Below the pieces are notes generated by a model. That model was not told the DNA's origin and made no database searches. It saw only the letters and a list, made by a program, of their open reading frames with translations. Source: Methanomassiliicoccaceae archaeon DOK (GTDB taxonomy: Archaea > Thermoplasmatota > Thermoplasmata > Methanomassiliicoccales > Methanomethylophilaceae). Taken from it: a stretch of 64,000 nucleotides of DNA. The stretch spans positions 1,116,001 through 1,180,000 of the forward strand of contig CP047880.1 in NCBI GenBank assembly GCA_009911715.1, in the 5' to 3' direction. Below, piece after piece: positions 1 through 64,000 of this stretch (position 1 is its first letter; the number at the start of each line of letters is the position of its first letter). The translations under genes and the position numbers were made by a program.

Positions 1-84
1 GCTCGTTCATAATATCACTGGATGGGAATCGGGGTAAGGCTGGATAAAGCTTGGTGCCGACCCTCCGCCGAGGAGGGATGCCAC

Positions 85-882
85 TCAGCGCCTCTTCTTC
101 TTGTTCGCCCCGGGCTTGTACGCCTTGAGGTACTTCAGCACCGCCTGGTCGTCCTCGGAGTCGCTCCACTCGGGGGTGTATCCGCCCTTCATGTACTCGT
201 TGTACCAGTCGACGCACTGCTGCATGTACCCGGTCATGTCCAGCCTGTCCTTCACGATGACGTAGGTGTTCTCCGGCGTGGGCACCCACTGCTTCGGACG
301 GTCGTAGTCAGGCTCCTCGAGGAACCCCACCAGGAACACGATCCTGTCCAGGTTGGAAAGCTGGGCGTACAGCGACGCCTGCAGCATGTAGGACATGGGC
401 ACGTTGGTGAGACCGCCCTGCTCGTCCCTCCACTTCTCCCTGTCCCCGGAGGTCTTGATCTCCAGGATGTACTTCCTCTTCCCGTCCAGCTGGATGTAGC
501 CGTCCACCATCCCTCCGAAGACCTTCTCGTTATGGAAGTGGTCGTAGCCGCACTGCTCCTTGGGGACGGGCTCCTCGACGGCGAGTTTGGAGCCCTCGGG
601 GACGTCCAGGGCCTCTCCGAGCATGGCGTTGACCCTGGTGCCCAGGTACTCCCTCAGCACCGGCTCCAGGATGTTCCCGGCATCGATGTACTTGTTGGCC
701 TTGTCCCCCGGATAGAGGCCGGCGAGCTCGCATGCCACCTTGAACGGGGTGGCGAACTCGCTCATGCCCAGGATCGGTGCGACCCTTGTGCCGGTTATCT
801 TCTTCAGCCTGTAGGTGTCGAAGATCACGGTGCGCTCGTCCTCGTCGATGTCGACTATACCTGCTCTGCCATCGAATGCCAT
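85..882 (-). CDS. YqaJ/lambda-exonuclease-like PD-(D/E)XK nuclease
   Basis: Probable DNA exonuclease of the YqaJ viral-recombinase / Cas4-like PD-(D/E)XK superfamily, about 265 aa. Seen: N-terminal 'KKITGTR..PILGMSEFATPF' (residues 27-47), the conserved Glu of 'GNILEP' (E73), Asp127 in 'GGMVDGYI' and the E141-I-K143 pair of 'ILEIKTSG', in the order and spacing expected for this family, and a basic C-terminus. Members resect double-stranded ends for viral or plasmid recombination and replication. The start at 882 is preferred over upstream in-frame ATGs because a TATA-like box lies 26 nt upstream, which fits a leaderless archaeal transcript. It is divergent from the HTH gene at 1384. No RecT/Redbeta-type annealing partner was recognised nearby. 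Confidence 0.8.
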   Translation of the reverse strand: MAFDGRAGIVDIDEDERTVIFDTYRLKKITGTRVAPILGMSEFATPFKVACELAGLYPGDKANKYIDAGNILEPVLREYLGTRVNAMLGEALDVPEGSKLAVEEPVPKEQCGYDHFHNEKVFGGMVDGYIQLDGKRKYILEIKTSGDREKWRDEQGGLTNVPMSYMLQASLYAQLSNLDRIVFLVGFLEEPDYDRPKQWVPTPENTYVIVKDRLDMTGYMQQCVDWYNEYMKGGYTPEWSDSEDDQAVLKYLKAYKPGANKKKRR

Positions 883-905
883 GCACAGGACATCGACGAG
901 GTCCG

Positions 906-911
906 ATAAAA
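906..911 (-). promoter_or_regulatory. TATA-like box of the exonuclease gene
   Basis: TTTTAT on the minus strand, centred about 26 nt upstream of the ATG at 882. This is the usual TATA-to-TSS distance in archaea, so transcription would start at the ATG itself. Called by eye. Confidence 0.45.
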
Positions 912-1242
912 GTCCCGCTGGGAGACAGATGAGATGCATGGAGACGAACCGCCGGCATGGTTCCCGGAACCACACTCAGCGAAGGCGGGCAGGGGGCGGC
1001 GGAGCCCCGAACGGACGGAACGGCATGTTTCTGTGACCACCGTCTTGGAAGTGAACTTGACAGCAACAGGGGGAGACCGCCTTGCCGTGTGACCCTCACG
1101 GCGGCCGCCCTAGCGGCTCAATCCGCAGGCCCTGCGCTACGCCGCGGGAGAACGCCGCATCGGTCGAATTGAGCGCGTTCCGCTTGCATATTGACATTTC
1201 CGATTTTTGTACGGTTGAGGACACCCCGTTCGAGGGGGCCGT

Positions 1243-1355
1243 CCCCATACTAATGTATGGGGAATCCGAAGATTTCCGGAAATCGGACAGACCCCAGAAC
1301 GGCCCCTGGTTCACGAAAGAACGGGTGGGGCCGTTCCACCCCGGAAGTTCCGGGG
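1243..1355. promoter_or_regulatory. Cluster of perfect inverted repeats (operator or origin candidate)
   Basis: Four separate inverted repeats lie within 113 nt just upstream of the HTH gene: CCCCATAC-TAAT-GTATGGGG (1243-1262); the palindrome GATTTCCGGAAATC (1271-1284) flanked by TCCGA/TCGGA; GAACGGCCCC (1297-1306) with GGGGCCGTTC (1327-1336); and CCCCGGAA-G-TTCCGGGG (1339-1355). Such density before a DNA-binding gene suggests autoregulatory operators or a replication origin. All four are read directly; the function is inference. Confidence 0.55.
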
Positions 1356-1383
1356 TTCCAAAGACATCGACAGGGGTGTCGGG

Positions 1384-2607
1384 ATGACCCATCCCAAGCT
1401 CACCGCCAGAGAGCGCAAGGTCAAGGCCCTGCTGCTCTCGGGACACTCCCGCCACGCCATAGCCAGCAAGCTTAGGATTTCGAAATCCACAGTCTACGAC
1501 ATCGTGGCAGACCTGGAGCACTACGGCGAAATCCGCGCCATCCCGGGCACGAAAAACCCCGTAGTATACGAGGACCCCAATTACAGACCTTTTATCCCTC
1601 CTACGGAGGGATGTTCCGAGAAATCCGGAAACAACGGACGGGCCGTCCAAAACAACGGCCCCTCCGGAAACTGCGATGAACTGCCGGAAGTCGACCTCAA
1701 GGGCATCTGCACCGGGAACAGGTGCCCAGACGGATACGTCACAGCGCACATGAGCGGGGGCATCCGCTTCACAAAGGTCCGCAAGACCGGCACCTACGAT
1801 CCAATCAGAGACGTCCACGGGAACATCATCGGCATCTGGGACCCGGAGAGGCCCACCGCGATGAAGGGCAATCGCGTCCGCTCAGCCAGAATAACAATCT
1901 TCGGCTCAGAGATGACACTCCAGTTCCGCATCGGTTCCAGAGGAGGCACCGTCTTCACCGTGAACCCCGGCCGCATCCACCTGGATCCGAGGATGTTCGA
2001 ATCCCAGGAGGAGGCGAAGGCGGTCTTCATAGACCGTGCGCTGTACATCGCCGGTCTTCTGAGGTTCAACGGATGGCAGCTTACCGACCCGGAGATCAGA
2101 GGGATATTCGACTATGCCATCCCCCAGTCGCCGCTGGTCGCCCATCTTCCGAAGGGTACGGACTTCGGAGGCTCGGACATCTTCGTGGACACATCGCCGG
2201 GTGTGCCTGAGGCCGAGATGTCCGAGTCAAAGGGGCTCACGGACTGGGAGAAGGTGCAGATCTTCGCCAACATCCCGTCGGAGATCCAGTCGCTTCGTGC
2301 CCGTGCCTCGCACACCGAGGGCGGGATGGAGTCCGTCTCCAGAGTCGTCGTCTCCCATCAGACCCGCCTCGACGAGCTGGACTCGGTGATGTCCCGTGTC
2401 CTCGACGTCCAGGAGAAGCAGACCACGGCGCTGGTCAACATCGTGGATCAGACGACCAGCATCATCAGTGCCCAGGGCAACATCAATGCAGCCATAGCTG
2501 CGGGCACTCAGCGTCAGCTTGATTCTTTCACCACATCCGTGTCCGGCCACGACCGGACCGATTCAAACGATTCTCACAAACCCACACATCTGGAGGGTTA
2601 CATTTGA
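1384..2607 (+). CDS. HTH DNA-binding protein with long coiled-coil-like C-terminus (possible Rep or master regulator)
   Basis: A 407-aa protein of unrecognised family. Residues about 5-60 form a helix-turn-helix with a wing-like strand ('RERKVKALLLSGHSRHAIAS...SKSTVYDIVADLEHYGEI'). A linker follows, then a compact domain (about 100-280) rich in beta strands ('TVFTVNPGRIHLDPRMF'). The C-terminal third is Gln/Ser/Thr-rich, helical and heptad-like. It is the first gene of the 1384-12160 array and directly follows a dense cluster of inverted repeats, which suggests it binds them as a replication initiator or autoregulator. No catalytic motif was seen. Its stop overlaps the TTG start of the next gene. 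Confidence 0.75.
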   Translation: MTHPKLTARERKVKALLLSGHSRHAIASKLRISKSTVYDIVADLEHYGEIRAIPGTKNPVVYEDPNYRPFIPPTEGCSEKSGNNGRAVQNNGPSGNCDELPEVDLKGICTGNRCPDGYVTAHMSGGIRFTKVRKTGTYDPIRDVHGNIIGIWDPERPTAMKGNRVRSARITIFGSEMTLQFRIGSRGGTVFTVNPGRIHLDPRMFESQEEAKAVFIDRALYIAGLLRFNGWQLTDPEIRGIFDYAIPQSPLVAHLPKGTDFGGSDIFVDTSPGVPEAEMSESKGLTDWEKVQIFANIPSEIQSLRARASHTEGGMESVSRVVVSHQTRLDELDSVMSRVLDVQEKQTTALVNIVDQTTSIISAQGNINAAIAAGTQRQLDSFTTSVSGHDRTDSNDSHKPTHLEGYI

Positions 2608-2873
2608 CAAGCGAAGATTCCAACAATGTCAGCAACAGCAAGGGCTACAACCCGTACAAGCGCATCAGCGACCGCGTGGAGATGATCCAGAACCAGGTGG
2701 TCATCCAGCGCTCATCGTATGACAGACTGAACAAGGACTACCTCGGCAAGACGGAATGCGACCGCAGTGCAGAACTCACCCGCCTGAAGGAATCGGCGGT
2801 TGCGGCGATGATCCTCGCCGCCGAACTGTATAGCGCGGTACAGACCGAGATCAGACAGGAGGCCTCCTCATGA
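2604..2873 (+). CDS. Small helical protein, unknown function
   Basis: 89 aa, predicted mostly helical, not recognised. The likely start is TTG at 2604, overlapping the TGA of the upstream HTH gene as TTGA; this coupled overlap recurs through the whole array and supports a non-ATG start. Its own stop overlaps the next gene by ATGA. It may be an accessory partner of the HTH protein, but only position argues for that. Confidence 0.6.
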   Translation: MTSEDSNNVSNSKGYNPYKRISDRVEMIQNQVVIQRSSYDRLNKDYLGKTECDRSAELTRLKESAVAAMILAAELYSAVQTEIRQEASS

Positions 2874-3136
2874 CTTGGACCGTCATCGTGAACCTCAGCA
2901 GCGGGGAGGAGCACACCGTCACATGCGAGACCTACCGTGACGCCCTGGACATCCAGGACGACTTCCGCCAGCTCATGGTCTACGGCTTCGTGGATCCCGA
3001 AGCGATCGCCCAGTTCGACCCAGACGACCTCACGTTCAACCGCTCCTACAGGAGAGGACTCGAACCGAATACCAACGACTCGTTCATCGTGAACCCGTGC
3101 GAGATCACTTCCATCGACCTCTGGGAGGTGGAATGA
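2870..3136 (+). CDS. Small acidic protein, unknown function
   Basis: 88 aa with alternating strands and helices ('WTVIVNLSSGEEHTVTCETYRDALDIQDDFRQL'). Acidic, no membrane segment, family not recognised. ATGA overlaps on both sides place it in the translationally coupled array. Confidence 0.6.
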   Translation: MTWTVIVNLSSGEEHTVTCETYRDALDIQDDFRQLMVYGFVDPEAIAQFDPDDLTFNRSYRRGLEPNTNDSFIVNPCEITSIDLWEVE

Positions 3137-3228
3137 TGACACTATCCGTCGGTTCCGGAAGGAGGTACATTGTGAGCACGGACCGCATCGTGTTCGTGAC
3201 CTCGGTTCCTGAGGGGGTGGAATCATGA
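3133..3228 (+). CDS. Micro-ORF (31 aa) in the coupled array
   Basis: ATGATG start at 3133 overlapping the upstream TGA, and a TGA overlapping the next ATG at 3225. It encodes 31 aa, mostly beta-prone ('SGRRYIVSTDRIVFVTSV'). Support comes from exact start/stop coupling on both sides rather than homology. It could be a leader linking its neighbours or a functional micropeptide. Confidence 0.45.
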   Translation: MMTLSVGSGRRYIVSTDRIVFVTSVPEGVES

Positions 3229-3410
3229 GATGCCCCCGCTGCCACAGTCGCGAGGTCATGTCCGTCGGCGTGGAGAAGCGCGACGGGATGCACTTCGACG
3301 TGATATGCAACAGCTGCGGATTCATTTCCCAGAACTACCCAACCCGTCGTGCCGCGAAATTCGCCTTCATGCACGGCCAAGGTGTCATGCCAGGAGGTGC
3401 GGCATCATGA
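3225..3410 (+). CDS. Small zinc-ribbon protein
   Basis: 61 aa with an N-terminal CPRC knuckle (residues 3-6) and a second CNSC knuckle near residue 30, a typical single treble-clef/zinc ribbon with a short basic tail. Probably binds nucleic acid or a protein partner. Coupled by ATGA at both ends. Confidence 0.65.
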   Translation: MRCPRCHSREVMSVGVEKRDGMHFDVICNSCGFISQNYPTRRAAKFAFMHGQGVMPGGAAS

Positions 3411-4618
3411 GCGACAGGGAACGCCACGTCTTCGACATGAGATTCCGCCGTGCCGTCAACGCCTACGACAGGTTCGCCCAGTCGCTCAGGGACGTCGCCG
3501 ACTGCTGGATGGATGACGAGTACCCCGACGACTGGGGTGTACGCGTCCAGCAGGTAATGGCCCACATCCGCACAGCCAAGATGCTGCTTACCCGTGCCAT
3601 GTCCGACGCCGAGCCGATCATCCGTGACACGACCGTCGAACAGGACGAGCTGATGGAGCTCCGCGAATCCGTCGCCGGACTCAACAACAGGCTCCAGCAT
3701 GTTGACTCTGCCGAGGCCGCTCTCATGAACTCCATTCTGAGGGGTGACGGTGACTATGTTTCGATGTTCATCGCCAGCCAGCGCGTCCAGCAGGAGATGG
3801 AGGAGAAGATCCAGCAGACCGTCCGCGGCCCAGTTACGGAGGATGCTACGGAGGATGCTACGGAGGAACCAGAAGCGGACAGCGAAGCCGGAGGAAATCA
3901 GGAGGTCGTCGATGAGACATCCGAAGACAGATCCGTGAAGACCTCCGAGGACTCCGAGGGAATCGAGCAGGATGAATCAATTGACGACACATCCGAGAAC
4001 GACGACAGCATCCCACCGGCGGAGGAGCAGGAATCCTCTGAGGTCCCCTATCCCCCAGAGGCCGACCCATTCAACTTCTTCGAGAGGGCAAGGCTCTACG
4101 GAGCGGAGGCCATCGTGAACGGAACGTACGATGGCCACGAGGGTGCTGTGGAGGACGATGGGGACGACGATCCGGAAGCCCCCATAATCATAGCCGTCAA
4201 CGACGGATCCGCCCCGGCGGAAGAACAGAAGCCCAGGGAACTCACCACGGAGGAGAAGATCGACCTCATCCGTAATGACCCCGAACTCCAGCGCCTTATC
4301 CACGACGCAGCTCGGGACATCGCCATCAGTCAAGTCCGCGATATGATTGAGGACTCCAAGGCCGCTACCGCAGAACAACAGCCCCAGGCTGTGGTCGATG
4401 AACCCCATCCAGAACCTGTCTACGTCACCGAGCGTGGACGCGACATTGCCCCAGAGGAGCTTACCGTCCCCTCCGGCAAACAGACAGAGGCTGACGATCC
4501 CACCGGATTCGTCGGACGTATCAGGGGAAAGAAGCCGGAGAGGACAAAAGACAAACCCTCGAAGCCCGCCAAGACGACACGTCGCATCGGAAGAAAGGAG
4601 ACTGGAGGTGAGCAGTGA
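3407..4618 (+). CDS. Acidic low-complexity protein, unknown function
   Basis: 403 aa. The N-terminal 100 residues are helical ('FRRAVNAYDRFAQSLRDVADCW'). The middle is strongly acidic and repetitive, including tandem TEDATEDAT-type and SED/SEE stretches, and the C-terminus is basic ('KKPERTKDKPSKPAKTTRR'). The start at 3407 is chosen for its ATGA overlap with the zinc-ribbon gene. The bipolar charge could suit a scaffold, DNA mimic or chaperone-like role. No family recognised. Confidence 0.65.
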   Translation: MSDRERHVFDMRFRRAVNAYDRFAQSLRDVADCWMDDEYPDDWGVRVQQVMAHIRTAKMLLTRAMSDAEPIIRDTTVEQDELMELRESVAGLNNRLQHVDSAEAALMNSILRGDGDYVSMFIASQRVQQEMEEKIQQTVRGPVTEDATEDATEEPEADSEAGGNQEVVDETSEDRSVKTSEDSEGIEQDESIDDTSENDDSIPPAEEQESSEVPYPPEADPFNFFERARLYGAEAIVNGTYDGHEGAVEDDGDDDPEAPIIIAVNDGSAPAEEQKPRELTTEEKIDLIRNDPELQRLIHDAARDIAISQVRDMIEDSKAATAEQQPQAVVDEPHPEPVYVTERGRDIAPEELTVPSGKQTEADDPTGFVGRIRGKKPERTKDKPSKPAKTTRRIGRKETGGEQ

Positions 4619-4977
4619 TGCCCGCAACCAACTCCGAGCACACCGTCACCGTCCTCATGAACATCACTCTTCCCGATGACAAGGCGTCTGCCCTGGTCAA
4701 CTGGGAGGAGGGGTTCATCGACAGGTCCGTCTGGACGGAGCTTGACCCTGGATACTACGTGATGGATGCCTTCGATTTCGCTTCCTTCATCCTCTATGAG
4801 GAGGAGTCACTCATCGGCATCCCCAAGCGTGGACTCTACATCTGCTTCGAGGATTCAGATAACGTCCACGAGGTCTTGAAGCTGCACCGCTACGACTTCA
4901 CAAGCGCTGAGGGCAACTCGATAGGTATCGTGTTCAAGGCCTCCCTCGCCGGAAACCCCGCGGAGGTGTGCGAATGA
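4618..4977 (+). CDS. Hypothetical protein
   Basis: 119 aa, mixed alpha/beta ('HTVTVLMNITLPDDKASALVNW'), not recognised. The ATG at 4618 is preferred over GTG 4615 because a strong GGAGGTG ribosome-binding site lies about 7 nt upstream of it. Confidence 0.6.
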   Translation: MPATNSEHTVTVLMNITLPDDKASALVNWEEGFIDRSVWTELDPGYYVMDAFDFASFILYEEESLIGIPKRGLYICFEDSDNVHEVLKLHRYDFTSAEGNSIGIVFKASLAGNPAEVCE

Positions 4978-5405
4978 CTACCATGAAGCAGCTCCGCAAC
5001 ATGGTCAGCGCCACGGACGACGGGGTCCTCAACGCGTCCCTCCGCCCCTCCCAGGTTGGCTTCTGCCCTTCCGAGTCGCTGGTCCACAAATACATCAGAG
5101 GCCTCAACGAGGCCTTCGACCGGATTGTGAAGTCCATGCGCCATCCCGAGATGGTTCGCATGGCAGTCGATCTTGATATTATCGATGGCATCGCCGTCGG
5201 AACCGCCAATCCGATCGGTTATGAGTACGTGTGCAGGCGCCTCAGGCATCCGGATACTTTACCCGCCGAGAAGAGGGATCTGGAGAAGGTAGTCAGAGCG
5301 TACAAGCTCATCATGGAGTACCGTGCGCTTGACAAGGCTGTAGAGACAGGCGATCTCAACCGCATCAACCGCATCGTCGGCAACACCAGGGGGACGAGGG
5401 CATGA
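4974..5405 (+). CDS. Hypothetical helical protein
   Basis: 143 aa, predicted all-helical and basic/acidic mixed ('LNEAFDRIVKSMRHPEMVRMAVDLDIIDG'). The start is the ATGA overlap at 4974. No family recognised. Directly precedes the recombinase-like pair. Confidence 0.6.
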   Translation: MTTMKQLRNMVSATDDGVLNASLRPSQVGFCPSESLVHKYIRGLNEAFDRIVKSMRHPEMVRMAVDLDIIDGIAVGTANPIGYEYVCRRLRHPDTLPAEKRDLEKVVRAYKLIMEYRALDKAVETGDLNRINRIVGNTRGTRA

Positions 5406-6079
5406 CCCGCAGGGCGATAGCAGTCCTTCCGGACGGTTCCGCTTCCGCTCCGATCCGCGACAGGCTCCGTTCCATCCAGGAGTACTGCGAGAATAACGAC
5501 GTGGACATCTTCGACGTCTACGTCCCCTCGCTGGAGAACGCGCCCCTGGACCACATCTTCCGTCTGACGATCGGTTCGGTCGTAATGGACGATGTGGACA
5601 CCATCGTGTTCGCACATTCCAGGGACCTCTACGGCACCGGATTGGACCTCTACGACCTTTGGGAGTCCTGCAACGCCGCCAAGATGAAGATCGTATTCGC
5701 CGAGGAGCCCGGGTTCGATCCTGATGAGATGGTGGACAGGCTAATCGGGAGATTGAGCGATTCTCTGCGTCGCAGGTTCAACGGACACGTCCGCGCCATG
5801 GGCGACTACTGCTACTACGTCCCCCCTGAGAACCTAGAGGGCGACGTCCCCGCTGTTCCCCGTGAGGACGACTACAACGCCGAGGACGCCGAGATCTTCT
5901 GTGGAACCGACACGGGCGATGGGTCCGGGGAAGAACCCGGACTGAACGATGACGTCACCCGCATCATCCGTACATGGTGCATCTCGTCAAGGATAATGGT
6001 GGACACGCTTGCAGAGGTGTTGGAGCGCTACGGCATCGACATGACCGACTACGGACGGGACGGTGATTCCAATGAGTGA
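5402..6079 (+). CDS. Serine-recombinase-fold protein lacking the catalytic serine
   Basis: 225 aa. The first 105 residues follow the resolvase N-domain layout: a beta strand 'RRAIAVLPDG', a helix 'IRDRLRSIQEYCENNDVDIFDVYV', then 'DDVDTIVFAHSRDLYGTGLDLYDLWESC' in place of the usual 'vD.lvv.dlsRlsR' segment, and a final strand 'KMKIVFAEE'. The strand-1 Y-A-R-x-S motif that carries the nucleophile is absent, and only one of the two later arginines is kept, so it should not cut DNA. It lies immediately upstream of, and overlaps, the intact serine recombinase. A regulatory or architectural partner of that enzyme is the simplest reading; homology is judged by pattern only. Confidence 0.5.
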   Translation: MTRRAIAVLPDGSASAPIRDRLRSIQEYCENNDVDIFDVYVPSLENAPLDHIFRLTIGSVVMDDVDTIVFAHSRDLYGTGLDLYDLWESCNAAKMKIVFAEEPGFDPDEMVDRLIGRLSDSLRRRFNGHVRAMGDYCYYVPPENLEGDVPAVPREDDYNAEDAEIFCGTDTGDGSGEEPGLNDDVTRIIRTWCISSRIMVDTLAEVLERYGIDMTDYGRDGDSNE

Positions 6080-6917
6080 CGCCATCCAGTCAAAGGAGAG
6101 CACACCTGTACCCGTCGAAACCCAGTACCCATACAGGGACATGGGGGCCATCCTCTACGCACGTGTCTCCACCGACGACAAGGGACAGACGACCGAGACA
6201 CAGATCCGCGAGCTCAGGGAATGGTGCGAACGCAATCACGTGAGGATAATCGCCGAGTACGAGGAGGAGGAATCCGGAGGAGACCTGGATCGCCGCGTCT
6301 TCGACTCCGTCCTCGGACGCATAGCCCGTGGAGGGGTTGACCTCCTGCTCGCCCGCGACCCGTCGAGGCTTTCCCGTGACGGCGGCGATATGGAGGACAT
6401 CGTCTCCTTCGTCGGAAACCACAGCTGCCACATCCGCTACAGCAGCGCCGACGGCATAGCGCCCGAGGACGACAACGGGAAGCTTCTGAACAAGATCAGC
6501 ACATGGCAGGGCGAGATTGAACGCAAGAAGCTCAAGGCGAACACGAAGAAGGGGATGTACACCGCCAAGGAGAACGGCGTCCACTGCGGGCGTATGCTTG
6601 CTTTCTGTTTCGCACACCGCGTCGTCGAGAACCGCAACATGGTCAACACAGACCCCAAGGCAAAACAGCAGACCGTCATCCAGTCGGTTAACACCATCAT
6701 GGCGTTCGCCGATGAGGGCATGTCATACATACAGGTTGCACACGAACTGCTCCATGTGTCACCGCAGACACTCCGTAGTGCGCTGATACAGGAGGGGCTG
6801 TACGAGGACTATCGCGACAGGTGTTCAAAGGCCCGTGGAAGGCGTCAACAAGGGGGTACGTCAACAAGGGTTGCGGAAACCCCAGAAATCACATCAACAA
6901 GGGGTGAAGGCGAATGA
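6072..6917 (+). CDS. Serine recombinase (resolvase/invertase family)
   Basis: 281-aa site-specific recombinase. The N-domain has 'ILYARVSTDD' with Arg31 and nucleophile Ser33, then 'VDLLLARDPSRLSRDGGDMEDI' with the active-site arginines, and the 'GEIERKKLKANTKKGM' helix E region. A C-terminal HTH-like region lies around residues 200-245 ('FADEGMSYIQVAHELLHVSPQTLRSAL'). The length fits a small serine recombinase, not a large serine integrase. The start at ATG 6072 has GGTGA upstream. Its 3' end and the next gene's 5' end carry six CGTCAACAA-type repeats, a candidate cognate site. Role: resolution, inversion or integration of the element. Confidence 0.85.
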   Translation: MSDAIQSKESTPVPVETQYPYRDMGAILYARVSTDDKGQTTETQIRELREWCERNHVRIIAEYEEEESGGDLDRRVFDSVLGRIARGGVDLLLARDPSRLSRDGGDMEDIVSFVGNHSCHIRYSSADGIAPEDDNGKLLNKISTWQGEIERKKLKANTKKGMYTAKENGVHCGRMLAFCFAHRVVENRNMVNTDPKAKQQTVIQSVNTIMAFADEGMSYIQVAHELLHVSPQTLRSALIQEGLYEDYRDRCSKARGRRQQGGTSTRVAETPEITSTRGEGE

Positions 6918-6965
6918 CGTCAACAACCGAACCGTTGTTGACGTTCGACGACCCGTTGTTGACGT
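6844..6965. repeat. Six CGTCAACAA-type repeats at the recombinase/next-gene junction
   Basis: Plus-orientation units of (A/G)C(G/A)TCAACAA start near 6843, 6859, 6892 and 6917. Minus-orientation units GTTGTTGACGT lie at 6934-6944 and 6955-6965. The units 6917-6927 and 6934-6944 form a perfect 11-bp inverted repeat with a 6-nt spacer. The repeats span coding sequence in two genes and force repeated residues (STR, LLTF/LLTS). Likely a protein-binding array: recombination accessory site, iterons or operator. Confidence 0.7.
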
Positions 6966-7390
6966 CGGAGGGTGACACGGCCATTGCAGATGGAAACGAT
7001 GCAACGGAACACGTCACGGAGAACACACCTGTTGCATCCGAGAACACGGATGTTCCCCCGTGCAAGCCCCAGGGAAGGCGTTACATGCTCCGCCTCCCGA
7101 AGTCCGTGTACGATGCGTTCATGGCAACCGCCAATGCTGAACGCCGTCTGTACCATGTCGTCCTGGAGAAGGCGATAGAGGAGTTCCTGGAAACAGGCGA
7201 GTGCGAGCCTCGTCCGTACATACCGCCGATGCTCAAGCTCGAGCCAATGATCGATACACAGTCGAAGATCGACTCGGACATCTACCTCGCATTGGAGGCG
7301 CGTGCGATGATCGAGGAGCGTTCGAGGAACGCCCTCGGATTGAGGGCTGTGCTCAACTACCTCGCCAACCACGAGGGGGGATTGGAATGA
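6914..7390 (+). CDS. Ribbon-helix-helix-like DNA-binding protein
   Basis: 158 aa. The N-terminus (about 50 residues) is acidic and unstructured and partly encoded by the CGTCAACAA repeats. Residues about 56-97 ('RRYMLRLPKSVYDAFMATAN...VVLEKAIEEFLE') give the strand-helix-helix order of an RHH/CopG fold. Overlaps the recombinase gene by ATGA. It could be the factor that binds the repeats at its own 5' end. Confidence 0.5.
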   Translation: MTSTTEPLLTFDDPLLTSEGDTAIADGNDATEHVTENTPVASENTDVPPCKPQGRRYMLRLPKSVYDAFMATANAERRLYHVVLEKAIEEFLETGECEPRPYIPPMLKLEPMIDTQSKIDSDIYLALEARAMIEERSRNALGLRAVLNYLANHEGGLE

Positions 7391-7710
7391 GGACCGCCGA
7401 CATCTCGCAACGCCTCTGCGACCTCACCGACGTCCCGAGGGGTCCCGCCAAGAAGCCGGTGGACATTATCACGTCCTCCGGAACGATCCGCATCGACCGT
7501 ATCGGCAAGACATGGGAGATCGAGGTCCGCTTCGGATGCGCCACCGTGCATACGATCGGAGGCTCCGTCGTCCGTGTCATCCAGTCTTGGAGGGAGAATG
7601 TTGAGTTCATCGCCATCGCGGTAGGCGACAACATCGGGCCGGAGTTCCGCCCCAGAGGATGGATTGACGTCCGCCCCGAGGACGTGCACGCCGTGGAGAT
7701 GATCGAATGA
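7387..7710 (+). CDS. Hypothetical protein
   Basis: 107 aa, beta-rich ('DIITSSGTIRIDRIGKTWEIEVRFGCATVHTIGG'), not recognised. Coupled by ATGA to both neighbours. Confidence 0.6.
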   Translation: MRTADISQRLCDLTDVPRGPAKKPVDIITSSGTIRIDRIGKTWEIEVRFGCATVHTIGGSVVRVIQSWRENVEFIAIAVGDNIGPEFRPRGWIDVRPEDVHAVEMIE

Positions 7711-7970
7711 CCCGCATAGAGGACGTCCGTCTCAAGTGCCCGGTGTGCCGCAAGGAGGTCGCCGTTGACAGACTCATGGATTTCGGCATTTCCTTCAAGC
7801 TGTATTCGGACGGGTTCGTGGAGCTGGACTCCGTGTGTGTAACCGGGCAGATGGACTGCCCCAACTGCCGCTACCGTCTGACCGTAGGGGTGCCTCTCAG
7901 ATTCGACGGGGACCCCAGCGGCATCGCCCTTGACCTCCTGTTCGACGACGAGAGGGAGGTGGGCGAATGA
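7707..7970 (+). CDS. Zinc-ribbon protein
   Basis: 87 aa with knuckles CPVC (residues 12-15) and CPNC (about 51-54) separated by a beta-rich loop, a classic zinc ribbon. No enzymatic motif. In the coupled array next to a second zinc-binding protein. Confidence 0.65.
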   Translation: MTRIEDVRLKCPVCRKEVAVDRLMDFGISFKLYSDGFVELDSVCVTGQMDCPNCRYRLTVGVPLRFDGDPSGIALDLLFDDEREVGE

Positions 7971-8158
7971 CCGTCGTAAAGTCATGGGAGCAGCAAGTCC
8001 TCATCCACACCATCGAGTGCGACGGATGCGGGCGCCGTCTCGCCGTGATCACCATGTCCCGCGACGTGGTGGAGCTCCGCAACGCCGTGGACGAGAAGCA
8101 CTGGGCCGTCTCCATGGGCAGGCACTACTGCCCGGACTGCAAGGGGGTGGAACAGTGA
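7967..8158 (+). CDS. Small zinc-ribbon protein
   Basis: 63 aa with CDGC (residues 16-19) and CPDC (about 55-58) knuckles. Probably a nucleic-acid or protein-binding adaptor. ATGA and GTGA overlaps on its two sides. Confidence 0.65.
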   Translation: MTVVKSWEQQVLIHTIECDGCGRRLAVITMSRDVVELRNAVDEKHWAVSMGRHYCPDCKGVEQ

Positions 8159-8442
8159 ACGCCTCAACCAGATCCGAAGCCGGGTGCCTGGTCCGCACAG
8201 ACTACATCCGCATCTTGAGGATCGTCCGCGACAATCCGGACATCATCACCTCGGGCATCTATAGGCAGTTTGTAGGCTACAAAGGCGGCAACGATGCCGT
8301 CCGCAGGAAGATCCAGGAGCTTTCGGACGCAGGTTACATCGAAATCTCCAACAGTGGCTGGATAAGGACACACGCGATCACCGAGAAGGGAGTCCGTGCC
8401 CTGGTCGCCATAGACTCCGTTTCCAATGAGGTGGGGTTATGA
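8155..8442 (+). CDS. Winged-helix DNA-binding protein
   Basis: 95 aa starting at GTG 8155 (GTGA overlap; a GGGGGTGG ribosome-binding stretch upstream). The order helix-helix-recognition helix-wing is visible: 'YIRILRIVRDNPDIITSGIYRQF...NDAVRRKIQELSDAGYIEI', ending 'HAITEKGVRALVAI', as in small archaeal wHTH regulators. Likely a transcription factor of the element. Confidence 0.65.
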   Translation: MNASTRSEAGCLVRTDYIRILRIVRDNPDIITSGIYRQFVGYKGGNDAVRRKIQELSDAGYIEISNSGWIRTHAITEKGVRALVAIDSVSNEVGL

Positions 8443-8825
8443 CTCTCATTGAGATGTCCATGGACCGCCATTGGATCCCAGCGCTGGAATCCGGAGCAAA
8501 GACGGCCACAACGCGCCTCGAGAAGAGGGGCGATACCGGAGATACCTTCGAGATCGATGGCCACCGCTACCTCATCACGAACGTGGTGTGCATGAGCTTG
8601 TACGCCACCGTCCACATCTTCCACTTCAGAGAGGGTTTCGAGGAGTGGACTGACATGCGCGACACGTTCCTCCAATACTATCCTGATCTGGCTGATGGCG
8701 AACAGGTGTATGTCCACGAGTTCAGGGAGATTCCCCGGGAGATCGCCGCAAAGGATGTCGTCGCACTGGCTGAGGAGGTCTCCGAAGATGTGTTTGACAA
8801 GATGCCCAGGGAGGCTTCCCGATGA
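8439..8825 (+). CDS. ASCH-domain protein
   Basis: 128 aa. The N-terminal half matches the ASCH (PUA-like) pattern: 'W.PALESGAKTATTRLEKRGDTGDTFEIDGHRYLI' with the conserved G-x-K-T-x-T-x-R region and a beta-barrel segment. ASCH proteins bind RNA or act on modified nucleosides; some hydrolyse N4-acetylcytidine. The C-terminus ('EQVYVHEF') completes the barrel. Sits among small regulators in the coupled array. Confidence 0.65.
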   Translation: MTLIEMSMDRHWIPALESGAKTATTRLEKRGDTGDTFEIDGHRYLITNVVCMSLYATVHIFHFREGFEEWTDMRDTFLQYYPDLADGEQVYVHEFREIPREIAAKDVVALAEEVSEDVFDKMPREASR

Positions 8826-9154
8826 TCTCCGGCATTGTCATGCGTCACATCCATGCCGGTCTGGACAACAGGGACTACACAGGATGGGAGAGGGTGATTG
8901 GCGGGTTCTCACTGAATGTTCCCGGACTCGGATCCCTGTTCGTCTCCGAGATGGGGAGGAGGTTCCTGATCTTCTCGGACGACGACGGTAACAACGTTCG
9001 CGTCCCCATCCGCAAAATCGTCGGGACCGCCACAACGGGCATGGATTCGTACGTATCATACCGCTTCTACATCGCCGACGGCGTGTCCCTCATCATCACG
9101 GACAGACCGGCGGAGCGTCCCGGAAGGACGGAGGGGGCCCCGGGCAAGGAGTGA
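8822..9154 (+). CDS. Hypothetical beta-rich protein
   Basis: 110 aa, mostly beta strands ('LGSLFVSEMGRRFLIFSDDDGNNVRVPIRKIVG'), Pro/Arg-rich tail. Not recognised. Coupled on both sides. Confidence 0.55.
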   Translation: MISGIVMRHIHAGLDNRDYTGWERVIGGFSLNVPGLGSLFVSEMGRRFLIFSDDDGNNVRVPIRKIVGTATTGMDSYVSYRFYIADGVSLIITDRPAERPGRTEGAPGKE

Positions 9155-9561
9155 CGATGGATCGGCACACCATCCAGCGCAACTTCGCGCTACCGCTCAG
9201 CACCATCGAACGCCTAAACCGCCTCAACGTCTGGGGCCGCATGGGCCCCAGCGAACTGACGGACATGGCCATCCGCCTCCTCTACGAGGTGTCGAAGTCG
9301 ATACAGCAGGAGACCGGCTCGGATGCCCAGACCATTCTACGCAGAATAGCGTCATCGCTCGGTGACACGGGCGTGTCCGACGCACATTCTCTTCTCGGCC
9401 AGGTCGAGCCCCCAGTATCGGAGGAAATGACCGAGATCTTCGAAACGCTAACAGGAGTCGCTAAAATGTTCTATTCGATCAATTCGCAGACCAGTGTAGA
9501 TTCGTCCACCGACAGGACCAAGGACACCTTTCAAGAGAATACGGAGGGGGAGCTGCCATGA
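9151..9561 (+). CDS. RHH-like small regulator
   Basis: 136 aa. The start is GTG 9151 (GTGA overlap) or the in-frame ATG 9157. The N-terminus 'IQRNFALPLSTIERLNRLNVWGRMGPSELTDMAIRLLYE' reads as strand-helix-helix, suggestive of a ribbon-helix-helix DNA-binding unit. The remainder is helical and polar. Assignment by pattern only. Confidence 0.5.
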   Translation: MTMDRHTIQRNFALPLSTIERLNRLNVWGRMGPSELTDMAIRLLYEVSKSIQQETGSDAQTILRRIASSLGDTGVSDAHSLLGQVEPPVSEEMTEIFETLTGVAKMFYSINSQTSVDSSTDRTKDTFQENTEGELP

Positions 9562-9815
9562 GAGGGGGCAGTAAGGGATTCCGCCCGCTCATGTGGGACC
9601 CCAACGAACAGCGCATATACGTCCGCACGGACATGGGGATCTACTCCGGGGCAATCTCGGACATCAGGTTTAATCTCACGCCATCCGACGGACTTCCGGA
9701 CAGCGCGGTCGTCTTCGACCCGTCCGCCAAGATCCTGGGGGCTGTGGTGGCCAACGCCATCGTCCACGCCGTACGCGTTGCCGAGCGCGAGATAGCCGAG
9801 AGGTCGATCAGATGA
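9558..9815 (+). CDS. Hypothetical protein
   Basis: 85 aa, mixed strands then a C-terminal helix ('KILGAVVANAIVHAVRVAEREIAERS'). Not recognised. ATGA coupling at both ends. Confidence 0.55.
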   Translation: MRGGSKGFRPLMWDPNEQRIYVRTDMGIYSGAISDIRFNLTPSDGLPDSAVVFDPSAKILGAVVANAIVHAVRVAEREIAERSIR

Positions 9816-9976
9816 TATCGCTTCCCATCTACGTCATGGACGCCGTCACCGACATCCAGGCCCATCTACGCGACGCAGGACTGGAGGACATCCGCATCGA
9901 GATAACCGCCAAGCACGTCTACGTCCAGAACAGACTGTATATCGAGACCAGCAATTGCCTGGAGGGAAGCGAATGA
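9812..9976 (+). CDS. Small hypothetical protein (54 aa)
   Basis: Begins ATGA at 9812 on the upstream stop and ends in a TGA overlapping the next ATG at 9973. The 54-aa product starts 'MISLPIYVMDAVTDIQAHLR' and looks like a beta-alpha-beta unit. Coupling on both sides is the main support. Confidence 0.5.
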   Translation: MISLPIYVMDAVTDIQAHLRDAGLEDIRIEITAKHVYVQNRLYIETSNCLEGSE

Positions 9977-10161
9977 GCATATTCTCGCTTTCCGCCAAGG
10001 TGGAGCTCTCCGGCATGGCAGTCGTCGCCGAGTGCGAGGAGGACGCCCGCCACATCGCCCAGGAAATGATCGAGCAGTTCGGGTTCTTGGAATGCCGGTG
10101 TGACGGCATCACCACGGACATCGATAGTGTCTACGAAATCCCTGAGGAGGAGATATTGTGA
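9973..10161 (+). CDS. Small hypothetical protein
   Basis: 62 aa, alpha/beta with acidic C-terminus ('FSLSAKVELSGMAVVAECEEDAR'). The start at 9973 (ATGA overlap) is chosen over the upstream in-frame ATG at 9955. Not recognised. Confidence 0.55.
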   Translation: MSIFSLSAKVELSGMAVVAECEEDARHIAQEMIEQFGFLECRCDGITTDIDSVYEIPEEEIL

Positions 10162-10388
10162 CGCACCACTACGCCAAGCTGGACGATGCCAAGCGTGACG
10201 TGGTGAACGTCCTGTCTCGCATAGGAATCGCCACGCTGCCAGAGATACGTCGTGCGCTTCCGGACTACTCCAGCCAGACCGTCGGAAGAGCCGTCCGCGA
10301 ACTGATAGCAGAGAACGTCATCGCTGTCCACGTCGAAGGGAACAACAGGATCCAGAAGCGCCCGCTCCGCCTGGAGGTCGTAGGATGA
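10158..10388 (+). CDS. Small winged-helix protein
   Basis: 76 aa from GTG 10158 (GTGA overlap). 'AKRDVVNVLSRIGIATLPEIRRALP..SSQTVGRAVRELIAENVIAVHVEGNN' reads as a MarR/ArsR-like wHTH with a short wing. Likely DNA-binding regulator. Confidence 0.6.
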   Translation: MTHHYAKLDDAKRDVVNVLSRIGIATLPEIRRALPDYSSQTVGRAVRELIAENVIAVHVEGNNRIQKRPLRLEVVG

Positions 10389-10573
10389 CCGACGCATGGT
10401 TCGCCAGGAAGGAGGACATCCGCATGTGGTGCACGATGGTCGGCGCCAAGCGCGTCTACCAGTCCAACGTGTCCATGAGAGTGATGCTCCGCCGCCTGAG
10501 GAGGTTCGAGGCCGAGACGGGGCTCACCTATCCCGGTAAGGGCAACTGGAACCCGCCGGAGGGATCGGCATGA
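10385..10573 (+). CDS. Small basic protein
   Basis: 62 aa, basic and helical ('VYQSNVSMRVMLRRLRRFEAETG'). Not recognised. ATGA overlaps both sides. Confidence 0.5.
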   Translation: MTDAWFARKEDIRMWCTMVGAKRVYQSNVSMRVMLRRLRRFEAETGLTYPGKGNWNPPEGSA

Positions 10574-10905
10574 AGATTCCGGAAGGCTCCGGATGTGCCG
10601 AGTGCGCCAACTGCCTCACCGTCGGAGACAGGACGGAATATCTGTGCGATGACGACAACAGGGCCGCAGGGGAAGACTGCCACCGGTTCGTATCCAGGGA
10701 CAGCGAGCCGCCGTCCCTCACCTACGGCATATCCACCACCATTGCAGGGGTCGACGCCGAAAGGGTGGGCCTGGAGTTGATCGTCGAAGGTAGCGATCGC
10801 GACGACTGGTTCTCTTTCCTCAAAAGGGAATCCTCCACATTCCAGATAACCGACAGACACTACCGTGTGACACTGGAGCGCATCGACGGGAGGGCTGGAC
10901 AATGA
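10570..10905 (+). CDS. Cys-rich protein, possible metal-binding
   Basis: 111 aa. Four cysteines cluster in the first 40 residues (C-x2-C-x2-C spacing near residues 9-15, then further Cys and His near 35-40), suggesting a zinc-binding N-terminus, followed by a beta-rich domain. Not recognised. Confidence 0.5.
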   Translation: MKIPEGSGCAECANCLTVGDRTEYLCDDDNRAAGEDCHRFVSRDSEPPSLTYGISTTIAGVDAERVGLELIVEGSDRDDWFSFLKRESSTFQITDRHYRVTLERIDGRAGQ

Positions 10906-10988
10906 CCGCCCGTTACGACTTCACACAGTTCCTGATCTTTTATGCAGTATGGACAGTGGCCATTGAATCACCGGAGGAAGGGTCATGA
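10902..10988 (+). CDS. Micro-ORF with one hydrophobic segment (28 aa)
   Basis: ATGA-coupled at both ends (10902 and 10985). The 28-aa product contains 'FLIFYAVWTVAI', a short membrane-like stretch. Could be a tiny membrane peptide or just a coupling leader. Confidence 0.35.
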   Translation: MTARYDFTQFLIFYAVWTVAIESPEEGS

Positions 10989-11326
10989 TCCCGTGCAAGC
11001 TGGGCATGGGGTGCCCGTACTGCTGCTACGGCGAGGACGAGGGCCGCTGCACGTATCCCTTCATTTCCAACGTCGCGACGAAGAAGGAGCTCGAGTCGAC
11101 CTTCCAGGAAGAGTGCATGTGCCAGCTCATCGACGAGAGATCGGAAATGGTCGTGCTCATGAGAATGTGCAACGAGTATGATGACGAGTCCCAATGGCAT
11201 GAACTGATGCGGAGGCTGCCCTTACTCTTGGACAGGACCACGGGCTTCTTCCACGAGAGGCTCAAGGAAAGAGTGGCGGCGAAAGCTTGGAAACAGTGCA
11301 TCGAATCGCTGGGGGCGGAAGAATGA
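10985..11326 (+). CDS. Cys-containing helical protein
   Basis: 113 aa. The N-terminus has a Cys cluster (residues 4, 9, 12, 13, then 21) followed by a long helical region ending 'KAWKQCIESLGAEE'. Could bind metal. Not recognised. Confidence 0.5.
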   Translation: MIPCKLGMGCPYCCYGEDEGRCTYPFISNVATKKELESTFQEECMCQLIDERSEMVVLMRMCNEYDDESQWHELMRRLPLLLDRTTGFFHERLKERVAAKAWKQCIESLGAEE

Positions 11327-11394
11327 GTCCCGTTCTAGCATTCATCCTGACCTTGAAGGACGGGACGATCGCAGCCGGGCTGGTGATGCCATGA
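11323..11394 (+). CDS. Micro-ORF (23 aa)
   Basis: ATGA overlap with the upstream stop and with the downstream start at 11391. Encodes 23 aa ('MSPVLAFILTLKDGTI...'). Kept because it fits the unbroken chain of start/stop overlaps; no homology. Confidence 0.35.
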   Translation: MSPVLAFILTLKDGTIAAGLVMP

Positions 11395-11681
11395 GCATGG
11401 AATCGATGTTCTTCTCGGCCAAGGAGTTCATCACCGCCGACGAGCACCCGGGTGTGAAGCCCCTCGGGCACTACCACACCGATCCATGGGGACCCATCGT
11501 CTATCCGGACAGGTCGTCCGGACCAAGGGTGAAGGTCATCATCGAGTGGTACGACGGAACCATGGACGAGGAGCTCTACAACTCCCCGACCGAAGGGAAG
11601 ATGCGCTACCAGAATATAAGGGCCCTCCTGGACAGCAACCTCACCCACAACGTCCGCGACATCAGAATGGAGGTGATCTGA
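11391..11681 (+). CDS. Hypothetical protein
   Basis: 96 aa, alpha/beta ('RVKVIIEWYDGTMDEELYN'). Not recognised. Its TGA shares a base with the ATG of the next gene. Confidence 0.55.
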   Translation: MSMESMFFSAKEFITADEHPGVKPLGHYHTDPWGPIVYPDRSSGPRVKVIIEWYDGTMDEELYNSPTEGKMRYQNIRALLDSNLTHNVRDIRMEVI

Positions 11682-12160
11682 TGACGTGCTGGACCGTCCT
11701 GGACAAGGACGGGACGACCGTCGGAACGTTCTCCGTTGACGGTTCCTCCAACGCCCGCATCATGGCGTTCAATACACTGGTCGAACGCTACAAGAGCGGC
11801 GGGAAGCTGTGCAAGAAGAACCGTAACAACATTTTGGACATGTTCTGGATAGACGTTGAATCCGCGGAATACCGCAAAGTGGATTCGGACGACGATCCGT
11901 GGAGACCAATCCTCCGGAAGATGGCCATAATCCACGATGAGGACTGGGTTGTCATGGATGCGGAGCTCGTACGGTACGAGAACGTCACACCATACGCAGA
12001 GATCCACGGCCTGGGGGATGACGGCTACGACACCGGACGCCCCCAGCTGTGCTGGTGCCGTGCCGTCGTCGACAGAGGAGGAGTGCCTACGTACGAGTTC
12101 TTCTCCAAGCCGCTGTCGAGGTCCTTCCAGGTATGGGTTTGCAAGAGGTGTGTAAAATGA
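11681..12160 (+). CDS. Hypothetical protein, last gene of the coupled array
   Basis: 159 aa. The C-terminus has C-W-C and C-K-R-C pairs ('PQLCWCRAVV...VWVCKRCVK') that could bind zinc. The ATG at 11681 is used because it overlaps the preceding stop. No coupled gene follows, so the array ends here. Confidence 0.55.
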   Translation: MTCWTVLDKDGTTVGTFSVDGSSNARIMAFNTLVERYKSGGKLCKKNRNNILDMFWIDVESAEYRKVDSDDDPWRPILRKMAIIHDEDWVVMDAELVRYENVTPYAEIHGLGDDGYDTGRPQLCWCRAVVDRGGVPTYEFFSKPLSRSFQVWVCKRCVK

Positions 12161-12960
12161 CCTCTATATGATGTGTCATCTCTAAGCTAGGAAAAAGGAG
12201 AGTCTTTTTTCGGTCCGAAGAAAAGCCGAAACATCACAGTTGATGCGTATGTGTTGATCGAACCTTCAAACAAGAAGAATGGAAGGATCGTTGAAATCGA
12301 AGATTCAAAGGATCGTAAAATCGTGCATTCCTCCAACATGACGGATTCAATTATTCTGCTACATCTGACCATCATTTCTAAAGAGCGGTTGGTCTTAAGG
12401 CAAAGATTCTGAAACCGGACGAATACCTGTATGATGAGAATATCCCAGGCAATTTCAACCATAATGAAGGAAAGATGTAGGAAATGATGTAAAAACAATA
12501 AAATCCATCAACTTTCTGTAATAATTGCAGAACGGAGGAAATGAATACTCACCGCACACAATCGGGGATGGCGGTCCGGACCGTTCTGCATCATTCTTAA
12601 TCAATCATTCAGATATCATCCCTACGGGCCGTGCATTCATCGAACACATGTTAATAGGGGCGTAGGCATGATGATAGTCAGCCTTATGGTGGCGTTGTCC
12701 ATCTTACATAGAGCCCTGGACATTACTGTACTCGGCCATGAGGATGTCTAGACTTCATGTTACTTCTTATGATCGAGAACTTATCGCTGATTTCCATGAT
12801 GACAAAGATGACTGTACGCACCTTCAGCTCGTCTTTATCTAATTCAGAGGCGAACTCCCCCGTGCCTTGAGCTCGGCGAAACGCTCGGAGAAATGTTGTT
12901 GATGAGGTCCTGCTGCTCCTGGATTGATGTCACCTTACCGCTGTCCTGCTGGACCTCAAT
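12161..12960. other. Non-coding or decayed region
   Basis: About 800 nt after the coupled array without a convincing gene. An ATG-less plus-strand reading frame (12191-12412) gives protein-like sequence ('ITVDAYVLIEPSNKKNGRIVEIED') and is probably a gene remnant. The opposing minus-strand ORF (12187-12498) looks like its shadow. The base composition looks more AT-rich than in the array. Confidence 0.35.
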
Positions 12961-13011
12961 CTAGATTTCGTCTGCCACAGTGTGCCCTCCGTTGTGACAG
13001 AGTTATCAACG

Positions 13012-13365
13012 TTAGCCAAGAACATTAATATTAACAACGTTAACCCCAAGTGGTATCGTTCCTGGGGAAAAATTCGAGGATATCGTATGCGCCTGAATCT
13101 CATCGAAGTCCTGGCCTTCGTCCAGCGCCCGGAGAACGCGGAGCTTGTCCTCAAGCATCTCGTCGCTGTCATGATCGTAGTACGGCGCAAGGCTCGGAGG
13201 AAGAAGCCCCTTGATGAGCAGACCGCTGATCTCCATAATCATGTCCAGAGTCTCGTTCTCGTCCATGTTCACCACGTCCTGTCGATGATCTTGTCACTAG
13301 ATACTTCAGAGCTCCGACGAGCTCGGATTTGTCCCGTCTCAGCATCTCCATGAGGTCCAGTCTAA
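13012..13365 (-). pseudogene. Decayed helical protein gene
   Basis: Two minus-strand frames join into plausible protein: 'DLMEMLRRDKSELVGALKYLV' (about 13290-13365), then after a frameshift 'DVVNMDENETLDMIMEISGLLIKG' and 'DEMLEDKLRVLRALDEGQDFDEIQ' (13012-13275). The acidic, amphipathic sequence is coding-like but the frame is broken and more fragments lie upstream to about 13520. Parent family not recognised. Confidence 0.35.
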
Positions 13366-14965
13366 AAACTCTTAGTGCACCGCAATTGACGAGTTTTTGT
13401 GTTGTGTTTCTCCTTCTACATGACCCGTGATTTTTGCGGAGTGGTTCTCGAGGATGAGAGACTCCTGATTCCTGATCACGGACTTCAGCAGAGGAGAACG
13501 CGTCAGACTGGTCCTTGATTCTGCCCTGCTGGATAGCGTCCCGCACTTGGCGTTCCAATGGTTGTATGTCACGTTGTGGGGGACTTTGACCGAGTGGTTC
13601 TGGACATCCCCCGTAGCCCAGATACAGTAAAACCCGTCACTGACGAGCTCTTCTCGCGGCCATTTGATCTCATGGCATCTATGTGGGGGCCCTCGTCTAG
13701 CAGGCGGCTCATTCCCACGGACACGGAAACGAAACCGCACGTTTCCAGGGCCTGGCTGGGGACGAGCCGCGGATGTTGCCGTAATCGAGTCGGAGACAAT
13801 TAGAACGTTTTTAACGCAAATCGTGAACCTAATGGCGTCCTCATGGGTTGATAAACGGTTGAATGAGAGGATTCCGGCACCAGATATGGCGATGACAGCG
13901 TTCCTTCGGCTGAGACAGCTTTCTACTCGTCCACCGCTGCAGCCACCACACCGAGGATCGATTGGGAACATGACCTGCCGTCGATTATAACGCTGTTGTA
14001 TATAATCGGCATAAAGGAAGGCCCCGAACTGGATTTAAGAACGGATCAGGAGCCAGACATGGCGGTCGATGAATGAACAAGGGGCGGGATGGGCGATGAC
14101 GTACGGGTAGTGCACATATGCATTCCCCGGCCCCTCAAATGACCCATCCCGGGGCCGGGGCGGTTCCTGTCGATGTTGGACAACGTTCCACGTCCGATGG
14201 GATGCTCGACAAGGTCCCGAGACTACATGCTTCGAGGAAGAATATTAATGATGGTTAGAAACACCCAGGACAGCACAGTTCTGACACCCCTATGGGTAAT
14301 GGATGCCTTGGAGTTCTCTTTCCAGGGTACCCGCATCCACAGTGAATGCGAATGCACCTGAAACCCGAGTTAAGTGACTCTTGAGACATCCCGTGTCGAT
14401 GCAGATTATTAAAGATAGTACGCCGTTGGAAGATACGCGACGACGAAGATTGCCCATCCCTTCTTCTGCCGTCGCACTCACCTGCTAGGCAACATCCCGA
14501 TCGACGACTCCGAAATCATCAGTACGTGATGCAACCTTCCTTCACACTCCCTTCTATTTGTTCTGGAACGTCCTTCAATGACGCTACCCCAACCCTCATA
14601 CCACTCTACGTAATTTTCGACACGTCTTGTTCGAAATCACAGGCAGTCTCATTGCTGCTCCAGGTGACGTTTGCCGGCGTCCTCCAACGATGACCTTTCG
14701 GGAAGCCAGGGTACTAATTCGGGTGTGGGATTTGGCGATTCATGACCTGTCCCTTCTGCGGTTGCGAGATTCCAGACACCAATCCGTTCTCTCTTTGCCC
14801 CACATGCGGGTAGCCTTTCCAGATCCCGGCAAACCCTGGTCCAAAATACCAGTTCTAACGAGGGAAAATCGCTTAATTATTCTGAATGCCACGATTCATT
14901 GACGGGTGTCGTATCGTGACATCGGCGGACAATACAAACTATAGACCTCATGGGACGACACACAA
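13366..14965. other. Poorly coding stretch with a zinc-ribbon remnant
   Basis: About 1.6 kb with only short overlapping ORFs on both strands and no convincing ribosome-binding sites. The one recognisable item is a 23-codon plus-strand zinc ribbon at 14742-14813 (CPFC...CPTCG) that stops at TAG and stays open for 15 more codons after it. Otherwise only the GC-rich hairpins near 14085-14160 stand out. Confidence 0.35.
14125..14160. repeat. GC-rich hairpin
   Basis: A perfect 10-bp inverted repeat, CCCCGGCCCC (14125-14134) and GGGGCCGGGG (14151-14160), with a 16-nt loop. A second pair (CGGGATGGG near 14085 and CCCATCCCG 14143-14151) overlaps it, so two alternative folds are possible. Structured RNA, terminator or protein site; no T-run follows. 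Confidence 0.45.
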
Positions 14966-15898
14966 TCACTCCGATTCCGGAGCCCCCGCCCTCTCAACCA
15001 GCTTCCTGATTGCCGGCACGTTCAGCTGGTACAGCCCCCCGCCCGGGCCTTCCCCGGCCTTCACCAGGAACCGCGCGCGGATACCCTTCTCGGACATTCC
15101 CTCCAGGACCCTCACCGCATCCTCGGGCACCTTGACGAAGCGGCACGTCCAAAGGATCTCCCTCTTGGTCCACGCCCTCTCGGGCAAGGACCTCTTTGCC
15201 TGTACGTTCTGGTACCTCTCCAGCTCCGGATCGTCCGGGAACAGTGCGGGCGGGCTCTCAGGGACGTCCACCCAGCAGCGTCCATCCCTCTCTCTCCGGA
15301 CGTGCTCTTGGGAGTCCGACGGCCCCTCGGCGAACATGACCGGCATGTCGCCGAACATGCCGAACGGGACCGATTTGAGGAAGTCGTTCACGAGCTCCAG
15401 CACCAACTCCGTGAGATCGGAACTCTCGCTCTCGAAATCGATGCACCCGTCAGACGTGATGTGGGCCCTGTTCGTCCGGCTCTCCTGGGCGAGGAACTCG
15501 AGGTTGACCCTGTACTCCCTGCCCTTCAGGGTGAAGACGGCCGTCGGCCCGTCGATTATCATGTCCACGTTCCTCAGGAGATCCGACCATGGGATCTCCG
15601 GGCAACCGTGGAGGGGGTCGAACTCATCATCCAGGAACTGCGTCGCCTCCATTGTCTTCGCGATGAAGTTGGCGAGCCACGTATCGTACAGCCCGTCCAC
15701 GTGGATGGACCCGTTCGCGTCGTACCACACCTTCGCCCATCTCGCTATCGATTCGATGGGGTGGCATTTAGGATGGGAGTCGACGTAGGCTTTGAGTTCG
15801 GGGTAGATCCTGTCCACCCAGTCGTTGACGTAGTACCTGTCCTGTCCGAACTTGTTCCACGGCTCTAGCTGCTGCTTTATCGTGCGGATGGATGACAT
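14966..15898 (-). CDS. Hypothetical cytoplasmic protein
   Basis: 310 aa, acidic, no signal peptide or membrane segment. Several Trp-rich helices occur ('WVDRIYPELKAYVDSHPKCHPIESIARWAKVWYD') and a C-terminal winged-helix-like stretch ('WTKREILWTCRFVKVPEDAVRVLEGMSEKGI..RFLVKAG'). Family not recognised. One of three genes transcribed against the surrounding plus-strand arrays; could be an element-encoded accessory or control gene. Confidence 0.65.
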   Translation of the reverse strand: MSSIRTIKQQLEPWNKFGQDRYYVNDWVDRIYPELKAYVDSHPKCHPIESIARWAKVWYDANGSIHVDGLYDTWLANFIAKTMEATQFLDDEFDPLHGCPEIPWSDLLRNVDMIIDGPTAVFTLKGREYRVNLEFLAQESRTNRAHITSDGCIDFESESSDLTELVLELVNDFLKSVPFGMFGDMPVMFAEGPSDSQEHVRRERDGRCWVDVPESPPALFPDDPELERYQNVQAKRSLPERAWTKREILWTCRFVKVPEDAVRVLEGMSEKGIRARFLVKAGEGPGGGLYQLNVPAIRKLVERAGAPESE

Positions 15899-15974
15899 CG
15901 CGCATCCCTCGCGACGCTTCTGCTCATAAACTAGGAATGAACAGACTGGGATAAATGAAGTTCACAGTACGGTT

Positions 15975-16124
15975 CACCGCATCACCCTGTCATACTTGTT
16001 AGGATTAAGCGACGAGATAATAGCGGGAAGGCTCAACATAATGGAATTTGATGCGTTAGAACTCGTCAAAGAAAGGAAGCTAACAGAGAAAAATCGGAGA
16101 TTATACCAAATAAGGAACAGATGA
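15975..16124 (+). pseudogene. Remnant of an HTH protein
   Basis: An open frame without a good start gives 'YLLGLSDEIIAGRLNIMEFDALELVKERKL' followed by a stop, which resembles a helix-turn-helix ('GLSDEIIAGRL'). Probably the C-terminal remnant of a regulator. The only in-frame ATG (16041) would give 27 aa. Confidence 0.3.
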
Positions 16125-16132
16125 TGCGTGAT

Positions 16133-17107
16133 TCATATATCACTGCGTAGGCCGAATGCCCTGTAGCATCTCATCACAATCCGCCAATCCGGATTCCCAT
16201 GACATGACCTGATGATCCTGTCGAAGTGATTGTCCCAGGACTCATCGTGATACAGTTGCAGCTTGGCCTTGGCCCCTTCGATCGAGTGGGTGACCGTCGC
16301 GGGCACCGTTTTGAGCTGGAGCACCCTGTTCATGAAATCAACCATGCGGTCCGTGTCATATCCCGCTTTGAACAGGGAGGTCACAACGGCCTCCCTCATG
16401 GACATCTTCGCGTTGATGACCAGTGGCCCCATCTCCCTTTCGATGATCTTGAGCATGATCCCATCGTTTCCGTCATCCCTGAACCAGAAATTTTCATCCA
16501 CGACCTTGTCTGGAGGTCTAAGACGGATGCGGTCCGAATCTATCAGCTCCGAATAGACCGTATTGTTGACGTGGTCGTATCTCACCAGACAGAGGTAGAG
16601 GTCCGGCGAGATGTTCCTCACCCAGAGACGTGCCCAATTCTTTCCATAGTCCAGGGAGTAGTATATGTATTTCTTATAGGGCCATTCGTCGAAGGACCAG
16701 AGCGTCTCCTCGTGGATGTCGCCGTTCTCCTCATACCACTTGCCACTCAGATACGCATAATTACCAACGTCATCCTTCGCCAGGGCCTCGTATTCCCATT
16801 CGAATGCGTAATCCAGTGCTTCGAACAGGCTGTCGAATCTCAGAGTGACTCTCTTATTGTCCATTTGTCCTGAGAACTCGAAGTAGTCGGCTTTCGGCCT
16901 ACCGTCATCGAGGAAGGTTATCGAGTAACAGAAATCATCCTCACCGAACCTCGGATTGTGTCTGAGGACCGCGTCATCCTTTGTGCGCCGTATAACATCC
17001 TGGGCCTTGATGACCATCTTTTTCAGATCAGAGGCATCAACGAAACTATTGCAGAGCCGAATACTACGGTTCCCGATTTCCAGAACAATGCCAAACATGT
17101 CAAACAT
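16133..17107 (-). CDS. Hypothetical protein
   Basis: About 324 aa from the ATG at 17107, which has GAGGG 6 nt upstream; the frame stays open to 17230 with alternative ATGs at 17149 and 17230. Acidic, aromatic-rich, no signal or membrane segment, with a central 'FDSLFEALDYAFEWEYEALAKDD' helix and a helical C-terminus. Family not recognised. Confidence 0.6.
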   Translation of the reverse strand: MFDMFGIVLEIGNRSIRLCNSFVDASDLKKMVIKAQDVIRRTKDDAVLRHNPRFGEDDFCYSITFLDDGRPKADYFEFSGQMDNKRVTLRFDSLFEALDYAFEWEYEALAKDDVGNYAYLSGKWYEENGDIHEETLWSFDEWPYKKYIYYSLDYGKNWARLWVRNISPDLYLCLVRYDHVNNTVYSELIDSDRIRLRPPDKVVDENFWFRDDGNDGIMLKIIEREMGPLVINAKMSMREAVVTSLFKAGYDTDRMVDFMNRVLQLKTVPATVTHSIEGAKAKLQLYHDESWDNHFDRIIRSCHGNPDWRIVMRCYRAFGLRSDI

Positions 17108-17230
17108 TGACGACCCTCGATTCAGTGCGATGTTCAGATTACATGCCATGATCAGATAGAGACCGTCAGCTTCCGATGTCGGTCTCAAACAGAACAGTCG
17201 ATGGTACAACATCCTGCCTGCATATGGCAT

Positions 17231-18056
17231 TCATTGTTCTGAATCCAGTTCATAGGCTATAAGAACTGTCAACACAGCAACACACATCCTGGAGTATTTC
17301 TGGGTCAGGAATGAGGACCTACAAGTTCTGTGTGCATGAGCGATAAATACGGCGTATCTGGATACTCGCCCCGAAGTATTAGGATGAGCATAGCCATAGT
17401 GCTCGTTCATCTGACAAGAACTGCAATCCTTTACAAATCCATTGAAAAAGTCGATACCGCTCAGAACAGTCGTAGTGAATGGCATAGAGTGCAGTGCCAT
17501 ACACACTACCTTCGAAACAAGAGGCATGGATCATCGGATTTGTTGGCAACAAAGATCTTTCAGTTTTTTACAAAGGATATATCCATCAGTGATATCGGGA
17601 TGGCCGGCACCATATAGCTACAAATCCCCCCACAACAGATACCGGAAACAGCACTTATAGACCAACTCAGACACCTTTAACACAAAGGCCGCACTCGCGC
17701 ACATCGTTGCTAAGGTGTTGCATATTCATTCTTAGATAAAGAAAAGCAAAAAATATTCTAATAGGAATATCATCCTGAAAGCATATTGACTGCGGTTATA
17801 CCCGATTTGTACATAGAAATGGGCGACATGACCACCCCTATATTGTCCCTAGTGACCGTCGTCTCCACTGACGGCGGCAATGTCCTAATCTTCTAGACGG
17901 AAGCACGCGCTCCCCCATGACAGCATTTACGATATTGCGGCATGCGCCTGTGGGTCAGATGTGAGATGCGATCCTCATCATCGCACCAAATTGTTCCTGC
18001 GACCAAAGACATACTTCGACGGTCTCCAGAAGCGTTGTCCTCGCATTTTGCCTCGT
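17231..18056. other. Intergenic region, nothing recognised
   Basis: About 830 nt of AT-richer sequence with only short opposing ORFs (17231-17527 minus, 17330-17617 plus) that lack ribosome-binding sites and family signals. No RNA gene or strong hairpin seen. Confidence 0.4.
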
Positions 18057-18263
18057 TCACGCCCCTTTCTCCCAGTAACACTCCTCGTACCAAGTCACCA
18101 GTCCCGCGTCGTCCATGTACCCCATCGTCAAATCGAACAGCTCCGGATAAGGTATGGTCCCCTTCAGATCATCGTCTGATATCGGACCGAACCGGTTGAT
18201 TGTAAGCAGTACGGCGTTCACATTCTCTAGCATCATTCTAGCGAGCTCCTGTCTCTTTTTCAT
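18057..18263 (-). CDS. Small winged-helix-like protein
   Basis: 68 aa from the ATG at 18263: 'RMMLENVNAVLLTINRFGPISDDDLKG..PYPELFDLTMGYMDDAGLVTWY' reads as a wHTH unit. The start is supported by a TATA-like ATATTT/AAATAT (18284-18289) about 24 nt upstream, fitting a leaderless transcript; an upstream ATG at 18389 would add 42 residues. It lies next to and divergent from a surface-protein gene, an arrangement repeated at 47126 and 53789. Confidence 0.5.
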   Translation of the reverse strand: MKKRQELARMMLENVNAVLLTINRFGPISDDDLKGTIPYPELFDLTMGYMDDAGLVTWYEECYWEKGA

Positions 18264-18509
18264 GACGGTGTCTCGCACTGATGATATTTGAAGAGGGAAC
18301 CGTGCATACACATTGACATTCATAAACCATCGAAAAACGGCTGTTTCCGAGGAAATCTCAGATCCTCTCATTTCTACTATATAAAACAATACTAGTTCCG
18401 ATATTCTTAGAAATCATCATCCAGTCATCATGATTACCTAGATTTCCACTGAACTGAGAACAAGAAGGTCGTACGCCGTTGGTTTCTCAGAAAATCGGTT
18501 TTGTCCCGC

Positions 18510-18516
18510 TTATAAC
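18510..18516 (+). promoter_or_regulatory. TATA box of the surface-protein block
   Basis: TTATAAC about 65 nt upstream of the ATG at 18578, predicting a start near 18537-18540 and a 40-nt leader. The leader holds a hairpin (CACACC ... GGTGTG) followed by GTGAGG ahead of the ATG. Confidence 0.45.
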
Positions 18517-18577
18517 TCGATCCGCTCCGATGACAATCCGCACACCTTCGCACCCGTATCGGGCGCGGGTGTGAGGA

Positions 18578-20158
18578 TTGATGATCATGTTCGCAACAGA
18601 CAGAAAAGGTCTGACAGCCCCAGTGGCCGTCGTCGCGGCATTCCTCATGGTATGTGTCGCTTGCATCGGATTCGCTGGGCTGTCGGATGCACAGGGTGAG
18701 GACCTTTCCGACACCCATCCGGAGTACGGGGACGCTAATCCCATCGATATCGCGCCCGGATTCTCATGGAGCTATACGGCGTCCTTCAACCTGGAGGGCA
18801 CTGTGCTTTCAGCAGCAGTGAACGACTTCGAAACCGCCGGATTCGAGGATGCGGTCTCCATCGAGGGGATGACCGTCGTCGTCGAGATCCCCGAGGGCGC
18901 ACAGGGGTACTACAACCTCGTCCTCCAGGGATACCACGCCGACTCCGAGCAGTACGCCTACCAGTGGATTCAGTTCAACGTCAAGGATGGAATCGCCATC
19001 ACACCCAGCGGAGAGATCCTCGACAGCGCAGTTGTCGGAATCCCCGTTGAATTCGAGATCACCGCTACCGCCGGATACGGAACAGTCACCTCCATAACAG
19101 CGACAGTTTCCGACAACGACGCCGGCAGCTTCACCGTCACGCCTTCCGGTTCCACCGTCACCATCTCCGGAACACCCGCAGTCGATGATCTCGGAGCCCA
19201 CTCCGTCAAGGTGGACGTCGAGACCAGCAACGGCGAGACGGCCACCAAGACCTACACATTCACCGTCTACAACGACTTCGTCATCACAGCGGACCACACG
19301 ACCATCGGAAACTACGAGGACTCCGAGGTTGCCACGCTCTCCGTCCCTTCCGACATCACCGTCAGCTCTTGGACCGGACTTGACGACTACACCGAGGGAG
19401 CCATCGTCTGGAACTCCGATGCGATGACCATCACCGTCAGCTCCGACGCATACATCAACCAAGCCATTGAGATCGGAGCCATGTCCGCCGACGGGCAGTC
19501 CGCCAGCATCACCGTCACCGTCCAGAACGAGAACGACACGATGACCATGTCCCCTGACAGCTCCTCCGTCCTGACCTACTTCGGAAACGAGGAGGCCAAG
19601 ACCGTCAACATGACCCTCTCCGCCGACACTGGACAGTTCTCCGGGATCCAGGCCGACTCCTACACCCTTGCGTCCCCCGTCACCGGTGTGGGCATCGATG
19701 AGGGGACTGGGGTTGTCACCATCACCGGCGAGGCCGTCGCCCAGCAGGACACCACCGTCACCGTCAACGCCACCACGGTCTACGGAAAGACCTTGTCCAC
19801 GACCTTCACGCTCAACGTCGAGGGTGCCATGACATTCTCAGTCGCCGACGACACGCTGGTTCTCGTCTGTGACGACGAGCACACCGTGGACAGCGAACTC
19901 CTCAACGGATCCGCTGAGTACGCAACCGTCTCCTACACCGCGCAGGCCACCGGGGAGAACGCCTCCGGAATCCAGACCTCCATCGTCGAGGGCAAGCTCC
20001 ACATCGACGGAAGCACCCCCGGACAGACATACACGGTGAACGTGACCGCGTCCACACCAGCCGGCCAGTCCATCACCGAGACATTCACCGTGACCTCCTA
20101 CCTCGATCTCGCGTTCGACAGCGAGGTCTCCGCCGGAGCCATCGCCTACGAGAAGTGA
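18578..20158 (+). CDS. Secreted multi-Ig-like surface protein
   Basis: 526 aa with a signal peptide (hydrophobic residues about 15-35, ending near 'GLSDAQG') and at least four or five Ig/cadherin-like beta domains ('VGIPVEFEITATAGYGTVTSITATV', 'TPAVDDLGAHSVKVDV', 'VTISGEAVAQQDTTVTVNATT'). Unlike the following genes it has no C-terminal membrane segment, ending in 'AGAIAYEK', so it is predicted to be released or held by other surface proteins. Asn-x-Ser/Thr sequons occur. First gene of the block, with its own TATA box. Candidate S-layer-like, adhesin or spike protein. Confidence 0.7.
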   Translation: MMIMFATDRKGLTAPVAVVAAFLMVCVACIGFAGLSDAQGEDLSDTHPEYGDANPIDIAPGFSWSYTASFNLEGTVLSAAVNDFETAGFEDAVSIEGMTVVVEIPEGAQGYYNLVLQGYHADSEQYAYQWIQFNVKDGIAITPSGEILDSAVVGIPVEFEITATAGYGTVTSITATVSDNDAGSFTVTPSGSTVTISGTPAVDDLGAHSVKVDVETSNGETATKTYTFTVYNDFVITADHTTIGNYEDSEVATLSVPSDITVSSWTGLDDYTEGAIVWNSDAMTITVSSDAYINQAIEIGAMSADGQSASITVTVQNENDTMTMSPDSSSVLTYFGNEEAKTVNMTLSADTGQFSGIQADSYTLASPVTGVGIDEGTGVVTITGEAVAQQDTTVTVNATTVYGKTLSTTFTLNVEGAMTFSVADDTLVLVCDDEHTVDSELLNGSAEYATVSYTAQATGENASGIQTSIVEGKLHIDGSTPGQTYTVNVTASTPAGQSITETFTVTSYLDLAFDSEVSAGAIAYEK

Positions 20159-20192
20159 TTACGGCCTCCGAGCCGGCTCCCACAAACCTCTT

Positions 20193-20207
20193 CCCTTCAC
20201 CGAAGGG
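20193..20207 (+). promoter_or_regulatory. Hairpin overlapping the ribosome-binding site
   Basis: CCCTTC-ACC-GAAGGG forms a perfect 6-bp stem whose 3' arm runs into the GGGAGGG ribosome-binding site of the gene at 20214. It could limit initiation or act as a short terminator for the gene before it. Confidence 0.4.
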
Positions 20208-20213
20208 AGGGAT

Positions 20214-21005
20214 ATGATGGAATCGTCAAGCATAACGTTGAAAACGGCCGCTTCTCTGCTATCAGTCCTAGCCGTTGTTGCTATTCTCGCCGTAGCCCTC
20301 CCGGGCGTGTCCGCCGAGGAGACCGGGGAACAGCATTACGACACGGACCTCGGACAGAAGTGGTCATACACGATCCAGTTCGTGTTCACCGGCTCCAGCG
20401 CCGGAGTCATCACATGGGATTTCGGGGACGGCTCCGATCCCATCACGGATGACGCCAGAGACGGGACCTCAGACCACACAATCTGGAATCCCGTTCACAC
20501 ATACTCCGACGAAGGTGTCTACTACGTCACCCAGACGGTGACGGCCGCAGGCAACGGCAGCACGGATTCTGCCGTCTTCAGGATCGAGATCATGGGGTAC
20601 CCCACGGTCACACTGGTTTACAACAACGGCCAGGAGAACAGGGTAATCCAGATGGAATCCGGAGGCTCCGAAGCAGTCGCCGCCGAGAGACCCGAGGATC
20701 CCACAAGGGACGGGTACGCATTCACAGGCTGGTTCACGGACGATGCATGCACCCAGGCATACGACTGGAGCAGCGTCGTCAAGAGCCCCGTCACCCTGTA
20801 CGCCGGCTGGACGGAGTCCGCCGGAGACGGTTCCGGTTCCGGGGAGACCGACTGGCTCGCCATCGGTTTGATCGCGGCCGGGATCGTCATCGCAGCGATC
20901 TCGCTCATCGCCATCGCAACAGTCGGATTCTTAGGCGCACTCGGGACCCTAATCGGGATCGTCGTGGCAATCGCAGGGGCCCTCAGGTTCATGGGGGTGT
21001 TCTGA
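20214..21005 (+). CDS. PKD + InlB-repeat membrane-anchored surface protein
   Basis: 263 aa: signal peptide (residues 15-37), a PKD-like domain with 'ITWDFGDGSDP' (about 40-125), one Listeria-Bacteroides/Flg_new repeat ('RDGYAFTGWFTDD...VTLYAGWTE', about 125-205), a Gly/Ser linker and a two-helix hydrophobic C-terminal anchor (about 215-263). Residues 40-205 are closely similar to the N-terminal part of the next protein, so the two genes arose by tandem duplication. Faces outward; ligand unknown. Confidence 0.8.
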   Translation: MMESSSITLKTAASLLSVLAVVAILAVALPGVSAEETGEQHYDTDLGQKWSYTIQFVFTGSSAGVITWDFGDGSDPITDDARDGTSDHTIWNPVHTYSDEGVYYVTQTVTAAGNGSTDSAVFRIEIMGYPTVTLVYNNGQENRVIQMESGGSEAVAAERPEDPTRDGYAFTGWFTDDACTQAYDWSSVVKSPVTLYAGWTESAGDGSGSGETDWLAIGLIAAGIVIAAISLIAIATVGFLGALGTLIGIVVAIAGALRFMGVF

Positions 21006-22607
21006 GTGGAGATCTCTTTGAAAGCGGTTGCGACCGCGGCCGTTTTGGCACTCATCGTTTGCTTCTCCACGGTGTCGGTCGATGCCGTCGAAGATCAGGA
21101 GTACGACACGGACCTAGGCCAGAAATGGTCATACGAGATTCAGTTCGTCTTCACGGGCGGAAGCGCCTCGAAGATAACATGGGACTTCGGGGACGGTTCC
21201 GAGCCCATCTCCGACGACGCATCCGACGGAGAGTCGGACTACACGGTCTGGAATCCTTCGCACGTATACGCTGAGAAGGGTGTCTACTACGTCACACAGA
21301 CCGTGGAGGGCTCCAGCGGCAACATGGATACCGCCGTCTTCAGAATCGAGATCATGGGATATCCGTACGTCACGCTGGTCTACGATAACGGCCAGTCCAA
21401 TGGAACCATCCAGATGGAATCCGGCGGATCCCTTTCTACCGCCGCGGCACAGCCAGAAGACCCCGTCAGATCTGGATACACATTCACCGGCTGGTACACC
21501 ACGCCCGAGTGTGAGGAGCTCTACGACTGGTCCACGGTCGTCAAGAAGCCCGTCACCGTCTACGCCGGATGGACCGAGAACGCCGAGGCGACGATCACGT
21601 TCGACGTCGACGACGGACTACCCCTGATGGACCCCGTCCAGGTGACGATTGGTATCGAGTACACCGTGCCCAGCTACGCTGGAACCAAGGAGGGTTACTC
21701 CTTCGGCGGCTGGCACTACAACGACCAGACGTACCTAGAGGGTCAGAAAATCACCATCAGTGAAGACATCACACTCAAAGCCTACTGGATCCCCATCGAA
21801 TGCACGGTGACGTTCGACTCCGACGGTGGCTCCGACGTGCCAGAGCAGAAGGTGCAGTACGGGTCCAAGGCGGTCAAGCCCGACGATCCGACGAGATTCG
21901 GCTACATGTTCGAGAGTTGGCTCCTCGACGGGACCCTTTACGACTTCGACTCTCCCGTGACAGGGAACATAACGCTCGTGGCAGACTGGTCATACATCCA
22001 GCCCCCCATAGAGAGGCACACGGTGACGTTCGATCCCGCGAACGGGGAGGAGACCTGGGCCTACACCGTGGTCGACGGCGACAAGCTCGGTATGACCGTT
22101 CCTGAATGGGCAGGCCACATCTTCGACGGATGGTACACGTCCGAAGGCACACTCTTCGACTTCGACACCCCCATTTCGGAGGACATCACTCTCACCGCCA
22201 AGTGGCGGACCATCCAGTACACGGTGACGTTCGATTCCGCCGGAGGTTCCAGTGTGGAGTCGCAGACCGTGTACCATGGATCGTCGGCCATGGAACCCTC
22301 GGACCCCACCAAGAACGGATACAATTTCGAGGGATGGTATCTAGGCAGCGAACCTTACGACTTCCGGAATCCGGTGACGGCGGACATCACTCTCACCGCT
22401 CAGTGGTCCGATGTGCCCGCAACCGACGATGATGATGGAGAGTCCAACGTCTGGTACCTTGTCGGAGCCATCGTCTGTGCCATCGTGGCCGGTCTTCTCG
22501 TGGTCGTGTTCTACAAGCAGGCCAGCGAGTGGTACGTCCTAATCGGAATGATCGTCGCCATCGTGGCCGCGATGGTCCTCGCACTGTTCTACGCGGGGGT
22601 GCTCTGA
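21006..22607 (+). CDS. PKD + multiple InlB-repeat surface protein
   Basis: 533 aa from GTG 21006, one base after the upstream TGA. Signal peptide, PKD-like domain ('ITWDFGDGSEP'), then five Flg_new/InlB B-type repeats (each with G-Y-x-F-x-G-W and ending in a T-L-x-A-x-W strand), a short acidic linker and two C-terminal membrane helices. It is a longer paralogue of the gene at 20214. Likely an extracellular adhesion or spike protein anchored through a membrane hairpin. Confidence 0.8.
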   Translation: MEISLKAVATAAVLALIVCFSTVSVDAVEDQEYDTDLGQKWSYEIQFVFTGGSASKITWDFGDGSEPISDDASDGESDYTVWNPSHVYAEKGVYYVTQTVEGSSGNMDTAVFRIEIMGYPYVTLVYDNGQSNGTIQMESGGSLSTAAAQPEDPVRSGYTFTGWYTTPECEELYDWSTVVKKPVTVYAGWTENAEATITFDVDDGLPLMDPVQVTIGIEYTVPSYAGTKEGYSFGGWHYNDQTYLEGQKITISEDITLKAYWIPIECTVTFDSDGGSDVPEQKVQYGSKAVKPDDPTRFGYMFESWLLDGTLYDFDSPVTGNITLVADWSYIQPPIERHTVTFDPANGEETWAYTVVDGDKLGMTVPEWAGHIFDGWYTSEGTLFDFDTPISEDITLTAKWRTIQYTVTFDSAGGSSVESQTVYHGSSAMEPSDPTKNGYNFEGWYLGSEPYDFRNPVTADITLTAQWSDVPATDDDDGESNVWYLVGAIVCAIVAGLLVVVFYKQASEWYVLIGMIVAIVAAMVLALFYAGVL

Positions 22608-22659
22608 GTGATCGGATGCACCTCCGAAACCCTTTTCCCTTCCTTAGCGGGGGTTCGTC

Positions 22660-25600
22660 ATGAATAAAGATACCAGGATGATGGCTATCGCAGCAGTTGT
22701 ACTGATGACGATGTGTACTGTCAGTGTGGTGGCAGTCTTCGATTCGGAGGAAACGGATGCGGCAACCTACGGTTCGATCAGTGAGCCTCTGTCAAGCGTG
22801 GATCTCACTCCGGATACCTCCTTGAGTGGACAGACTGTTTACGTGTATGTTGGCTCCATCGTCAATATCCAGCTCACTGGGAATTATGATTACAGTGTCA
22901 GTCAAGGTTGGTTCGTTAACAAATTCAATAGTGAGACGAATTCCTCAGTGATAGTGCCGTATGAAACCGGAAACCACTCGTTCCGGTTTTGGGATCTAGT
23001 AACCGATGATCCGAATATCGACTTCAACATCTGGGTAGTCGGCCCCACCTTCGGTACGAGTTCTAACCCCATCACATATTTCGAGATGACCGGATTGACG
23101 TTCCTCAACGTCAACCCTGATGACGCATACAACGACTATGGCATGGATGCTACCGAAGAGAGTTTGCAGAACATGTTCGACTCCTACAGGGAGTTCTACG
23201 TTCAGTCGGGAACACGTGTCGATATTGAACAGTTTTTCATCTATTACAACGATAGTAACCCATACTATCTCGAAGTTGATTTCACAAGTGTCACTTCCGG
23301 ATTCGGACTGATTGTTCGCAACGATGGGATAACAGGCACTCTGAACACTGGCGGAGACATCACTGTAGGGGTCGAGATCACATCGTATTGGGGTGCTGAT
23401 TTCAATGCAACTGTCAGTGATTCGTTCGTAATACACTCCATTGCCCAAGAGGTCGAGAGTGTGACAATCTCCGGGGCCACCTCCGGCGAGGTCGGAGACT
23501 ACATCGATCTGACAGCAACGGTAGACCCCAGCGATGCGGACAATCCCGACGTCACATGGTCCATCACATCCGGTTCCAACAGGGCGACGATCTCCTCCCA
23601 GGACGGGGACTCCTGCAGGATCAATCTGACCGGCGAGGGATCGGTCACCGTCCGTGCGACGGCCGACGACGGAGGAGGCGCCTACGACACCCACACCATA
23701 ACCGTCACCCAGCCGCAGCCGGTCACCAACATCTCCATCACCGGGCCCACCGAGGTAAACATCGGTAGCTCCATCACCCTCACGGCCACGACTACGCCGT
23801 CCAGCGCCGACAACAGGTACGTGAACTGGACGGTCACCTCCGGCAGCTCCCGCGTGACTTACGACACCGACGACACCTCCACCGGAGGCACGATCACCCT
23901 CATCGGACAATCCGCGGGAAGCGTCACCGTCCGTGCGACGGCCGACGACGGCAGCGGCGTGAGCGCGACATACAGCATCACGGTCAACGACCCGGACGTC
24001 ACATACCGCATCAACTACAATCTCCAGGGAGGCTCCTGGAGCCAGTCCGACCAGTCCTACACCACCGAGGCCTCCAGCTACAGGTTCACCATACACAGCG
24101 CCGAACCCACCCGCGATGGCTACGAGTTCATGGGATGGGCGACCAACAGCTCCACGAGCAACATCTCCTACTCCCCCAGTTCCGGAGTGACCCTCTACAG
24201 CAGCGACCCCGTCCTCGACCTCTGGGCGGTGTGGGAGGCCTTGGACGAGTACACCCTGATCCTCAACGCCAACGGCGGAACGCTGTCCTCCAACGTCATC
24301 ACCGAGTACGAGTCCGGCAGCGCCCACACGTTCAACCTCTCGGGCTACGTCCCGACATGGGGCGACAGGGTGTTCGTCGGATGGGCGGAGTCCGCGAACG
24401 CGACCTCGGCCACCGTGATCTCCGGAGGCTCCTATTCGACCTCGACGCTGAGCAGCACCCTGTACGCCGTGTGGAACACCACTTACACGGTCACATACGA
24501 CACGAACGGGGGCACCAACACCCCATCCCCGCAGACCTACGCGACGACCCAGTCCTCGCACTCGTTCACCGTCCAGAGCTCCAGCATGGTAAGGGACGGA
24601 TACGAGTTCGTCGGATGGGGCCTGACCGCGAACGACACCGCCGTCACGTACCAGACCGGCAATACTGTGAACCTCACCAGGGCGGAGCCCACCATCACGC
24701 TCTACGCCGTGTGGGCCAAGGTCTTCACCCTGCAGTTCGACGCCGGGGATGGCACCGGCGCCCCCGACACGATGACATCCACATCCACCATCGACGAGTC
24801 CCACGCTTTCATCATCCCCGATGACGTGCCCACGCTGAGCGGGCACGAGTTCGCGGGATGGAAGGTCTCGGGGGATTCCACGAGCTACCAGCCGGGCGAG
24901 CCCATCACCGTCACCGGGACCACGGTCCTCGAGGCCGTGTGGAACGAGGTGAACACCATCACGCTCCACTACGAGGCCGGCGAGGGCGCCACGAACGTCC
25001 CCGAGGACCAGATCGCCACCGAGGTCAACACCGACACCCACGAGTTCACCGTCACGTCCACCGTCCCGGTAAGGGAGGGGTACCACTTCGACGGCTGGTC
25101 CACCACCTCCGGGGGAGCGGTAGAGTACACAGCGGGGGAGTTCATCACCGTCACCGGAAGCGACACCCTCTACGCGGTATGGACCGCGTACACGTACATC
25201 ACCCTGCAGTACAACGGGCTCGGGGGAACGAACGTCCCCTCTACCCAGACACACGAGACCCTTGACGAGTCCTCCCATACCTTCACGATCTCCTCCGCGG
25301 TGCCCGTTCTCGACGGATACGAGTTCGGCGGATGGGCGCTGACGGAGGGAGGGGAGGCCGAGAAGCAGCCCGGCGAGACCATCGAGGTCACCGGAAGCCA
25401 GACCCTGTACGCGGTATGGCTTAAGATCAACAGCTTCGTTCTCCAGTACGACGTTGGGGAGGGAAGCGGCACATTCGAGCAGCAGACGCACCAGTCCACC
25501 GAGGCCGCCCATACCTTCACGATCTCCGAGACGAAGCCCACCGCACCCGAGGGCATGTACTTCGAGGGATGGGACACCGACGGCGACGGACAGGCGGACA

Positions 25601-26901
25601 AACAGCCCGGCGAGACCATGGACGTCACGGGGACGCTGACCATCACCGCGGTCTACCAGCAGATCACCTACGACCACACCGTGGTCTTCGATGCCAACGG
25701 CGGCCAGGGAGGACCCGACTCCGTCACCGAGACCACGACCGAGCAGACACACCTCATCGAGGTCCCCGACACCGTCCCGACGATGGAGGGCATGGCCTTC
25801 CTCGGATGGGCCGACAGCGACGACGCCGAGTCTCCGGACTACGTCGTCGGCGACCACATCGAGGTGGGCGAGACCAAGACCGTCTACGCCGTGTGGAGGG
25901 AGGCCGTCGTGCACATCACCTCCACCCAGGAGGACGTGACGGTCTACATCGGTACGCCCTTCAGCTACCTGGTGACCACCGACGTGGAGGGGGCCACAGT
26001 CCAGTTCGAGAGCGAGCCGCCCGCATCCGGATGGCTCAGCGTGGACAGCAGCGGGAGGATCTACGGAACCCCTGTGAGGACTGACCAGGGTAGCTACGAG
26101 GTAACCGTCTCCGCATCCTACCCTGGATACGAGACCGCCACACAGACCTTCACCATCACTGTCGAGCCCATCGACCACCAGGTCGCCCCCACCGCCGGGG
26201 TGGACATCTTCATCGCCGGTTCGAGCGCCACAAACGAGCCCGTCCAGTTGGACGGATACCTCGACTACGGCACGTTCTACGCCTACACCCTGGACATCCA
26301 GTTCTCCGGGAGCTCCGCCAACGAGATCGTCTGGACGCTGAACGGGGAGATGATATCCAGTCTCTGGAACGTCAACTACACCTTCAGGGACATCGGCGAG
26401 TACGAGATCGTCCAGACCGTCAAGAACAGCTACAACGGCGGTTCCGAGGACTCCGTCACGGTGAGGTTCACCATCTCCGGATACCCGACGGTCACCTTCG
26501 TCTCCAACGGAGGCTCCGAGGCCCCCGTCGCAACCGCGTCCGGATACGGTGGAACCATCGAGATGCCCGCGGACCCGACGAGGGACGGATACGTCTTCGC
26601 CGGATGGTTCCTGGACGAGGATCTGACCGAGCCGTTCAACAGGTACAGCAAGCTCACCGAGAACATCACCCTCTACGCCGCATGGACCGAGTCCGCCGAG
26701 CCCGCCCCTGGAGGGGACGACGATGACGGCGGCGACGGCTCCGAGACCAAGTGGGGCCTCTACGCCGGCATTGTGCTCATCATCGTCGGCGCGCTGATTG
26801 CGGCCTACGCCGTCTTCGAAAGGTCCTACTACTTCCTGATACCCGCAGCCGTCCTGGCCATCGTCGGAGCCGTCGTGATAGTCTTCTACGGAGGAATCTG
26901 A
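22660..26901 (+). CDS. Giant Big_2/InlB-repeat/PKD surface protein
   Basis: 1413 aa. Signal peptide (about 5-35); unique N-terminal domain (40-260) with more AT-rich coding than the rest; two Big_2-type Ig domains (about 265-445, each with 'SVTVRATADDG'); eight Flg_new/InlB repeats of about 80 residues (about 448-1080); a putative-Ig domain ('GWLSVDSSGRIYGTP', about 1085-1168); a PKD-like domain and a last Flg_new repeat shared with the preceding proteins; acidic linker; two membrane helices (about 1366-1413). Probably the main host- or cell-contact protein of the block. The composition change after residue 260 suggests a swapped N-terminal tip. Confidence 0.8.
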   Translation: MNKDTRMMAIAAVVLMTMCTVSVVAVFDSEETDAATYGSISEPLSSVDLTPDTSLSGQTVYVYVGSIVNIQLTGNYDYSVSQGWFVNKFNSETNSSVIVPYETGNHSFRFWDLVTDDPNIDFNIWVVGPTFGTSSNPITYFEMTGLTFLNVNPDDAYNDYGMDATEESLQNMFDSYREFYVQSGTRVDIEQFFIYYNDSNPYYLEVDFTSVTSGFGLIVRNDGITGTLNTGGDITVGVEITSYWGADFNATVSDSFVIHSIAQEVESVTISGATSGEVGDYIDLTATVDPSDADNPDVTWSITSGSNRATISSQDGDSCRINLTGEGSVTVRATADDGGGAYDTHTITVTQPQPVTNISITGPTEVNIGSSITLTATTTPSSADNRYVNWTVTSGSSRVTYDTDDTSTGGTITLIGQSAGSVTVRATADDGSGVSATYSITVNDPDVTYRINYNLQGGSWSQSDQSYTTEASSYRFTIHSAEPTRDGYEFMGWATNSSTSNISYSPSSGVTLYSSDPVLDLWAVWEALDEYTLILNANGGTLSSNVITEYESGSAHTFNLSGYVPTWGDRVFVGWAESANATSATVISGGSYSTSTLSSTLYAVWNTTYTVTYDTNGGTNTPSPQTYATTQSSHSFTVQSSSMVRDGYEFVGWGLTANDTAVTYQTGNTVNLTRAEPTITLYAVWAKVFTLQFDAGDGTGAPDTMTSTSTIDESHAFIIPDDVPTLSGHEFAGWKVSGDSTSYQPGEPITVTGTTVLEAVWNEVNTITLHYEAGEGATNVPEDQIATEVNTDTHEFTVTSTVPVREGYHFDGWSTTSGGAVEYTAGEFITVTGSDTLYAVWTAYTYITLQYNGLGGTNVPSTQTHETLDESSHTFTISSAVPVLDGYEFGGWALTEGGEAEKQPGETIEVTGSQTLYAVWLKINSFVLQYDVGEGSGTFEQQTHQSTEAAHTFTISETKPTAPEGMYFEGWDTDGDGQADKQPGETMDVTGTLTITAVYQQITYDHTVVFDANGGQGGPDSVTETTTEQTHLIEVPDTVPTMEGMAFLGWADSDDAESPDYVVGDHIEVGETKTVYAVWREAVVHITSTQEDVTVYIGTPFSYLVTTDVEGATVQFESEPPASGWLSVDSSGRIYGTPVRTDQGSYEVTVSASYPGYETATQTFTITVEPIDHQVAPTAGVDIFIAGSSATNEPVQLDGYLDYGTFYAYTLDIQFSGSSANEIVWTLNGEMISSLWNVNYTFRDIGEYEIVQTVKNSYNGGSEDSVTVRFTISGYPTVTFVSNGGSEAPVATASGYGGTIEMPADPTRDGYVFAGWFLDEDLTEPFNRYSKLTENITLYAAWTESAEPAPGGDDDDGGDGSETKWGLYAGIVLIIVGALIAAYAVFERSYYFLIPAAVLAIVGAVVIVFYGGI

Positions 26902-26902
26902 G

Positions 26903-29557
26903 ATGGATGCCAAACTCAGGATGATCGCCCTGGCAGTCATCCTGTCCCTTACCCTTCTCGGGGCCGGGGCATTGCTCACCGGCGGGGAGGAGTCGGACGC
27001 CCTGTCGGGCGACGACCTCGACTCGACGAGCTCTGTGGTGTTCCACGACACCGGCTCCGACACCGAGAAGTGGCTCGTGAAGACGGGGAGCGACATCATC
27101 CTCCCGGGCAACCTGTTCGAACACGACGGCTACTACCTGTCCGAGTGGGCGATAGGAAACACAGCTAGCTCTGACACACTGGCCGTCGGCGAGGAGTACA
27201 CCGTTGAGGGGGACGTCGAGATTTACGCGGTCTACGACACCGTTCCGAACGACCACGACTACACGCACGCCACAGCCTACGACAGGAACCTCAATGAGAT
27301 GTTCACCTTCGAATGGGAGGTCTTCTCGGGGATCAACAACGCCCCGAGCGGATGGGACATCTTCGACACCGGCGACCTCTACATGAACTACAGCATCGAG
27401 ATCCAGTCCAACGCCGAATGGCTGGAATGGGAGGTCACCAGGGGCTCCTACTACCAGATGGACCCCATAAGCTCCGTCAGGTTCTACGGTGAGCCCGAAC
27501 CCGGCACGTACTATGTGACTGTCGCACTTGAGAAGACCAGGATGCTCACTGGGACGCTCCACGACAGCTCCTACATCTACTTCGAGCTGTACGTGCCCAC
27601 CGACGGCGACGACATCTATACCATCAGCTACACCACCGAGGGGGCCTCCGGGAGCATCCCCAACGAATCCGCCTACTACAACACGGCGATCTACCTCCCC
27701 ACCGGCGAAGGGCTGGTGAACGGCGACAACACGCTCGTCGCATGGGAGATCACCGAGCACGACCAGGGTACCGCCTACTACCCCCTCGGGGGATTGTACG
27801 TGGTTACCGAGAGCGTGACGGTCAGGGCGTTATGGGAGCCGAACCCGCACGTGATCATCTACAACCCGCTGGGCGCGGAGGGCGTCACGGGACACGTGGG
27901 GTTCGTCGAGGACATCAGGGAGCTGGACAGCAGCACGACGGCTACGCTCGAAGGCTACGAGTTCGTCGGATGGATCCTCGAGTCGGCACCCGACCAGGTC
28001 TACATGCCCGGCTACACGTTCTCCATGCCATCGGCGGACGTCATGTTCGTCGGATACTGGATACCCGAGGGTGCTGAGACGGTGACCGTCACCTACAACC
28101 CCAACGAGGGCTCGCTCAACGGCATGACGAACGTCCAGAAGGTCGAGCCCGGCACCAGCATCGTCCTTCCGCTGCTGGGGCCCACCAGGGACGGCTACAC
28201 GTTCAACGGATGGGTCACATCGACCGAGGGTTCCGGCAACCACTACGACCCCGGAGACGTGTACGTAGTCCAGGACGATGTGACGCTGTACGCCGACTGG
28301 GTGGAGGACGGTTCGGGTTCCGAGGACCCCGAGGACCCGGTCATCGTGTACCATCAGGTTCTGTTTCTGCCCGGCTCCGAGAGCTCCACATCCTACAACC
28401 CCATGAGCGTGCGCGACGGGTTCACCGTTTCGCAGCCGCTCCCCAACCCCGTGAGATACGACGGCTACGCCTTCAGCTACTGGACCACCGACGAGGGTAG
28501 GTACGACTTCGGCCTCCCGGTCGAGTCGGACATGACGCTCCGCGCCGTGTGGGTGAAGGTGGCCACACTGACCTACGACGAATCGAACCCCTCCAAGGTG
28601 ATCATCACCGCGGAGGACTCCGTGACCACGCTCTACATCGAATGGGGCAACGGGGACACCGACGAGGGGAGGGGAACGTTCGAGTACGACTACGAGGGGA
28701 CCTTCCACGGACAGATTACCATTAGGGTCAAGGACAGCACGACGTCGCAGTCCGAGTGGCCGGTGACCTATCTCGAGGTCCACGCCTACGATGAAACGGA
28801 CTCCGGACTGGTGTCCGACCCGCCAGTCGCCGACATTACCGTCGCCGAGGAGCGCGTGGACATCGACGGCGTCACGTACTGGTACCTCGACGCCTCCGGC
28901 TCGACGCTGGCCGATGAATGGAGATGGTACATCGACGGGTCGCTCATCGCGAACTCCCAGACGTACTGGTACTACGGCACCATAACCCCGGGAGAGCACA
29001 CGTTCTACCTCGTGGTCGAAGGGCCGGGAGGCATCGACCAGACCGAGTTCGGGTTCCTGGTCGAGGAGCCCGACCCGGAGGACCCCACGGACCCGGGCGA
29101 GCCGGACCCCGACGACCCCAATACCGACCCCGACGACCCGTCGACGGATCCGGGGGACCCCTCCACGGACCCCGACGACCCCGTGCTCAATCCCGACGAC
29201 CCCGAGAACCCCGACAATCCGAGCGGTTTGACCGCCGTCATCACCATCACGAAGACCGAGAACGGGTACAGGTTCAGCGCCGCCGACTCCACAGGCGATC
29301 CGCAGTACTGGATCTGGACCCTTGACGGGGAGACCGAGATCGGCACCGAGGAGGTTGTCGAATACATCGGCCAGCTGGAGGACGGATGGCACACCATCTC
29401 GCTGGTCATCTACGACGCCGAGGACAACTGGGTCGACACCGAGGAGGATTTCCTAGTCGGGGACTCAGGCTCCGACTTCAAGCTCTACTATGTCGTTCTC
29501 GTCATCCTGCTGGCCCTTGTCGTCCTCATTGTCCTCAAGCTCAGAGGGGTGATATGA
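26903..29557 (+). CDS. InlB-repeat/PKD surface protein with Asp-Pro stalk
   Basis: 884 aa. Signal peptide (about 10-30), several Flg_new-type repeats, a PKD-like domain near residue 640 ('PPVADITVAEERVDIDG'), a low-complexity D-P-(D/E)-D-P stalk (about 722-775), a second PKD-like domain and one C-terminal membrane helix followed by a short basic tail. The stalk resembles wall- or S-layer-spanning spacers. One base separates it from the upstream stop; it overlaps the next gene by ATGA. Confidence 0.8.
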   Translation: MDAKLRMIALAVILSLTLLGAGALLTGGEESDALSGDDLDSTSSVVFHDTGSDTEKWLVKTGSDIILPGNLFEHDGYYLSEWAIGNTASSDTLAVGEEYTVEGDVEIYAVYDTVPNDHDYTHATAYDRNLNEMFTFEWEVFSGINNAPSGWDIFDTGDLYMNYSIEIQSNAEWLEWEVTRGSYYQMDPISSVRFYGEPEPGTYYVTVALEKTRMLTGTLHDSSYIYFELYVPTDGDDIYTISYTTEGASGSIPNESAYYNTAIYLPTGEGLVNGDNTLVAWEITEHDQGTAYYPLGGLYVVTESVTVRALWEPNPHVIIYNPLGAEGVTGHVGFVEDIRELDSSTTATLEGYEFVGWILESAPDQVYMPGYTFSMPSADVMFVGYWIPEGAETVTVTYNPNEGSLNGMTNVQKVEPGTSIVLPLLGPTRDGYTFNGWVTSTEGSGNHYDPGDVYVVQDDVTLYADWVEDGSGSEDPEDPVIVYHQVLFLPGSESSTSYNPMSVRDGFTVSQPLPNPVRYDGYAFSYWTTDEGRYDFGLPVESDMTLRAVWVKVATLTYDESNPSKVIITAEDSVTTLYIEWGNGDTDEGRGTFEYDYEGTFHGQITIRVKDSTTSQSEWPVTYLEVHAYDETDSGLVSDPPVADITVAEERVDIDGVTYWYLDASGSTLADEWRWYIDGSLIANSQTYWYYGTITPGEHTFYLVVEGPGGIDQTEFGFLVEEPDPEDPTDPGEPDPDDPNTDPDDPSTDPGDPSTDPDDPVLNPDDPENPDNPSGLTAVITITKTENGYRFSAADSTGDPQYWIWTLDGETEIGTEEVVEYIGQLEDGWHTISLVIYDAEDNWVDTEEDFLVGDSGSDFKLYYVVLVILLALVVLIVLKLRGVI

Positions 29558-31482
29558 TGGATTCCAAGCAGAGAAGGCTCGTCGCGTTCGCATGCGCGCT
29601 GATGGTGATGGCGGTGCCCTGCATCGCCGTCATGGAGTCCGAGGAGGAAGAGAACGAGGTCGACGCGTTCGTCCCGGTCGTCATACTCGTCGGTTGGGAG
29701 GTCTGGGCGGTCACCGCCGCCTGGATAGGCACAGTCGTGGCCGCGTACGTGGCTGGCGACTACTTCGACCTGATAAACAGCGACTACGAAGGCGACTACG
29801 CACGCAGCCAGGAGGCGCAACTTGTGGCCAGGTCCATCTCCGACGGTTTGGCCCACTACGCCAACGCCCTCGAGAACTACGCCAACATTTGGGACCTGAC
29901 CGCCGAGCACTGGATACGCCAGGCGGAGATAACCGCGGCGGCTATCTGGCCGTACATGGACTCCTACGACGTCAACCAGCTCCTGTTCGAGTCCGGAGTC
30001 TACGTGAACTCGTCCGACATGATGAGCAACGCGACAGCCCAGATCAACACCCACTTCGCCCAGATGGTGAACCACGCGGCGGAGTGGAACAGTCTCGAGA
30101 ACACCGCCACCTACGGGGACGGTCTCATGAAGATCGTGTTCCGCTACGGCTTGAGTTCCATCTCCGCCGACGGAGCTGATGCGGCCGGTGGGGACTTCAG
30201 AGCCAACATCGGATTGGTGGCCAATGACGTGACCGACTCGTCCAACCGCTTCTACTTCGGAGGCGGTTCGATCTACTCCTCCGTCCAGAACGCGGTGATA
30301 ACGGACATCGACGACCCGTCGAAGTCCTACCGTCTGGACAAGGGATGGAACGAGATAGGCGATCTCAGCGACGAGGACGTCGCGGGCATCTACGCCGCAT
30401 CCTCCGGGGTCACCTACGCCGGGGACATCCTCCCGTGCCGCGGGTCCTACGCCACCGACGTCTATGCCGGCATCATCATAGAGAGCGGCGGCAACTCCGA
30501 GATTCTGACCTACGTGGACGGCCACCTGGAGACGTCCACGGGATACAGGGTGAACGACCTGGAGATAGTCGTCCAGCCGGACAACTCCTCCGACGAGGTC
30601 GCGACAGACCTCATGGTAGCCCTGGAGAACTACGACCTGCTCCTCAACTCCGTCATAAGCACCATGTACCAGGCGGACTCCGCGGCCCACGCCGTGTGGA
30701 ACATCTACGACAAGAACGGGGAGGCGTCCGCCTACCTGACGACGCTGATGGTCCCGGAGAACTACGAGGAGTTCAACATCAACGAGCAGTGGCTGGAGGT
30801 GATTACCGTGCTGGCCATGCAGCAGCTCGCCAGCTACGCCCAGGCGCACAGCGGCGACATCGACCTGAGCGAGTACGTGATGACAATGAACTCGCTGGAC
30901 CTGTACTGCCGCGGCACCATAGAACTGCCGATGACCCAGGCCGACGGCGAGGCGGGAATCACCGAGAAGGCGATGTACGAGGACGTGGTGTTCACACCCA
31001 TCTTCTACCGCGACGTGACCCTCGAGAAGGGGGAGAACGACCTGTCCGGGTTCACCGGATACGTGGCGATCTGGGGGGACGGAACGGATCTAGGGAACCT
31101 CGACACGATGGACATGGCGAACGCGTCCATCGTGTTCATGGATTCGGGGTCGACCATGGAGATTACCCAGATCATGTACCAGGGCAACATGGTGGACAAC
31201 GTGTCCCTCCATGTCGAGGAGATAGACATCATCGACCCCCAGAAGATGCAGGACTACGACCCGGTCGAACCCCCCGTCTACAACGACACGGGGGAGCTCA
31301 TCCGCACGATCATGCTCATCATCGGACTTCTGATGATGGTCTACGGCGTCACTTCGAGGAACTGGCTGATAATCGTGCTGGGGCTTCTGATAGTCGCCAT
31401 CGGGTGGATAGCGTCGGAACCGATCGAGAACTTCCTATGGGACCGCTTCGAATACAAGTTCGTGTGGCCCAGGAACAGCTGA
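29554..31482 (+). CDS. Large membrane surface protein of unrecognised family
   Basis: 642 aa (ATG 29554, or 29557 with better ribosome-binding spacing). Signal-like segment (about 12-30), a second hydrophobic segment (about 42-65), a long helical ectodomain ('EAQLVARSISDGLAHYANALENYANIW'), a beta-rich part with Asn-linked sequons, and two C-terminal membrane helices with a short exposed tail 'FEYKFVWPRNS'. No InlB repeats, so it differs from its neighbours. With the 4-TM protein after it, it resembles the spike plus small-membrane-protein pairs of enveloped archaeal viruses, by layout only. Confidence 0.65.
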   Translation: MMDSKQRRLVAFACALMVMAVPCIAVMESEEEENEVDAFVPVVILVGWEVWAVTAAWIGTVVAAYVAGDYFDLINSDYEGDYARSQEAQLVARSISDGLAHYANALENYANIWDLTAEHWIRQAEITAAAIWPYMDSYDVNQLLFESGVYVNSSDMMSNATAQINTHFAQMVNHAAEWNSLENTATYGDGLMKIVFRYGLSSISADGADAAGGDFRANIGLVANDVTDSSNRFYFGGGSIYSSVQNAVITDIDDPSKSYRLDKGWNEIGDLSDEDVAGIYAASSGVTYAGDILPCRGSYATDVYAGIIIESGGNSEILTYVDGHLETSTGYRVNDLEIVVQPDNSSDEVATDLMVALENYDLLLNSVISTMYQADSAAHAVWNIYDKNGEASAYLTTLMVPENYEEFNINEQWLEVITVLAMQQLASYAQAHSGDIDLSEYVMTMNSLDLYCRGTIELPMTQADGEAGITEKAMYEDVVFTPIFYRDVTLEKGENDLSGFTGYVAIWGDGTDLGNLDTMDMANASIVFMDSGSTMEITQIMYQGNMVDNVSLHVEEIDIIDPQKMQDYDPVEPPVYNDTGELIRTIMLIIGLLMMVYGVTSRNWLIIVLGLLIVAIGWIASEPIENFLWDRFEYKFVWPRNS

Positions 31483-31494
31483 GGTGAGAGTGAA

Positions 31495-31830
31495 ATGGAT
31501 CTGACTATCAACATGTCCGTGCCCGAGTCGGCATTCCTGTGGTTCGCTGTACTGGCGATAATCGTCGGGGTGCTGCTGGCCTACGGCTCGTGGAGGATGT
31601 GGCAGAACGGGCAGACGCCCGTCGCCATCCTCCTGATCGGAACGCTGCTGATGCTGGTGAATCCGTTCCTGGGCATCGCCGTGATGCTGATCGCAGCGGT
31701 GATCGTCTCTATCGGCGGGGACATCCCCAATGGTCTGCTGACCGTGGTTCTGACTGTCGTGGCGTACGTGCTGGCCATGATTCTGACCACCGTAGTCACC
31801 GGGGCGGCGTGTCTCATAGCCGGAGTGTGA
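31495..31830 (+). CDS. Small four-helix membrane protein
   Basis: 111 aa with four hydrophobic segments filling nearly all of the chain ('FLWFAVLAIIVGVLLAYGSW', 'VAILLIGTLLMLVNPFLGIAV', and two more). GAGGTGAGAG precedes the ATG. Size and topology fit a structural membrane protein of an enveloped virus or a small channel; no family recognised. Confidence 0.65.
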   Translation: MDLTINMSVPESAFLWFAVLAIIVGVLLAYGSWRMWQNGQTPVAILLIGTLLMLVNPFLGIAVMLIAAVIVSIGGDIPNGLLTVVLTVVAYVLAMILTTVVTGAACLIAGV

Positions 31831-32102
31831 GCCCTCGTACAGTTCATGACCGTATCCAGACCCGAAGCAGAAACCCGGAGGACATTGAACAACAGAATAT
31901 ACGGAAAGAACAGGAAGAGAATAGTCAACAGGAACCGTAGGCGGATCTTCTTATCCAAGAAGCCTCGCCCACAACCCTCTGAAGTCCAACAAAACAGATT
32001 TGATATCATAACACCATATGGAGACTCGAAAATGACCTTCAATGAACTGATCTTGACTGCGACAACGGCACCCATGATGGATGGCCACGTCGGAGTCAAG
32101 CA
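31831..32102 (+). other. Gap between membrane genes
   Basis: About 270 nt. A basic 89-aa ORF (31846-32115) crosses it and overlaps the next start, but has no clear ribosome-binding site. TATA-like ATATC/CATATGG sequences near 32003-32018 could serve a promoter for the genes from 32103. Not confidently coding. Confidence 0.3.
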
Positions 32103-32345
32103 ATGGCATCTCTGACCACAGTTGCGACTGGAATAGTCGGGGCTGTCTTCTGTATTGTGCTTTTCGCATGGTCCGGATACGACTTGGAAGCCACGCTATC
32201 GTTCCTCCATGGCAACTGGTCCACCGTTCTGCTCGCCATACAGGTGATGGTCGTCTACGTCCTAGCCGCGTCCGGCCACAGGCTTGGTGGACTGATAGTG
32301 CTAGGCACCGCCATGGTGACGATCATGGGCAAGGTGATCGCATGA
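32103..32345 (+). CDS. Small membrane protein (80 aa)
   Basis: 80 aa with three hydrophobic segments ('TVATGIVGAVFCIVLFAW', 'STVLLAIQVMVVYVLAASG', 'LGGLIVLGTAMVTIMGKVIA'). Its stop overlaps the next start by ATGA, so it is probably made together with the next membrane protein. Confidence 0.6.
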   Translation: MASLTTVATGIVGAVFCIVLFAWSGYDLEATLSFLHGNWSTVLLAIQVMVVYVLAASGHRLGGLIVLGTAMVTIMGKVIA

Positions 32346-33223
32346 CAGACTGGGTGACGCTCATGTTGCCTTTCGCCACGGTCGCTCTGGCACTGGCCAG
32401 CTATTTCATCGGCATACGCGTCCGTGATGCGGCGCATTGCATGGTTCCGCTCAACGACCCCGTGTCAGTGACGCTGCTCACCGTGTCGTGCGTAATGCCA
32501 GTGCTCATGTGGACCTTGTTCGATGTCCCATTCTCCAGCGACGTCTGGATACAGTACGCCGCACTGGCCGTCGGCTTCTGGGGCGGGTACTTGATCGGCT
32601 ACTGCTCCGTGGGAGCCGATGTGGTGTACATCAGCGTCCACGACATCGTGGAGCGCACCCAGGACGTCTACCCTATAGTCCGCTACAGGAACCGCGAGGG
32701 ACGCCAATGCTGGCAGCCCCAGTCCTTTCGCAAGATATGCCGTTCGATGATTTTCCACATCGACAACCCATTGGACCTCTCCGCGGTCCAGCGCACACGT
32801 CGTGTGACGTGCAAGCAGGCGTACCATATGGTCAATGAGGCCGATGCTATAGACGTGGCCGGAATGCAGGTAGAGGAGTACGACCGCAAACTGTGGAGAT
32901 TCAACTGCCGCATCGAATTCAGGCACTACACGCCGGTTCCCTATTGCACCGACGCCCCGTACGACTGGATCCTCAACGCGAACAAATATGAGGACCTCTT
33001 CATGGAATACGCCAGGCTCCAGACGTCGGCGATAGATTCCGCCGCCGAACTCAACGTGGCGATGGTCAAGGGCGGAGGCCTCGCGCTGTCTGCGATGGCA
33101 TCGAAGAACCCAGATGAACTTTTCATGAAGGAACTGGGCATCCGCCTGGAGGACATGGTCTCCGACAGGGCTAGAGAGAGGCGCGCCGCCAATAGGCGGG
33201 CCATGGAGGAGGCTGACGAATGA
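32342..33223 (+). CDS. Membrane protein with large cytoplasmic domain
   Basis: 293 aa. Three N-terminal membrane helices (about 5-25, 42-62, 70-90) followed by a 200-residue soluble domain ('VVYISVHDIVERTQDVYPIV...') and a basic helical C-terminus ('RARERRAANRRAMEEADE'). ATGA-coupled on both sides, three genes upstream of the P-loop ATPase; may dock that ATPase at the membrane. Family not recognised. Confidence 0.65.
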   Translation: MTDWVTLMLPFATVALALASYFIGIRVRDAAHCMVPLNDPVSVTLLTVSCVMPVLMWTLFDVPFSSDVWIQYAALAVGFWGGYLIGYCSVGADVVYISVHDIVERTQDVYPIVRYRNREGRQCWQPQSFRKICRSMIFHIDNPLDLSAVQRTRRVTCKQAYHMVNEADAIDVAGMQVEEYDRKLWRFNCRIEFRHYTPVPYCTDAPYDWILNANKYEDLFMEYARLQTSAIDSAAELNVAMVKGGGLALSAMASKNPDELFMKELGIRLEDMVSDRARERRAANRRAMEEADE

Positions 33224-34137
33224 ACGTCGAACCCCGTCCGATCATCCACCCGATACCAGACGATAACACCTCCGAGGCCATCATGTACGGTCCGGCGTAC
33301 AAATACGCCAAGTCGTCCAAATGGTATCTTGACGAACTGGAGGAGAACGCCGACGCACGTGTCGAGGAGCTCATCGACCAGATCATCGACCTGGAATGGG
33401 CGGCCATGGTGATGAACCGCAACCCCGGACTCATCTTCGCCAGGAACCCGCCTGTTTCGAATCCCGACAAGATACGTGATCTGTGGACGCTCCGCCAGAT
33501 CGTCAACTACGGTTCGTCGAAACCGATGATAGAGGTATTCCGCACCACTTCCCGCCTTTACTCGACGATGCAGGGTGTGGACCAGCACGCCCAGCAGTAC
33601 ATCCGCGAAGGCGTCACCGAGCCCCTGTGGAAATCCGCCACGATAGGGTTCAACGTGCCGATCGAGTACGAGACAGTCCGCACGATCAAGAATCTGGAGT
33701 ACCGCACATCCGTGGACGGCCTTGAGGCTTACTACTACGACATGGACTCAGACGAACGGAGACGTGAAGCCGACAGGATAGAAAAAGAGGCGAGGGACTA
33801 CGCCAGGTCATTCGACGACGGGGACGAGGTGGAACCTAGATCCGTGCCGGAGTTCGACATATACCGCGAATACGACGTAGCCGACGAAGTATCAGACGAT
33901 GATGTCACTTCGGACGACTACTGGACGGATGAGCCCTCCGATGAGGAGATATACGTCCCCGTGCCGTCGTCACCGCTCTTCGATGCGGTGATCAACATTG
34001 CATACTGGCTCTCATACAATCCGGTGCACGACTTCCTCATAGCTTTGGAGGAGTTCGCCGAAATATTGCCTCGGCCGGAGATACAGGCCACGACGTCCGT
34101 ACTCTCCAAGTTCAGGTCCATGGGGGCGAGGACATGA
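33220..34137 (+). CDS. Helical protein upstream of the ATPase
   Basis: 305 aa, mostly helical, with an acidic stretch around residues 200-245 ('DYWTDEPSDEEIYVPVP') and an amphipathic C-terminal segment. No signal peptide. ATGA-coupled to both neighbours. Likely part of the same membrane/ATPase complex; family not recognised. Confidence 0.6.
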   Translation: MNVEPRPIIHPIPDDNTSEAIMYGPAYKYAKSSKWYLDELEENADARVEELIDQIIDLEWAAMVMNRNPGLIFARNPPVSNPDKIRDLWTLRQIVNYGSSKPMIEVFRTTSRLYSTMQGVDQHAQQYIREGVTEPLWKSATIGFNVPIEYETVRTIKNLEYRTSVDGLEAYYYDMDSDERRREADRIEKEARDYARSFDDGDEVEPRSVPEFDIYREYDVADEVSDDDVTSDDYWTDEPSDEEIYVPVPSSPLFDAVINIAYWLSYNPVHDFLIALEEFAEILPRPEIQATTSVLSKFRSMGART

Positions 34138-34502
34138 CCGAGGCACACGACTCCAAGGCGTTGCTCTACAAGGACACCGTGCAGCCGATGAACCAGGCGT
34201 ACAACGAACTCCTGGCCTTCTACAGCCAGGGGGACACCCGCGCCGCGTATCTGAAGACGTTCGAGCTCGCACTCTCGCTGAACTGCCCGAACAGGATGCT
34301 GTGGCAGTTCCCGGAATACAAGCAACTGGAGGCGAAAGCACCGTTGCCCAAGGACCCGCGCATCCGCATCGACCCGGACCAGTTCTACAACTACATGATG
34401 GTCTACGAGCAGGTGATGCGCGAAGTCGGGCTGATCGACAAGGATCCGATGGAAATCCAGAAAGTACAGATGGTGGGCCTCTTCGACATGGGGGATGAAT
34501 GA
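34134..34502 (+). CDS. Small helical protein
   Basis: 122 aa, predicted all-helical ('QAYNELLAFYSQGDTRAAYLKTFELALSL'), possibly TPR-like pairing in the middle. Coupled by ATGA to the ATPase gene, suggesting a stoichiometric partner. Confidence 0.6.
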   Translation: MTEAHDSKALLYKDTVQPMNQAYNELLAFYSQGDTRAAYLKTFELALSLNCPNRMLWQFPEYKQLEAKAPLPKDPRIRIDPDQFYNYMMVYEQVMREVGLIDKDPMEIQKVQMVGLFDMGDE

Positions 34503-35878
34503 TGGACGAATCGCTGGACATGTACTTCGCATCAGTGTTTAGGCCCGGTTCCGTGCTGCTCACAAGCGGTTTCAAGGGAGGCGGCAAGTCGCACACCGCC
34601 GTGGCCATAGGCGAACGCCTGGTGAAAGGCTGCTACCCGTCCGTGGGAAAGGTTGTGATGGTCACTAACATGATCTTCTTCCACAAGGTCAACGGCCAGA
34701 TAGTCGAGGAGCCCCCTCCTGGAGTGTACCACATCACGACGATGATGGAGCTCTTCCCGCTGATAGTCGATATCATCGAGGAGCACGGGCGCGATGTAGT
34801 CATACTGATGGTCTTGGACGAGGCTCAGAACTTCGTGGGAGGTGACAGCAACCAGACCAACGCATCAGTCATGATGAAGGAGTTCCTGGGGACAATCAGG
34901 AAGTTCCGTCTCGTTGTCTGGTTTCTCACACCTTCGGCAAAAGGCATCGGCCCCGCGTTCAGGAACTTCCTCAACGATCCGAAGTACCCTGGCAACCTCA
35001 CATGCAAGCTCAAGAAAGACCTTGCCGCCAACCAACGGTACATCGAGGCCAACCGCCTTCCGTACAAGCCGCGCGAACTGATGCTTATCAAGGCGTACGA
35101 TTCGGAGCCCAGGTTCCTGCGCGTGCCCGTCACCGAATGGACGGGGACACTGGACACGCTGGTGGAGGGCGGTTATTGTTACGATCACGAGGCGTCGGCG
35201 ACGTTCTACGTCGGCGACGGATTCGACTGGGAGAAGTTCAACCGTACGATCGGCGGAGTTTCATCCGTGAACGTGCTGAATACGATCCGCTCGTACTACG
35301 CCGCGAACCATCCCGACGGAGTGGGTTCTGGAACGGCTCCGGTTCCGAAACCGGAAATGGTTAGGAGACTCACACAGGTCGAGATTGCCGTCAACATGCT
35401 CAACAAGGGGATGTCCGAGAGAGACGTCGCCGAGAAGGTGGGGCTTACTCGTAACGCGCTGCGTTACCGCATCGAATCGGCTGGATATGTCCGGGTGTGT
35501 CAACAGACGTCGAAAGGTGTCGAGAAGTGTTGGTTGCTTTCCGATAACGACAATCGTTGTATACAACCGCAAACGGATGTAGCCAGCGTCGGTGGTGGTT
35601 GTTTGAAGAAGGGTGGTTTTTCGTCCCCTATATATATCTCTAGGGAAACCCCGGAAAATCACGGCATTCATGGTTCTCTAAGAACCAAACCGGTTCCTTC
35701 CAAGGGAACTTCTGACCCGTCCTCTTCTGGTGATGGCGACCCGTGCCGCGACACATCACACCATCCCTCTTCCGACGCTAACGAACACGTCGGGGATTCG
35801 CGCCGCATCCCCGACGGAAGATATTCTGTAGACGAGTTGGCAGAGGCGGTGCACTGGTGCATAGGAGGAGGTACATGA
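34499..35878 (+). CDS. Zot/HerA-like P-loop ATPase with C-terminal HTH
   Basis: 459 aa. Walker A 'GFKGGGKS' (residues 24-31), Walker B 'VILMVLDEAQ' with Asp107-Glu108, and a polar strand 'LVVWFLTPSA' about 40 residues later. A helix-turn-helix lies near 293-326 ('SERDVAEKVGLTRNALRYRIESAG'); the tail is Ser/Pro-rich and disordered. Such enzymes drive DNA packaging, export or virion assembly at membranes (Zot/gpI, FtsK/HerA superfamily). It lacks the size and extra domains of VirB4 or TraG/VirD4. The preceding coupled membrane and helical genes are natural partners. ATGATG start overlaps the upstream stop. Confidence 0.75.
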   Translation: MMDESLDMYFASVFRPGSVLLTSGFKGGGKSHTAVAIGERLVKGCYPSVGKVVMVTNMIFFHKVNGQIVEEPPPGVYHITTMMELFPLIVDIIEEHGRDVVILMVLDEAQNFVGGDSNQTNASVMMKEFLGTIRKFRLVVWFLTPSAKGIGPAFRNFLNDPKYPGNLTCKLKKDLAANQRYIEANRLPYKPRELMLIKAYDSEPRFLRVPVTEWTGTLDTLVEGGYCYDHEASATFYVGDGFDWEKFNRTIGGVSSVNVLNTIRSYYAANHPDGVGSGTAPVPKPEMVRRLTQVEIAVNMLNKGMSERDVAEKVGLTRNALRYRIESAGYVRVCQQTSKGVEKCWLLSDNDNRCIQPQTDVASVGGGCLKKGGFSSPIYISRETPENHGIHGSLRTKPVPSKGTSDPSSSGDGDPCRDTSHHPSSDANEHVGDSRRIPDGRYSVDELAEAVHWCIGGGT

Positions 35879-36822
35879 GGTTCGGAAGACAGAAAGATCC
35901 GGACATTGTGGTTGTCCGGAGGAAATTGAGGACATACAGGATACCCGTAGATGAAGATGGATTAGTGCCCGACTGGGCCCTGGTGTCGAGATTCCAGGAG
36001 AAGGGGCGGTGGAACGACCTTGAGGACGGCTCCCAGATAGTGGTCCCTTCGGGACGCACACCAAAGGAGATCGTTGATTGGTGGGCCAACCCGTCGCTGT
36101 ACGATATCGACGGCATAGACACACCGGACAGCCCGTACTACGACGTTTCAAGCGTGCCGGAGAACCAGAAACGTGTCCAGCGCAAGATTGCCGTGCTGGC
36201 CGACAGGGACGAACAGGCACGCATCCGTCACATCCTGGCCGAATCGTTCACAGTGGACGAGCTGGAAACCATGACGAGGAACGGAAGCTTCGTCATCCGC
36301 ACTGTCCCCAGCATGGGCGACGCCACAGGCTGCTATTTCCGCAAGCAGAACGGCGTGGAGATCCCGCTAATAGTGCTGGAGAGGAACACCACGCCCGACG
36401 GCGTGGTTCACGAGGTGGTGCATCACATACGCGCTGTCGATCCGGACAGAAGAGGCATTCTCCGCACATCCTACCCCAGCACCAGAAAAGGCCGTCTGAA
36501 GGACTGGACATTCGACCACATGCCCAAGCGCCGTCAAGACAGGATCCTGGAGGAAGAGGAGAGATTGACAGTCGCCGAGACCGTCGCCAGAACGAGCCTG
36601 GACAGGAGCCAGTCCGGGTACTACGACGGCGTGCGCGGGATGGATCCGCGCGACGCATACCTGGCAGACAGGTATATTCTCACCGACACGGACCCGGATA
36701 TTCCCCAGTCCGAGGTACCGAGGCTCAAGGGGAGAGCTGCGCGCGTGGCCGTGCTTCACGGCTACGACGCATCACTCATCGGACGCGCAGAAATCCTTTC
36801 GAGGAACGTACGCAAGAGGTGA
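35875..36822 (+). CDS. Putative metallopeptidase with N-terminal DIxGID module
   Basis: 315 aa. Residues about 20-84 form the module 'VDEDGLVPDW...PKEIVDWWANPSLYDIDGID' found also in the genes at 41886, 42893 and 44092. The second domain has His179-Glu180-Val-Val-His183, a zincin motif, followed by 'LTVAETVART' whose Glu235 is a candidate third ligand. The paralogue at 44092 keeps both motifs with similar spacing. Basic C-terminus. Start 35875 overlaps the ATPase stop and has GGAGGAGGT before it. Predicted zinc peptidase, possibly processing co-encoded proteins; the substrate is inferred only from context. Confidence 0.65.
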   Translation: MRFGRQKDPDIVVVRRKLRTYRIPVDEDGLVPDWALVSRFQEKGRWNDLEDGSQIVVPSGRTPKEIVDWWANPSLYDIDGIDTPDSPYYDVSSVPENQKRVQRKIAVLADRDEQARIRHILAESFTVDELETMTRNGSFVIRTVPSMGDATGCYFRKQNGVEIPLIVLERNTTPDGVVHEVVHHIRAVDPDRRGILRTSYPSTRKGRLKDWTFDHMPKRRQDRILEEEERLTVAETVARTSLDRSQSGYYDGVRGMDPRDAYLADRYILTDTDPDIPQSEVPRLKGRAARVAVLHGYDASLIGRAEILSRNVRKR

Positions 36823-36897
36823 CTGGCTCATGGTGATTGATCTGGACAGCAAGCCCAGGACGCGGGGCAACCGCGCGTTCGTGATAGAGATGAGAGA

Positions 36898-37674
36898 ATG
36901 CCCAGAGAGTATTCCAACCTGGAGTATCGGAACTCCATCGACCAGATCAACCAGAGGAACCGTGACCTCGAAGACAAGCTGGCCGACCAGGACAGACTGA
37001 AGAAAGAGATGAGGAAGGCCAACGCGAAGCAGCGCAAGCTCAACCGCCGCAACGCGAAGAACAGAGCCAAGGAGGCAATCCAGGCCACTGGGTGGACTGG
37101 CCCCGCGCTTATAGTCCTCAACGAGAAGAACCAGCAGATCGGCTACGTTAGTGAAGGCAGGATATACACCTCGGTCAACGGCCCCAGACCTCAATCGAAC
37201 CTGGCCCATCCCAACGTGGCATCCCGCAATGTCAAGCAGTCGTGGACCCTCCCTGATTGCGAAATCCAGGAGGTCCCCATGGGCAACGGGGCCAAGTGCT
37301 TCGACGTATACATGAAGAAGGGTGGACACACCCGTGTCCAGCGCCTGTATCCGCTCAGTCTTGAAGAGGAGGAGGCGGTCATCAAGGCGCTCAAGAACGG
37401 GGCATCTCCTGTCGCCAACGCATGGGACGACGGGAGGGGCGTGCCGATCTCATGGGAGAACGCAACCCCTATGGGCGGACCAAGGGCCGGTTCCAAATCC
37501 AGCAAGTGCATCAAGAAGAAGCCCACCGACAAGCCCAAGCCGAAGCAGACCTCTCAGGCGAACTCCTGTATCAAGAAGAAGCAGAAACTGCCCCAGAAAC
37601 CCGCTTCGAAGCCGGCCCAGCCCAATCAGCGCAGGAAATCCGCCAACGTATCGAATAACAAGGCAAGGAGGTAA
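36898..37674 (+). CDS. Basic protein with Cys/Lys repeat tail
   Basis: 258 aa. N-terminal coiled coil (about 10-60, 'RNRDLEDKLADQDRLKKEMRK'), central beta-rich domain, then a strongly basic tail (about 200-258) with two S-x-C-I-K-K-K units and 'KPAQPNQRRKS', closely similar to the tail of the next protein. Likely nucleic-acid or virion-interior associated. A short ORF (36830-37000) with a fair ribosome-binding site overlaps its 5' end and may couple it to the upstream gene. Confidence 0.65.
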   Translation: MPREYSNLEYRNSIDQINQRNRDLEDKLADQDRLKKEMRKANAKQRKLNRRNAKNRAKEAIQATGWTGPALIVLNEKNQQIGYVSEGRIYTSVNGPRPQSNLAHPNVASRNVKQSWTLPDCEIQEVPMGNGAKCFDVYMKKGGHTRVQRLYPLSLEEEEAVIKALKNGASPVANAWDDGRGVPISWENATPMGGPRAGSKSSKCIKKKPTDKPKPKQTSQANSCIKKKQKLPQKPASKPAQPNQRRKSANVSNNKARR

Positions 37675-37678
37675 GGCG

Positions 37679-38149
37679 ATGGGCGACTACAACGGATGGG
37701 CGAACCGTCCGACATGGGCGCTGTACACCGGCATCACCAGCTACGAGACGGAGTTGAAACGCGTCAGGGGATGGTTCTCCCAGGCGGCTGCCCAGCGCCT
37801 TACGTACGACGACGCTGTTGATCTGGCAGCTGAACGCCTGGAGGACAAGGTCTACGACCTCTACGACAGAGCACTCTACCAGGCCAACCCGGTCATCCGC
37901 GACATGCTCATCCATCCTCCGAACGAGACCGCCGTGGACTACCAGCGGATAGTGACGATGATCGTCGGCAAGAACGACTACGAAAAGCTTCTGCCCGCCA
38001 GTGCCAGACAGTCCGATGCCTGTATCAGGAAGAGACAGAAGCATGCTCATCAACCTGCTCAGTCGAACCAAGAGAGGAAATCCAAACCGAGGGACGTCGA
38101 GGGACAGCTCACCTGCAAGCCAAAGGGTTCCGCCGACAGGAGGCATTGA
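37679..38149 (+). CDS. N-G-W-x-N-x-P-T-W domain protein with basic Cys tail
   Basis: 156 aa. The N-terminus 'YNGWANRPTWALYTGI' matches a motif common in small phage proteins of the NGWxNxxTWxVxLW type; a helical domain follows to about residue 105. The C-terminal 50 residues are basic with 'DACIRKRQK', 'PAQSNQERKS' and 'KPRDVEGQL', units shared with tails of neighbouring proteins. The start at 37679 follows a GGAGGTAAG ribosome-binding site. Confidence 0.65.
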   Translation: MGDYNGWANRPTWALYTGITSYETELKRVRGWFSQAAAQRLTYDDAVDLAAERLEDKVYDLYDRALYQANPVIRDMLIHPPNETAVDYQRIVTMIVGKNDYEKLLPASARQSDACIRKRQKHAHQPAQSNQERKSKPRDVEGQLTCKPKGSADRRH

Positions 38150-38150
38150 C

Positions 38151-38555
38151 ATGGCCACGTACACGGCAGATGTGAGCATCATGCTCCGCAACGTAAGGAT
38201 CGAGGCCGACTCCGAGACAGAGGCAGAGAGACACATAGAATTCGCTATCGGGGACTGGCTGGACGACTTCGTCCCACTGGACCCGGAAGGAAGCAGGGTC
38301 GACGTCTCCAACATCGACGAGGACGATGACTACGCAGAGGATTGGAACCGCAGATCCAGGACCAGCTCCAACGGATGCAAAACCGGTACTAGGCAGTGCA
38401 GGGGCGGGACATCCAACAATCGCAGGCCTGTCCACGGATCGAAACCACGTTCCTGCAACGCATCGAAATCCCCGAAGAGGAGTTGCAACAGACAGCCGAG
38501 GGACGTCAACGGGAGGTTCGTCAAGAAACCGAGGAACGGGGGCGGAAGGAGATGA
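38151..38555 (+). CDS. Small domain plus Cys/Arg-rich tail with PRDxNGRFxKKP motif
   Basis: 134 aa. Residues 1-60 form a beta-alpha-beta-like acidic domain ('YTADVSIMLRNVRIEADSETEAERHIEFAIGDW'). The rest is a Cys, Ser, Arg and Lys-rich tail ending 'PRDVNGRFVKKPRNGGGRR'. The tail motif recurs in the genes at 37679 and 39265, whose N-terminal domains are unrelated. Suggests a shared targeting or nucleic-acid-binding tag. Confidence 0.6.
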   Translation: MATYTADVSIMLRNVRIEADSETEAERHIEFAIGDWLDDFVPLDPEGSRVDVSNIDEDDDYAEDWNRRSRTSSNGCKTGTRQCRGGTSNNRRPVHGSKPRSCNASKSPKRSCNRQPRDVNGRFVKKPRNGGGRR

Positions 38556-39283
38556 TCGACAACTTCGGGGGAAGGCTCGGAAGGCTCATCGTCCAGGAGG
38601 ACCCGGAGCACTGGGAGGACGTACTCAGTGAATTAGTCACAAGCGGGATGACCAAGACCCAGGCGGTAAACGAGCTCAGAGGTTTCCTCGCATCGGGGGC
38701 AAGCGGTGCCGCCACCCGTGTCCGCGGAAGCAGTCTGGAGAAGCATCTCGCACAGCTGGGAGCCCAATGCTACGCCGAGTCCTCTGATTCGAGGAACGAT
38801 GCCAAGAGCTTGGTCGACGCCAACTGGGAAGCCTACAAGTCGGAGGCCGAGAGGAAATCCACGAAGCCTAAGGCTTCGAGGAACGTGTCGTCCGGCGTCA
38901 TCCGTTCGCTAGCCAATGAGATCGCCGACCTCATGTACTACTCGGATGACAGGAGGTACGGACGCTTCGACACATGGGACGAGGGCATCGGACGCATCCA
39001 GGACCTTCTCAATACGAAATCCGGAAGGGACGAACTCGTCGCCTACATGCAGAGATGCATCGATCAGGACTCATTCAGCAGCGATGACGCCGAATCCGCA
39101 TCACAGCTGATCGGGGAGATACGCTCGATTGGGAGCGCTATGTCCGACGCCTATAGCAAGAAGACATCGAAGAGGTCCAAGACCCAGACGATCCGGAACC
39201 GCTCCAGGACCGAGAAGCCCACCGGCAATCCGGGGAAGACTTCCGGTGACAGCAGGAGGCGCCGATGCCGACAATCCCCCTGA
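38552..39283 (+). CDS. Helical protein with basic tail
   Basis: 243 aa, helical throughout ('PEHWEDVLSELVTSGMTKTQAVNELRGF'), with a Lys/Arg/Thr-rich tail from about residue 198 ('KKTSKRSKTQTIRNRSRTEK'). ATGA-coupled to the previous gene. Family not recognised; tail composition links it to its neighbours. Confidence 0.6.
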   Translation: MIDNFGGRLGRLIVQEDPEHWEDVLSELVTSGMTKTQAVNELRGFLASGASGAATRVRGSSLEKHLAQLGAQCYAESSDSRNDAKSLVDANWEAYKSEAERKSTKPKASRNVSSGVIRSLANEIADLMYYSDDRRYGRFDTWDEGIGRIQDLLNTKSGRDELVAYMQRCIDQDSFSSDDAESASQLIGEIRSIGSAMSDAYSKKTSKRSKTQTIRNRSRTEKPTGNPGKTSGDSRRRRCRQSP

Positions 39284-39693
39284 AAACAGTCTCCGAACTT
39301 TACCGGAAGGCGTCGAATAAGCGGGACTGGTGGCACAACGGCGGTCGTGACTACTCCGCGTACATGTTCGCGGACGGCCAGTTCCTACTGGCGCACGACG
39401 GATCGGTCATCTTCGACTACGACCCACGCAAGGGCACGTATGCCGTGTCAGGCTCGACACCGGCGGACCGCGACGCCATCGATTCGATGTTCCGCATACT
39501 CGGGATCAGAGATGCGGCGTCGAACCTCAACGGTCCGATCTCGCTGAAGAACGGGCGCGTGCAGGGGAGATTGGCATCCCAGAACAAGCCCTCCAGGCCG
39601 TCGGCCAAGCCTACATCGTCCAGGAACAGGCCCAGGAAGGCCAACGGGCAGTTCGCCAAGAGACCGGGACAGTCTCAGAACAGGAGAAAGTGA
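39265..39693 (+). CDS. Small domain plus PRKxNGQFxKRP tail
   Basis: 142 aa. The N-domain (1-90) is beta-rich ('YMFADGQFLLAHDGSVIFDYD'); the tail (about 100-142) is basic and ends 'RPRKANGQFAKRPGQSQNRRK', matching the tag in the gene at 38151. It overlaps the upstream gene by 19 nt; the start has AGGAGG in good position. Confidence 0.65.
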   Translation: MPTIPLKTVSELYRKASNKRDWWHNGGRDYSAYMFADGQFLLAHDGSVIFDYDPRKGTYAVSGSTPADRDAIDSMFRILGIRDAASNLNGPISLKNGRVQGRLASQNKPSRPSAKPTSSRNRPRKANGQFAKRPGQSQNRRK

Positions 39694-39694
39694 C

Positions 39695-40369
39695 ATGGTC
39701 AGTATCAGCAAGAAACTGGCCCAGATGGGCTACGACCTGTTAACGGACATGCGCGCCATGCACCATGATGGCGAGATGCACTACGTCGTCGGTACCGACG
39801 GCAAAGGCTACGTGGTTTTCCGGGCGGCACCCGTTGGCAAGGACGTCTCTCTGTCCGCGATCTCATGGTACGCGAACCTGGAGAACGCAGTCTCCTACGC
39901 CCACGATCTGACGGAATGGTGGAAAGCCTACGGCTCCGCCGAACCAGACAGGTTGTGGGGCGGATACTCCGACGACAAGAAGGTTAAGGATGACCGTCCG
40001 AAGGCATTCGGGAACAGAAGAGGGAGCAGCGGCCACCTGGCCGGGAACTACTCCAAGAGGCCCAAGCAGAAGGTCGGCAGCAACTCGGCCCCCAATCTCG
40101 CCTTCCGCTTGGTGAACCTCTACCGCAGCGTCGACCCGTACGAGTTCGAAGACCAGTACGGGAACGATCTTCAGCGGGCCTTCAGCGACACACTCGCCGG
40201 ACTGTCGACACCAGAAGGCGTCGATGCCGCCATAGGCGTCCTGGATGACATCGACAGGCTGGACGACCCCGACATGGAGAGGGAGCGCGTCGCCCTCAGG
40301 TACGAACTGATGAGCCTCCACCAGGAAATGGGGCCCGTAGGCTCAAGGAACAGGAGGTCCAGGAGATGA
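39695..40369 (+). CDS. Protein with central basic linker, unknown
   Basis: 224 aa. N-terminal alpha/beta domain ('MHYVVGTDGKGYVVFRAAP', to about 85), a basic linker ('NRRGSSGHLAGNYSKRPKQKV', about 108-130), then a helical domain ('AAIGVLDDIDRLDDPDMERERVALRYELMSL') and a short 'SRNRRSRR' end. Not recognised. Confidence 0.6.
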   Translation: MVSISKKLAQMGYDLLTDMRAMHHDGEMHYVVGTDGKGYVVFRAAPVGKDVSLSAISWYANLENAVSYAHDLTEWWKAYGSAEPDRLWGGYSDDKKVKDDRPKAFGNRRGSSGHLAGNYSKRPKQKVGSNSAPNLAFRLVNLYRSVDPYEFEDQYGNDLQRAFSDTLAGLSTPEGVDAAIGVLDDIDRLDDPDMERERVALRYELMSLHQEMGPVGSRNRRSRR

Positions 40370-41130
40370 AATGGGACCGCGACAGTTACGAGAAGGCCAA
40401 CTTCGACCTCGGAGTGCTGGGGACGGGACTGGCAGTCGCTTCCCTGGCTCTGGCACTGAACAAGAAGAGCGGCTCCAGACGGAATCCCGACACCGCTTTC
40501 AAGTTCAGGAAGGTCCGCAACCAGGGCCGCTGGGTTCTCGGCGATTCGGATTGCGAGAATCCGTACTGGTTCGAGGCCGAATCAAGCCCTGATGGAAGGA
40601 TCGTCGTCGTATGGAGTCTCGGCATAGGCCAGAAAGAGGTCCGCGGCGTCTACGATGCGCCGGACATCAAGACGGCGGCGATAATGGCCGAGAACATAGT
40701 CACCGACCACGTCCCAACGTTCTGGATTCCGGAAATGAGGCCCTACAAGCGTAGCTTCAAGGACGATTGGTACGAGGAGGGCATGGGGCCGAACTGCCCC
40801 AACTGCGGGGCGTATGAGCAAGTCCGCGGTCTCGGAGAGAGAGGGCTGTACGTATGCTTGAGGTGCGGATGTGCCTTCGACCGCGACAGGGAACGGATCA
40901 TTTGGGACAGATGGGACCATGATGCGTTCGACAGGTACCGCAAGGAGACCGAGTCGAAGCGCTCCGAGACCTACTCCAGAGGGTGTATGCCCATCGGCGT
41001 CACCGAATCTGGACACCGCGCCTACGTCACGCCCGAGGCCTTTGACTCCCTGCACTACTCGCTGCTGGTCGATTACGATAACCCGAAAGACAGGAGACGC
41101 ATCCTATCCTTCTCCAGGAGGGGACGTTGA
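40366..41130 (+). CDS. Membrane-anchored zinc-ribbon protein
   Basis: 254 aa. One N-terminal hydrophobic segment ('LGVLGTGLAVASLALALN', about 15-32), a beta domain, then a zinc ribbon with CPNC and CLRCGC knuckles (about 144-168), and a basic C-terminus 'FSRRGR'. ATGA-coupled to the preceding gene. Could tether to the membrane while binding a partner. Confidence 0.6.
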   Translation: MKWDRDSYEKANFDLGVLGTGLAVASLALALNKKSGSRRNPDTAFKFRKVRNQGRWVLGDSDCENPYWFEAESSPDGRIVVVWSLGIGQKEVRGVYDAPDIKTAAIMAENIVTDHVPTFWIPEMRPYKRSFKDDWYEEGMGPNCPNCGAYEQVRGLGERGLYVCLRCGCAFDRDRERIIWDRWDHDAFDRYRKETESKRSETYSRGCMPIGVTESGHRAYVTPEAFDSLHYSLLVDYDNPKDRRRILSFSRRGR

Positions 41131-41131
41131 C

Positions 41132-41941
41132 ATGAGGACTGTACCGATCTACAAACGTCCCCGCAACCCACACTTCCCGGAGACACTACCCATCCCCAGG
41201 AAGGGGTTCATCTATCATGGCGAGTACTTCAAGACGCTGGGGGACGCCCGCTATCTGAGCGACTGCGGCCCCAGCGGAGTGTACACGGCCGACGGCGTTG
41301 ACGACATAGGTCGTCCGTGCCGCTATTACTTCGATGTGAGCTACCGCGACATAGATGCGGCGAAGAACGGGAAGCTGTTGTGGGGCAGGTCGTTCTCGGA
41401 CATGGAGCGCCTCTCCGACGCGGCGTGGGAGACCCGCGCCAGGAAGGGCACGTTCAACATCGATCCGACCTTGGAGCCGTCCGACGTCCGTTCGATGGAT
41501 TACCTCCGCGACTTCTACACGACCAGATACCCATGGACGGCACCGTATCTGAATGATCCGGAGGTGTGGTCCTGGATATGCGACTACTACGGATACCTGG
41601 CATGGAACGAGCACGGAAACCAGCCGTCGCTGGTCGAGGACGCCGGAGAGGGCTACATGGCGTCTCTGGTCATGGATCTGGTGAGGTCGTGTGATTCTAA
41701 CTACACCTACTATCTGACGAACGGCGGAGACGTCGATTCGCTAGACGATACTGAACGCTCACTGCTCGACAGGCGTGTTGGGATCCAGAAGAGGTACGGC
41801 GTGAAGCCGGACTGGAAGGTACCCCGCAACATGCGTTCCGGGAAGTCACGTTCGATGAACAAACGTTCGTTCTGGAGGCGTCGATATGTTCCGCATCGTG
41901 AGGAAACGCGACGGTCCGTCCGTACGCATCCTCGTCGATGA
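41132..41941 (+). CDS. Hypothetical protein with very basic C-terminus
   Basis: 269 aa. Aromatic-rich globular part ('LRDFYTTRYPWTAPYLNDPEVWSWICDYYGYL') and a C-terminal 35 residues dominated by Arg/Lys ('SGKSRSMNKRSFWRRR'). Overlaps the next gene by 56 nt, so the tail coding doubles as the next gene's start region. Confidence 0.6.
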   Translation: MRTVPIYKRPRNPHFPETLPIPRKGFIYHGEYFKTLGDARYLSDCGPSGVYTADGVDDIGRPCRYYFDVSYRDIDAAKNGKLLWGRSFSDMERLSDAAWETRARKGTFNIDPTLEPSDVRSMDYLRDFYTTRYPWTAPYLNDPEVWSWICDYYGYLAWNEHGNQPSLVEDAGEGYMASLVMDLVRSCDSNYTYYLTNGGDVDSLDDTERSLLDRRVGIQKRYGVKPDWKVPRNMRSGKSRSMNKRSFWRRRYVPHREETRRSVRTHPRR

Positions 41942-42896
41942 TGACGGCTACGTACCTTTCGAAGAGATGGGAGCTAGGCACCATGCTCGTCCGCTGCGCG
42001 CGCAGCGCATGGACGATCTCAGGACATCGATGGTGGTCGAGAGCCGTTTCATCACCCCAGATAAGGCTGTCGCATGGTGGACTAACCCCGGAAGGTCCGA
42101 TATCGAGGGCATCGACGCCCCCGCAAAACAGCAGATTATCATCCCGCCGGCGAAGGCTGACGTGAGTAGCCTTGGAGGGTTCTTCTCCGGACTAATGCCT
42201 AGTAGGTCCACCTATGGCGACCTTCCATGGCTGTCCGATCTAGAGCTGGCCGAAGCCATGGCCAGGAACGGGGGCCTCAGACCCGGGATGGCCAGGGCGT
42301 ACGCGGACGGCTCGTATGACGAATTTTACAGACATTTCATGGGAGGAGAAGAGATGGATTCTTTCAACAGGAGATGCGGAAGTGGGCCCCTGGCCCGCCA
42401 CGCGTCATACTCTACGGACTCCTCATCGTACTTCTACAGCCAGGAGACAGGCAAGAACTACACGGCGACGCCCCAGGGCATCGACATGTACGCCGACGAC
42501 CTGGCCCGGAAGCAGGATGGGGTTGACAGGGACGGGCTCAAAAGCCACGTCCGTAACATGATGGATGACACCAGAGTGATCAGATCGCACGGAGCCCACG
42601 ACGTGCTCCGTGTGGGCGGTTCCAATTTCTCGAAGGACCGCAAAGCACCGATAAGGTCCAACAACCCCCGGCGCGACTCCAGACCCGCCTTCGCATCGGC
42701 TGAGACAGGCGCGGAGTACCCACTCACCACAGCCGGGATAAAGCAGTACCTAGAGGACTACGAAGAATGGATTGGTGTGCTCACAGGACGCACGGAGATT
42801 GCGAAACGTCTGAAGAATATGCTACCTCCAGTGCCCGGCTACGCCGTGGACGTGGATATCGCCGATCTGCACGATTCGCTGGAGGTGCTGAGATGA
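41886..42896 (+). CDS. DIxGID-module protein
   Basis: 336 aa. Residues 13-79 carry the shared module ('LVDDDGYVPF...PDKAVAWWTNPGRSDIEGIDAP'). The remainder is helical, with 'FSSGLMPSR'-type low-complexity and a C-terminal 'YLEDYEEWIGVLTGRTEIAKRL' helix. No HExxH. GGAGGCG lies 8 nt before the ATG. Probably a cargo protein of the same module family; function of the body unknown. Confidence 0.6.
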   Translation: MFRIVRKRDGPSVRILVDDDGYVPFEEMGARHHARPLRAQRMDDLRTSMVVESRFITPDKAVAWWTNPGRSDIEGIDAPAKQQIIIPPAKADVSSLGGFFSGLMPSRSTYGDLPWLSDLELAEAMARNGGLRPGMARAYADGSYDEFYRHFMGGEEMDSFNRRCGSGPLARHASYSTDSSSYFYSQETGKNYTATPQGIDMYADDLARKQDGVDRDGLKSHVRNMMDDTRVIRSHGAHDVLRVGGSNFSKDRKAPIRSNNPRRDSRPAFASAETGAEYPLTTAGIKQYLEDYEEWIGVLTGRTEIAKRLKNMLPPVPGYAVDVDIADLHDSLEVLR

Positions 42897-43660
42897 GCAA
42901 GAGGAAGACTGAGAAGATCCCGACGGATGCGGACGGTTTCGTGAACCCGGACTATCTGATCGAGTTCGAATCCAAACGCAACCAGAAGTCAAGACTGACT
43001 GATGAAATGAAGATCGCCGGCACAGTGTTCGCCCCTCTAGTGACTGTCAAGCAGGCGGGGCAGTGGATGAACCGTCCCAACAGATACGACATCGCAGGCA
43101 TAGACGCCCCGATGGAGGTCGCCAACGTTCCCGTGGGAGGGTTCCCCCGGAAGAAGAAAAAGAGGGTCAGGCATCCAAACGGCCCCACATACTCCCAGGC
43201 GTTCTGGGACTCCCTGGACTGGGAGAACGATCCCGTCGGTGCATCGAGAATGGCCGCCATGGCCATGGAGGTGGAAAAACACGGACTCACAGAGGACATG
43301 CGTGCGCTCCTTGAGGACGACGCTTATGGCGAGGTCATGGGCTCAGACCGCTGGAAACGCGACGACAGGGCAGCCGCGGAAGCCTACAGGAGGCACATGC
43401 TCTCCGACATGGGGATGATGGACTCCGCCAACCGTAGACACGCGTCCTTCGGTAGGAAACCGTACGAATGGGAGAAGCTCGCCGGCAACGTGTACACGAT
43501 CCATGACGCCGAAGGTGACTACATCGACGTCACGAAACTAAAGGAGAAGGGCCCGGGATGGTTCGCTTGCGCGAACGCATGGGGTCTTCCGTACACCAAG
43601 TTCAAGACGAAGGAGGAGGCGATGGACTTCGCCGAATCGCTGATGGGGATGGGAAGATGA
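42893..43660 (+). CDS. DIxGID-module protein
   Basis: 255 aa. The module sits at the extreme N-terminus (9-73: 'IPTDADGFVNPDYL...QAGQWMNRPNRYDIAGIDAP'), immediately followed by 'RKKKKRVRHP'. The helical body ends in 'WFACANAWGLPYTKFKTKEEAMDFAESL'. ATGA-coupled to the preceding module protein. Confidence 0.6.
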   Translation: MSKRKTEKIPTDADGFVNPDYLIEFESKRNQKSRLTDEMKIAGTVFAPLVTVKQAGQWMNRPNRYDIAGIDAPMEVANVPVGGFPRKKKKRVRHPNGPTYSQAFWDSLDWENDPVGASRMAAMAMEVEKHGLTEDMRALLEDDAYGEVMGSDRWKRDDRAAAEAYRRHMLSDMGMMDSANRRHASFGRKPYEWEKLAGNVYTIHDAEGDYIDVTKLKEKGPGWFACANAWGLPYTKFKTKEEAMDFAESLMGMGR

Positions 43661-44013
43661 GACTGATGAACAAGAACGCCAATAGGAGGGACCTGAACCC
43701 GCCCGAGATGCTCCACCATGCCGCAAGACGGGGAACGGAGCTCATCGTTCTGGACGCCAGGTTCCCGCGCGCATCCTGTTGGGAACAGTGCGGGGAATGC
43801 GACACTGAGTTCGTGATGGCAGCATACCATCCGGAGGCGTGCCCCCACTGCGGTATGGCCGTCCTGCCGTGCAACATGTGCGACCCAGACACCGGGGACT
43901 GCCGCGACTGCCCATACGAGGCGATGTCGGGCAGGAGGATAGGCCCGGACCACCGCTCCAAGGACGAATTGGAGGGCGATTGGAACAGGAAAACCTTTGG
44001 GAGGAGAAGATGA
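43657..44013 (+). CDS. Cys-rich zinc-binding protein
   Basis: 118 aa with CGEC, CPHC, CNMC and CRDC pairs (about residues 45-88), enough for two zinc sites. Basic ends ('NRKTFGRRR'). ATGA-coupled on both sides. Probably a double zinc ribbon; partner unknown. Confidence 0.65.
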   Translation: MRLMNKNANRRDLNPPEMLHHAARRGTELIVLDARFPRASCWEQCGECDTEFVMAAYHPEACPHCGMAVLPCNMCDPDTGDCRDCPYEAMSGRRIGPDHRSKDELEGDWNRKTFGRRR

Positions 44014-44109
44014 CTGAACCGATGACAAGTTGTCACCATGCACTGAACTGGACCGACACGCCTTCGTGGGCACTCTTCGGGTCTGGTTCGCATGGTGAAG
44101 AAGCTGAGA
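44010..44109 (+). pseudogene. Out-of-frame fragment of an NWxxxPSWAL domain
   Basis: A coupled ATGA start at 44010 opens 'ALNWTDTPSWALFGSGSHGEEAE', clearly similar to 'YNGWANRPTWALYTGITSYETE' at the start of the gene at 37679. The frame then runs into the coding region of the next gene in a non-matching frame. Either a truncated paralogue or a frameshifted N-terminal part of the following gene. Confidence 0.45.
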
Positions 44110-45420
44110 CGCACCGAAGGCGGTTCCCCGATAATCGAGAACCGCTTCGAAATCGATTCCACCGGCACCGACTACGGTTACTTCGACACCAGGGGCGCCG
44201 CCGCTTATGTGGAGGACAAGGACGGTTTCTCGCACCGCGTCCCCATCGATTCCGACGGCAAGGTCCCATTGTTCGCCATCGTACAGCACTTCCTGGACAT
44301 CGACATGGCCAGGAAGAAAGGGAGCCCGAGGAACATCGCAATAGACCTTCGCAAGCCGGCTAAGACCCTTCACCGGATACCCACAGGCGGGTTCACACCG
44401 GAGCAGATTGTCGCCACGGGATGGTGGGACGATCCCTCCAGCTGCGACATAGAGGGCCTGGACGACTCCACCAACGCGTACATGGGGTTCTGGGACAAGG
44501 TCGGGAAATCCGTCAGAACGAAGACTCCGAGGATAGCCGTCATCGGCACGCCTTCGGAGAGGGAGAAGATCATGACCGCCCTCTCCCAGAACTTCACCGG
44601 GAAGGAGCTGGAGTCCGCTGTCAAGGACGGCGGCATCGTCGTCATGGCAAGCCCCACCGGGAAGAGGGGCGTGGCCGGGTTCTACATGAGGAGGCAGGAC
44701 GGCCTGGAGACCCCGGTGATAGTAGCAAAGTCCCTGGACGAGGACACCATCACCCACGAGTTCACCCATCACCTCAGACAGACCGATCCCAAGAGGGCCG
44801 GTTTCTCCAAGACACCGTACAACCTGGACGAGAACGGACGCATGGTCCGCGATAACGGCCTGAGTTACGAGTCATACTCCAACCTGGAGGAGGCTGCCAC
44901 TGTGGCCGAGACGATCACGCGCACGCGCAAACCTGCAGAGGCGTGCGGATACTTCTGGTACCTTCACGGCACCGAGGAGGGACGCATCGGCCAGTCGGCG
45001 TACGACCACGACAGGGAGACGCTCCTGGAGAATGGCGGCGGTAAGGGCGGCCCGCTGCGCGGCAAGCGTGCCACCGACCGTGTCAACCAGCGCTTTTTGG
45101 ATACCGACATCTCCAAGCTCAAGAACGGAGGAAAGGGAACCAGGGCGGACAGGATGGCCCGCCAACTGGCAGGCATCCCGGAGCCGAAGCCTGTGCCCAG
45201 CGACAAGCCGGGGGCGTGGAACCGCGTGACTGCGGGCCACTGGCAGACCAAGGACCTGAAAGGCGAGACGATTGACCTCTACAAGCCCGGATCCAAGGGG
45301 AATCAGACCCGCAAATGGAAACTGGAGTACGGCGACAGATCAGTCACGTTCTTCGACCGCAGCGATGCCGAACAGGAGGTTATCTGGCTTTTGGACAGGC
45401 AGAGGAGGGAGCTCGCATGA
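44092..45420 (+). CDS. Putative metallopeptidase with DIxGID module (paralogue of the one at 35875)
   Basis: 442 aa. Module at about 45-124 ('RVPIDSDGKVPLF...PEQIVATGWWDDPSSCDIEGLD'). Peptidase domain with His222-Glu223-Phe-Thr-His226 and 'ATVAETITRT' (Glu273). The upstream 'RIAVIGTPSEREKIMTALSQNFT' region also aligns with the gene at 35875. A C-terminal extension (about 310-442) is absent from that paralogue and ends in an alpha/beta domain 'WKLEYGDRSVTFFDRSDAEQEVIWLLDRQ'. ATGA overlap with the next gene. Confidence 0.65.
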   Translation: MVKKLRRTEGGSPIIENRFEIDSTGTDYGYFDTRGAAAYVEDKDGFSHRVPIDSDGKVPLFAIVQHFLDIDMARKKGSPRNIAIDLRKPAKTLHRIPTGGFTPEQIVATGWWDDPSSCDIEGLDDSTNAYMGFWDKVGKSVRTKTPRIAVIGTPSEREKIMTALSQNFTGKELESAVKDGGIVVMASPTGKRGVAGFYMRRQDGLETPVIVAKSLDEDTITHEFTHHLRQTDPKRAGFSKTPYNLDENGRMVRDNGLSYESYSNLEEAATVAETITRTRKPAEACGYFWYLHGTEEGRIGQSAYDHDRETLLENGGGKGGPLRGKRATDRVNQRFLDTDISKLKNGGKGTRADRMARQLAGIPEPKPVPSDKPGAWNRVTAGHWQTKDLKGETIDLYKPGSKGNQTRKWKLEYGDRSVTFFDRSDAEQEVIWLLDRQRRELA

Positions 45421-45680
45421 TGTCGTGCCCCTACTGCGACTCCGACGACATACGCCTGAAGGAAGTCCTGAGACTGACCTTGCTCGATTTACAAAAAGAC
45501 GGGAACTCCGTCGTGGAGATCAGGAGGGAGGTCTGCATGGAATGTCGCGAGACATCCTACGCGTACCGCGTATACAGTTCCGACGATTCTTTCGAATTCA
45601 TACGCAGAGACCAGCTCAAGGCCAGGACTGGCATCAGGGCGAGGTCCGAGTTCGGAAATGCCAGGGGGTGGAGAGCATGA
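45417..45680 (+). CDS. Zinc-ribbon protein
   Basis: 87 aa. CPYC near residue 4 and CMEC near residue 41 frame a long beta hairpin; a basic C-terminus follows ('KARTGIRARSEFGNARGWRA'). The start at 45417 is the ATGA overlap. Confidence 0.6.
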   Translation: MMSCPYCDSDDIRLKEVLRLTLLDLQKDGNSVVEIRREVCMECRETSYAYRVYSSDDSFEFIRRDQLKARTGIRARSEFGNARGWRA

Positions 45681-45889
45681 GCAGCAAGTGCTACCAGGAT
45701 GTGCTACAGGCCGTGGTCGATGACTATTGTTCCAAGGCCGGGCTTGACAGGATCCTGGTCTCCAGAGGGGCGGAGACCGCCCTCCGGAGAATCATGGAGA
45801 ACGAACCCGCGTCGACTGACCCGTCACTACCGTCGCTGAGAAGAGCTGTCATTGCCAGATTGTCATACTGCGCAAAGGTGATGGCATGA
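45677..45889 (+). CDS. Small helical protein
   Basis: 70 aa, helical ('SKCYQDVLQAVVDDYCSKAGLDRIL'), not recognised. ATGA-coupled upstream, and its stop overlaps an ATGATG that opens the amber-interrupted frame after it. Confidence 0.55.
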   Translation: MSSKCYQDVLQAVVDDYCSKAGLDRILVSRGAETALRRIMENEPASTDPSLPSLRRAVIARLSYCAKVMA

Positions 45890-46092
45890 TGCTGAAGCGG
45901 ATCTAGAAAGTGTGCCAGTTCTGCAGGAAGAGCATACGTGTACATTCGAACAAGGTCAGCACGTGCGACAGGTACGACACCAATGTGATGCCGTGTTCAT
46001 CATACAACAGACAGGATTGCTTCGAATGCCTGTTCGAACGGAAATCCAGAACCCCTCACTCAGCATCGAGGGTGAGAGGAGGGCCTTATTGA
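45886..46092 (+). CDS. Cys-rich protein with in-frame amber codon (possible pyrrolysine)
   Basis: The coupled ATG at 45886 gives six codons, then TAG at 45904, then an uninterrupted 61-codon frame with zinc-ribbon-like cysteines ('CQFCRKS', 'CDRYD', 'CFECLFE'). If TAG is decoded as pyrrolysine, as the supposed lineage can do, the product is 68 aa and keeps the ATGA coupling seen in the genes before it. Otherwise translation may start at GTG 45910 (60 aa), which has no good ribosome-binding site. Confidence 0.4.
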
Positions 46093-46135
46093 ACGTTATT
46101 GCGGGGTTTCGTTCCCGCTCATATGAGGTATTGCA

Positions 46136-46936
46136 ATGAATATCGATTTCAAAAGATTGCTAGTGGCCACGACCGTGATGATGTGTGTATGCTGTATTCC
46201 CATCGTCGTCATGGACGAGGGCCTGAACGCGGCCGAGTTCGGAGACCCCGAGAACCCCGAGGGTTCCATAGACAACCCCTATGTTCTAGCCTCACCCGTG
46301 CTCTCATCGGATGCGGGCTCCGTCTTCGAGACGCTGACAGCCGACACTATCATCGCAGGGGACGGCATGAGCGTTTATTTCAAATTCCTCCCTGGGACGA
46401 ATGTGAACGTCTACGCTATCGAGGGTTCGGACTACTCACTATACTGCACGAATCCCGGCAGCCTGTTCTACGATGATATGAACCCGGGGTACAACGGGAT
46501 GGTGTTCGGTACAGCGACAGAGGATTTCGAAATCATCATCCAAGGACCCGAAAAATACCTTGATCTGCATTTCACCGCCGATGCCAACATCGTCCTGTTC
46601 ACCTCTGCCGATATACTTATGGCTGTATCCAACACCGGTATCGAATACACTGCGACCACGAACACTTCGGTGACGTTCTCTGAAATCGGAGGGACTGCCG
46701 CGTCTTGGCTAGAAATAAACTCGGAAACCGGACAGCTGTCAGGAACCTTGCCAGAGGTGAATGTGACAACTGAGTTCACATACGAGATCGAGGCAATCTC
46801 GACGCAGGATGAGGACAACAGCGCCAGCCTTGTTCTGACGATCACCGTGAACCCTGTGCTGAGGTTCCTTTCTGACCCCGATGTAGACGGGGAGCTAGTC
46901 TATCCACACAATACAGGAGGTGCATCCACAGAGTAA
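46136..46936 (+). CDS. Truncated surface protein with Ig-like domain
   Basis: 266 aa. Signal peptide (about 8-30), a beta-rich domain, then a putative-Ig domain ('ASWLEINSETGQLSGTLPEV', about 180-245). It ends 'YPHNTGGASTE' without the membrane anchor its relatives carry, so the gene is probably truncated or its product is released. The base composition is more AT-rich than the surface block at 18-32 kb. Confidence 0.6.
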   Translation: MNIDFKRLLVATTVMMCVCCIPIVVMDEGLNAAEFGDPENPEGSIDNPYVLASPVLSSDAGSVFETLTADTIIAGDGMSVYFKFLPGTNVNVYAIEGSDYSLYCTNPGSLFYDDMNPGYNGMVFGTATEDFEIIIQGPEKYLDLHFTADANIVLFTSADILMAVSNTGIEYTATTNTSVTFSEIGGTAASWLEINSETGQLSGTLPEVNVTTEFTYEIEAISTQDEDNSASLVLTITVNPVLRFLSDPDVDGELVYPHNTGGASTE

Positions 46937-47089
46937 GAAATTGAATCGATCCATTGGCCTGCTGTTCAGGTTCGAATCAAGCAGGTCACCACCCCCAACA
47001 CAGTCTTCGTCCCTGTCTTCCACCTGGCCCGTTCATACACCAGATTGCATCCAAGCTATTGAGAACTCGCTGGCTTATAGTTGAGATGT

Positions 47090-47107
47090 CCCTCCCTGAG
47101 GGGAGGG
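47090..47107. terminator. Hairpin between converging genes
   Basis: CCCTCCC-TGAG-GGGAGGG, a perfect 7-bp stem between the surface-protein gene ending at 46936 and the convergent wHTH gene ending at 47126. Could serve as a two-way terminator; no long T-run. Confidence 0.35.
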
Positions 47108-47125
47108 TAAGAAGGTTGAATTTGG

Positions 47126-47404
47126 TCATTGTGTGGACATCAGGTCGTCGATGTCACCAAGATCCCGGGCTACATTGGCCCCGATGTCCGTCAAACTCAC
47201 CATGCTCGTGATTCCGAAATTCTCTATTGAGATGAGTCCTGCCCGCTCCAAAGCATCCAGCTTCGAGGGCATGTTGGCGTTACGACCGACCGCACTGTAA
47301 ACCCTGGTCTTGGTCACGGGCCCGCTCTCCGACAGGAACAGCAGAATCGGGATCATGTGCGTGTCGCACAAAAGACCAATGGGGCGGTCACATGCCACTC
47401 TCAT
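47126..47404 (-). CDS. Winged-helix regulator coupled to a giant adhesin
   Basis: 92 aa from 47404. 'MIPILLFLSESGPVTKTRVYSAVGRNANMPSKLDALERAGLISI' followed by 'MVSLTDIGANVARDL' is a typical small archaeal wHTH. The ATG overlaps the stop of the adhesin gene (47401-51456) as ATGA, so it should be cotranslated with it and may feed back on its promoter. Confidence 0.65.
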   Translation of the reverse strand: MRVACDRPIGLLCDTHMIPILLFLSESGPVTKTRVYSAVGRNANMPSKLDALERAGLISIENFGITSMVSLTDIGANVARDLGDIDDLMSTQ

Positions 47405-50400
47405 TCCCTCCTGTGTGTAATGATAAGGAACGCGGCAATCAGTGCTGCAACGACTGCCGCGGCAGCACACGCCACAATCTTCACACTGTCGTCATCATAT
47501 GATCCTGACTCGTCCACGATAACCGGTGGGAGTGGGACGTAGTCGTCATCGTCGTCTACCGGCGGAACGATCACAGGGCCGTAGTCGCCTCCAGGACCGG
47601 GCTCGGATGAAACCTCCTGCATGGTATATTCTAACGTGGCATCACCTGTGACGTTGATCGTCTTGCTGATGGTGACGTAGCCTTCCAACTCGATAGTTAT
47701 CGAATACGATCCACCCTCGACCTCGACCGTATCACCGTTCTGGATAAGTACACCGTCGAAGGTGATGGTCGCACCAGATGGAATGACAGAGATGGTGACG
47801 TTGTACAGAGGGTTCTCCACCCTGTCAATAGGGTCTGAACTTTCTTCATCATCTACAGTCGCCTGATCTGACGACTTCAGAAGCTGGAACTGCGGATCGT
47901 CGTAGGTGTATCCTGTGCCCTCCCCGAAGGTGATGGTGGCGATCTCGCCCCAAACGGATGACATCTCGTTGAGGATTCCCAGCGATATGCCGTTGAATGC
48001 CAGCTTCGTTCCGACCTCGGTGATCAGACTGGCGTTGCTGACCCCGGAGACAGTCGTGTCCATGTTGACGGAGTAATAAGTGCCGCCGATGAACGTCACC
48101 TCTCCCCCGAGAGTGACCGTGGAACCGTTGATCACCAACGGGGCATGGAATTCTTCTCTTCCTTGAGAAGCATCGAGGACCACGTCCTTCAGGGTTAGAT
48201 CTGCACCAAAGGCGTTGACTACGTGCTTGTTCTTGTCGGTGACCTTGAGGGTCCCGTTCATCACGGTGATGTCCTCCGCAGTGACGTTGAGTAGGTGGCT
48301 GGAGTTTTCATTGCTGGATGAGAAGTCACCAGACGAAGTGATGGTGAATCCTCCGAGATCGATGGTTATGCCGTTTGTGCTCAGGTTGAGCTGGCTGTCG
48401 ATGTACACGTCTTCAAGGAGTGTGACCGTTTTGTCCTCAGAGTTGGCGGCTGCAGTGATAGCCTCATCGAGCGTCGCGTAACCGGTATCGCCCACAACTG
48501 CGACCCACGGATCATAGCAGACATCCGAAAGGTTCTCTATCGCATTTCCATCAAGGGTGTTGCCCTGGAACGTCTCCGCTACCACCATGGCCTGGGCGGG
48601 GATCGTTGGACTGTTCGAGAAGAACACACGTCCGGACCCACCTGTGATGGTGTTGTTTGTATAATCGATCGCGGTGGTTCCGGCCTTCTGAACCGAGTGG
48701 ATGTACACCGTGGCAACGTGATTGGAATCATATTTGGTGTCTTTGGGGTTGTCCTTGATGTCCGAGAATGTATTGTCTGCAATCTTCACTGTGTTGTTCA
48801 CGTTCTCGTTCACGAATGCGATATTGAGACCGCGCTCGTAACCATTGAATATATTGTTCACAACGACCACGGTGGTTCCCGTGGAGGAACCATCGCCTGG
48901 GTGGATGGCTCCCCTCACCATGCCGTTCCCGTTGAATGTGGTGCCAGTAACCGTGAGCTCATCGACGCTGTATGTCCAGATCAGATAAGATGTGTTAGTC
49001 GATTCCGGTGCATTCAGTATGCAATCTTTGACTGTCAGGCTGTGGATGGACGAGGTTATGTAGAGGACATGATGACTGGACGAGAATGCACAGCCCTCGA
49101 ACACAAGACTTAGTCCGGACTTATCCGACTTGCTGTAGTCAGCAATGCAATTATTGTTGAAGACCAGGTTCTCGAACCTGACCGTACCGTTCACATCTGG
49201 CATATCAATGGAACCACAGGCTATCCTGTCTTCTCCGTTTCCAATGATCGACAGGGGCTTGTTTATTCCCGTTATGCTACCCAGTTCCCCGGAGACCATG
49301 ATGATGCCGCCCGAATTGACCAATTCGAGAGCCTTCTCTAATGTCTTGACTGGAGATTCCGACGTCCCTGCATTACTATCATCCCCGGTTTCAGTATCCA
49401 GATAGATGGTGTTGGGATCCGTTACACCGGTGTCCTGGACGAACATCTGTCCGTCGAAATCATTGTTGGCGGTAATCTGATCCGTATCCAGCACAGAACT
49501 TGTGATGGTTTTATTGTGCTGACGGAAGACTGCAGCACCTCCGGTGGACTCATTGCCTTCGACGGTTATCGTGGCGTTGCTGTAATCACCATTGGATGAG
49601 AACTGGATGAGTCCACGGGTTCCGTCTTTGTTTTCCTCAGCGGTACCTGTAGTGTCTATGTTCGTGAATATGTTGTCAGAGATGGTGTAATTTCCCTTCG
49701 GAACATCACCCTCGAAATAGATGGCGCCGCCACAGTCCGTGAAATGGCAACCAACGATTTCGGCGTTCTCGGAATAGATGTCCTTGATGGCATATGCGTT
49801 GTATACATTGGTGAAGGAACACGCGGTAACGGACGTGTCACCACGACTGGAGAATGGGCTGACTATAACCTTTTCGAAGGTGCAGTTGTCGAGTGTCACA
49901 TCCCCGGAGTTGTTGAACTGGAGCTCCGCGTTGAGGACTCCATCGGCAGAGAATTTTCCTTGCTGCCATTCGCTGTTGAGACAGAGAGCGAACTCTGAGG
50001 GTATGAACTCGAAATCGATGTTCTTTATGGTTACATCCGCGCTTCCGGCAAAGATCTGGTACTGGGCGTTGAACCCCTGGACTCTGTCAGGAGCGGAATA
50101 GCTATCTGGATATGCTGAATTGGTTCCATTACAAGAGGTGCTGTCAATCTTGCATGTATGGTTAGTCCCATTCCTGCAAGCTGAAGCAGGAACGATTTTT
50201 ACCTTCACATCCTCTCCTGATACGGGCTGGATGGTTACAGCGGTGGAGAGACTGGCGGGAAGAAACATTCCGTACTCGCCACCCGGTATGAACAGCTCCA
50301 CCACTCCTGTCTGACCTTCGATGGCATCCTCGACCGAGGAGAATGCCGTTCCATCTCTGATGATGGTGAGCATGTTGGCTCCGGAATTTGTGCCCTCGAG

Positions 50401-51456
50401 CCTGTTGTCGCTGATATCGACATTTTCTGGCTCAACAACGACGCCGGCTCCACGCTGACCGCCGGTTATGTATCCCATCTGCACACCGGGGCTGTCACTC
50501 TCCAATGTGATTCCTGATACAATACTTCCTTTGAGAGAACCGCCTCCGTTATCCCAGTCTGTGAACAGGCCGACAAGTCCGCCGATAGCAGAGGACTCGG
50601 GATTGTCGGCTATGTATTCGGCAGTACCGTTGCTTCTGACAACAGAGTTCTTCACTGTGCAATTGGTGAAATCATTATTGGGGTATGCCGACCCCGCCAG
50701 TCCGCCGACCTTGCGGGTTCCGTCGACTGTAATCTTCTCTACAGAGCACTCGGAGATTGTGATGTCCTCCTCGCCCAAGAAACCGATGAGTCCGCCGACA
50801 CAGTCGCCTTCGAAATCCTTTTCGAGATTATGTCCGGAGACTTTGCTTCCATCGGTTCCGACGACACTGCAGCTGGAGATGCTTGCATACCCTCCTCCGA
50901 TAAGGCCGCCGACCTTGTAATTTCCTTCGATGTCTATGTCCCCAGCTACTTTGCAACCGGATACTGATCCTGTCTGAGCACATCCTATCAGTCCTCCAAC
51001 CAGTGACTTGGCAGTTATCGAAACAACATCCAACGTAACGTTCTGAATCGAAGCGGGCGTGAGGATGTATCCGAAAAGACCTGCACATTCCATGTTCGGA
51101 TCGTTTATACTCAAATTGCTGACGGTGTATCCGGCCCCGTTGAAGGTCCCCTTGAACGGATTCTTTTCGGTACCTATAGGAGTCCATGCATACCCGTTCA
51201 GATTGATAGAATCGGACAGGGATACTGTCTTTCCTTCTAGATCGTTACCGTTATTGACGATGGCGGACAGACCTGCAAGCTGGCTTGCTGTGGATATTGT
51301 GAATGTCGACTTATCCTCTTCGTACCATGTCTGATCGCTTTCCGATCCGTCCCAAGTCGAAGTCGCTTCGGATTCATCTGGCATTATACCGACCAGACAT
51401 ACTGTCATCATCAGGGCGACAACTATTGCAGCCATCGCCGTCGATTTATTGTTCAT
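47401..51456 (-). CDS. Giant beta-helix adhesin-like surface protein
   Basis: 1351 aa. Signal peptide (about 8-32, after 'MNNKSTAMAAI'), GLUG-like repeats near the N-terminus ('VGGLIGCAQTGSVSGCKVAG', 'VGGLIGGGYASISSC'), a long right-handed beta-helix-like middle with many 'ITNNTF/ISDNIF' turns and Asn sequons, then a PEGA-like segment ('IPSGATITFDGVLIQNGDTVEVEGGSY') and a C-terminal 'DDDDYVPLPPV' motif, one membrane helix and 'HRRE'. The C-terminal unit is shared with the divergent gene at 51848. A 13-nt G tract (coding-strand sense) lies 45 nt upstream of the start. Candidate phase-variable adhesin. Confidence 0.75.
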   Translation of the reverse strand: MNNKSTAMAAIVVALMMTVCLVGIMPDESEATSTWDGSESDQTWYEEDKSTFTISTASQLAGLSAIVNNGNDLEGKTVSLSDSINLNGYAWTPIGTEKNPFKGTFNGAGYTVSNLSINDPNMECAGLFGYILTPASIQNVTLDVVSITAKSLVGGLIGCAQTGSVSGCKVAGDIDIEGNYKVGGLIGGGYASISSCSVVGTDGSKVSGHNLEKDFEGDCVGGLIGFLGEEDITISECSVEKITVDGTRKVGGLAGSAYPNNDFTNCTVKNSVVRSNGTAEYIADNPESSAIGGLVGLFTDWDNGGGSLKGSIVSGITLESDSPGVQMGYITGGQRGAGVVVEPENVDISDNRLEGTNSGANMLTIIRDGTAFSSVEDAIEGQTGVVELFIPGGEYGMFLPASLSTAVTIQPVSGEDVKVKIVPASACRNGTNHTCKIDSTSCNGTNSAYPDSYSAPDRVQGFNAQYQIFAGSADVTIKNIDFEFIPSEFALCLNSEWQQGKFSADGVLNAELQFNNSGDVTLDNCTFEKVIVSPFSSRGDTSVTACSFTNVYNAYAIKDIYSENAEIVGCHFTDCGGAIYFEGDVPKGNYTISDNIFTNIDTTGTAEENKDGTRGLIQFSSNGDYSNATITVEGNESTGGAAVFRQHNKTITSSVLDTDQITANNDFDGQMFVQDTGVTDPNTIYLDTETGDDSNAGTSESPVKTLEKALELVNSGGIIMVSGELGSITGINKPLSIIGNGEDRIACGSIDMPDVNGTVRFENLVFNNNCIADYSKSDKSGLSLVFEGCAFSSSHHVLYITSSIHSLTVKDCILNAPESTNTSYLIWTYSVDELTVTGTTFNGNGMVRGAIHPGDGSSTGTTVVVVNNIFNGYERGLNIAFVNENVNNTVKIADNTFSDIKDNPKDTKYDSNHVATVYIHSVQKAGTTAIDYTNNTITGGSGRVFFSNSPTIPAQAMVVAETFQGNTLDGNAIENLSDVCYDPWVAVVGDTGYATLDEAITAAANSEDKTVTLLEDVYIDSQLNLSTNGITIDLGGFTITSSGDFSSSNENSSHLLNVTAEDITVMNGTLKVTDKNKHVVNAFGADLTLKDVVLDASQGREEFHAPLVINGSTVTLGGEVTFIGGTYYSVNMDTTVSGVSNASLITEVGTKLAFNGISLGILNEMSSVWGEIATITFGEGTGYTYDDPQFQLLKSSDQATVDDEESSDPIDRVENPLYNVTISVIPSGATITFDGVLIQNGDTVEVEGGSYSITIELEGYVTISKTINVTGDATLEYTMQEVSSEPGPGGDYGPVIVPPVDDDDDYVPLPPVIVDESGSYDDDSVKIVACAAAAVVAALIAAFLIITHRRE

Positions 51457-51501
51457 CTTTCCTCCTGTACGGAGGGACGGGAGGGAGAAACAGAAGTGTC
51501 G

Positions 51502-51514
51502 CCCCCCCCCCCCC
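51502..51514 (-). repeat. Homopolymeric tract of 13 (G on the minus strand)
   Basis: 13 C on the plus strand, i.e. 13 G in the sense of the gene starting at 51456, ending 45 nt before its ATG. Long mononucleotide runs change length by slipped-strand mispairing. Confidence 0.75.
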
Positions 51515-51789
51515 GTTGCGCTGTTCGCATAATGACATGCTCGATTGAACAGTTAAATGTTATCGCTATGTGTTCCTATTAACATAGTCCACAGATTATA
51601 AATTGGCATTATCATTTAAGCTCAAAACCTTCCAATTCTGTGGCAAACTAAACAAGTTCTATGGAATCATGCTCTGAAATTGGGTTAAATCAAAAGTATT
51701 TCGAAGAAGTATTTTCAATATTATGGTTTGTGAAACATATATTATGCTTCTTGAAGATTACATACAACAGACACAAAGGAAGGTGTCAC

Positions 51790-51799
51790 GGGGGGGGGG
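51790..51799 (+). repeat. Homopolymeric tract of 10 G
   Basis: 10 G ending 48 nt before the ATG at 51848, mirroring the tract of the divergent adhesin. A TATA-like ATATATTATG (51738-51747) lies upstream, placing the run in the leader or near the start of transcription. Confidence 0.75.
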
Positions 51800-51847
51800 A
51801 TTCTCCGAATAGGTTCTTCCCTCCGCCCTCGAAACTGAGGGACAATA

Positions 51848-53596
51848 ATGAACAACACAATGAAAGCGGTAATAGCCGCTACGATTGCAGTATCCATGAT
51901 GCTGTGTTCTGCCTCCTTGCTATCAGATTCGTACGTCGATGCCGACGAACCGATTCAGACGATAGATCTGGATGCCGAATACCTTGAATCGATTGAATCG
52001 ATTGAATCCGGAAATGTGTACGCTTTACCAAGCGATACTGCGTACATCCTCACAGATGACCTCGATCTGGGTGCGAATTACCTGAAGACATCCGGGAACT
52101 GCTCCATAGATCTTGCCGGCAATGTGATCAGATCCAGCAACGACTACCCCTTGACCGTCGATACACTGAATGGTGCTGGGACTACGACTATATCGGACAG
52201 TGTAGGTGGTGGAGGAATCATCGGCTCGGGAACAGCAGCCGTCAGGAACAACGGCAACCTTGTCATCACCGGTGGAACCTTCGAAGGCCAGAGCAACGCC
52301 GTGAATCAGCCGAGCAACGGAAAGTCCCTGACGATTACCAGCGGGACCTTTGAAGCCAACATCCCAATAGAGATTGTCGGAGGAACAGCGAACATAGATG
52401 GAGGAACATTCACAGGAACGTTTGCCGGACTCGAATCCAGATTCCCAACAGGGTTCCTGACCAGCAACTACGTCATGCCTTCAGTCGTCATCTCGGGAGG
52501 AACGTTCAGCGGGGACTACGGAGTCTACACACGCGTCGGCTCCCTGACCATCGCCGACAGTGAACTCAATGGAGACGCCTATGGATTATTCATCGAGACC
52601 ATACCCACAAGCCCGAGCTACAACTCATCGTACCAATCACCTACTGTGACGATTGACGACACCGTTGTAACAGGCCAGCATGGCATCGTGATTGAGGGGG
52701 ATGATGACCACACCGCCACGCTGGTTGTGAACGGCGGAACGATCACTGGACTGAACGGATCCGCAATAAGTGGAAACGGTTCGAGGGACAACACAACTGT
52801 CACCATAAACGACGGCACGCTTACAGGGAACAACAACCCCGGGATATACCACCCTCAGACAGGAGACCTGACAATCAACGGCGGAACAATCACCGGAGAG
52901 AGCGGAGTCCAGTTCTGCGGCAGCGGGAACGTCACAATCAACGGCGGTACCCTTGTTGGGACGTATCCGGCATTGGACAACCCCGGGAAGCCCTCAGGCA
53001 ATTCTGACGGAGCAGGGGTGGATGGCGCCGCCCTCTCCATAGTCAGCCGTGGCCCAGGATACCAGGAAGAGGGGACGACTGTGAACGTCTCCATCAATGG
53101 TGGGACGTTCATCAGCGACAACAACTCACCGATAGCTTCCTACAGACTCCAACAGACGACAGAAGGCAATTGGGCGAGCAACGACGAAACCGATCTGAAC
53201 AGTTCGCTGGGGATTTTCTCCATATCCGCAGGATCTTTCGAGGGACCGTCATACAGGCCTTCCATAGATTTCGATGAATCACAGGACGCCGCGGGGAAGT
53301 ACGGCATATCCGGAGGGACGTTCACAGGGGGAGTCGAGACCTCGTTCATCGTTGACGGCGTGGACTTCGAAATCGGTGATGACGGCTCTGTATCGGTAGG
53401 TGACGATGTTATCGAGGAGGATCGCCCATACATACCCCCGATACAGGATGACGACGACTATGTGCCTCTCCCGCCTGTTGTGGTCTACGAGGATGATGAT
53501 TCCAACGACACCACCACCATCGTCGCCTGCGCAGCCGCTGCGGTTGTCGCCGCTCTGATGGCTGTCTTCCTGATCATCGAGAGAAGGAGAAACTGA
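51848..53596 (+). CDS. Beta-helix adhesin-like surface protein
   Basis: 582 aa. Signal peptide (about 5-27), then many short beta-helix turns of the form 'ITGGTFEG', 'IDGGTFTG', 'INGGTITG' (about 90-400), and a C-terminal 'DDDDYVPLPPVV' segment, one membrane helix ('IVACAAAAVVAALMAVFLII') and 'ERRRN'. The last 50 residues are closely similar to those of the protein at 47401. A CCCTC...GAGGG hairpin lies just before the ATG. Candidate phase-variable adhesin because of the 10-G tract upstream. Confidence 0.75.
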   Translation: MNNTMKAVIAATIAVSMMLCSASLLSDSYVDADEPIQTIDLDAEYLESIESIESGNVYALPSDTAYILTDDLDLGANYLKTSGNCSIDLAGNVIRSSNDYPLTVDTLNGAGTTTISDSVGGGGIIGSGTAAVRNNGNLVITGGTFEGQSNAVNQPSNGKSLTITSGTFEANIPIEIVGGTANIDGGTFTGTFAGLESRFPTGFLTSNYVMPSVVISGGTFSGDYGVYTRVGSLTIADSELNGDAYGLFIETIPTSPSYNSSYQSPTVTIDDTVVTGQHGIVIEGDDDHTATLVVNGGTITGLNGSAISGNGSRDNTTVTINDGTLTGNNNPGIYHPQTGDLTINGGTITGESGVQFCGSGNVTINGGTLVGTYPALDNPGKPSGNSDGAGVDGAALSIVSRGPGYQEEGTTVNVSINGGTFISDNNSPIASYRLQQTTEGNWASNDETDLNSSLGIFSISAGSFEGPSYRPSIDFDESQDAAGKYGISGGTFTGGVETSFIVDGVDFEIGDDGSVSVGDDVIEEDRPYIPPIQDDDDYVPLPPVVVYEDDDSNDTTTIVACAAAAVVAALMAVFLIIERRRN

Positions 53597-53618
53597 ACTA
53601 CCGCTAATAAACACCTTA

Positions 53619-53643
53619 CCCCGGCACGATGCATGTACCGGGG
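53619..53643 (+). terminator. Hairpin after the adhesin gene
   Basis: CCCCGG (53619-53624) pairs with CCGGGG (53638-53643), 22 nt after the stop at 53596. A T-rich run does not follow directly; moderate terminator candidate. Confidence 0.4.
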
Positions 53644-53788
53644 ACCCTTCTTCCGACATGCCTGTGCCATGCTGGCACATAATCTGATGCATAGAATGAT
53701 GGGATTCGATCGACGATGCATCGCATATTCGATCCGTGGTCGCACCGTTGAAATATCCTGTGAGAATACACGAAGACAGCTGGGGACG

Positions 53789-54100
53789 TCAACTGCTCCC
53801 GTCGCCGTCAGGCGCATCGGCGTCCTCCGGCTCCCCGAGGATCATGTCAGCCCTATGAAGGAGCTCCGCCAGTTCTGAGCCCTTACAGGTCAGGCTCAGG
53901 AACGTCCTTCCATCGGCACTGGTCGACTCTAGGAGACCTTGCTCAACCATTCTCGAGATCTTCTCGGATGTATGGGCATTGCGGGACACCATCCTGTAAA
54001 TGTCAGACCTCATGCATCCAGGATTGGCTCTGATGAAGAGCAGGATGTCGGCGGAGTTCGCCGCCCCCAGGAATCTGCCGATACAGCTTCTCTCGCCCAT
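53789..54100 (-). CDS. Winged-helix regulator beside an adhesin
   Basis: 103 aa. 'ADILLFIRANPGCMRSDIYRMVSRNAHTSEKISRMVEQGLLE' then 'FLSLTCKGSELAELLHRADMI' is the same wHTH layout as the gene at 47126. Convergent with the adhesin at 51848. The IS element begins 46 nt upstream of its start and probably replaced or altered its promoter. Confidence 0.65.
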   Translation of the reverse strand: MGERSCIGRFLGAANSADILLFIRANPGCMRSDIYRMVSRNAHTSEKISRMVEQGLLESTSADGRTFLSLTCKGSELAELLHRADMILGEPEDADAPDGDGSS

Positions 54101-54145
54101 GAATCAGACATATCATATTATGTATTCCAATGTGTCGAGAGATAA

Positions 54146-54170
54146 TCTGATACTTTTTGGTTGATATTTT
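54146..54170 (+). repeat. Left terminal inverted repeat of the IS
   Basis: 25 nt, matching the inverse of 55289-55313 with two mismatches (positions 9 and 14). Confidence 0.8.
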
Positions 54171-54203
54171 ATATTTATACTCTCATCCCATTTCGGTGAT
54201 GAG

Positions 54204-55302
54204 ATGGGCAAGAGGGGCCCCAAACAGAAGTTTCTGGACGTTTCGTGTCCGAACGAGGACTGCCGGCATTACGGAGTCCTTGGTCAAGGCAACATTATAG
54301 CCAACGGCACATACCAGACCAAGTCCGGAACCGTCCGCAAATACAAGTGCAAGACGTGCGGTCGTGTGTTCAACGACCGCACCGGCACTGCGTACGAGTA
54401 TACGCATCTGACCCGCGAGCAGCACAACCTTATCGTGGCGTGCCAGGCCAACGGTGTCGGCGTCCTTCGGACCACCGACATCGTCGGCTGCACGCCGAAG
54501 ACCGTCATGAAAAGGACCAAGAAGGGCGGCAACCATGCTAAGCTCGTATCGGAGAGCTTGGAGAGAGAGGGAAGGTTCGTCCGGTGTGCCTCCAGTTCGA
54601 CGAGGTGCTGTACACTTTAAAAAAAAGATGATCTTCGTCGGGGACCATTTCAGAGAGGACGGAGATTGGATCTGGACCTCTTTCTGCTCCGTTGAGAAAT
54701 ATCTTCTCGGCATCGTCGCCGACGGGAGAGGGCACGATGTCGCCGAGAGGGTCGTCAACGGCGAGCTGGACAAGCTCGCCGTCGACCATGTCCCCTACTT
54801 CATGACGGACGGTTACAAACCGTACCGTACGGTTCTCCTGGAAAGGTACGGGATGTATGTGATCGGTAACAGGGGACGCGGTCGGCCAGGGGCCGACAGC
54901 CTGGTGCCCTCCGATCGGCTGAACTACGCGATCGTGGAGAAGACCCGTGAAGGCAGGAGACTGAGAAAGGTCAGAAGATACGACGTGTACGGACATGTGC
55001 CAGACGACCTGATGAACACGTCAGCCATCGAGCGTCGGAATCTCACGATCAGACTGTTGTCCTCAAGAGCCAGACGCCGCACCGTGACCTTCGGGAGGTC
55101 GAGGGAGGCCGTCCAGGCCTCCCTCGAATTGCTGAAGGTGAACTACAACCTGTGCATGCCGCACTCTTCACTCTCCCTTCGCAGAAGGGAGAATGATGGA
55201 AAGCACGAACCAGTCACACCTGCCATGAGAATGGGTCTGACCGACCACGTTTGGAGCATCGGGGAGTTGATGTCTTTTTGTTATAGACAAAATATCAACT
55301 AA
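54204..55302 (+). pseudogene. IS1-family transposase, split by two frameshifts
   Basis: The first part (from 54204) has an InsA-like zinc finger ('CPNEDC...CKTCGRVF') and HTH. A second, short frame carries 'VCLQFDEVLYTLKK' with the first catalytic Asp. A third frame (to 55302) carries 'YFMTDGYKPY' (second Asp), 'NTSAIERRNLTIR' (Glu) and the family's 'TPAMRMGLTDHVWSIGELM' end. Two -1 shifts are needed: one near GAGAGAGAGGG (about 54560) and one at an A8 run (54619-54626). IS1 elements use one programmed shift at an A-run; the other is likely a real mutation. Confidence 0.75.
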
Positions 55303-55313
55303 AATGTATCAGA
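55289..55313 (-). repeat. Right terminal inverted repeat of the IS
   Basis: 25 nt, the inverse partner of 54146-54170. The transposase stop lies inside this end region. Confidence 0.8.
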
Positions 55314-55398
55314 CTACCATGCAGAAATTATAAGAAATCCTGTTCAGAGGAACCGTTGCCCGATGAATAATAAAGTGGAAAAACTGAAGTTGAAAGGG

Positions 55399-55426
55399 GA
55401 GGGACGGCCCCTTAATTCCGTCCCTC
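55399..55426 (-). terminator. Terminator-like hairpin after the minus-strand adhesin
   Basis: GAGGGACGG and CCGTCCCTC with a 10-nt loop, about 115 nt after the stop of the gene ending at 55542 (minus). On the minus strand a TTTTT run follows within about 25 nt. Confidence 0.45.
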
Positions 55427-55541
55427 TCGTTTGCTGTTCAGGTTTCTGTCGGTTGCGCTCTCTCAACGCGGGAGCAGATGTACTCGTATGTTCGCGTTCT
55501 CTGTGCGTTCAACCCTTTTGTTTTGTTCTGGTTCAGTAGCT

Positions 55542-58500
55542 TCAGCTCCTCATGAGCCTCATAGCGACCATGATTGCCATGACGACGATGAGGATGACGA
55601 GGATGATGAGCAGGTAGTCAGTGAGACCCATTCCGGAGTCGTCATCACCGGGTATGACGACCTGTCCACCCTGAGACGGGGAGGCTCCGGTGGCGTAGAT
55701 GATGTTGTCTCCGCCGAGCATGTCGCTGGTGACGGTGAAGGTTCCGCTGATCGTGGTTCCATTGAGGGTCACGACGGGGGTTCCCTCGTAGCCGGCATCG
55801 ACGTACACGGTGATGGTGTGCTCGCCGATGGTGAGGTTGACAGATCCGAGGTTTCCGACGTTGATGTCATCGATGTAGATGGAGAGTCCGGGCCCCTCGG
55901 AGATCCTGATGTCGACTCCGGCGTACTCGACCTCCGCAGTCAGGATGTCGTAGTCTCCGACGACTCCGCTCTTGATCTCCTGCTCGCCGTAGTACCATAC
56001 GGGAGCGACCTCGACTTCCGCGCCATTCTTCGTCTGCGTGAACTCGAGGTTCTCCATGGTCATGATCGTCTTGTCGAGGACGTTGTAGGCAACACCGTCT
56101 GTGGCGTAGACCGTTGCGTACTCGATGTCGTTGATAACGTAGGATGTGGCCTCAGCGACGACCGTTCCGTCCATGAGGTCGGCATCCGCGACGGATGCTC
56201 CGTTGAACACGGCGACATAGGCTCCGTTGCTCATGTCGACCTGTCCGACGACGGCACCGGTTCCGGTGGCTCCGAGGAGCTCGGGAGCGGCTCCGACGAA
56301 GAGGGCTCCTCCGTTGAGGGTCATGGCCCCCTCGTTGTTCTCCTCTGCGGAGACGGTGAGGGTTCCGGTGATGGTCAGCACATAGGGGCTAGGAACGTTG
56401 GGTGTGACAGAGGCATTGGTCCATGTTCCGACAATGATCTGTCCTCCGTTGTCGATGACGACGTCTCCGGAGAGGATCATGTCGGACTTGATGGAGACCT
56501 GGGTCTGGACCTCGATGGTTCCCTCGTTCACCAGGTAGTTGTTGTTGTCAAGGTCCCCGGTCATGTCGATGGAGAAGTTGATGGCATCTCCGGCGATGAC
56601 GAGGGTCGCTCCGTTGGCGACTGTCAGGGCGTTGCTCCTGTTAATCACGATGCTATCTTCGGTGTCGAGTGTGACGGTTCCTGCCGAGACAGTGACGGTT
56701 CCGTCGATTCCGTCGATGCTGAGAGAGTACTCATAGGCTCCGGTGGAGTTGAGCACGGATCCGCTGGAGACGCCGACGGTGCTCTTGGATACAGACACGG
56801 TGCTGTCTACGGCGGCTTCGCCGACACCGGCGGGTCCGGTGACGGTGGCTGTGTAGACAGCTCTGGTAGCGTCGGAATCGACTGCGATGGACGCTCCGTC
56901 GCTGAGGGCGACGTTTCCGAGGGTCACCGCGGAATCGTTTCCGACGATTACGAGGCCGACGCCCTCGAGGGCGATGTCTCCGGTCTCGGAGAAGGTTCCG
57001 GTCGCGTTGACGGGTGTTGTGAGTCCGTTCTTCGCGATGTACGTGGCAGCATTGGACACGGATGTGTAGACACGGTCACCGTCGGTGTAGTAGGCGGAGT
57101 TGGCCTTCACGTAGGTGTCGGCGATTCCTGTTCCATCGGTGATGACGGATCCTGTGGAGTAGAGGTTGACGTTGGCATGTTTGGCTTTGTCATCGCTAAC
57201 AGCGGCGGAGATGGCTCCGTTCTCGGAGGCGTCGATGGTTCCCGCGACGGTGATGGTTGCATCCCTGTCGGGTGTTCCGACGATGAGGTCGGAGCTGTTA
57301 CCGAGGTTCAGCTCTCCGTCAGTCTGGACAGTGACGTTTCCGGTGACCTTGAGATAGAGGTCGTCACCGACGTTGACGGTGACACCGGTGATGATGGTCA
57401 TGTTGCCCTTGTAGGTGGCGTTTCCGACGATGTCGATGACATCTCCGGTGGCGGCGTTGTCGAGGGCGATCTTGAATCCGGAGTAGACGGTGACGCCGGT
57501 CTCCTTGTTAGAGGTCATGACGGCGTACTGAGTGTCAGCAGCGGGCTTGTATCCTCCCTCGTTGACGACGACGCGTCCCTCGATGGCCTGGAAGGCCGTG
57601 TTGGAGACGGATCCGTCTGCGAGGACGGTGATGGTGGCGTTCTCTCCGACGGTGACCTCGGAGTCTCCGGCGATGGACTGATCGGCGGCGACCTCGTAGT
57701 TCTGGTCGATGGTGAACTCTCCGGCGATGGTGATCTCCTGGTCGACTGCCGTGGAGATGGCGTTCATGGCGGCACCGAAGTTGGTGTAGTAAGCCATCAC
57801 GGAAGTGACGTTCTCGACCGTGGACTCGACGGTGTAGTAGGCACCGATGTAGTCAATGCTGTCGACGTTCTCATCCTCCTCGTCCTGGACGGTTCCGGAA
57901 ACGGAAACGTCGAAGGTTCCCGTGACGACGATCTCCTTGGGGATGTACAGGAGCTCGGAGACGTAGGTGGGCATCTTGTAGGTGGCATTGGCGGCTCCGA
58001 GTGTGGATCCGTTAAAAGTCACCTCGTTGTCAGCCTCTGTTTTATTATTGGAATCGACCTGTCCGAGCGTTCCGTTGACGAACAGTCTCTGGACGACATC
58101 GGATCCGGTTCCATCGGCGTTGGGCAGGGTTACCCTGTCTGCGAGGACGGTGATGCCTTTGACGTTCTTTGTGAGGACGACAGAGGAGTATGTGCTCTGG
58201 ACATCGGTGGAGTCCTTTGTGTAGGGGGTCTGATAGATGACATCCTCGTTTCCGACGTAACCTGTCTTGACGGAGATGGTTCCGGTGGTGGACCCGTTGA
58301 TGACGGCGCTGGCTCCGTCGAGGAGCTCAAATGTGTTGGTCAGAGTCGCAGTAGCGTTGTTGTTGACGGTGAAGACGACGTTCTTTGCAACGGTGACGTT
58401 CTCGGCTGTGAACGTAACGTTCCTGCCGATGGTGAGGTCGTCGTTCACTGTCACTCCCTTGATTCTGAGCTGGGCGTTGTCGACAGAGCTGATCTTGGCG

Positions 58501-59882
58501 ATGTCTCCGGAGACGACGAGGTTGTAGGCGCTGCCACTCCTGGCGAGGCTCATGCTGACGCCGGAGACTCCCTTCATGGAGATGCTCTGGTCGGCGATGC
58601 CCTGGCCGGTGATGGTAACGGTGTTGGTATCTCCGAGAATTCCGTTGTTCTCGATGGATCCGGTCCTGGTGAGTACGATTCCGTTCACCCCACCGGTGAC
58701 GGAGGAGGTGACGACACCGTTCCTTTCGATGACCAGGGTTCCCTCGATGGTGATGTCGTGGTTCAGCATGTCGAGGGTTCCGCTGCCGGAAATGGTCAGG
58801 GTCCTTCCCTCGGGGATGGTCAGATCGTCTGTCAGGTATGCCATATCCTCGACAGTGAGGTCCGCGTTGATGGTGTCGCCGATACCGAGGTTTCCGGACA
58901 TGATGACCGAGCTTTCCTCTCCGAGGGAGACTCCATCGGCATAAGTAACGTCATTGACGCTGACACCGTTCATGTTGATGGTGGTGCTGACATTCTGATT
59001 ATTGTACGTCCCGGCGACGAACTCTCCGGAGACGGACCCGCCGTTGATCGTGATGCTGACCGCCTTGGCGCTGGTGGCGAGCACCTTCATCTGGCTGGCG
59101 GAGATGGAACCGCCGGCGTTCTGGACGGTGATTCCACTGGTGAAGTAGATGTTGGAGTTGTTCGCATCGACGGTTCCGGCGATGGTTGAGTTGGCGCCGA
59201 TGTTAATATTGGTGTCTTCGGAATCTCCGTCGAGAATCCTGACGGATGTTCCGGACTCCATGTCGAGGGATTTGAAGGTCAGGTTCGCAAACTGAGCTTT
59301 CTGCACGGTGATGGCGGATGTGCCGTCGAGATCAGCGGCGACGTTCGAGATGCCGTTGGCGGCGTCGAAGACCATGTTGGCATCGCCGGACATTTTGAGG
59401 TTCTCGGCACCTGAGTTATACCAGGACTGCCCCTCGGAGGACTGGCTGATGGTCAGTGTTCCCCCATTCTGGATCGTGATGCTAAGGTCCTGGAAGATGT
59501 GTGTGTTCGTGCGTCCCTCGCCTGTCATGACGATCTTGACCGAGGCCCCTTCGCCGACGGTGATGTCGACGCCATCAATCATCGACTGGTAGTTTGCAGT
59601 GGCCGCGAAGGTCAGGGTAAGTGTGAAATTACCGTTGATAGTGAGCGAGCCACCGGACAGGTTGTTGGATGAGGTTGTGAGGGGAGTTGTAATCTCAACC
59701 TCTTTGTCTTCAGTGAGTGTGTAAATTCCACCATTTACAGCACTTAGGAAGTCGTCCTGTTCCGGTGTCGCCGCGTTTACTCCGTTGTCAGAGAGGACGA
59801 CTGCAGCACCTGCGATAACCATAGCCATAGCAAGTACAGCAACCAGGATCTTTCCTGTGTTTTTGTTCATGTATGCATTCAT
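55542..59882 (-). CDS. Giant repetitive membrane-anchored surface protein
   Basis: 1446 aa. Start 'MNAYMNKNTGKILVAVLAM'; the second Met (residue 5) may be the true start, as relatives begin MNK or MNN. Signal peptide to about residue 37, then over 1300 residues of short beta-strand repeats with many Asn, Thr and Val ('LTISGSGTLDMLNHDITIEGTL'), resembling beta-helix autotransporter-like passenger domains. C-terminal 'PGDDDSGMGLTDYLLIILVILIVVMAIMVAMRLMRS' gives one membrane helix with a basic end. Paralogue of the gene at 61503, with a near-identical leader. Confidence 0.75.
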   Translation of the reverse strand: MNAYMNKNTGKILVAVLAMAMVIAGAAVVLSDNGVNAATPEQDDFLSAVNGGIYTLTEDKEVEITTPLTTSSNNLSGGSLTINGNFTLTLTFAATANYQSMIDGVDITVGEGASVKIVMTGEGRTNTHIFQDLSITIQNGGTLTISQSSEGQSWYNSGAENLKMSGDANMVFDAANGISNVAADLDGTSAITVQKAQFANLTFKSLDMESGTSVRILDGDSEDTNINIGANSTIAGTVDANNSNIYFTSGITVQNAGGSISASQMKVLATSAKAVSITINGGSVSGEFVAGTYNNQNVSTTINMNGVSVNDVTYADGVSLGEESSVIMSGNLGIGDTINADLTVEDMAYLTDDLTIPEGRTLTISGSGTLDMLNHDITIEGTLVIERNGVVTSSVTGGVNGIVLTRTGSIENNGILGDTNTVTITGQGIADQSISMKGVSGVSMSLARSGSAYNLVVSGDIAKISSVDNAQLRIKGVTVNDDLTIGRNVTFTAENVTVAKNVVFTVNNNATATLTNTFELLDGASAVINGSTTGTISVKTGYVGNEDVIYQTPYTKDSTDVQSTYSSVVLTKNVKGITVLADRVTLPNADGTGSDVVQRLFVNGTLGQVDSNNKTEADNEVTFNGSTLGAANATYKMPTYVSELLYIPKEIVVTGTFDVSVSGTVQDEEDENVDSIDYIGAYYTVESTVENVTSVMAYYTNFGAAMNAISTAVDQEITIAGEFTIDQNYEVAADQSIAGDSEVTVGENATITVLADGSVSNTAFQAIEGRVVVNEGGYKPAADTQYAVMTSNKETGVTVYSGFKIALDNAATGDVIDIVGNATYKGNMTIITGVTVNVGDDLYLKVTGNVTVQTDGELNLGNSSDLIVGTPDRDATITVAGTIDASENGAISAAVSDDKAKHANVNLYSTGSVITDGTGIADTYVKANSAYYTDGDRVYTSVSNAATYIAKNGLTTPVNATGTFSETGDIALEGVGLVIVGNDSAVTLGNVALSDGASIAVDSDATRAVYTATVTGPAGVGEAAVDSTVSVSKSTVGVSSGSVLNSTGAYEYSLSIDGIDGTVTVSAGTVTLDTEDSIVINRSNALTVANGATLVIAGDAINFSIDMTGDLDNNNYLVNEGTIEVQTQVSIKSDMILSGDVVIDNGGQIIVGTWTNASVTPNVPSPYVLTITGTLTVSAEENNEGAMTLNGGALFVGAAPELLGATGTGAVVGQVDMSNGAYVAVFNGASVADADLMDGTVVAEATSYVINDIEYATVYATDGVAYNVLDKTIMTMENLEFTQTKNGAEVEVAPVWYYGEQEIKSGVVGDYDILTAEVEYAGVDIRISEGPGLSIYIDDINVGNLGSVNLTIGEHTITVYVDAGYEGTPVVTLNGTTISGTFTVTSDMLGGDNIIYATGASPSQGGQVVIPGDDDSGMGLTDYLLIILVILIVVMAIMVAMRLMRS

Positions 59883-59892
59883 AGGAACAAAT

Positions 59893-59912
59893 GACGTTCA
59901 TTTCCTAACGTC
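59893..59912. promoter_or_regulatory. Small inverted repeat in the adhesin leader
   Basis: GACGTT (59893-59898) and AACGTC (59907-59912), centred about 20 nt before the ATG at 59882. A TATA-like TTTATTT lies further upstream on the minus strand near 59955-59963. Possible operator or leader hairpin. Confidence 0.35.
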
Positions 59913-60178
59913 GTGAAAAAGAAAGGAAAACAATACAGATCCTTACATGACACGAAATAAACACATCGAAATCAATTCAAATTAGAAACAGCGGCCATCC
60001 ATTGGAACTGTTGGCATTAATGTCTTAGAGAAGTAACATAGAGTTACTAAGCGCAATCTTAAAGACACAAAGGAACATCTGATTGATTCGGGTTCCCTGG
60101 TTGCGCCGATGCTCCTGGCGAGTCTTTCTTCCGGGGAATCCATCTCAAGACACCGTTCAGGTGTCGGGACGGGATCGG

Positions 60179-61246
60179 ATGACGGATGAATGGCCGGAAC
60201 TCTACGGGATACGCAGAAGCAACCTGCATCCGAAGGACATGTGGTCCCGCGACACATTCCCCAAGGCGTTCTCCATTGCCCTCGCCAATCATCTCGGATC
60301 CAATGGGGTGCCGCTGAACTATGTGGTTCTGGACAACAGGCTGTCCCCCAGGGTCGACAAGATGCCTCTCGAGGATCTGTACCGTTGCAGAAAGGAAGAC
60401 ACACCAGATGCCGTGTTCGACTTCGATGTCGTTAACGAGGCGTACACCCGCATGGCCGACGGAGTGCCCAGATCCGACCTCGTCGTCAGGAACCCCCGGA
60501 ACACCTCCGTATCGTGTCTGATGATCCGCAACTCGGTCATCCCCGATGCGGTAACCCACGACTTCGAGGACCATCTCATGGGGCCGGAGATCACAGGGAG
60601 GACGCCGCTGCTGAAGGCGTGCGCCCTGTCCGTGGCCACCAGCCTGTGGTGGCAGAGGCGCAGGGCGCTGCCAATGCTGGAGCACGGCATCCCAGAGGAT
60701 ATCGACTGGAGCGATTGGAGCACGGCATCGCAGCAGATCGACGCCATCATCGCCAACTTCAACCTGGTCGAGACGGAGCTGTCCTACGCCCAGAACCCGT
60801 TCCTGCTTCAGACCGTGTGGAAGTCGGAGAAGGACGGCCCTTTCATGGCGGACGATGCGATGGACGCGTTCGTTCTCTCCGACTTCGCCTTCTCCAGGCT
60901 GTTTCTGGATAGGAAGAAGGAGCGTTCGTCCGCCTCCTCGGACTCTGGCAAGAAGGGAAGGGGAATAATCAGGTTCTACCTCATGGTAACCGCGCTCCTG
61001 CGGGACGGGCATCCCGACCTCGATGCCATAGTGGATGGGACTGGATACGGCGTGTCCACGGACAAGGAGTTCATCGCCAACGGGAGGATGACGAACCGTC
61101 TGATGGCCTGTGACAGGCTCACGAGGCCGGCAGTGAGCGCGATGGAGGTCACCATGCTGGGATCCTACGGATTCGAGAGGATGATCATGCCCGACAGACG
61201 CTTGGACATGTCCGTGTACTACGCGGTGAGGACGTTAAGGGGATGA
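60179..61246 (+). CDS. HindVP-like type II restriction endonuclease (orphan)
   Basis: 355 aa from ATG 60179 (a TTG at 60083 would add 32 residues of unlikely sequence). 'LYGIRRSN..PKDMWSRDTFPKAFSIALANHL' at the start and 'VIPDAVTHDFEDHLMGPEITGRTPLLKACALSVA' (Asp123 in the P-D pair) follow the HindVP family pattern. The usual acidic-x-Lys just before the PD strand appears replaced ('CLMIRNSVIPD'), so activity is doubtful. No methyltransferase is visible in the remaining window. It sits between two giant adhesin genes. Confidence 0.6.
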   Translation: MTDEWPELYGIRRSNLHPKDMWSRDTFPKAFSIALANHLGSNGVPLNYVVLDNRLSPRVDKMPLEDLYRCRKEDTPDAVFDFDVVNEAYTRMADGVPRSDLVVRNPRNTSVSCLMIRNSVIPDAVTHDFEDHLMGPEITGRTPLLKACALSVATSLWWQRRRALPMLEHGIPEDIDWSDWSTASQQIDAIIANFNLVETELSYAQNPFLLQTVWKSEKDGPFMADDAMDAFVLSDFAFSRLFLDRKKERSSASSDSGKKGRGIIRFYLMVTALLRDGHPDLDAIVDGTGYGVSTDKEFIANGRMTNRLMACDRLTRPAVSAMEVTMLGSYGFERMIMPDRRLDMSVYYAVRTLRG

Positions 61247-61502
61247 CGCACGGTTTGTACATACACCGAGCTCTCAAGGGTTAGCTTTTTATTCTATCAC
61301 TCATAACCACTGATATCCGAGAGAAAAAAGGCTCTTGGATGCAGAATCGGGATGCTCTGCAGAAAAGCCTCACAGGCTTGCCTACTGATGTGTTCTGGTT
61401 CTGCCCGGCTGCTGTCGGAACGGACCGATTTCAGGGGCGAAAAACCCTATGAATTGTCGGTTCGCAAAGATAACAGCTGAACTGTAAGGAGCAGATGTTC
61501 CT
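61247..61502. other. Intergenic region before the last adhesin
   Basis: Contains TTTTTA after the endonuclease gene (possible terminator) and a GCTCTT...-type imperfect stem near 61330-61375. The last 10 nt (TGTTCCTATGAATGC around 61495-61510) match the leader of the gene at 59882. Confidence 0.35.
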
Positions 61503-64000
61503 ATGAATGCTATAATGAACAAAACAAGCACGAGTAAACTCCTCGTAGCTGTCATGGCCTTTGCTGTGGCCATCGCAGGAATCGCAGTGATCTTCAGCGA
61601 TTCCGAAGTGAATGCCGCAGCAGCTGTTCCTGGATCGGATCCCTTTACGGGCATGTATGATTCAGCTCCTGACTATGACAAAGATACAGGAGAAATTACC
61701 GTCACCAAGGATACGAAAATCACACTGACAAAAGATGTCGGAGCTCCCGGACAGGGGGTCGACGTCTACTTCGTCCTTTCACCCAATGTCACCCTGGAGA
61801 TCACAGGCAAACATTCCGTGTACGTGACCAACGACGTCACCGGAAGCAACGGATTCGTGGCCTCCATGGCCTCTTCACCCAGTTCTGCGGAAGAAATTGC
61901 AACCGTATCCATCACAGGCGGAGCGGACGTTCATTTCGCCACCAACAAGGATACAGCATCCTCTGGAAACGCCCATGTGTTCAACGGGGTCAACGTCTCC
62001 GTCACAGGAGGATCCAAACTCACGATGAGCCAGAACGGATACGCCGGAGGTGTGGCCTACTACGATGCGTACAGGACTTTCAGCCCCACTCTGACAGTCA
62101 CCGGATCGAAGGTCATCCTCGACCACGCAGGTGGAATCAACGCCAAACTTGATGTCACCAAGAACAGCACGATCTCGATCCAGAACCCCAAGGCTGGTGC
62201 AGGGTACATCACGCTCAACGCGGGGAGTGCCGTGACCGACTCCACGATCGATGTGACCAACTCCTCCGACTCCCAGATGGGTGTTCAGGTCCAGCCCAAA
62301 ATCGCTTCGGACGCGGTCAGCATAACCAAATCCAACGTAACGGTCACCGGAGAGGGAATATTCCAGCTGGCCAACGGAGCCGAGCTCAATGCCAGCGAAT
62401 CCACCATCACAGCCCCCACCATCAACATCAGGGGTACTGACGCAACCCTCAGTGCGACCATCAGCGGAGGAACCCTCAACGGAAACATCACCGGAGACGG
62501 AAAAACCGCCAACAACCTCAAACTCACCGGTGTCACACTCGACGAGGCCACACTCTCCGATGATGTCACCATGGATGAGAGCAGCACCGTCACCACGACC
62601 GGAAACTCCGTCGTCACATCGTTCAAGCAGCTTCAGACCATGCTCAAGAATGAGAATGCAACCGTCATCGCCAGTGGAAACATCAAGGTCAATGAGACAT
62701 TCACGATCAAAGCCGACCAGGAGGTCACGTTCCAGAACGCCACGGTCACCTACACCGGGGACAACGTCGAGATCATCGTTAAAGGTGCCCTCAACACAGA
62801 CAACTCCTACCTCTACATCCCCGTCGATGTCGATGAGGATGCCGTCGTCACAACATCCAACACCCACACACTCGTTTCCGAGGGAGACCTCCAGGCCAAC
62901 ACCCAGGTGGGATTCGGAGACACCCTCACACTGACGGGAATCGTCTCCGACGACCTCACGGTCGATGTCTACGGAACACTCATCACCAGTGACCTCACCG
63001 TCAACGGTGTCGTCAACGCCTATGCTGGATCCGACATCACCATCAACGGCACAGTCATCGTGGCCAAACAGTTCAACATGTACGATTCTGACCTCGAGCT
63101 CGCCGGAACCATCACCGTCAGGAACGACACCGACGGAGGAGCCCAGTTCGTCCTCAACGGAACCTCCACCGTGACCGTCCTCGAGAACGGAACCTTCAAC
63201 GTCAACAAGGGAACCTCCAACACGGCCCAGAAGAACCCGAACTTCCTGGAAGTCGGCGGTAGCGCCACATTCACCGTCGAGGGAACCCTCAACATCACCG
63301 GAACCCTGAACGGAGCCGTTCAGGACAAGGGAACCGTCACGTTCAACGGAACCGCCGGATCCGAGGCGAAGATCGTCATCTACGACGGGGTCACACTCAA
63401 CATCACGTCTGTCACGAACAGCCTCATCGTCTCCGACACCAAGGACATCGTCCTTGACTACGCCGGAGTCAAAACAATCGACGACAAGCTCATCTCCGTC
63501 GGAAACAGCGTCACACTCAAGGACGTCAGGGGAGTAACCATAACCGAGTCCGTCGTCGACGCCACCTATGAGAACCCCGCCAACACCGAAAGGGTCAGGG
63601 TCTACACCGCCCATATGACCGTCACCGGAACCGTGTCCAAGGTCACCACCGCCAGCACCGGATCCATCACCATCAACGGAGCATGCTCCGCTATCGCAGA
63701 CACCGTCATTGACTCCGACGAGACCGTCACCGGAACAATGACCGTCGGCGACATGTCCTTCGGCAGGAACCTCGAGATCACCTTCAACGGTGTCGTCGAC
63801 ATCACCGGAACACTCAACGCCAACGTCACTGCTGGAAGCAACGATGAGGGAATCACCCTTACCAACAACGCCACCAGCCTCACCGTCTCCGGAACCATGG
63901 TCCTCGGAGAGGGTGTCAACACCATCAACACCGCAGGCCTCAATGCCGCGTACTACATGGTCACCGCTTCCGGGGAGAGTACCGGCACCACCGAGACCAG
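61503..64000 (+). CDS. Giant repetitive surface protein, cut by the window end
   Basis: At least 832 aa, open at 64000. Start 'MNAIMNKTSTSKLLVAVMAF' (residue 5 Met is the alternative start); signal peptide to about residue 38 ('SDSEVNAAAA'). The body is short beta-strand repeats such as 'TVTGSKVILDHAGGINAKLDV', 'ITGTLNGAV' and 'LTVSGTMVLGEG', in the style of the protein at 55542. Probably ends in a membrane anchor beyond the window. Confidence 0.75.
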   Translation, partial: MNAIMNKTSTSKLLVAVMAFAVAIAGIAVIFSDSEVNAAAAVPGSDPFTGMYDSAPDYDKDTGEITVTKDTKITLTKDVGAPGQGVDVYFVLSPNVTLEITGKHSVYVTNDVTGSNGFVASMASSPSSAEEIATVSITGGADVHFATNKDTASSGNAHVFNGVNVSVTGGSKLTMSQNGYAGGVAYYDAYRTFSPTLTVTGSKVILDHAGGINAKLDVTKNSTISIQNPKAGAGYITLNAGSAVTDSTIDVTNSSDSQMGVQVQPKIASDAVSITKSNVTVTGEGIFQLANGAELNASESTITAPTINIRGTDATLSATISGGTLNGNITGDGKTANNLKLTGVTLDEATLSDDVTMDESSTVTTTGNSVVTSFKQLQTMLKNENATVIASGNIKVNETFTIKADQEVTFQNATVTYTGDNVEIIVKGALNTDNSYLYIPVDVDEDAVVTTSNTHTLVSEGDLQANTQVGFGDTLTLTGIVSDDLTVDVYGTLITSDLTVNGVVNAYAGSDITINGTVIVAKQFNMYDSDLELAGTITVRNDTDGGAQFVLNGTSTVTVLENGTFNVNKGTSNTAQKNPNFLEVGGSATFTVEGTLNITGTLNGAVQDKGTVTFNGTAGSEAKIVIYDGVTLNITSVTNSLIVSDTKDIVLDYAGVKTIDDKLISVGNSVTLKDVRGVTITESVVDATYENPANTERVRVYTAHMTVTGTVSKVTTASTGSITINGACSAIADTVIDSDETVTGTMTVGDMSFGRNLEITFNGVVDITGTLNANVTAGSNDEGITLTNNATSLTVSGTMVLGEGVNTINTAGLNAAYYMVTASGESTGTTET

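Follow-up and report, generated by a model that had tools for sequence, protein, structure and literature searches.

Shared basic C-terminal tails on unrelated small proteins of a virus-like element of Methanomethylophilaceae

Tags, tails and pleomorphic viruses

Disordered basic tails rich in Lys, Ala, Pro and Ser are typical of the C-terminal domain of histone H1 and of bacterial H1-like proteins. H1, however, is one architectural protein, whereas at the locus described here the tail is appended to many unrelated proteins. A different kind of shared appendage is the tag of the T4 internal proteins, which is N-terminal and is removed by a protease. These internal proteins are described in PMC3012670 as many unrelated small proteins with a short capsid targeting sequence in common, which are carried as passengers in the particle and counter host defence; Lys contacts with DNA are also reported there. 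Here, too, unrelated bodies bear one common tail, a possible targeting tag. Unlike T4, whose tailed particle has a protein capsid, the present element resembles an enveloped virus, the extension is C-terminal, long and of low complexity, and its packaging is only proposed.

The polyvalent proteins of phages and conjugative elements are thought to travel with the invading DNA (PMC5512222). A metallopeptidase motif, a proposed accessory role in counter-defence and the proposed travel with DNA are common to both systems. Polyvalent proteins, however, are long multidomain fusions, while the bodies considered here are short and separate and have a disordered tail in common. Among 19 proteins scanned from the window, which means the whole 64,000-nt stretch analysed (CP047880.1, 1,116,001 to 1,180,000, forward strand; all coordinates are positions in it), no polyvalent-protein Pfam family was found at E ≤ 1, and in none of the tailed proteins scanned with Pfam did more than one domain family score above its curated cut-off.

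VP4-like proviruses of Methanomassiliicoccales have already been published and are attributed to Medvedeva 2023 in PMC10919331 and PMC5867852. Like the Pleolipoviridae, our element encodes membrane proteins, an ATPase with a helix-turn-helix domain (HTH) and what is predicted to be a fusogen of VP4/VP5 type, and the gene order, i.e., putative spike, small membrane proteins, ~300-aa membrane protein and ATPase, matches that of HRPV-1 and His2. Unlike them, it is an integrated region of ~45 kb (genes from ~85 to ~45889) as against the 7-17 kb reported for pleolipoviruses, a size that is descriptive, not diagnostic; and the basic tail is absent from the HRPV-1 (0/8) and His2 (0/24) proteins of at least 60 aa. 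In the literature searched on related terms such tails are not described; Medvedeva 2023 may mention them.

The tailed genes and their neighbours

The genes in question are the following:

29554-31482, +: 642-aa VP4/VP5-like putative fusogen (pleolipovirus spike)
32342-33223, +: conserved membrane protein of ~293 aa, morphogenesis-like cassette
33220-34502, +: two conserved cassette proteins (33220-34137 and 34134-34502)
34499-35878, +: P-loop ATPase with C-terminal HTH; fold resembles the STIV2 B204 genome-packaging NTPase
35875-36822, +: HExxH protein (VHEVVHH, putative metallopeptidase); shared N-terminal module, basic C-terminus
36898-37674, +: 258 aa; tail from about residue 199 (nt ~37492-37671) with two CIKKK and PAQxNQxRKS; net charge +9 in the last 30 aa
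37679-38149, +: 156 aa; DUF7249-like N-terminus (residues 3-63, below the Pfam cut-off); tail from about residue 107 (nt ~37997-38146) with CIRKR, PAQxNQxRKS and PRDVEGQ
38151-38555, +: 134 aa; resembles DpnD-PcfM weakly, below cut-off; tail rich in Arg, containing PRDVNGRFVKKP (nt ~38367-38552)
38552-39283, +: 243 aa; basic tail (nt ~39146-39280); ortholog L029:12254 tailed
39265-39693, +: 142 aa; tail with PRKANGQFAKRP (nt ~39556-39690), without Cys
39695-40369, +: 224 aa; short basic end SRNRRSRR
40366-41130, +: 254 aa; zinc-ribbon-like; basic end SRRGR
41132-41941, +: 269 aa; Arg-rich C-terminus, net charge +10 in the last 30 residues

The open reading frames of the original prediction were confirmed at 36898-37674, 37679-38149, 38151-38555 and 39265-39693, with an additional one at 38552-39283; the span it had delimited, 36898-39693, turned out too short, since basic ends continue to 41941. 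The protein at 37679 is named DUF7249-like only, because its score for DUF7249 (PF23907), 20.2, is below the curated cut-off of 27; its relatives reach 42.6 (L026:10966), 32.8 (L029:11432) and 41.2 (L029:12712). The tail of 39695 is considered reduced because the ortholog L026:2463 carries a full one. Almost no tailed protein received a name from Pfam, PHROGs, NCBIfam or PADLOC: none of the six PHROG families matched by 45 proteins has an assigned function, and the two matches each in PADLOC and NCBIfam are single weak ones. The HExxH gene, present in 33 of 102 family genomes, lies in the same operon as the tailed proteins.

Strongly basic C-termini (net charge of at least 8 in the last 30 residues) were found in five of the eight proteins encoded between 36898 and 41941 and in 5/384 host ORFs, the latter taken from 20 stretches of the same genome; a net charge of at least 10 was seen in 3/8 and 0/384, respectively. 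Other operons of the window have no basic tails (0/26 at 1-12 kb, 0/13 at 18-34.5 kb). When the last 60 residues of the eight proteins were aligned locally, as had been suggested as a check, and compared with 500 composition-preserving shuffles of both tails, 6 of 28 pairs had P ≤ 0.05. The pair 36898/37679, for which PAQxNQxRKS and C-I-K/R-K had been claimed as common, beat the shuffles with P 0.002, and so did the pairs among 37679, 38151 and 39265, to which the PR(D/K)xxG(R/Q)(F/L) motif had been ascribed (37679/38151, sharing PRDVxG, P 0.002; 38151/39265, P 0.004; 37679/39265, P 0.006). The remaining pairs are 37679/38552 (P 0.014) and 38552/39265 (P 0.024). A motif search, likewise suggested, detected [RK]DxxGRF 6 times in the element loci (101,989 residues) and never in 118,470 host residues; C[IR][RKS][KR] occurred 12 times and twice, respectively. 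That tail sharing exceeds chance is thereby confirmed; the observation is real.

Tails in related elements and their coding sequence

The pattern is stronger in related elements than in the window. In two of them (in G015 and G020) 13-14 tailed ORFs follow each other in a row; their bodies differ, but within each element the Lys/Pro/Ala/Ser tail is the same and peculiar to it (K 25%, S 17%, A 15%, R 12%, P 10%; acidic residues nearly absent). A third, in G105, is also rich in tails. The proposal that the same basic tail recurs on unrelated bodies is borne out in these relatives. In 11/14 chosen ortholog pairs both sides have a net charge of at least 7 in the last 40 residues, and in many cases the tails are no more than 20-57% identical: they differ in sequence between elements while mostly keeping charge. 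An ortholog of 38151 (L026:4921) is tailed and has RDSKGRF in its tail. In one relative two DNA methyltransferases are tailed; those identified are of the C5 type (L077:2846) and the D12 adenine type (L116:16851).

The tail is not obligatory, because some orthologs do without it. The proteins 39695 and L029:6461 lack the tail that their orthologs carry, and 44092 has a net charge of 0 in its last 40 residues, its three relatives +11 or +12. Tails are scarce or missing in short elements that carry the same ATPase cassette (0/6 each in L023, L025 and L037), and in DUF7249 proteins of tailed phages the tail was absent in 5/5 read. The condition named beforehand as evidence for mere low-complexity drift, related elements with missing or unrelated tails, gave a mixed picture: tails are few or missing in short elements and missing in single orthologs, and the elements of G015, G020 and G105 surpass the window in tails.

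The codons of the last 3-5 tail residues have a second use, as Shine-Dalgarno site for the gene that follows. In 6/8 window genes this ribosome-binding site is what encodes the terminal Arg-Arg, and KGxRR is spelled AAG GGG GTG AGG AGA TGA with ATGA overlap, or with AGGAGG. The Gly-Arg-Cys end of one relative is largely such a site in frame (GRC and RRC of L026 correspond to AGG-TGC-TGA). Cross-linking or metal binding by Cys, envisaged originally, was rejected as a general feature: some tails, such as that of 39265, have no Cys, and some C-terminal Cys in L026 stems from this very sequence. A conserved sorting peptide KGxRR is weakened as well, since its codons are ribosome-binding site or stop-start overlap, and for the terminal RR by itself a meaning in the protein is not supported. 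A protein-level role of the KGxRR end may still exist, because 3/15 tailed G020 genes (12712, 13496, 15623) keep a basic end although no ribosome-binding site was recognised in their last codons. More generally, caution is needed where a C-terminal dipeptide is conserved in a tightly packed operon, as it can be a signal for translation.

Each tail-rich element has a consensus end of its own (KPKSKGVRR in G020, TKGARR in G015), as an element-specific receptor would require, and the ATPase gene adjoins the operon. That the tails are signals for a specific receptor, e.g., the ATPase or a secretion channel, in the manner of C-terminal type IV secretion signals, is nonetheless very doubtful: most of the consensus end is accounted for by the ribosome-binding site, the tails vary widely in sequence and alignment length, and Pfam recognised no conjugation gene among the window proteins scanned, a subset of the ORFs.

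The tails could also be a by-product of gene packing: ribosome-binding site and stop/start overlap would encode the terminal RR, and tail DNA would have spread by recombination or slippage, a low-complexity drift with no selected function. The terminal 7 codons, which contain AGGAGG or GGGGTGAGG, are indeed shared above expectation (0.86 vs 0.61, 0.68 vs 0.55), a few tail pairs have 31-45 nt of identical DNA, and absence from some orthologs fits as well. For those few pairs copying is true; recent copying was rejected for most tails, as upstream of the ribosome-binding site codon sharing is as expected from local codon usage (0.59 vs 0.57, 0.62 vs 0.58). The likeness of the 20-60 residues before the terminus is therefore mainly one of protein. 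Nor does coupling force basic ends, because coupled genes elsewhere rarely or never have them (basic terminal pair or tail 0/21 in the 1-12 kb operon; host, pair 6/103, tail 0/103). With charge retained as sequence diverges, the by-product explanation appears quite unlikely.

The element and the role proposed for the tail

The 642-aa protein is a putative pleolipovirus-type fusogen, judged by the best matches of a low-confidence model. In two structure libraries VP4/VP5 fusogens came out on top, the query being a poor model (pLDDT 55.4): Foldseek lists HRPV-11 VP4 first (E 2.2e-4, prob 1.00, TMq 0.22), and in VIA the top two rows are HRPV-6 VP5 (Z 7.4) and HRPV-2 VP5 (Z 6.3), the next, unrelated row having 6.1. 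Sequence profiles do not link it to HRPV-1 VP4 (hhalign probability 0.2%). The ATPase at 34499 resembles a viral genome-packaging NTPase; its profile comparison with pleolipoviruses gave 17.5% probability (E 0.0014) in the P-loop region, and that of the ~300-aa membrane protein 1.7%. IMG/VR searches with the ATPase and HExxH profiles returned no relative, sequence searches of solved structures with the HExxH and fusogen profiles no match, and tblastn against phage records nothing meaningful for the ATPase, the 642-aa protein and L029:12712. Comparison of the 5' flank with window 45-56 kb revealed no attachment-site repeat of at least 15 bases. The sole tRNA seen in L053 is a tRNA-Ala, ~10 kb from the window start.

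The joint explanation that we tentatively put first, at somewhat less than even chances, regards the tailed genes as an accessory operon that belongs to a pleolipovirus-like provirus integrated in Methanomethylophilaceae, and the tail as a disordered histone-H1-like DNA tether that would load accessory proteins together with viral DNA into an enveloped particle, much as the targeting tag loads the internal proteins of T4. The Lys/Arg/Pro/Ser/Ala extension, added to many small, mostly single-domain proteins, would bind DNA without sequence preference, like the H1 C-terminal domain, and hold them on the concentrated viral genome. The proteins thus held would be carried into the budding membrane particle and on to the next host, where their bodies may act in establishment or counter-defence. 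DNA itself would be the bait, and a receptor would not be required.

For the tether we count the enrichment over host and other window operons, the tailed runs in G015 and G020, the tail-rich element in G105, charge retention in ortholog pairs, the mainly protein-level likeness upstream, the H1-like composition, the tail-less phage DUF7249 proteins, the fusogen and ATPase likenesses and the tailed DNA methyltransferases. Against it count the tail-less orthologs, the tail-poor short elements, the poor fusogen model, the lacking profile link to VP4 and the description of pleolipovirus virions, in the relevant part of PMC5867852, as devoid of nucleoproteins.

Several of these points would suit tails that work only in the producing cell, as electrostatic anchors by which early proteins would be concentrated on viral DNA during its replication, or else on RNA or ribosomes, in a viral compartment, with no particle role. 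H1-like composition and tailed DNA methyltransferases agree with such anchors, as does the accessory-looking position of the tailed genes outside the conserved ATPase cassette; their location directly downstream of a packaging-type ATPase, however, mildly favours particles, and we consider a purely intracellular role unlikely. Travelling with DNA into the particle is the best available reading of the tether because the element is virus-like. Of the original interpretation, partly supported overall, the sharing of tails holds and a general role of Cys does not; a common destination such as packaging with DNA is conjectural.

More doubtful than the tether itself is its generalisation. Large pleomorphic archaeal viruses might use a universal modular cargo tag, a disordered, H1-like C-terminal extension that could be added to any protein and whose last codons double as the next gene's ribosome-binding site; more than 12 unrelated counter-defence proteins would be loaded on DNA into a capsid-less membrane particle, making the cargo nucleoprotein instead of naked DNA.

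Should the tail indeed serve for loading, its fusion to any protein ought to bring that protein into the particle, which would provide a simple test of cargo choice by vesicle-like archaeal viruses. The tail would then be a guide to unknown counter-defence genes and a route for protein delivery into gut methanogens, and the view of pleolipovirus-type virions as nucleoprotein-free would have to be qualified.

Basic tails in the window

The original prediction held that unrelated small proteins encoded at 36898–39693 of the window share Cys/Lys/Arg tails. All ORFs that it names are present in the window, which runs from base 1,116,001 to base 1,180,000 in a genome that forms one contig of 1,889,135 bases. 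The basic tails are real. Of the eight ORFs lying within 36898–41941, five carry a net charge of at least +8 in their last 30 residues and three at least +10, compared with 5/384 and 0/384 in a host control (ORFs 60 aa or longer, taken from 20 regions elsewhere in this genome). Basic tails are absent from two further operons in the window (0/26 and 0/13 ORFs). Measured against composition-preserving shuffles, six of 28 tail-pair alignments reach P ≤ 0.05, and the four pairs underlying the motifs first described lie at P 0.002 to 0.006. The likeness thus exceeds basic composition and is beyond chance. The suggested common destination, such as packaging with DNA inside a particle, is plausible in its main line; cysteine as a general feature was wrong.

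Distribution among related elements

Seventeen of 100 related genomes, own genome counted, hold relatives of the element's ATPase (34499–35878) with E ≤ 0.001. These genomes go by the names Candidatus Methanomethylophilaceae, Thermoplasmata, Methanomassiliicoccaceae or Candidatus Methanomethylophilus, so the host is probably a methanogen from this group. The loci around the ATPase relatives (L-numbers) show a conserved cassette of a membrane protein, two cassette proteins, the ATPase and a HExxH protein, a putative metallopeptidase (window 35875–36822). The HExxH family occurs in 33/102 genomes of the window's family and in 11/150 of its class, all 11 belonging to the window's own family. The own genome holds a second, shorter ATPase copy, 61% identical across the matched part (L022:14872–15891; G000:C1 about 117.4–118.4 kb). 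Its adjoining genes resemble a different or decayed element; this locus also has a tRNA-Pro, some 8 kb from the copy.

After the cassette, long same-strand ORF runs follow in the genomes G015 (L026) and G020 (L029, continuing in L063), where most ORFs end in a Lys/Pro/Ala/Ser-rich tail on dissimilar bodies. Downstream of the ATPase, a net charge of at least +8 is found in 14/21 ORFs of L026, 15/21 of L029, 3/14 of L063, 4/11 of L028, 5/15 of the window, 2/8 of L030 and 1/4 of L084, but in 0/6 each of L023, L025 and L037, 0/1 of L031, 0/3 of L032, 0/4 of L034 and 0/3 of L035. In genome G105, L117 contributes 6/18; L077, the same genome region, counts 2/7, six of these seven ORFs sitting upstream of its ATPase. 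With high counts in long elements and none in several others, the tails are a property of long elements, not of every element.

Other modules are shared as well. The products of window 35875–36822, 41886–42896, 42893–43660 and 44092–45420 begin with a common module some 80 residues long (IPxDxDGxVP ... WWxNPxxxDIxGIDxP) but have different C-terminal parts, with HExxH in two of the four; in L029:10123 the basic tail comes straight after this N-terminal module. The RDxxGRF of the window tails also appears near the N-terminus of the L032:8237, L034:11587, L035:7940 and L035:9046 proteins.

Translation signals and protein likeness

The terminal residues need a corrected reading. In G015 and G020 the GxRR end is written GGG GTG/GCG AGG AGA TGA or GGG AGG CGC TGA; the former holds a ribosome-binding site together with the next gene's ATGA start/stop overlap. 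Window genes 36898, 37679, 38151, 39265, 39695 and 40366 have AGGAG(G) in their reading frame at the end of the gene. The last two residues therefore reflect, in part at least, a translation signal. Such overlap does not force basic ends: a basic terminal pair occurs in 0/21 coupled genes of the 1–12 kb operon and in 6/103 host coupled genes. In window 36898–41130, L026 and L029, Shine-Dalgarno sites of following genes lie within the preceding gene's last codons, encoding C-terminal RR, GRR, GVRR or GRC.

Over the last seven codons, synonymous-codon agreement is 0.86 in L026 (0.61 expected from local usage), 0.68 in L029 (0.55) and 0.37 in L117 (0.47). For residues −30 to −8 it is 0.59 (0.57), 0.62 (0.58) and, in the six L117 tails, 0.33 (0.46). 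These upstream codons match no more than local usage predicts, so the tails proper resemble one another as proteins. Recent DNA copies among the tails are few (31–45 nt).

In 11 of 14 ortholog pairs chosen for comparison, both members keep a net charge of at least +7 over their last 40 residues; their bodies are 32–64% and their tails 20–57% identical. The exceptions are L026:7319/L029:13143, L026:2463/window 39695 and L026:3305/L029:6461; in L029:13143 an acidic stretch precedes the basic end. Over the last 40 residues, window 44092 is at net 0, L030:12240 at +12, L025:7985 at +11 and L037:2213 at +12. DUF7249, the body of 37679's relatives and likely of 37679 itself, is widespread in phages (323 records at E ≤ 1 with L026:10966 as query). 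Five phage DUF7249 proteins examined (72–84 aa) are without such a tail, which is best read, from these sequences, as an addition acquired in these elements.

A pleolipovirus-like element and its possible cargo

A 642-aa protein encoded upstream (29554–31482), modelled from six sequences (pLDDT 55.4, pTM 0.50), matches best VP4 of Halorubrum pleomorphic virus 11 among viral models (E 2.2e-4) and VP5 of HRPV-6 (Z 7.4) and HRPV-2 (Z 6.3) among solved structures, the next row scoring 6.1. The ATPase model (pLDDT 72.6) matches best the genome-packaging NTPase B204 of STIV2 (E 3.4e-6, TM 0.55 by target length). Gene order is similar in HRPV-1 and His2. Sequence-profile comparisons do not link the element to pleolipovirus proteins (17.5%, 1.7%, 0.2%). 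The element is therefore called pleolipovirus-like rather than a proved pleolipovirus. VP4-like proviruses in Methanomassiliicoccales are mentioned in PMC10919331, which cites Medvedeva 2023. Other genes of the window are:

22660–26901: 1413-aa surface protein, one among several large ones of the provirus (nine List_Bact repeats, Big_2 and He_PIG domains, hydrophobic C-terminal end)
85–939: YqaJ-like viral recombinase
6072–6917: serine recombinase
60179–61246, outside the element: HindVP-type restriction endonuclease

Pleolipovirus particles are described in PMC5867852 as vesicles without nucleoproteins. The tails, probably disordered to judge from their composition, may bind DNA, and many small proteins would thereby ride on it into the vesicle. 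Tailed proteins of G105 include a C5 DNA methylase (L077:2846–4273) and a D12 adenine methylase (L116:16851–17732), consistent with protection of incoming DNA. The nearest working analogy is the internal proteins of T4 with their capsid targeting sequence, as presented in PMC3012670. What is new here is the modular, cargo-like tails, in a virus otherwise of known kind.

Follow-up and report, generated by a model that had tools for sequence, protein, structure and literature searches.

The window, a 64,000-nt stretch of the chromosome of an archaeon of the Methanomethylophilaceae, contains surface-protein genes, small winged helix-turn-helix (wHTH) genes, poly-G tracts and an IS1-like insertion in close proximity (Table 1). 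On the minus strand, the ATG of wHTH1 at position 47404 lies within an ATGA that overlaps the stop codon of the preceding adhesin gene, and GGAGG is located immediately 5' of this start, in agreement with the ATGA arrangement claimed in an earlier, sequence-only reading of the locus. The gene caller placed the start two codons late; from the overlapping ATG, which is used here, wHTH1 comprises 92 aa, compared with a 114-aa GTG-initiated frame in the ORF list. The assignment of the product as a winged helix, made in the same reading, is borne out by the AlphaFold model, which consists of a winged helix followed by a long C-terminal helix (mean pLDDT 89.2), and by a Foldseek search against the PDB, in which the top matches were AF1382 and MarR/ArsR-type regulators. 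The sequence profile match to MarR structures is weak (best E 2.6e-4), and the cut-offs were not reached in Pfam (best 19 bits for wHTH1 versus a cut-off of 27) or in NCBIfam (16.3 bits versus 125 for the first family member scanned). Judging from the predicted fold, wHTH1 is a MarR/ArsR-like winged helix of a putative DNA-binding type. AF1382 gives the best fold match (E 8.8e-5, TM 0.74-0.76 by query length). It and the small winged-helix proteins of archaea related to it are also similar in size to wHTH1, but the matched record names no function, and we know of no adhesin context for proteins of this type.

The second regulator gene, wHTH2, is a genuine, if distant, member of the wHTH1 family (family HMM, E 1.9e-23) and is convergent to the adhesin gene 51848-53596, 192 nt away, with which it had been paired. 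The orientation was described correctly, but the pairing does not stand. Each of the three close paralogues of wHTH2 lies 164-179 nt behind a same-strand surface gene with a 'TDYLLI...MRLMRS' tail, and a gene of this kind, 55542-59882, is found on the same strand 1441 nt from wHTH2, a distance explained by the IS1-like element between the two. This element is present in a single copy in this genome, and the 3' sequence common to all eight other TDYLLI-tail genes starts directly behind it. Gene order thus points to 55542-59882, rather than the convergent adhesin, as the likely partner of wHTH2. The ORF at 18057, claimed to be a third wHTH gene beside a surface gene, was rejected as a family member: it has no Pfam match up to E 1, its family HMM E is 0.19, and a coding-potential gene caller retains just 59 aa of it.

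Table 1. Features of the window and family members of types A and B elsewhere in the genome
Feature	Position	Strand	Description
ORF 18057	18057..18389	-	Claimed third wHTH; doubtful gene, outside the family (Pfam, family HMM, gene caller)
wHTH1 (type A)	47126..47404	-	92-aa MarR/ArsR-like winged helix, last cistron of adhesin cassette, 4-nt overlap (ATGA) behind 1351-aa adhesin; basis: overlap, family, AlphaFold/Foldseek, subfamily
Large surface protein	47401..51456	-	1351 aa; signal-peptide-like start, GLUG and PEGA domains, TIVACAAAA-type C-terminal membrane tail
Leader of 47401-51456 (predicted)	51457..51514	-	G tract, pyrimidine-rich block, CCUCC/GGAGG hairpin over Shine-Dalgarno
G13 tract	51502..51514	-	C13 on plus strand; 45 nt 5' of adhesin start
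Leader of 51848-53596 (predicted)	51790..51847	+	CCCUC/GAGGG Shine-Dalgarno hairpin
G10 tract	51790..51799	+	48 nt 5' of adhesin 51848
Second G-tract adhesin	51848..53596	+	582 aa; same ACAAAA-type tail, without coupled wHTH
wHTH2 (type B)	53789..54100	-	103 aa; type found behind TDYLLI-tail genes (family profile, paralogues); 1441 nt from 55542-59882
IS1-like insertion	about 54146..55313	+	ORFs 54204-54620 and 54535-55302; ~25-bp inverted ends read by eye
Surface protein	55542..59882	-	1446 aa, TDYLLI tail; likely original partner of wHTH2
Type A member	C1:130331		Behind 3487-aa frame, 4-nt overlap
Type A member	C1:783556		Behind 333-aa protein, 4-nt overlap
Type A member	C1:60104		Behind frame of at least 2005 aa, 4-nt overlap
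Type B member	C1:1332042		172 nt behind TDYLLI-tail gene
Type B member	C1:1314698		164 nt behind TDYLLI-tail gene
Type B member	C1:1342974		179 nt behind TDYLLI-tail gene

The regulator family and its neighbours

A search of the 1.889-Mb chromosome with a profile built from twelve members (threshold E 0.001 or better) identified 16 family members. Four, designated type A, each share exactly 4 nt with the 3' end of a surface gene. Four others, designated type B, display 46-54% identity to the first of their number (C1:1332042) and belong behind genes encoding a TDYLLI...MRLMRS membrane tail, in one case beyond the insertion. The nine TDYLLI-tail genes of the genome form six arrays, and in four of these the next same-strand gene is a wHTH gene, one of them past the insertion. 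The remaining 8 of the 16 members are found elsewhere, for instance, behind an SSF sodium:solute symporter or an HMGL-like gene, and one member of this genome lies opposite a small-multidrug-resistance gene. Six surface proteins scanned for domains contain PEGA, GLUG, Ig-like, MBG or Listeria-Bacteroides repeats, or no known domain, and none is a chaperone-usher fimbrial protein.

Among 100 genomes of the Methanomethylophilaceae, 72 are matched by the type A profile and 48 by the type B profile, with some genomes in both sets; type A members number 3-22 per genome in the genus of the window and 0-4 elsewhere. In five genomes for which all matches were examined, 22 of the 77 members have a same-strand surface-tailed gene directly upstream, at a distance of at most 300 nt; the 77 comprise the 16 members described above and 61 from G003, G026, G036 and G057, that is, 62 matches minus one duplicate piece of the same place in G057. 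Of 73 genes in eight control regions of 10 kb each, located elsewhere in this genome, 3 are likewise placed (Fisher p 3.6e-5, a value that is descriptive only, given that the members are paralogues of one another and that a single genome supplied the control). The repeated association of wHTH genes with adhesins asserted in the sequence-only reading is seen in these five genomes, but it does not extend to a wider sample. Among 73 further members from 23 other genomes, chosen among the matches listed with some listed places left out, only 6 are surface-linked, which is no excess (p 0.25); G016 was omitted from this sampling because its matches mirror those of G036. Hence the family at large is not adhesin-linked, and adhesin specificity of the whole family is ruled out by this sample together with the tree. 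One of the six genes counted as surface-linked encodes a truncated symporter.

The phylogenetic trees are based on few columns and have weak deep support, and the second includes 139 of 147 rows, following exclusion of eight long-branch or odd rows; labels were assigned by hand in the cases of G080 (the truncated symporter, 'other'), G057 C1:13614 ('coupled', its upstream frame spanning only 56 codons) and wHTH2 (tail type). Surface-linkage labels are more clustered on these trees than in shuffles: the coupled label changes 3 times, versus a shuffled mean of 12.1, and the tail label 6 and 5 times on the two trees, versus 9.6 and 10.3. The coupled subclade is exclusively surface-linked (14/14, support 80), as is the B subclade of this genome (4/4, support 98), whereas a subclade of 25 rows contains no surface-linked member. 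The preference for adhesin neighbours thus belongs to particular subclades and not to the family as a whole. Four members in G003 are located behind TDYLLI-type tails, and a single origin of the 'tail' regulators of G003 and this genome (G000) was neither shown nor rejected (p-AU 0.588). Coupling within -4 to +5 nt was observed for 17 members, 4 of them here, 11 in G057 and 2 in G087. Tight spacing is common in general: 26 of 61 same-strand control pairs fall at -8 to +10 nt, including 11 at -4.

A subfamily profile run against 31 genomes of the genus sets wHTH1 apart together with ten proteins of the sister genome G057 (11 members at 144.8 bits or more, next match 78.6). All 11 lie -4 to +5 nt behind a frame with an ACAAAA-type tail; because cassettes may multiply as units, these are not 11 independent events, and the pairing may reflect duplication of one ancestral cassette. 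In the G057 assembly, the surface frame before C1:13608 is uninterrupted for no more than its final 56 codons, and a further three surface frames lack a signal peptide as called. The ten paralogues of G057 give dN/dS values below 1 in 45 of 45 pairs (median 0.46, maximum 0.73). In the recognition helix, M45, P46 and K48 are invariant among the 11 members and positions 47, 50 and 51 vary, a pattern that leaves shared and private targets equally open to choice by this criterion.

Poly-G tracts and predicted leader folds

Both window adhesins are preceded by the G tracts noted in the sequence-only reading (Table 1). The genome contains 13 tracts of at least 9 G in total, 8 of them at surface genes. 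Six of the latter precede ACAAAA-tailed adhesins, at a distance of 41-48 nt from the ATG, and one directly precedes the GTG start of a 2156-aa called frame with a signal-peptide-like start. Another, a G9 tract, separates the signal peptide from the body of the 3487-aa frame before C1:130331; as assembled, the two are in different frames, as would be expected of a switch caught in the off state. The other five tracts occupy other intergenic places. Three of the four ATGA-coupled regulators of this genome sit behind a G-tract surface gene or gene run. Five of its six ACAAAA-tailed G-tract adhesins have no wHTH gene behind them, and in the gene maps the same holds for three tandem G-tract adhesins of G087 and four seen in G092, so that the regulator does not appear to be needed for the switch and would rather be an addition to it. 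In G057, a G tract of 9-12 is present in the leader or first codons of 8 of the 10 subfamily cassettes; the ninth carries C13 (mRNA sense) 16 nt ahead of its start, and in the tenth (16873) no tract reaches a length of 8.

In G026, G036 and G091, six tracts of 10-12 G are found inside wHTH genes or at most 41 nt from them, and five of the six adjoin a surface-type gene according to our own reading of the gene maps; the loci of the relatives were fetched for their wHTH genes, so that tracts far from such genes are under-sampled. These tract-bearing wHTH genes represent another subclade. The location of a slippage-prone tract either on the adhesin or on the regulator in separate lineages is the strongest indirect indication that both act in one circuit.

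The predicted leaders of the two window adhesins differ in their Shine-Dalgarno (SD) hairpins, with two pairs altered on both sides in CCCUC/GAGGG relative to CCUCC/GGAGG. When 31 genomes were searched with a strict pattern (G tract, spacer, CCTCC/GGAGG hairpin), 5 gave hits, the G077 hit being counted by pattern alone, and a reversed control pattern gave none. One of the G092 hits (C61) falls inside a small membrane-protein gene. In the folds predicted for 14 leaders, the tract pairs with the pyrimidine block, and at the tract lengths observed all 14 have a mostly paired SD. Between 8 and 15 G, an SD opening of at least 0.3 is predicted for 7 of the 14, with a mean gain of 0.37 versus 0.08 with shuffled spacers; for the other seven, lengthening of the tract produces no clear opening in the predictions. 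Where opening is predicted, it requires more G than most leaders carry. No shared operator was seen upstream of the tracts on inspection by eye of 13 aligned leaders, 6 of which have TATA-like words 36-50 nt before the tract, and Rfam gave no match at E 0.1 across positions 47000-60000.

A candidate switch and competing explanations

We favour, with moderate confidence, the view that these loci are phase-variable adhesin cassettes, some of which include a co-translated MarR-like regulator as the last cistron, acting in the manner of PapX and MrpJ. Slippage in the poly-G tract, in the leader or just within the coding region, would set translation of the adhesin on or off, and ribosomes finishing the adhesin could restart on the overlapping or adjoining start of the regulator, which would therefore be made when its adhesin is on. 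The regulator would most likely act on promoters of surface genes, those of its own cassette and/or of others, so that switching on one adhesin may reset other parts of the surface. Such a scheme retains part of the layered control, stochastic switching plus a dedicated regulator, that had been envisaged from the sequence: coupled regulators do lie behind adhesins with 5' poly-G, and elsewhere the tract is in or beside the regulator gene. However, only two of the three genes originally named belong to the family, wHTH2 had been assigned the wrong partner, and the family shows no general preference for adhesins.

A more elaborate version, which we advance only tentatively and regard as rather unlikely, is an archaeal surface-choice system in which the leader poly-G serves as a ruler and the translation-coupled wHTH protein silences other cassettes, so that few adhesins are displayed. 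A short tract would pair only with the nearby pyrimidine block, leaving the SD locked in its hairpin, and a longer one would invade the hairpin and open it. Translation of a giant adhesin to its stop codon would then turn on the overlapping winged-helix gene, with silencing of the other cassettes as the outcome; in related species, the slippage tract would be located on the regulator gene itself.

The phase-variable cassette model has to be weighed against simpler accounts. An expanding MarR-like family, one copy of which happened to land behind an adhesin and was multiplied by cassette duplication, might serve ordinary functions that have nothing to do with the surface. The placement of orthologues behind a symporter in 20 of the 28 genomes inspected (symporters recognized by length and membrane segments, with Pfam SSF on one), the members behind the HMGL-like gene and opposite the small-multidrug-resistance gene, the lack of surface excess in the sample from other genomes and the unrejected single origin of the 'tail' type are all consistent with this scenario. 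We nevertheless consider it unlikely, given that surface linkage is clustered in several subclades, with label changes below the shuffled means, that the tails of the coupled adhesins differ, and that most of the tracts in or beside regulator genes of other species are next to surface genes. Similarly improbable, in our estimation, is purely local feedback, whereby each wHTH protein represses its own cassette alone and limits the adhesin dose, without any cross-talk to other cassettes. Autoregulation is common among MarR-type regulators (PMC6246914), each of the ten G057 cassettes has one subfamily regulator, and the variation at recognition-helix positions 47, 50 and 51 would fit private targets; yet the invariant M45, P46 and K48 allow a shared target, and five G-tract adhesins of this genome have no regulator of their own. 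The notion that the regulators control whichever adhesin adjoins them, with wHTH2 acting on the 51848 adhesin, draws on the short distance between these two genes but is highly improbable, considering that the three wHTH2 paralogues follow a same-strand TDYLLI-tail gene and that the insertion accounts for the present gap.

Relation to known surface switches

The closest parallels come from bacterial fimbriae. Fimbrial operons, of which pap and mrp are phase-variable, have genes for the MarR-like regulators PapX, FocX and MrpJ at their ends; motility genes are repressed by PapX and papX by FocX, and MrpJ is able to activate the operon that encodes it (PMC6246914, PMC9820224). Expression of PapX-type regulators trends with that of the operon (PMC6246914), and mrpJ is present in 10 of 17 Proteus fimbrial operons (PMC9820224). 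The resemblance to PapX, FocX, SfaX and MrpJ lies in a MarR-like winged helix as the last gene of an adhesin operon, which in the archaeal case is deduced from gene order, and in the presence of several regulator paralogues per genome. The bacterial operons are phase-variable in the case of PapX and MrpJ, and the tracts present in the archaeal sequence are a candidate switch. The differences are equally clear: the archaeal partner is one large surface protein and not a chaperone-usher fimbrial operon, the wHTH protein is of ~92 aa rather than 17 kDa, the regulator start overlaps or touches the adhesin stop, and the switch would be a poly-G tract instead of promoter inversion or methylation. 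Control of motility by the PapX route was set aside: no archaellin family match is present in this genome, which makes repression of motility via archaella unlikely, and there is no obvious counterpart of the flagellar master genes. By analogy, the archaeal genes may work like PapX and MrpJ, but with neither a chaperone-usher fimbria nor an archaellin match they are not members of that group.

Homopolymeric-tract contingency loci are known from Neisseria, Campylobacter and Helicobacter, with long G tracts at the 5' ends of surface genes. The archaeal loci resemble them in that surface genes carry extended runs of G in the leader or 5' coding region and in the frame mismatch across a tract; they differ in the attached regulator and in that the tracts are known here from one assembly. 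For G-repeat leaders, the nearest case known to us is Helicobacter pylori tlpB, where the length of the repeat in the 5' UTR grades expression of a two-gene operon (PMC8295292). There, the RepG sRNA pairs with the repeat, whereas here the repeat is predicted to pair in cis, with a partner beside the SD. A term search of a 2025 review (PMC11868660) shows archaea named once, as a future direction. A survey with 18 archaeal genomes among those covered put forward A/T homopolymers as a general mechanism (PMC2831843). In a literature search that covered mostly papers outside subscription journals, we found no description of an archaeal surface gene with its own attached regulator and no work linking the Methanomassiliicoccales with 'phase variation'. 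A last-gene regulator in an adhesin operon is familiar from bacterial fimbriae, with an archaeal case not found described in the literature covered.

Phase variation is central to host-associated bacteria and seems hardly documented in archaea. If the proposed scheme is correct, archaea of a methanogen lineage would possess sets of surface proteins that can be switched, along with regulators signalling which adhesin is on, and the operon logic of PapX and MrpJ would have been built from unrelated surface genes. Such a system would bear on how these archaea attach to their partners and escape viruses.

Gene runs and further winged-helix family matches

The two runs of small, close-packed genes in the window (see table) are mobile-element-like, and a Pfam scan of a few of their genes matched no family. 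Within the first of them lies an ORF (8155-8442, +) with a weak match to the family of small winged-helix (wHTH) genes (E 1.5e-6). One family member (C1:949542 in the window's own genome, and orthologues) is conserved: in 20 of the 28 genomes examined it follows the gene of a sodium:solute symporter. The row of surface-type genes encodes a 1413-aa protein with Listeria-Bacteroides repeats and Ig-like domains; on the gene map this row is followed by no wHTH gene.

Features of the window and their coordinates
Feature	Position	Remark
Small, close-packed genes	1384-12160	plus strand
Six surface-type genes	18581-31482	unbroken row
Small, close-packed genes	31495-45889	plus strand
G tract, pyrimidine block, Shine-Dalgarno hairpin	51457-51847	leader trio
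IS1-like element	54146-55313	one copy in genome

The IS1-like element and the adjacent 3' stretch

The two ORFs of the IS1-like element overlap, with an A run at their junction that is a possible frameshift site. The stretch at 55318-55518, behind the surface gene with a TDYLLI tail, is common to the regions behind all eight other such genes (74-89% identity, with varying lengths) and is perhaps a terminator or processing element.

Homopolymeric tracts and adhesin leaders

G10-G12 tracts lie within wHTH genes, or at most 41 nt away, at L140, L147, L148 and L153 (G026 and G036) and L212 and L217 (G091), loci of related genomes; these wHTH genes are those with an N-terminal extension, and five of the six loci adjoin surface-type genes. 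In the window's own genome (C1:119788-119900, locus L060), the signal peptide of a 3487-aa surface frame and its body flank a G9 tract and are in different frames.

The leader trio recurs in adhesin leaders of G000, the window's own genome, and of the relatives G057, G087 and G092. One coupled cassette of G057 (L171) carries a C13 tract (mRNA sense; C1:118635-118647) 16 nt 5' of the start, with a G-rich block upstream, and the leader pairing seems to be mirrored there. The trio is a possible RNA switch set by tract length.

Follow-up and report, generated by a model that had tools for sequence, protein, structure and literature searches.

Poly-G tracts in a conserved, structured leader of archaeal surface-protein genes as candidate contingency loci

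The window, meaning the whole 64,000-nt stretch of DNA analysed here (G000:C1:1116001-1180000), is part of a genome represented by a single contig of 1.89 Mb (G000). It carries two divergent surface-protein genes, each preceded by a long mononucleotide tract: C13 at 51502-51514 and G10 at 51790-51799. The original prediction placed tracts of 13 and 10 nt ahead of the start codons, and the distances it gave were confirmed: 45 nt for the minus-strand ORF (47401-51456) and 48 nt for the plus-strand ORF (51848-53596). It also noticed no other such long G/C runs in the 64 kb, and indeed no other G or C run of 7 or more is found in the window. The description of the tracts as mirror images is right in one sense only: each strand has one copy of the same element, and the sense strand of either gene carries the G. 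The features of the locus are listed below in window coordinates.

47401-51456, minus strand: gene for a 1351-aa surface protein with a signal peptide, GLUG and PEGA hits and the tail DDDDDYVPLPP..VKIVACAAAAVVAALIAAFLI (domain search, inspection, tail search)
51461-51475, minus strand: predicted hairpin P3 (CCTCC-gtaca-GGAGG), which hides the Shine-Dalgarno (fold)
51477-51516, minus strand: predicted hairpin P2, in which AC plus the G tract pairs with TTTCTCCCTCCCGT (fold at n=13)
51502-51514, minus strand: G13 tract (sense strand), 5′ arm of hairpin P2 in the leader of the minus gene (run scan and fold)
51517-51529, minus strand: putative hairpin P1 (TGCG-aacag-CGCA), predicted mRNA 5′ end
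51550-51557, minus strand: predicted TATA-like box of the minus gene, TTTAACTG
51736-51743, plus strand: predicted TATA-like box of the plus gene, CATATATT
51770-51787, plus strand: putative hairpin P1 (GACAC-aaaggaag-GTGTC), predicted mRNA 5′ end
51789-51825, plus strand: predicted hairpin P2, formed by C plus the G tract and a pyrimidine-rich arm (fold at n=10)
51790-51799, plus strand: G10 tract, 5′ arm of hairpin P2 in the leader of the plus gene (run scan and fold)
51826-51841, plus strand: predicted hairpin P3 (CCCTCG-aaac-TGAGGG), which hides the Shine-Dalgarno (fold)
51848-53596, plus strand: gene for a 582-aa surface protein with a signal peptide and the same tail type as the 47401-51456 protein (inspection, tail search)

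Both proteins have a signal peptide, a long extracellular part and a C-terminal membrane anchor, as judged by inspection and by the shared tail. The genes had been called adhesins; their products are secreted, membrane-anchored surface proteins and in this respect adhesin-like, but the domain hits are weak (PEGA and GLUG only) and no binding domain was identified confidently. The prefoldin beta gene found elsewhere in the genome (TIGR02338, equivalog model, above cut-off) supports the view that the host is an archaeon.

The two genes are members of a family. Six G000 genes with the leader encode secreted proteins with a common tail, DDDDYVPLPP...VKIVACAAAAVVAALMAAFLI, and a search of G000 with this tail recovered these six, with a single further match at 862197 that was weaker and partial. 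Every G000 gene detected with the full tail, six in all, has the poly-G leader. In the same cluster, three interleaved long surface genes of another tail type have upstream G runs of 2-4 only.

Several other features of the region were noted. The genes among the poly-G genes that carry the other tail (GMGLTDYLLIILVVLIVIMAIMVAMRLMRS) are located at 55542-59882 of the window (minus strand) and at 1177503 and 1182576 of the genome (plus strand); all three have GTTCCT directly 5′ of the first ATG and no G tract. At 18578-45420 of the window, genes with InlB-type repeat and PKD domains are densely packed on the plus strand, and within this stretch 22660-26901 gave one head-and-packaging PHROG hit. 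The stretch may represent a provirus or an island of surface genes.

From a base-composition model, the window would be expected to hold around 14 G/C runs of at least 7 nt and 0.34 of at least 10 nt. We found seven runs of 6, none of 7-9, and then the two tracts of 10 and 13. Given the roughly 14 expected runs, medium-length runs are depleted and the two tracts stand out. The same holds for the whole genome (1.89 Mb), where long runs are depleted since only 14 G/C runs of 8 or more are found compared to around 121 expected from composition. Six of these 14 runs occupy the same place ahead of paralogous surface genes, in leaders built alike: the two window tracts and four at around 1186932, 1191380, 1195088 and 1198737. 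The tracts are thus longer than expected and sit at the 5′ end of surface genes, at a conserved position in a genome otherwise poor in long tracts.

To define the extent of the family, we combined tract scans of 31 congeners with the surrounding stretches and a covariance model (R1) of the part from tract to ATG. Strong hits were obtained in G000 (6), G002, G025 (4), G026 (5), G028 (9) and G093 (one), the last belonging to another genus. The covariance-model search of 147 genomes of the order found no leader outside these six species, and a spread of the leader beyond the family is accordingly rejected. Rfam gave no match at gathering score across the whole window, nor any at E up to 1 in 45000-64000.

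We compiled 28 distinct leaders from five congeneric species and one species of the other genus. The tract is G9-13 in 27 leaders, with G11 as the mode (17/28), and G6 in the remaining one; paralogs within G000 alone range from 9 to 13. In all 28 cases G is on the sense strand and the gene begins with a signal peptide (by inspection). One shared-tail gene of G028 (C1, near 118634; L115, L257) has, in place of the poly-G leader, a C13 on the sense strand 16 nt before the ATG.

In 5′ to 3′ order, a TATA-like box is followed by the P1 hairpin, which is separated from the G tract by one or a few bases, frequently GC. Beyond the tract come a short apical part and a pyrimidine-rich arm; next is another pyrimidine arm with the sequence CCTCC, which a loop joins to GGAGG, and the ATG comes last. 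The MAFFT alignment of full leaders misplaced the tract and P1, and P1 was judged by a shuffle test instead. Its pairing is kept without sequence conservation, with a mean best stem of 4.2 bp compared to 3.07 ± 0.19 in 500 shuffled sets. The arms of P1 differ in sequence between genes of one genome, and an RNA hairpin is therefore more likely than a DNA operator, which we rejected. Little covariation is seen in the tract-to-ATG alignment (RNAalifold).

The TATA-like boxes lie around 34-54 nt upstream of the tracts and mostly 20-26 nt from P1, and the positions of box and P1 correlate (rho 0.53, p 0.005). This spacing and correlation fit an mRNA start at P1, so that the tract is probably transcribed. 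On this predicted transcription start, the G tract would be part of the 5′UTR rather than of the promoter.

In the predicted fold of the leaders, P2 forms between the tract and the first pyrimidine arm, and P3, between CCTCC and GGAGG, hides the Shine-Dalgarno. With more Gs, the tract reaches the CCTCC arm and P3 opens. In minimum-energy folds, P3 of the plus gene is closed at G11 and open at G12, and that of the minus gene is closed at G13 and open at G14. Across the 28 leaders, the mean predicted energy needed to open the Shine-Dalgarno falls from 7.0 kcal/mol at G6 to 6.0 at G10, 5.3 at G11, 3.5 at G12, 2.3 at G13 and 1.8 at G14; the step is steepest from 11 to 12 G, near the observed lengths. 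For reference, 15 candidate starts with a Shine-Dalgarno in the window have a median of 2.7 kcal/mol, compared to the 6-7 kcal/mol predicted for leaders with G10 or shorter, as would be expected of a sequestering leader. With one extra G, the plus gene drops from 5.3 to 1.7 kcal/mol, and the minus gene is at 7.2 with 12 G, 2.5 with 13 and 0.5 with 14. Both window genes are thus predicted to be close to their switch points.

Only the sharpness and the position of this step are informative, because a long G run near a CCTCC arm tends to free the Shine-Dalgarno anyway. Compared to spacer shuffles, the real leaders show a steeper drop (p 7.5e-6). Their half-point has a mean of 11.4 ± 1.2 in the 25 usable leaders and lies at most 1.5 nt from the observed length in 20 of 28 leaders compared to 43 of 168 spacer shuffles. 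Tracts of A or C give no effect, and the shape of the step is unchanged with two alternative parameter sets and at 45 C. These folds leave out G-quadruplexes, co-transcriptional folding and proteins. Three leaders, including L042 in G000, have no usable switch. From leader to leader, the predicted half-point and the observed tract length are uncorrelated (rho -0.13), and we therefore rejected the idea that each tract is tuned to the half-point of its own leader.

None of the 31 genomes of the genus contains MutS (PF00488) or NucS (PF01939), while both searches were positive in control genomes; as neither was found, the genus has no known mismatch repair of either type.

Related surface genes also have G tracts within their coding regions, and six of the seven examined are out of frame. 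In G000 (L031, 119884), a G9 just after the signal peptide of a surface gene leaves the rest out of frame, where lengths of 7, 10 and 13 would read through. Two shared-tail genes of G028:C8 (L140/L248) contain out-of-frame tracts, G11 and G9, that fall within or behind the signal-peptide region (L140 positions 3824 and 6106). Four tandem surface genes of G026 (L138, G026:C5:185500-192500) have a coding G11-12 directly before the C-terminal membrane anchor, at locus positions 1025, 2349, 3659 and 4670; reading the frames from the sequence, three are out of the frame of the anchor and one is in frame. This arrangement suggests a switch between anchored and released protein. The coding tracts of relatives thus occur in both on and off frames, the states expected of phase-variable loci, although homopolymer errors in the assemblies could mimic them.

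A genus-wide phasome was considered and rejected: 17 of 93 examined tracts lie at the 5′ end of secreted-protein genes compared to 8.6% of control positions, and this excess comes mostly from the leader-bearing species. A 23-G run was also seen in or near a secreted-type gene of another congener (G002:C1:73715, L056).

The original prediction was slipped-strand phase variation through tracts near promoters. Phase variation remains the best reading, given the conserved leader, the lack of MutS and NucS and the out-of-frame intragenic tracts, and from this genomic evidence we regard it as likely for these archaeal surface genes. The promoter mechanism is probably wrong in view of the position of the TATA-like boxes. 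Instead, we think it somewhat more probable than not that each tract is a 5′UTR contingency locus at which slippage is read out through an RNA fold over the Shine-Dalgarno. Slippage would change the G run by one or a few nucleotides and would be left unrepaired because the genus has neither MutS nor NucS. In the mRNA, the G run would pair with the pyrimidine-rich arm just downstream (P2). With a short run, P3 would form and hide the Shine-Dalgarno, keeping translation low. With a run 1-2 nt longer, the spare Gs would pair with the CCTCC arm, P3 would open and the freed Shine-Dalgarno would turn translation on. Cells of one clone would then display differing mixes of surface proteins. The conserved leader, with its position, orientation, tract lengths and gene family, is a direct observation, as is the lack of MutS and NucS; the fold and its length threshold are computed, and we infer the slippage in living cells, its effect on translation and its benefit.

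Tract length could also act on transcription or mRNA stability rather than on Shine-Dalgarno exposure, through promoter spacing, slippage of RNA polymerase in the early transcript, a G-quadruplex or blocked decay. Phase variation would still be real in this case, and there is precedent both in the Moraxella uspA1 G tract, which alters transcript level (PMC7302503), and in the poly-G string of Treponema tpr promoters (PMC3656149); moreover, the tracts are close to the predicted transcription start. We nevertheless consider this unlikely, since the P2 and P3 pairing is conserved and the predicted translation step is sharp. The promoter-spacing form is further disfavoured by the TATA-like boxes, which lie far enough upstream of the tracts that the spacing of core promoter elements would be unchanged by tract length.

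Slightly less probable again is the absence of any phase variation, with the G11 arm belonging invariably to a structured leader, such as a Shine-Dalgarno switch that responds to temperature or to a factor, and its length under purifying selection. The concentration of most leaders at length 11 speaks against contingency, as it is also expected of a fixed structural element, and the conserved structure and the uncorrelated half-points fit such an element too. But the Gs are unbroken in nearly all copies, though mixed bases could pair equally well, and paralogs of one genome span several lengths; the missing MutS and NucS and the out-of-frame coding tracts of related genes likewise argue for phase variation. 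That the tracts are functionless chance runs, or lengths miscalled in assembly, is very improbable. Homopolymer lengths are error-prone and the genome has other long G runs, yet position, orientation and flanking motif are shared by 28 genes of six species. This conserved position and leader led us to reject chance; the presence of the tracts is secure, their exact lengths less so.

The furthest-reaching form of this reading, to which we would give close to an even chance, is a family of archaeal contingency loci with an mRNA strand-displacement switch that reads homopolymer length at one-nucleotide resolution. Gs in excess of the P2 arm would displace the anti-Shine-Dalgarno strand, and slippage would set the translation of surface proteins gene by gene, independently. 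If true, an archaeon would vary its surface in the manner of bacterial commensals and pathogens, probably as a defence against phages, hosts or competitors. Such an RNA switch would be a simple rule for reading homopolymer length at the level of translation, and it is relevant to how slippage is tolerated and exploited by archaea that lack MutS and NucS.

Contingency loci made of homopolymers in coding sequences, such as the frame-shifting G runs in surface genes of Campylobacter, Neisseria and Helicobacter, resemble the intragenic tracts of the related genes described here but differ from the window tracts, which are untranslated. Another known system is the thermosensor in the cssA 5′UTR of Neisseria meningitidis, where the number of tandem repeats alters exposure of the ribosome-binding site, as proposed for the window leaders. 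In contrast to these leaders, cssA responds to temperature, has an 8-nt repeat rather than a homopolymer and does not involve an adhesin-like gene family.

A homopolymer survey of 99 prokaryotes, 18 of them archaea, examined coding sequences (PMC2831843), and a 2025 review of phase variation leaves archaea for future work (PMC11868660). A partial literature search turned up no description of phase variation through homopolymers in archaea.

Two further counterparts are G tracts ahead of bacterial surface genes. In Moraxella catarrhalis, a G tract 29 bp upstream of the uspA1 ORF gives low transcript at 8-10 G and high transcript at 11-12 G (PMC7302503). Like the window tracts, it is a G run a short way ahead of a surface gene, here an adhesin ORF, with a switch likewise near 10-11 G; unlike them, it is found in a bacterium and acts at the transcript level, whereas here the host is an archaeon, a structured leader is shared by several genes and the read-out is predicted to be translational. 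In Treponema pallidum, a poly-G string in the tpr promoters controls phase variation (PMC3656149). There, G runs control a set of paralogous surface-protein operons, as is proposed here for surface genes, but the string acts on promoter activity, whereas the tracts described here are predicted to lie downstream of the transcription start. Compared to these systems, the new elements would be the archaeal host, the structured leader common to multiple genes and the predicted translational read-out by strand displacement.
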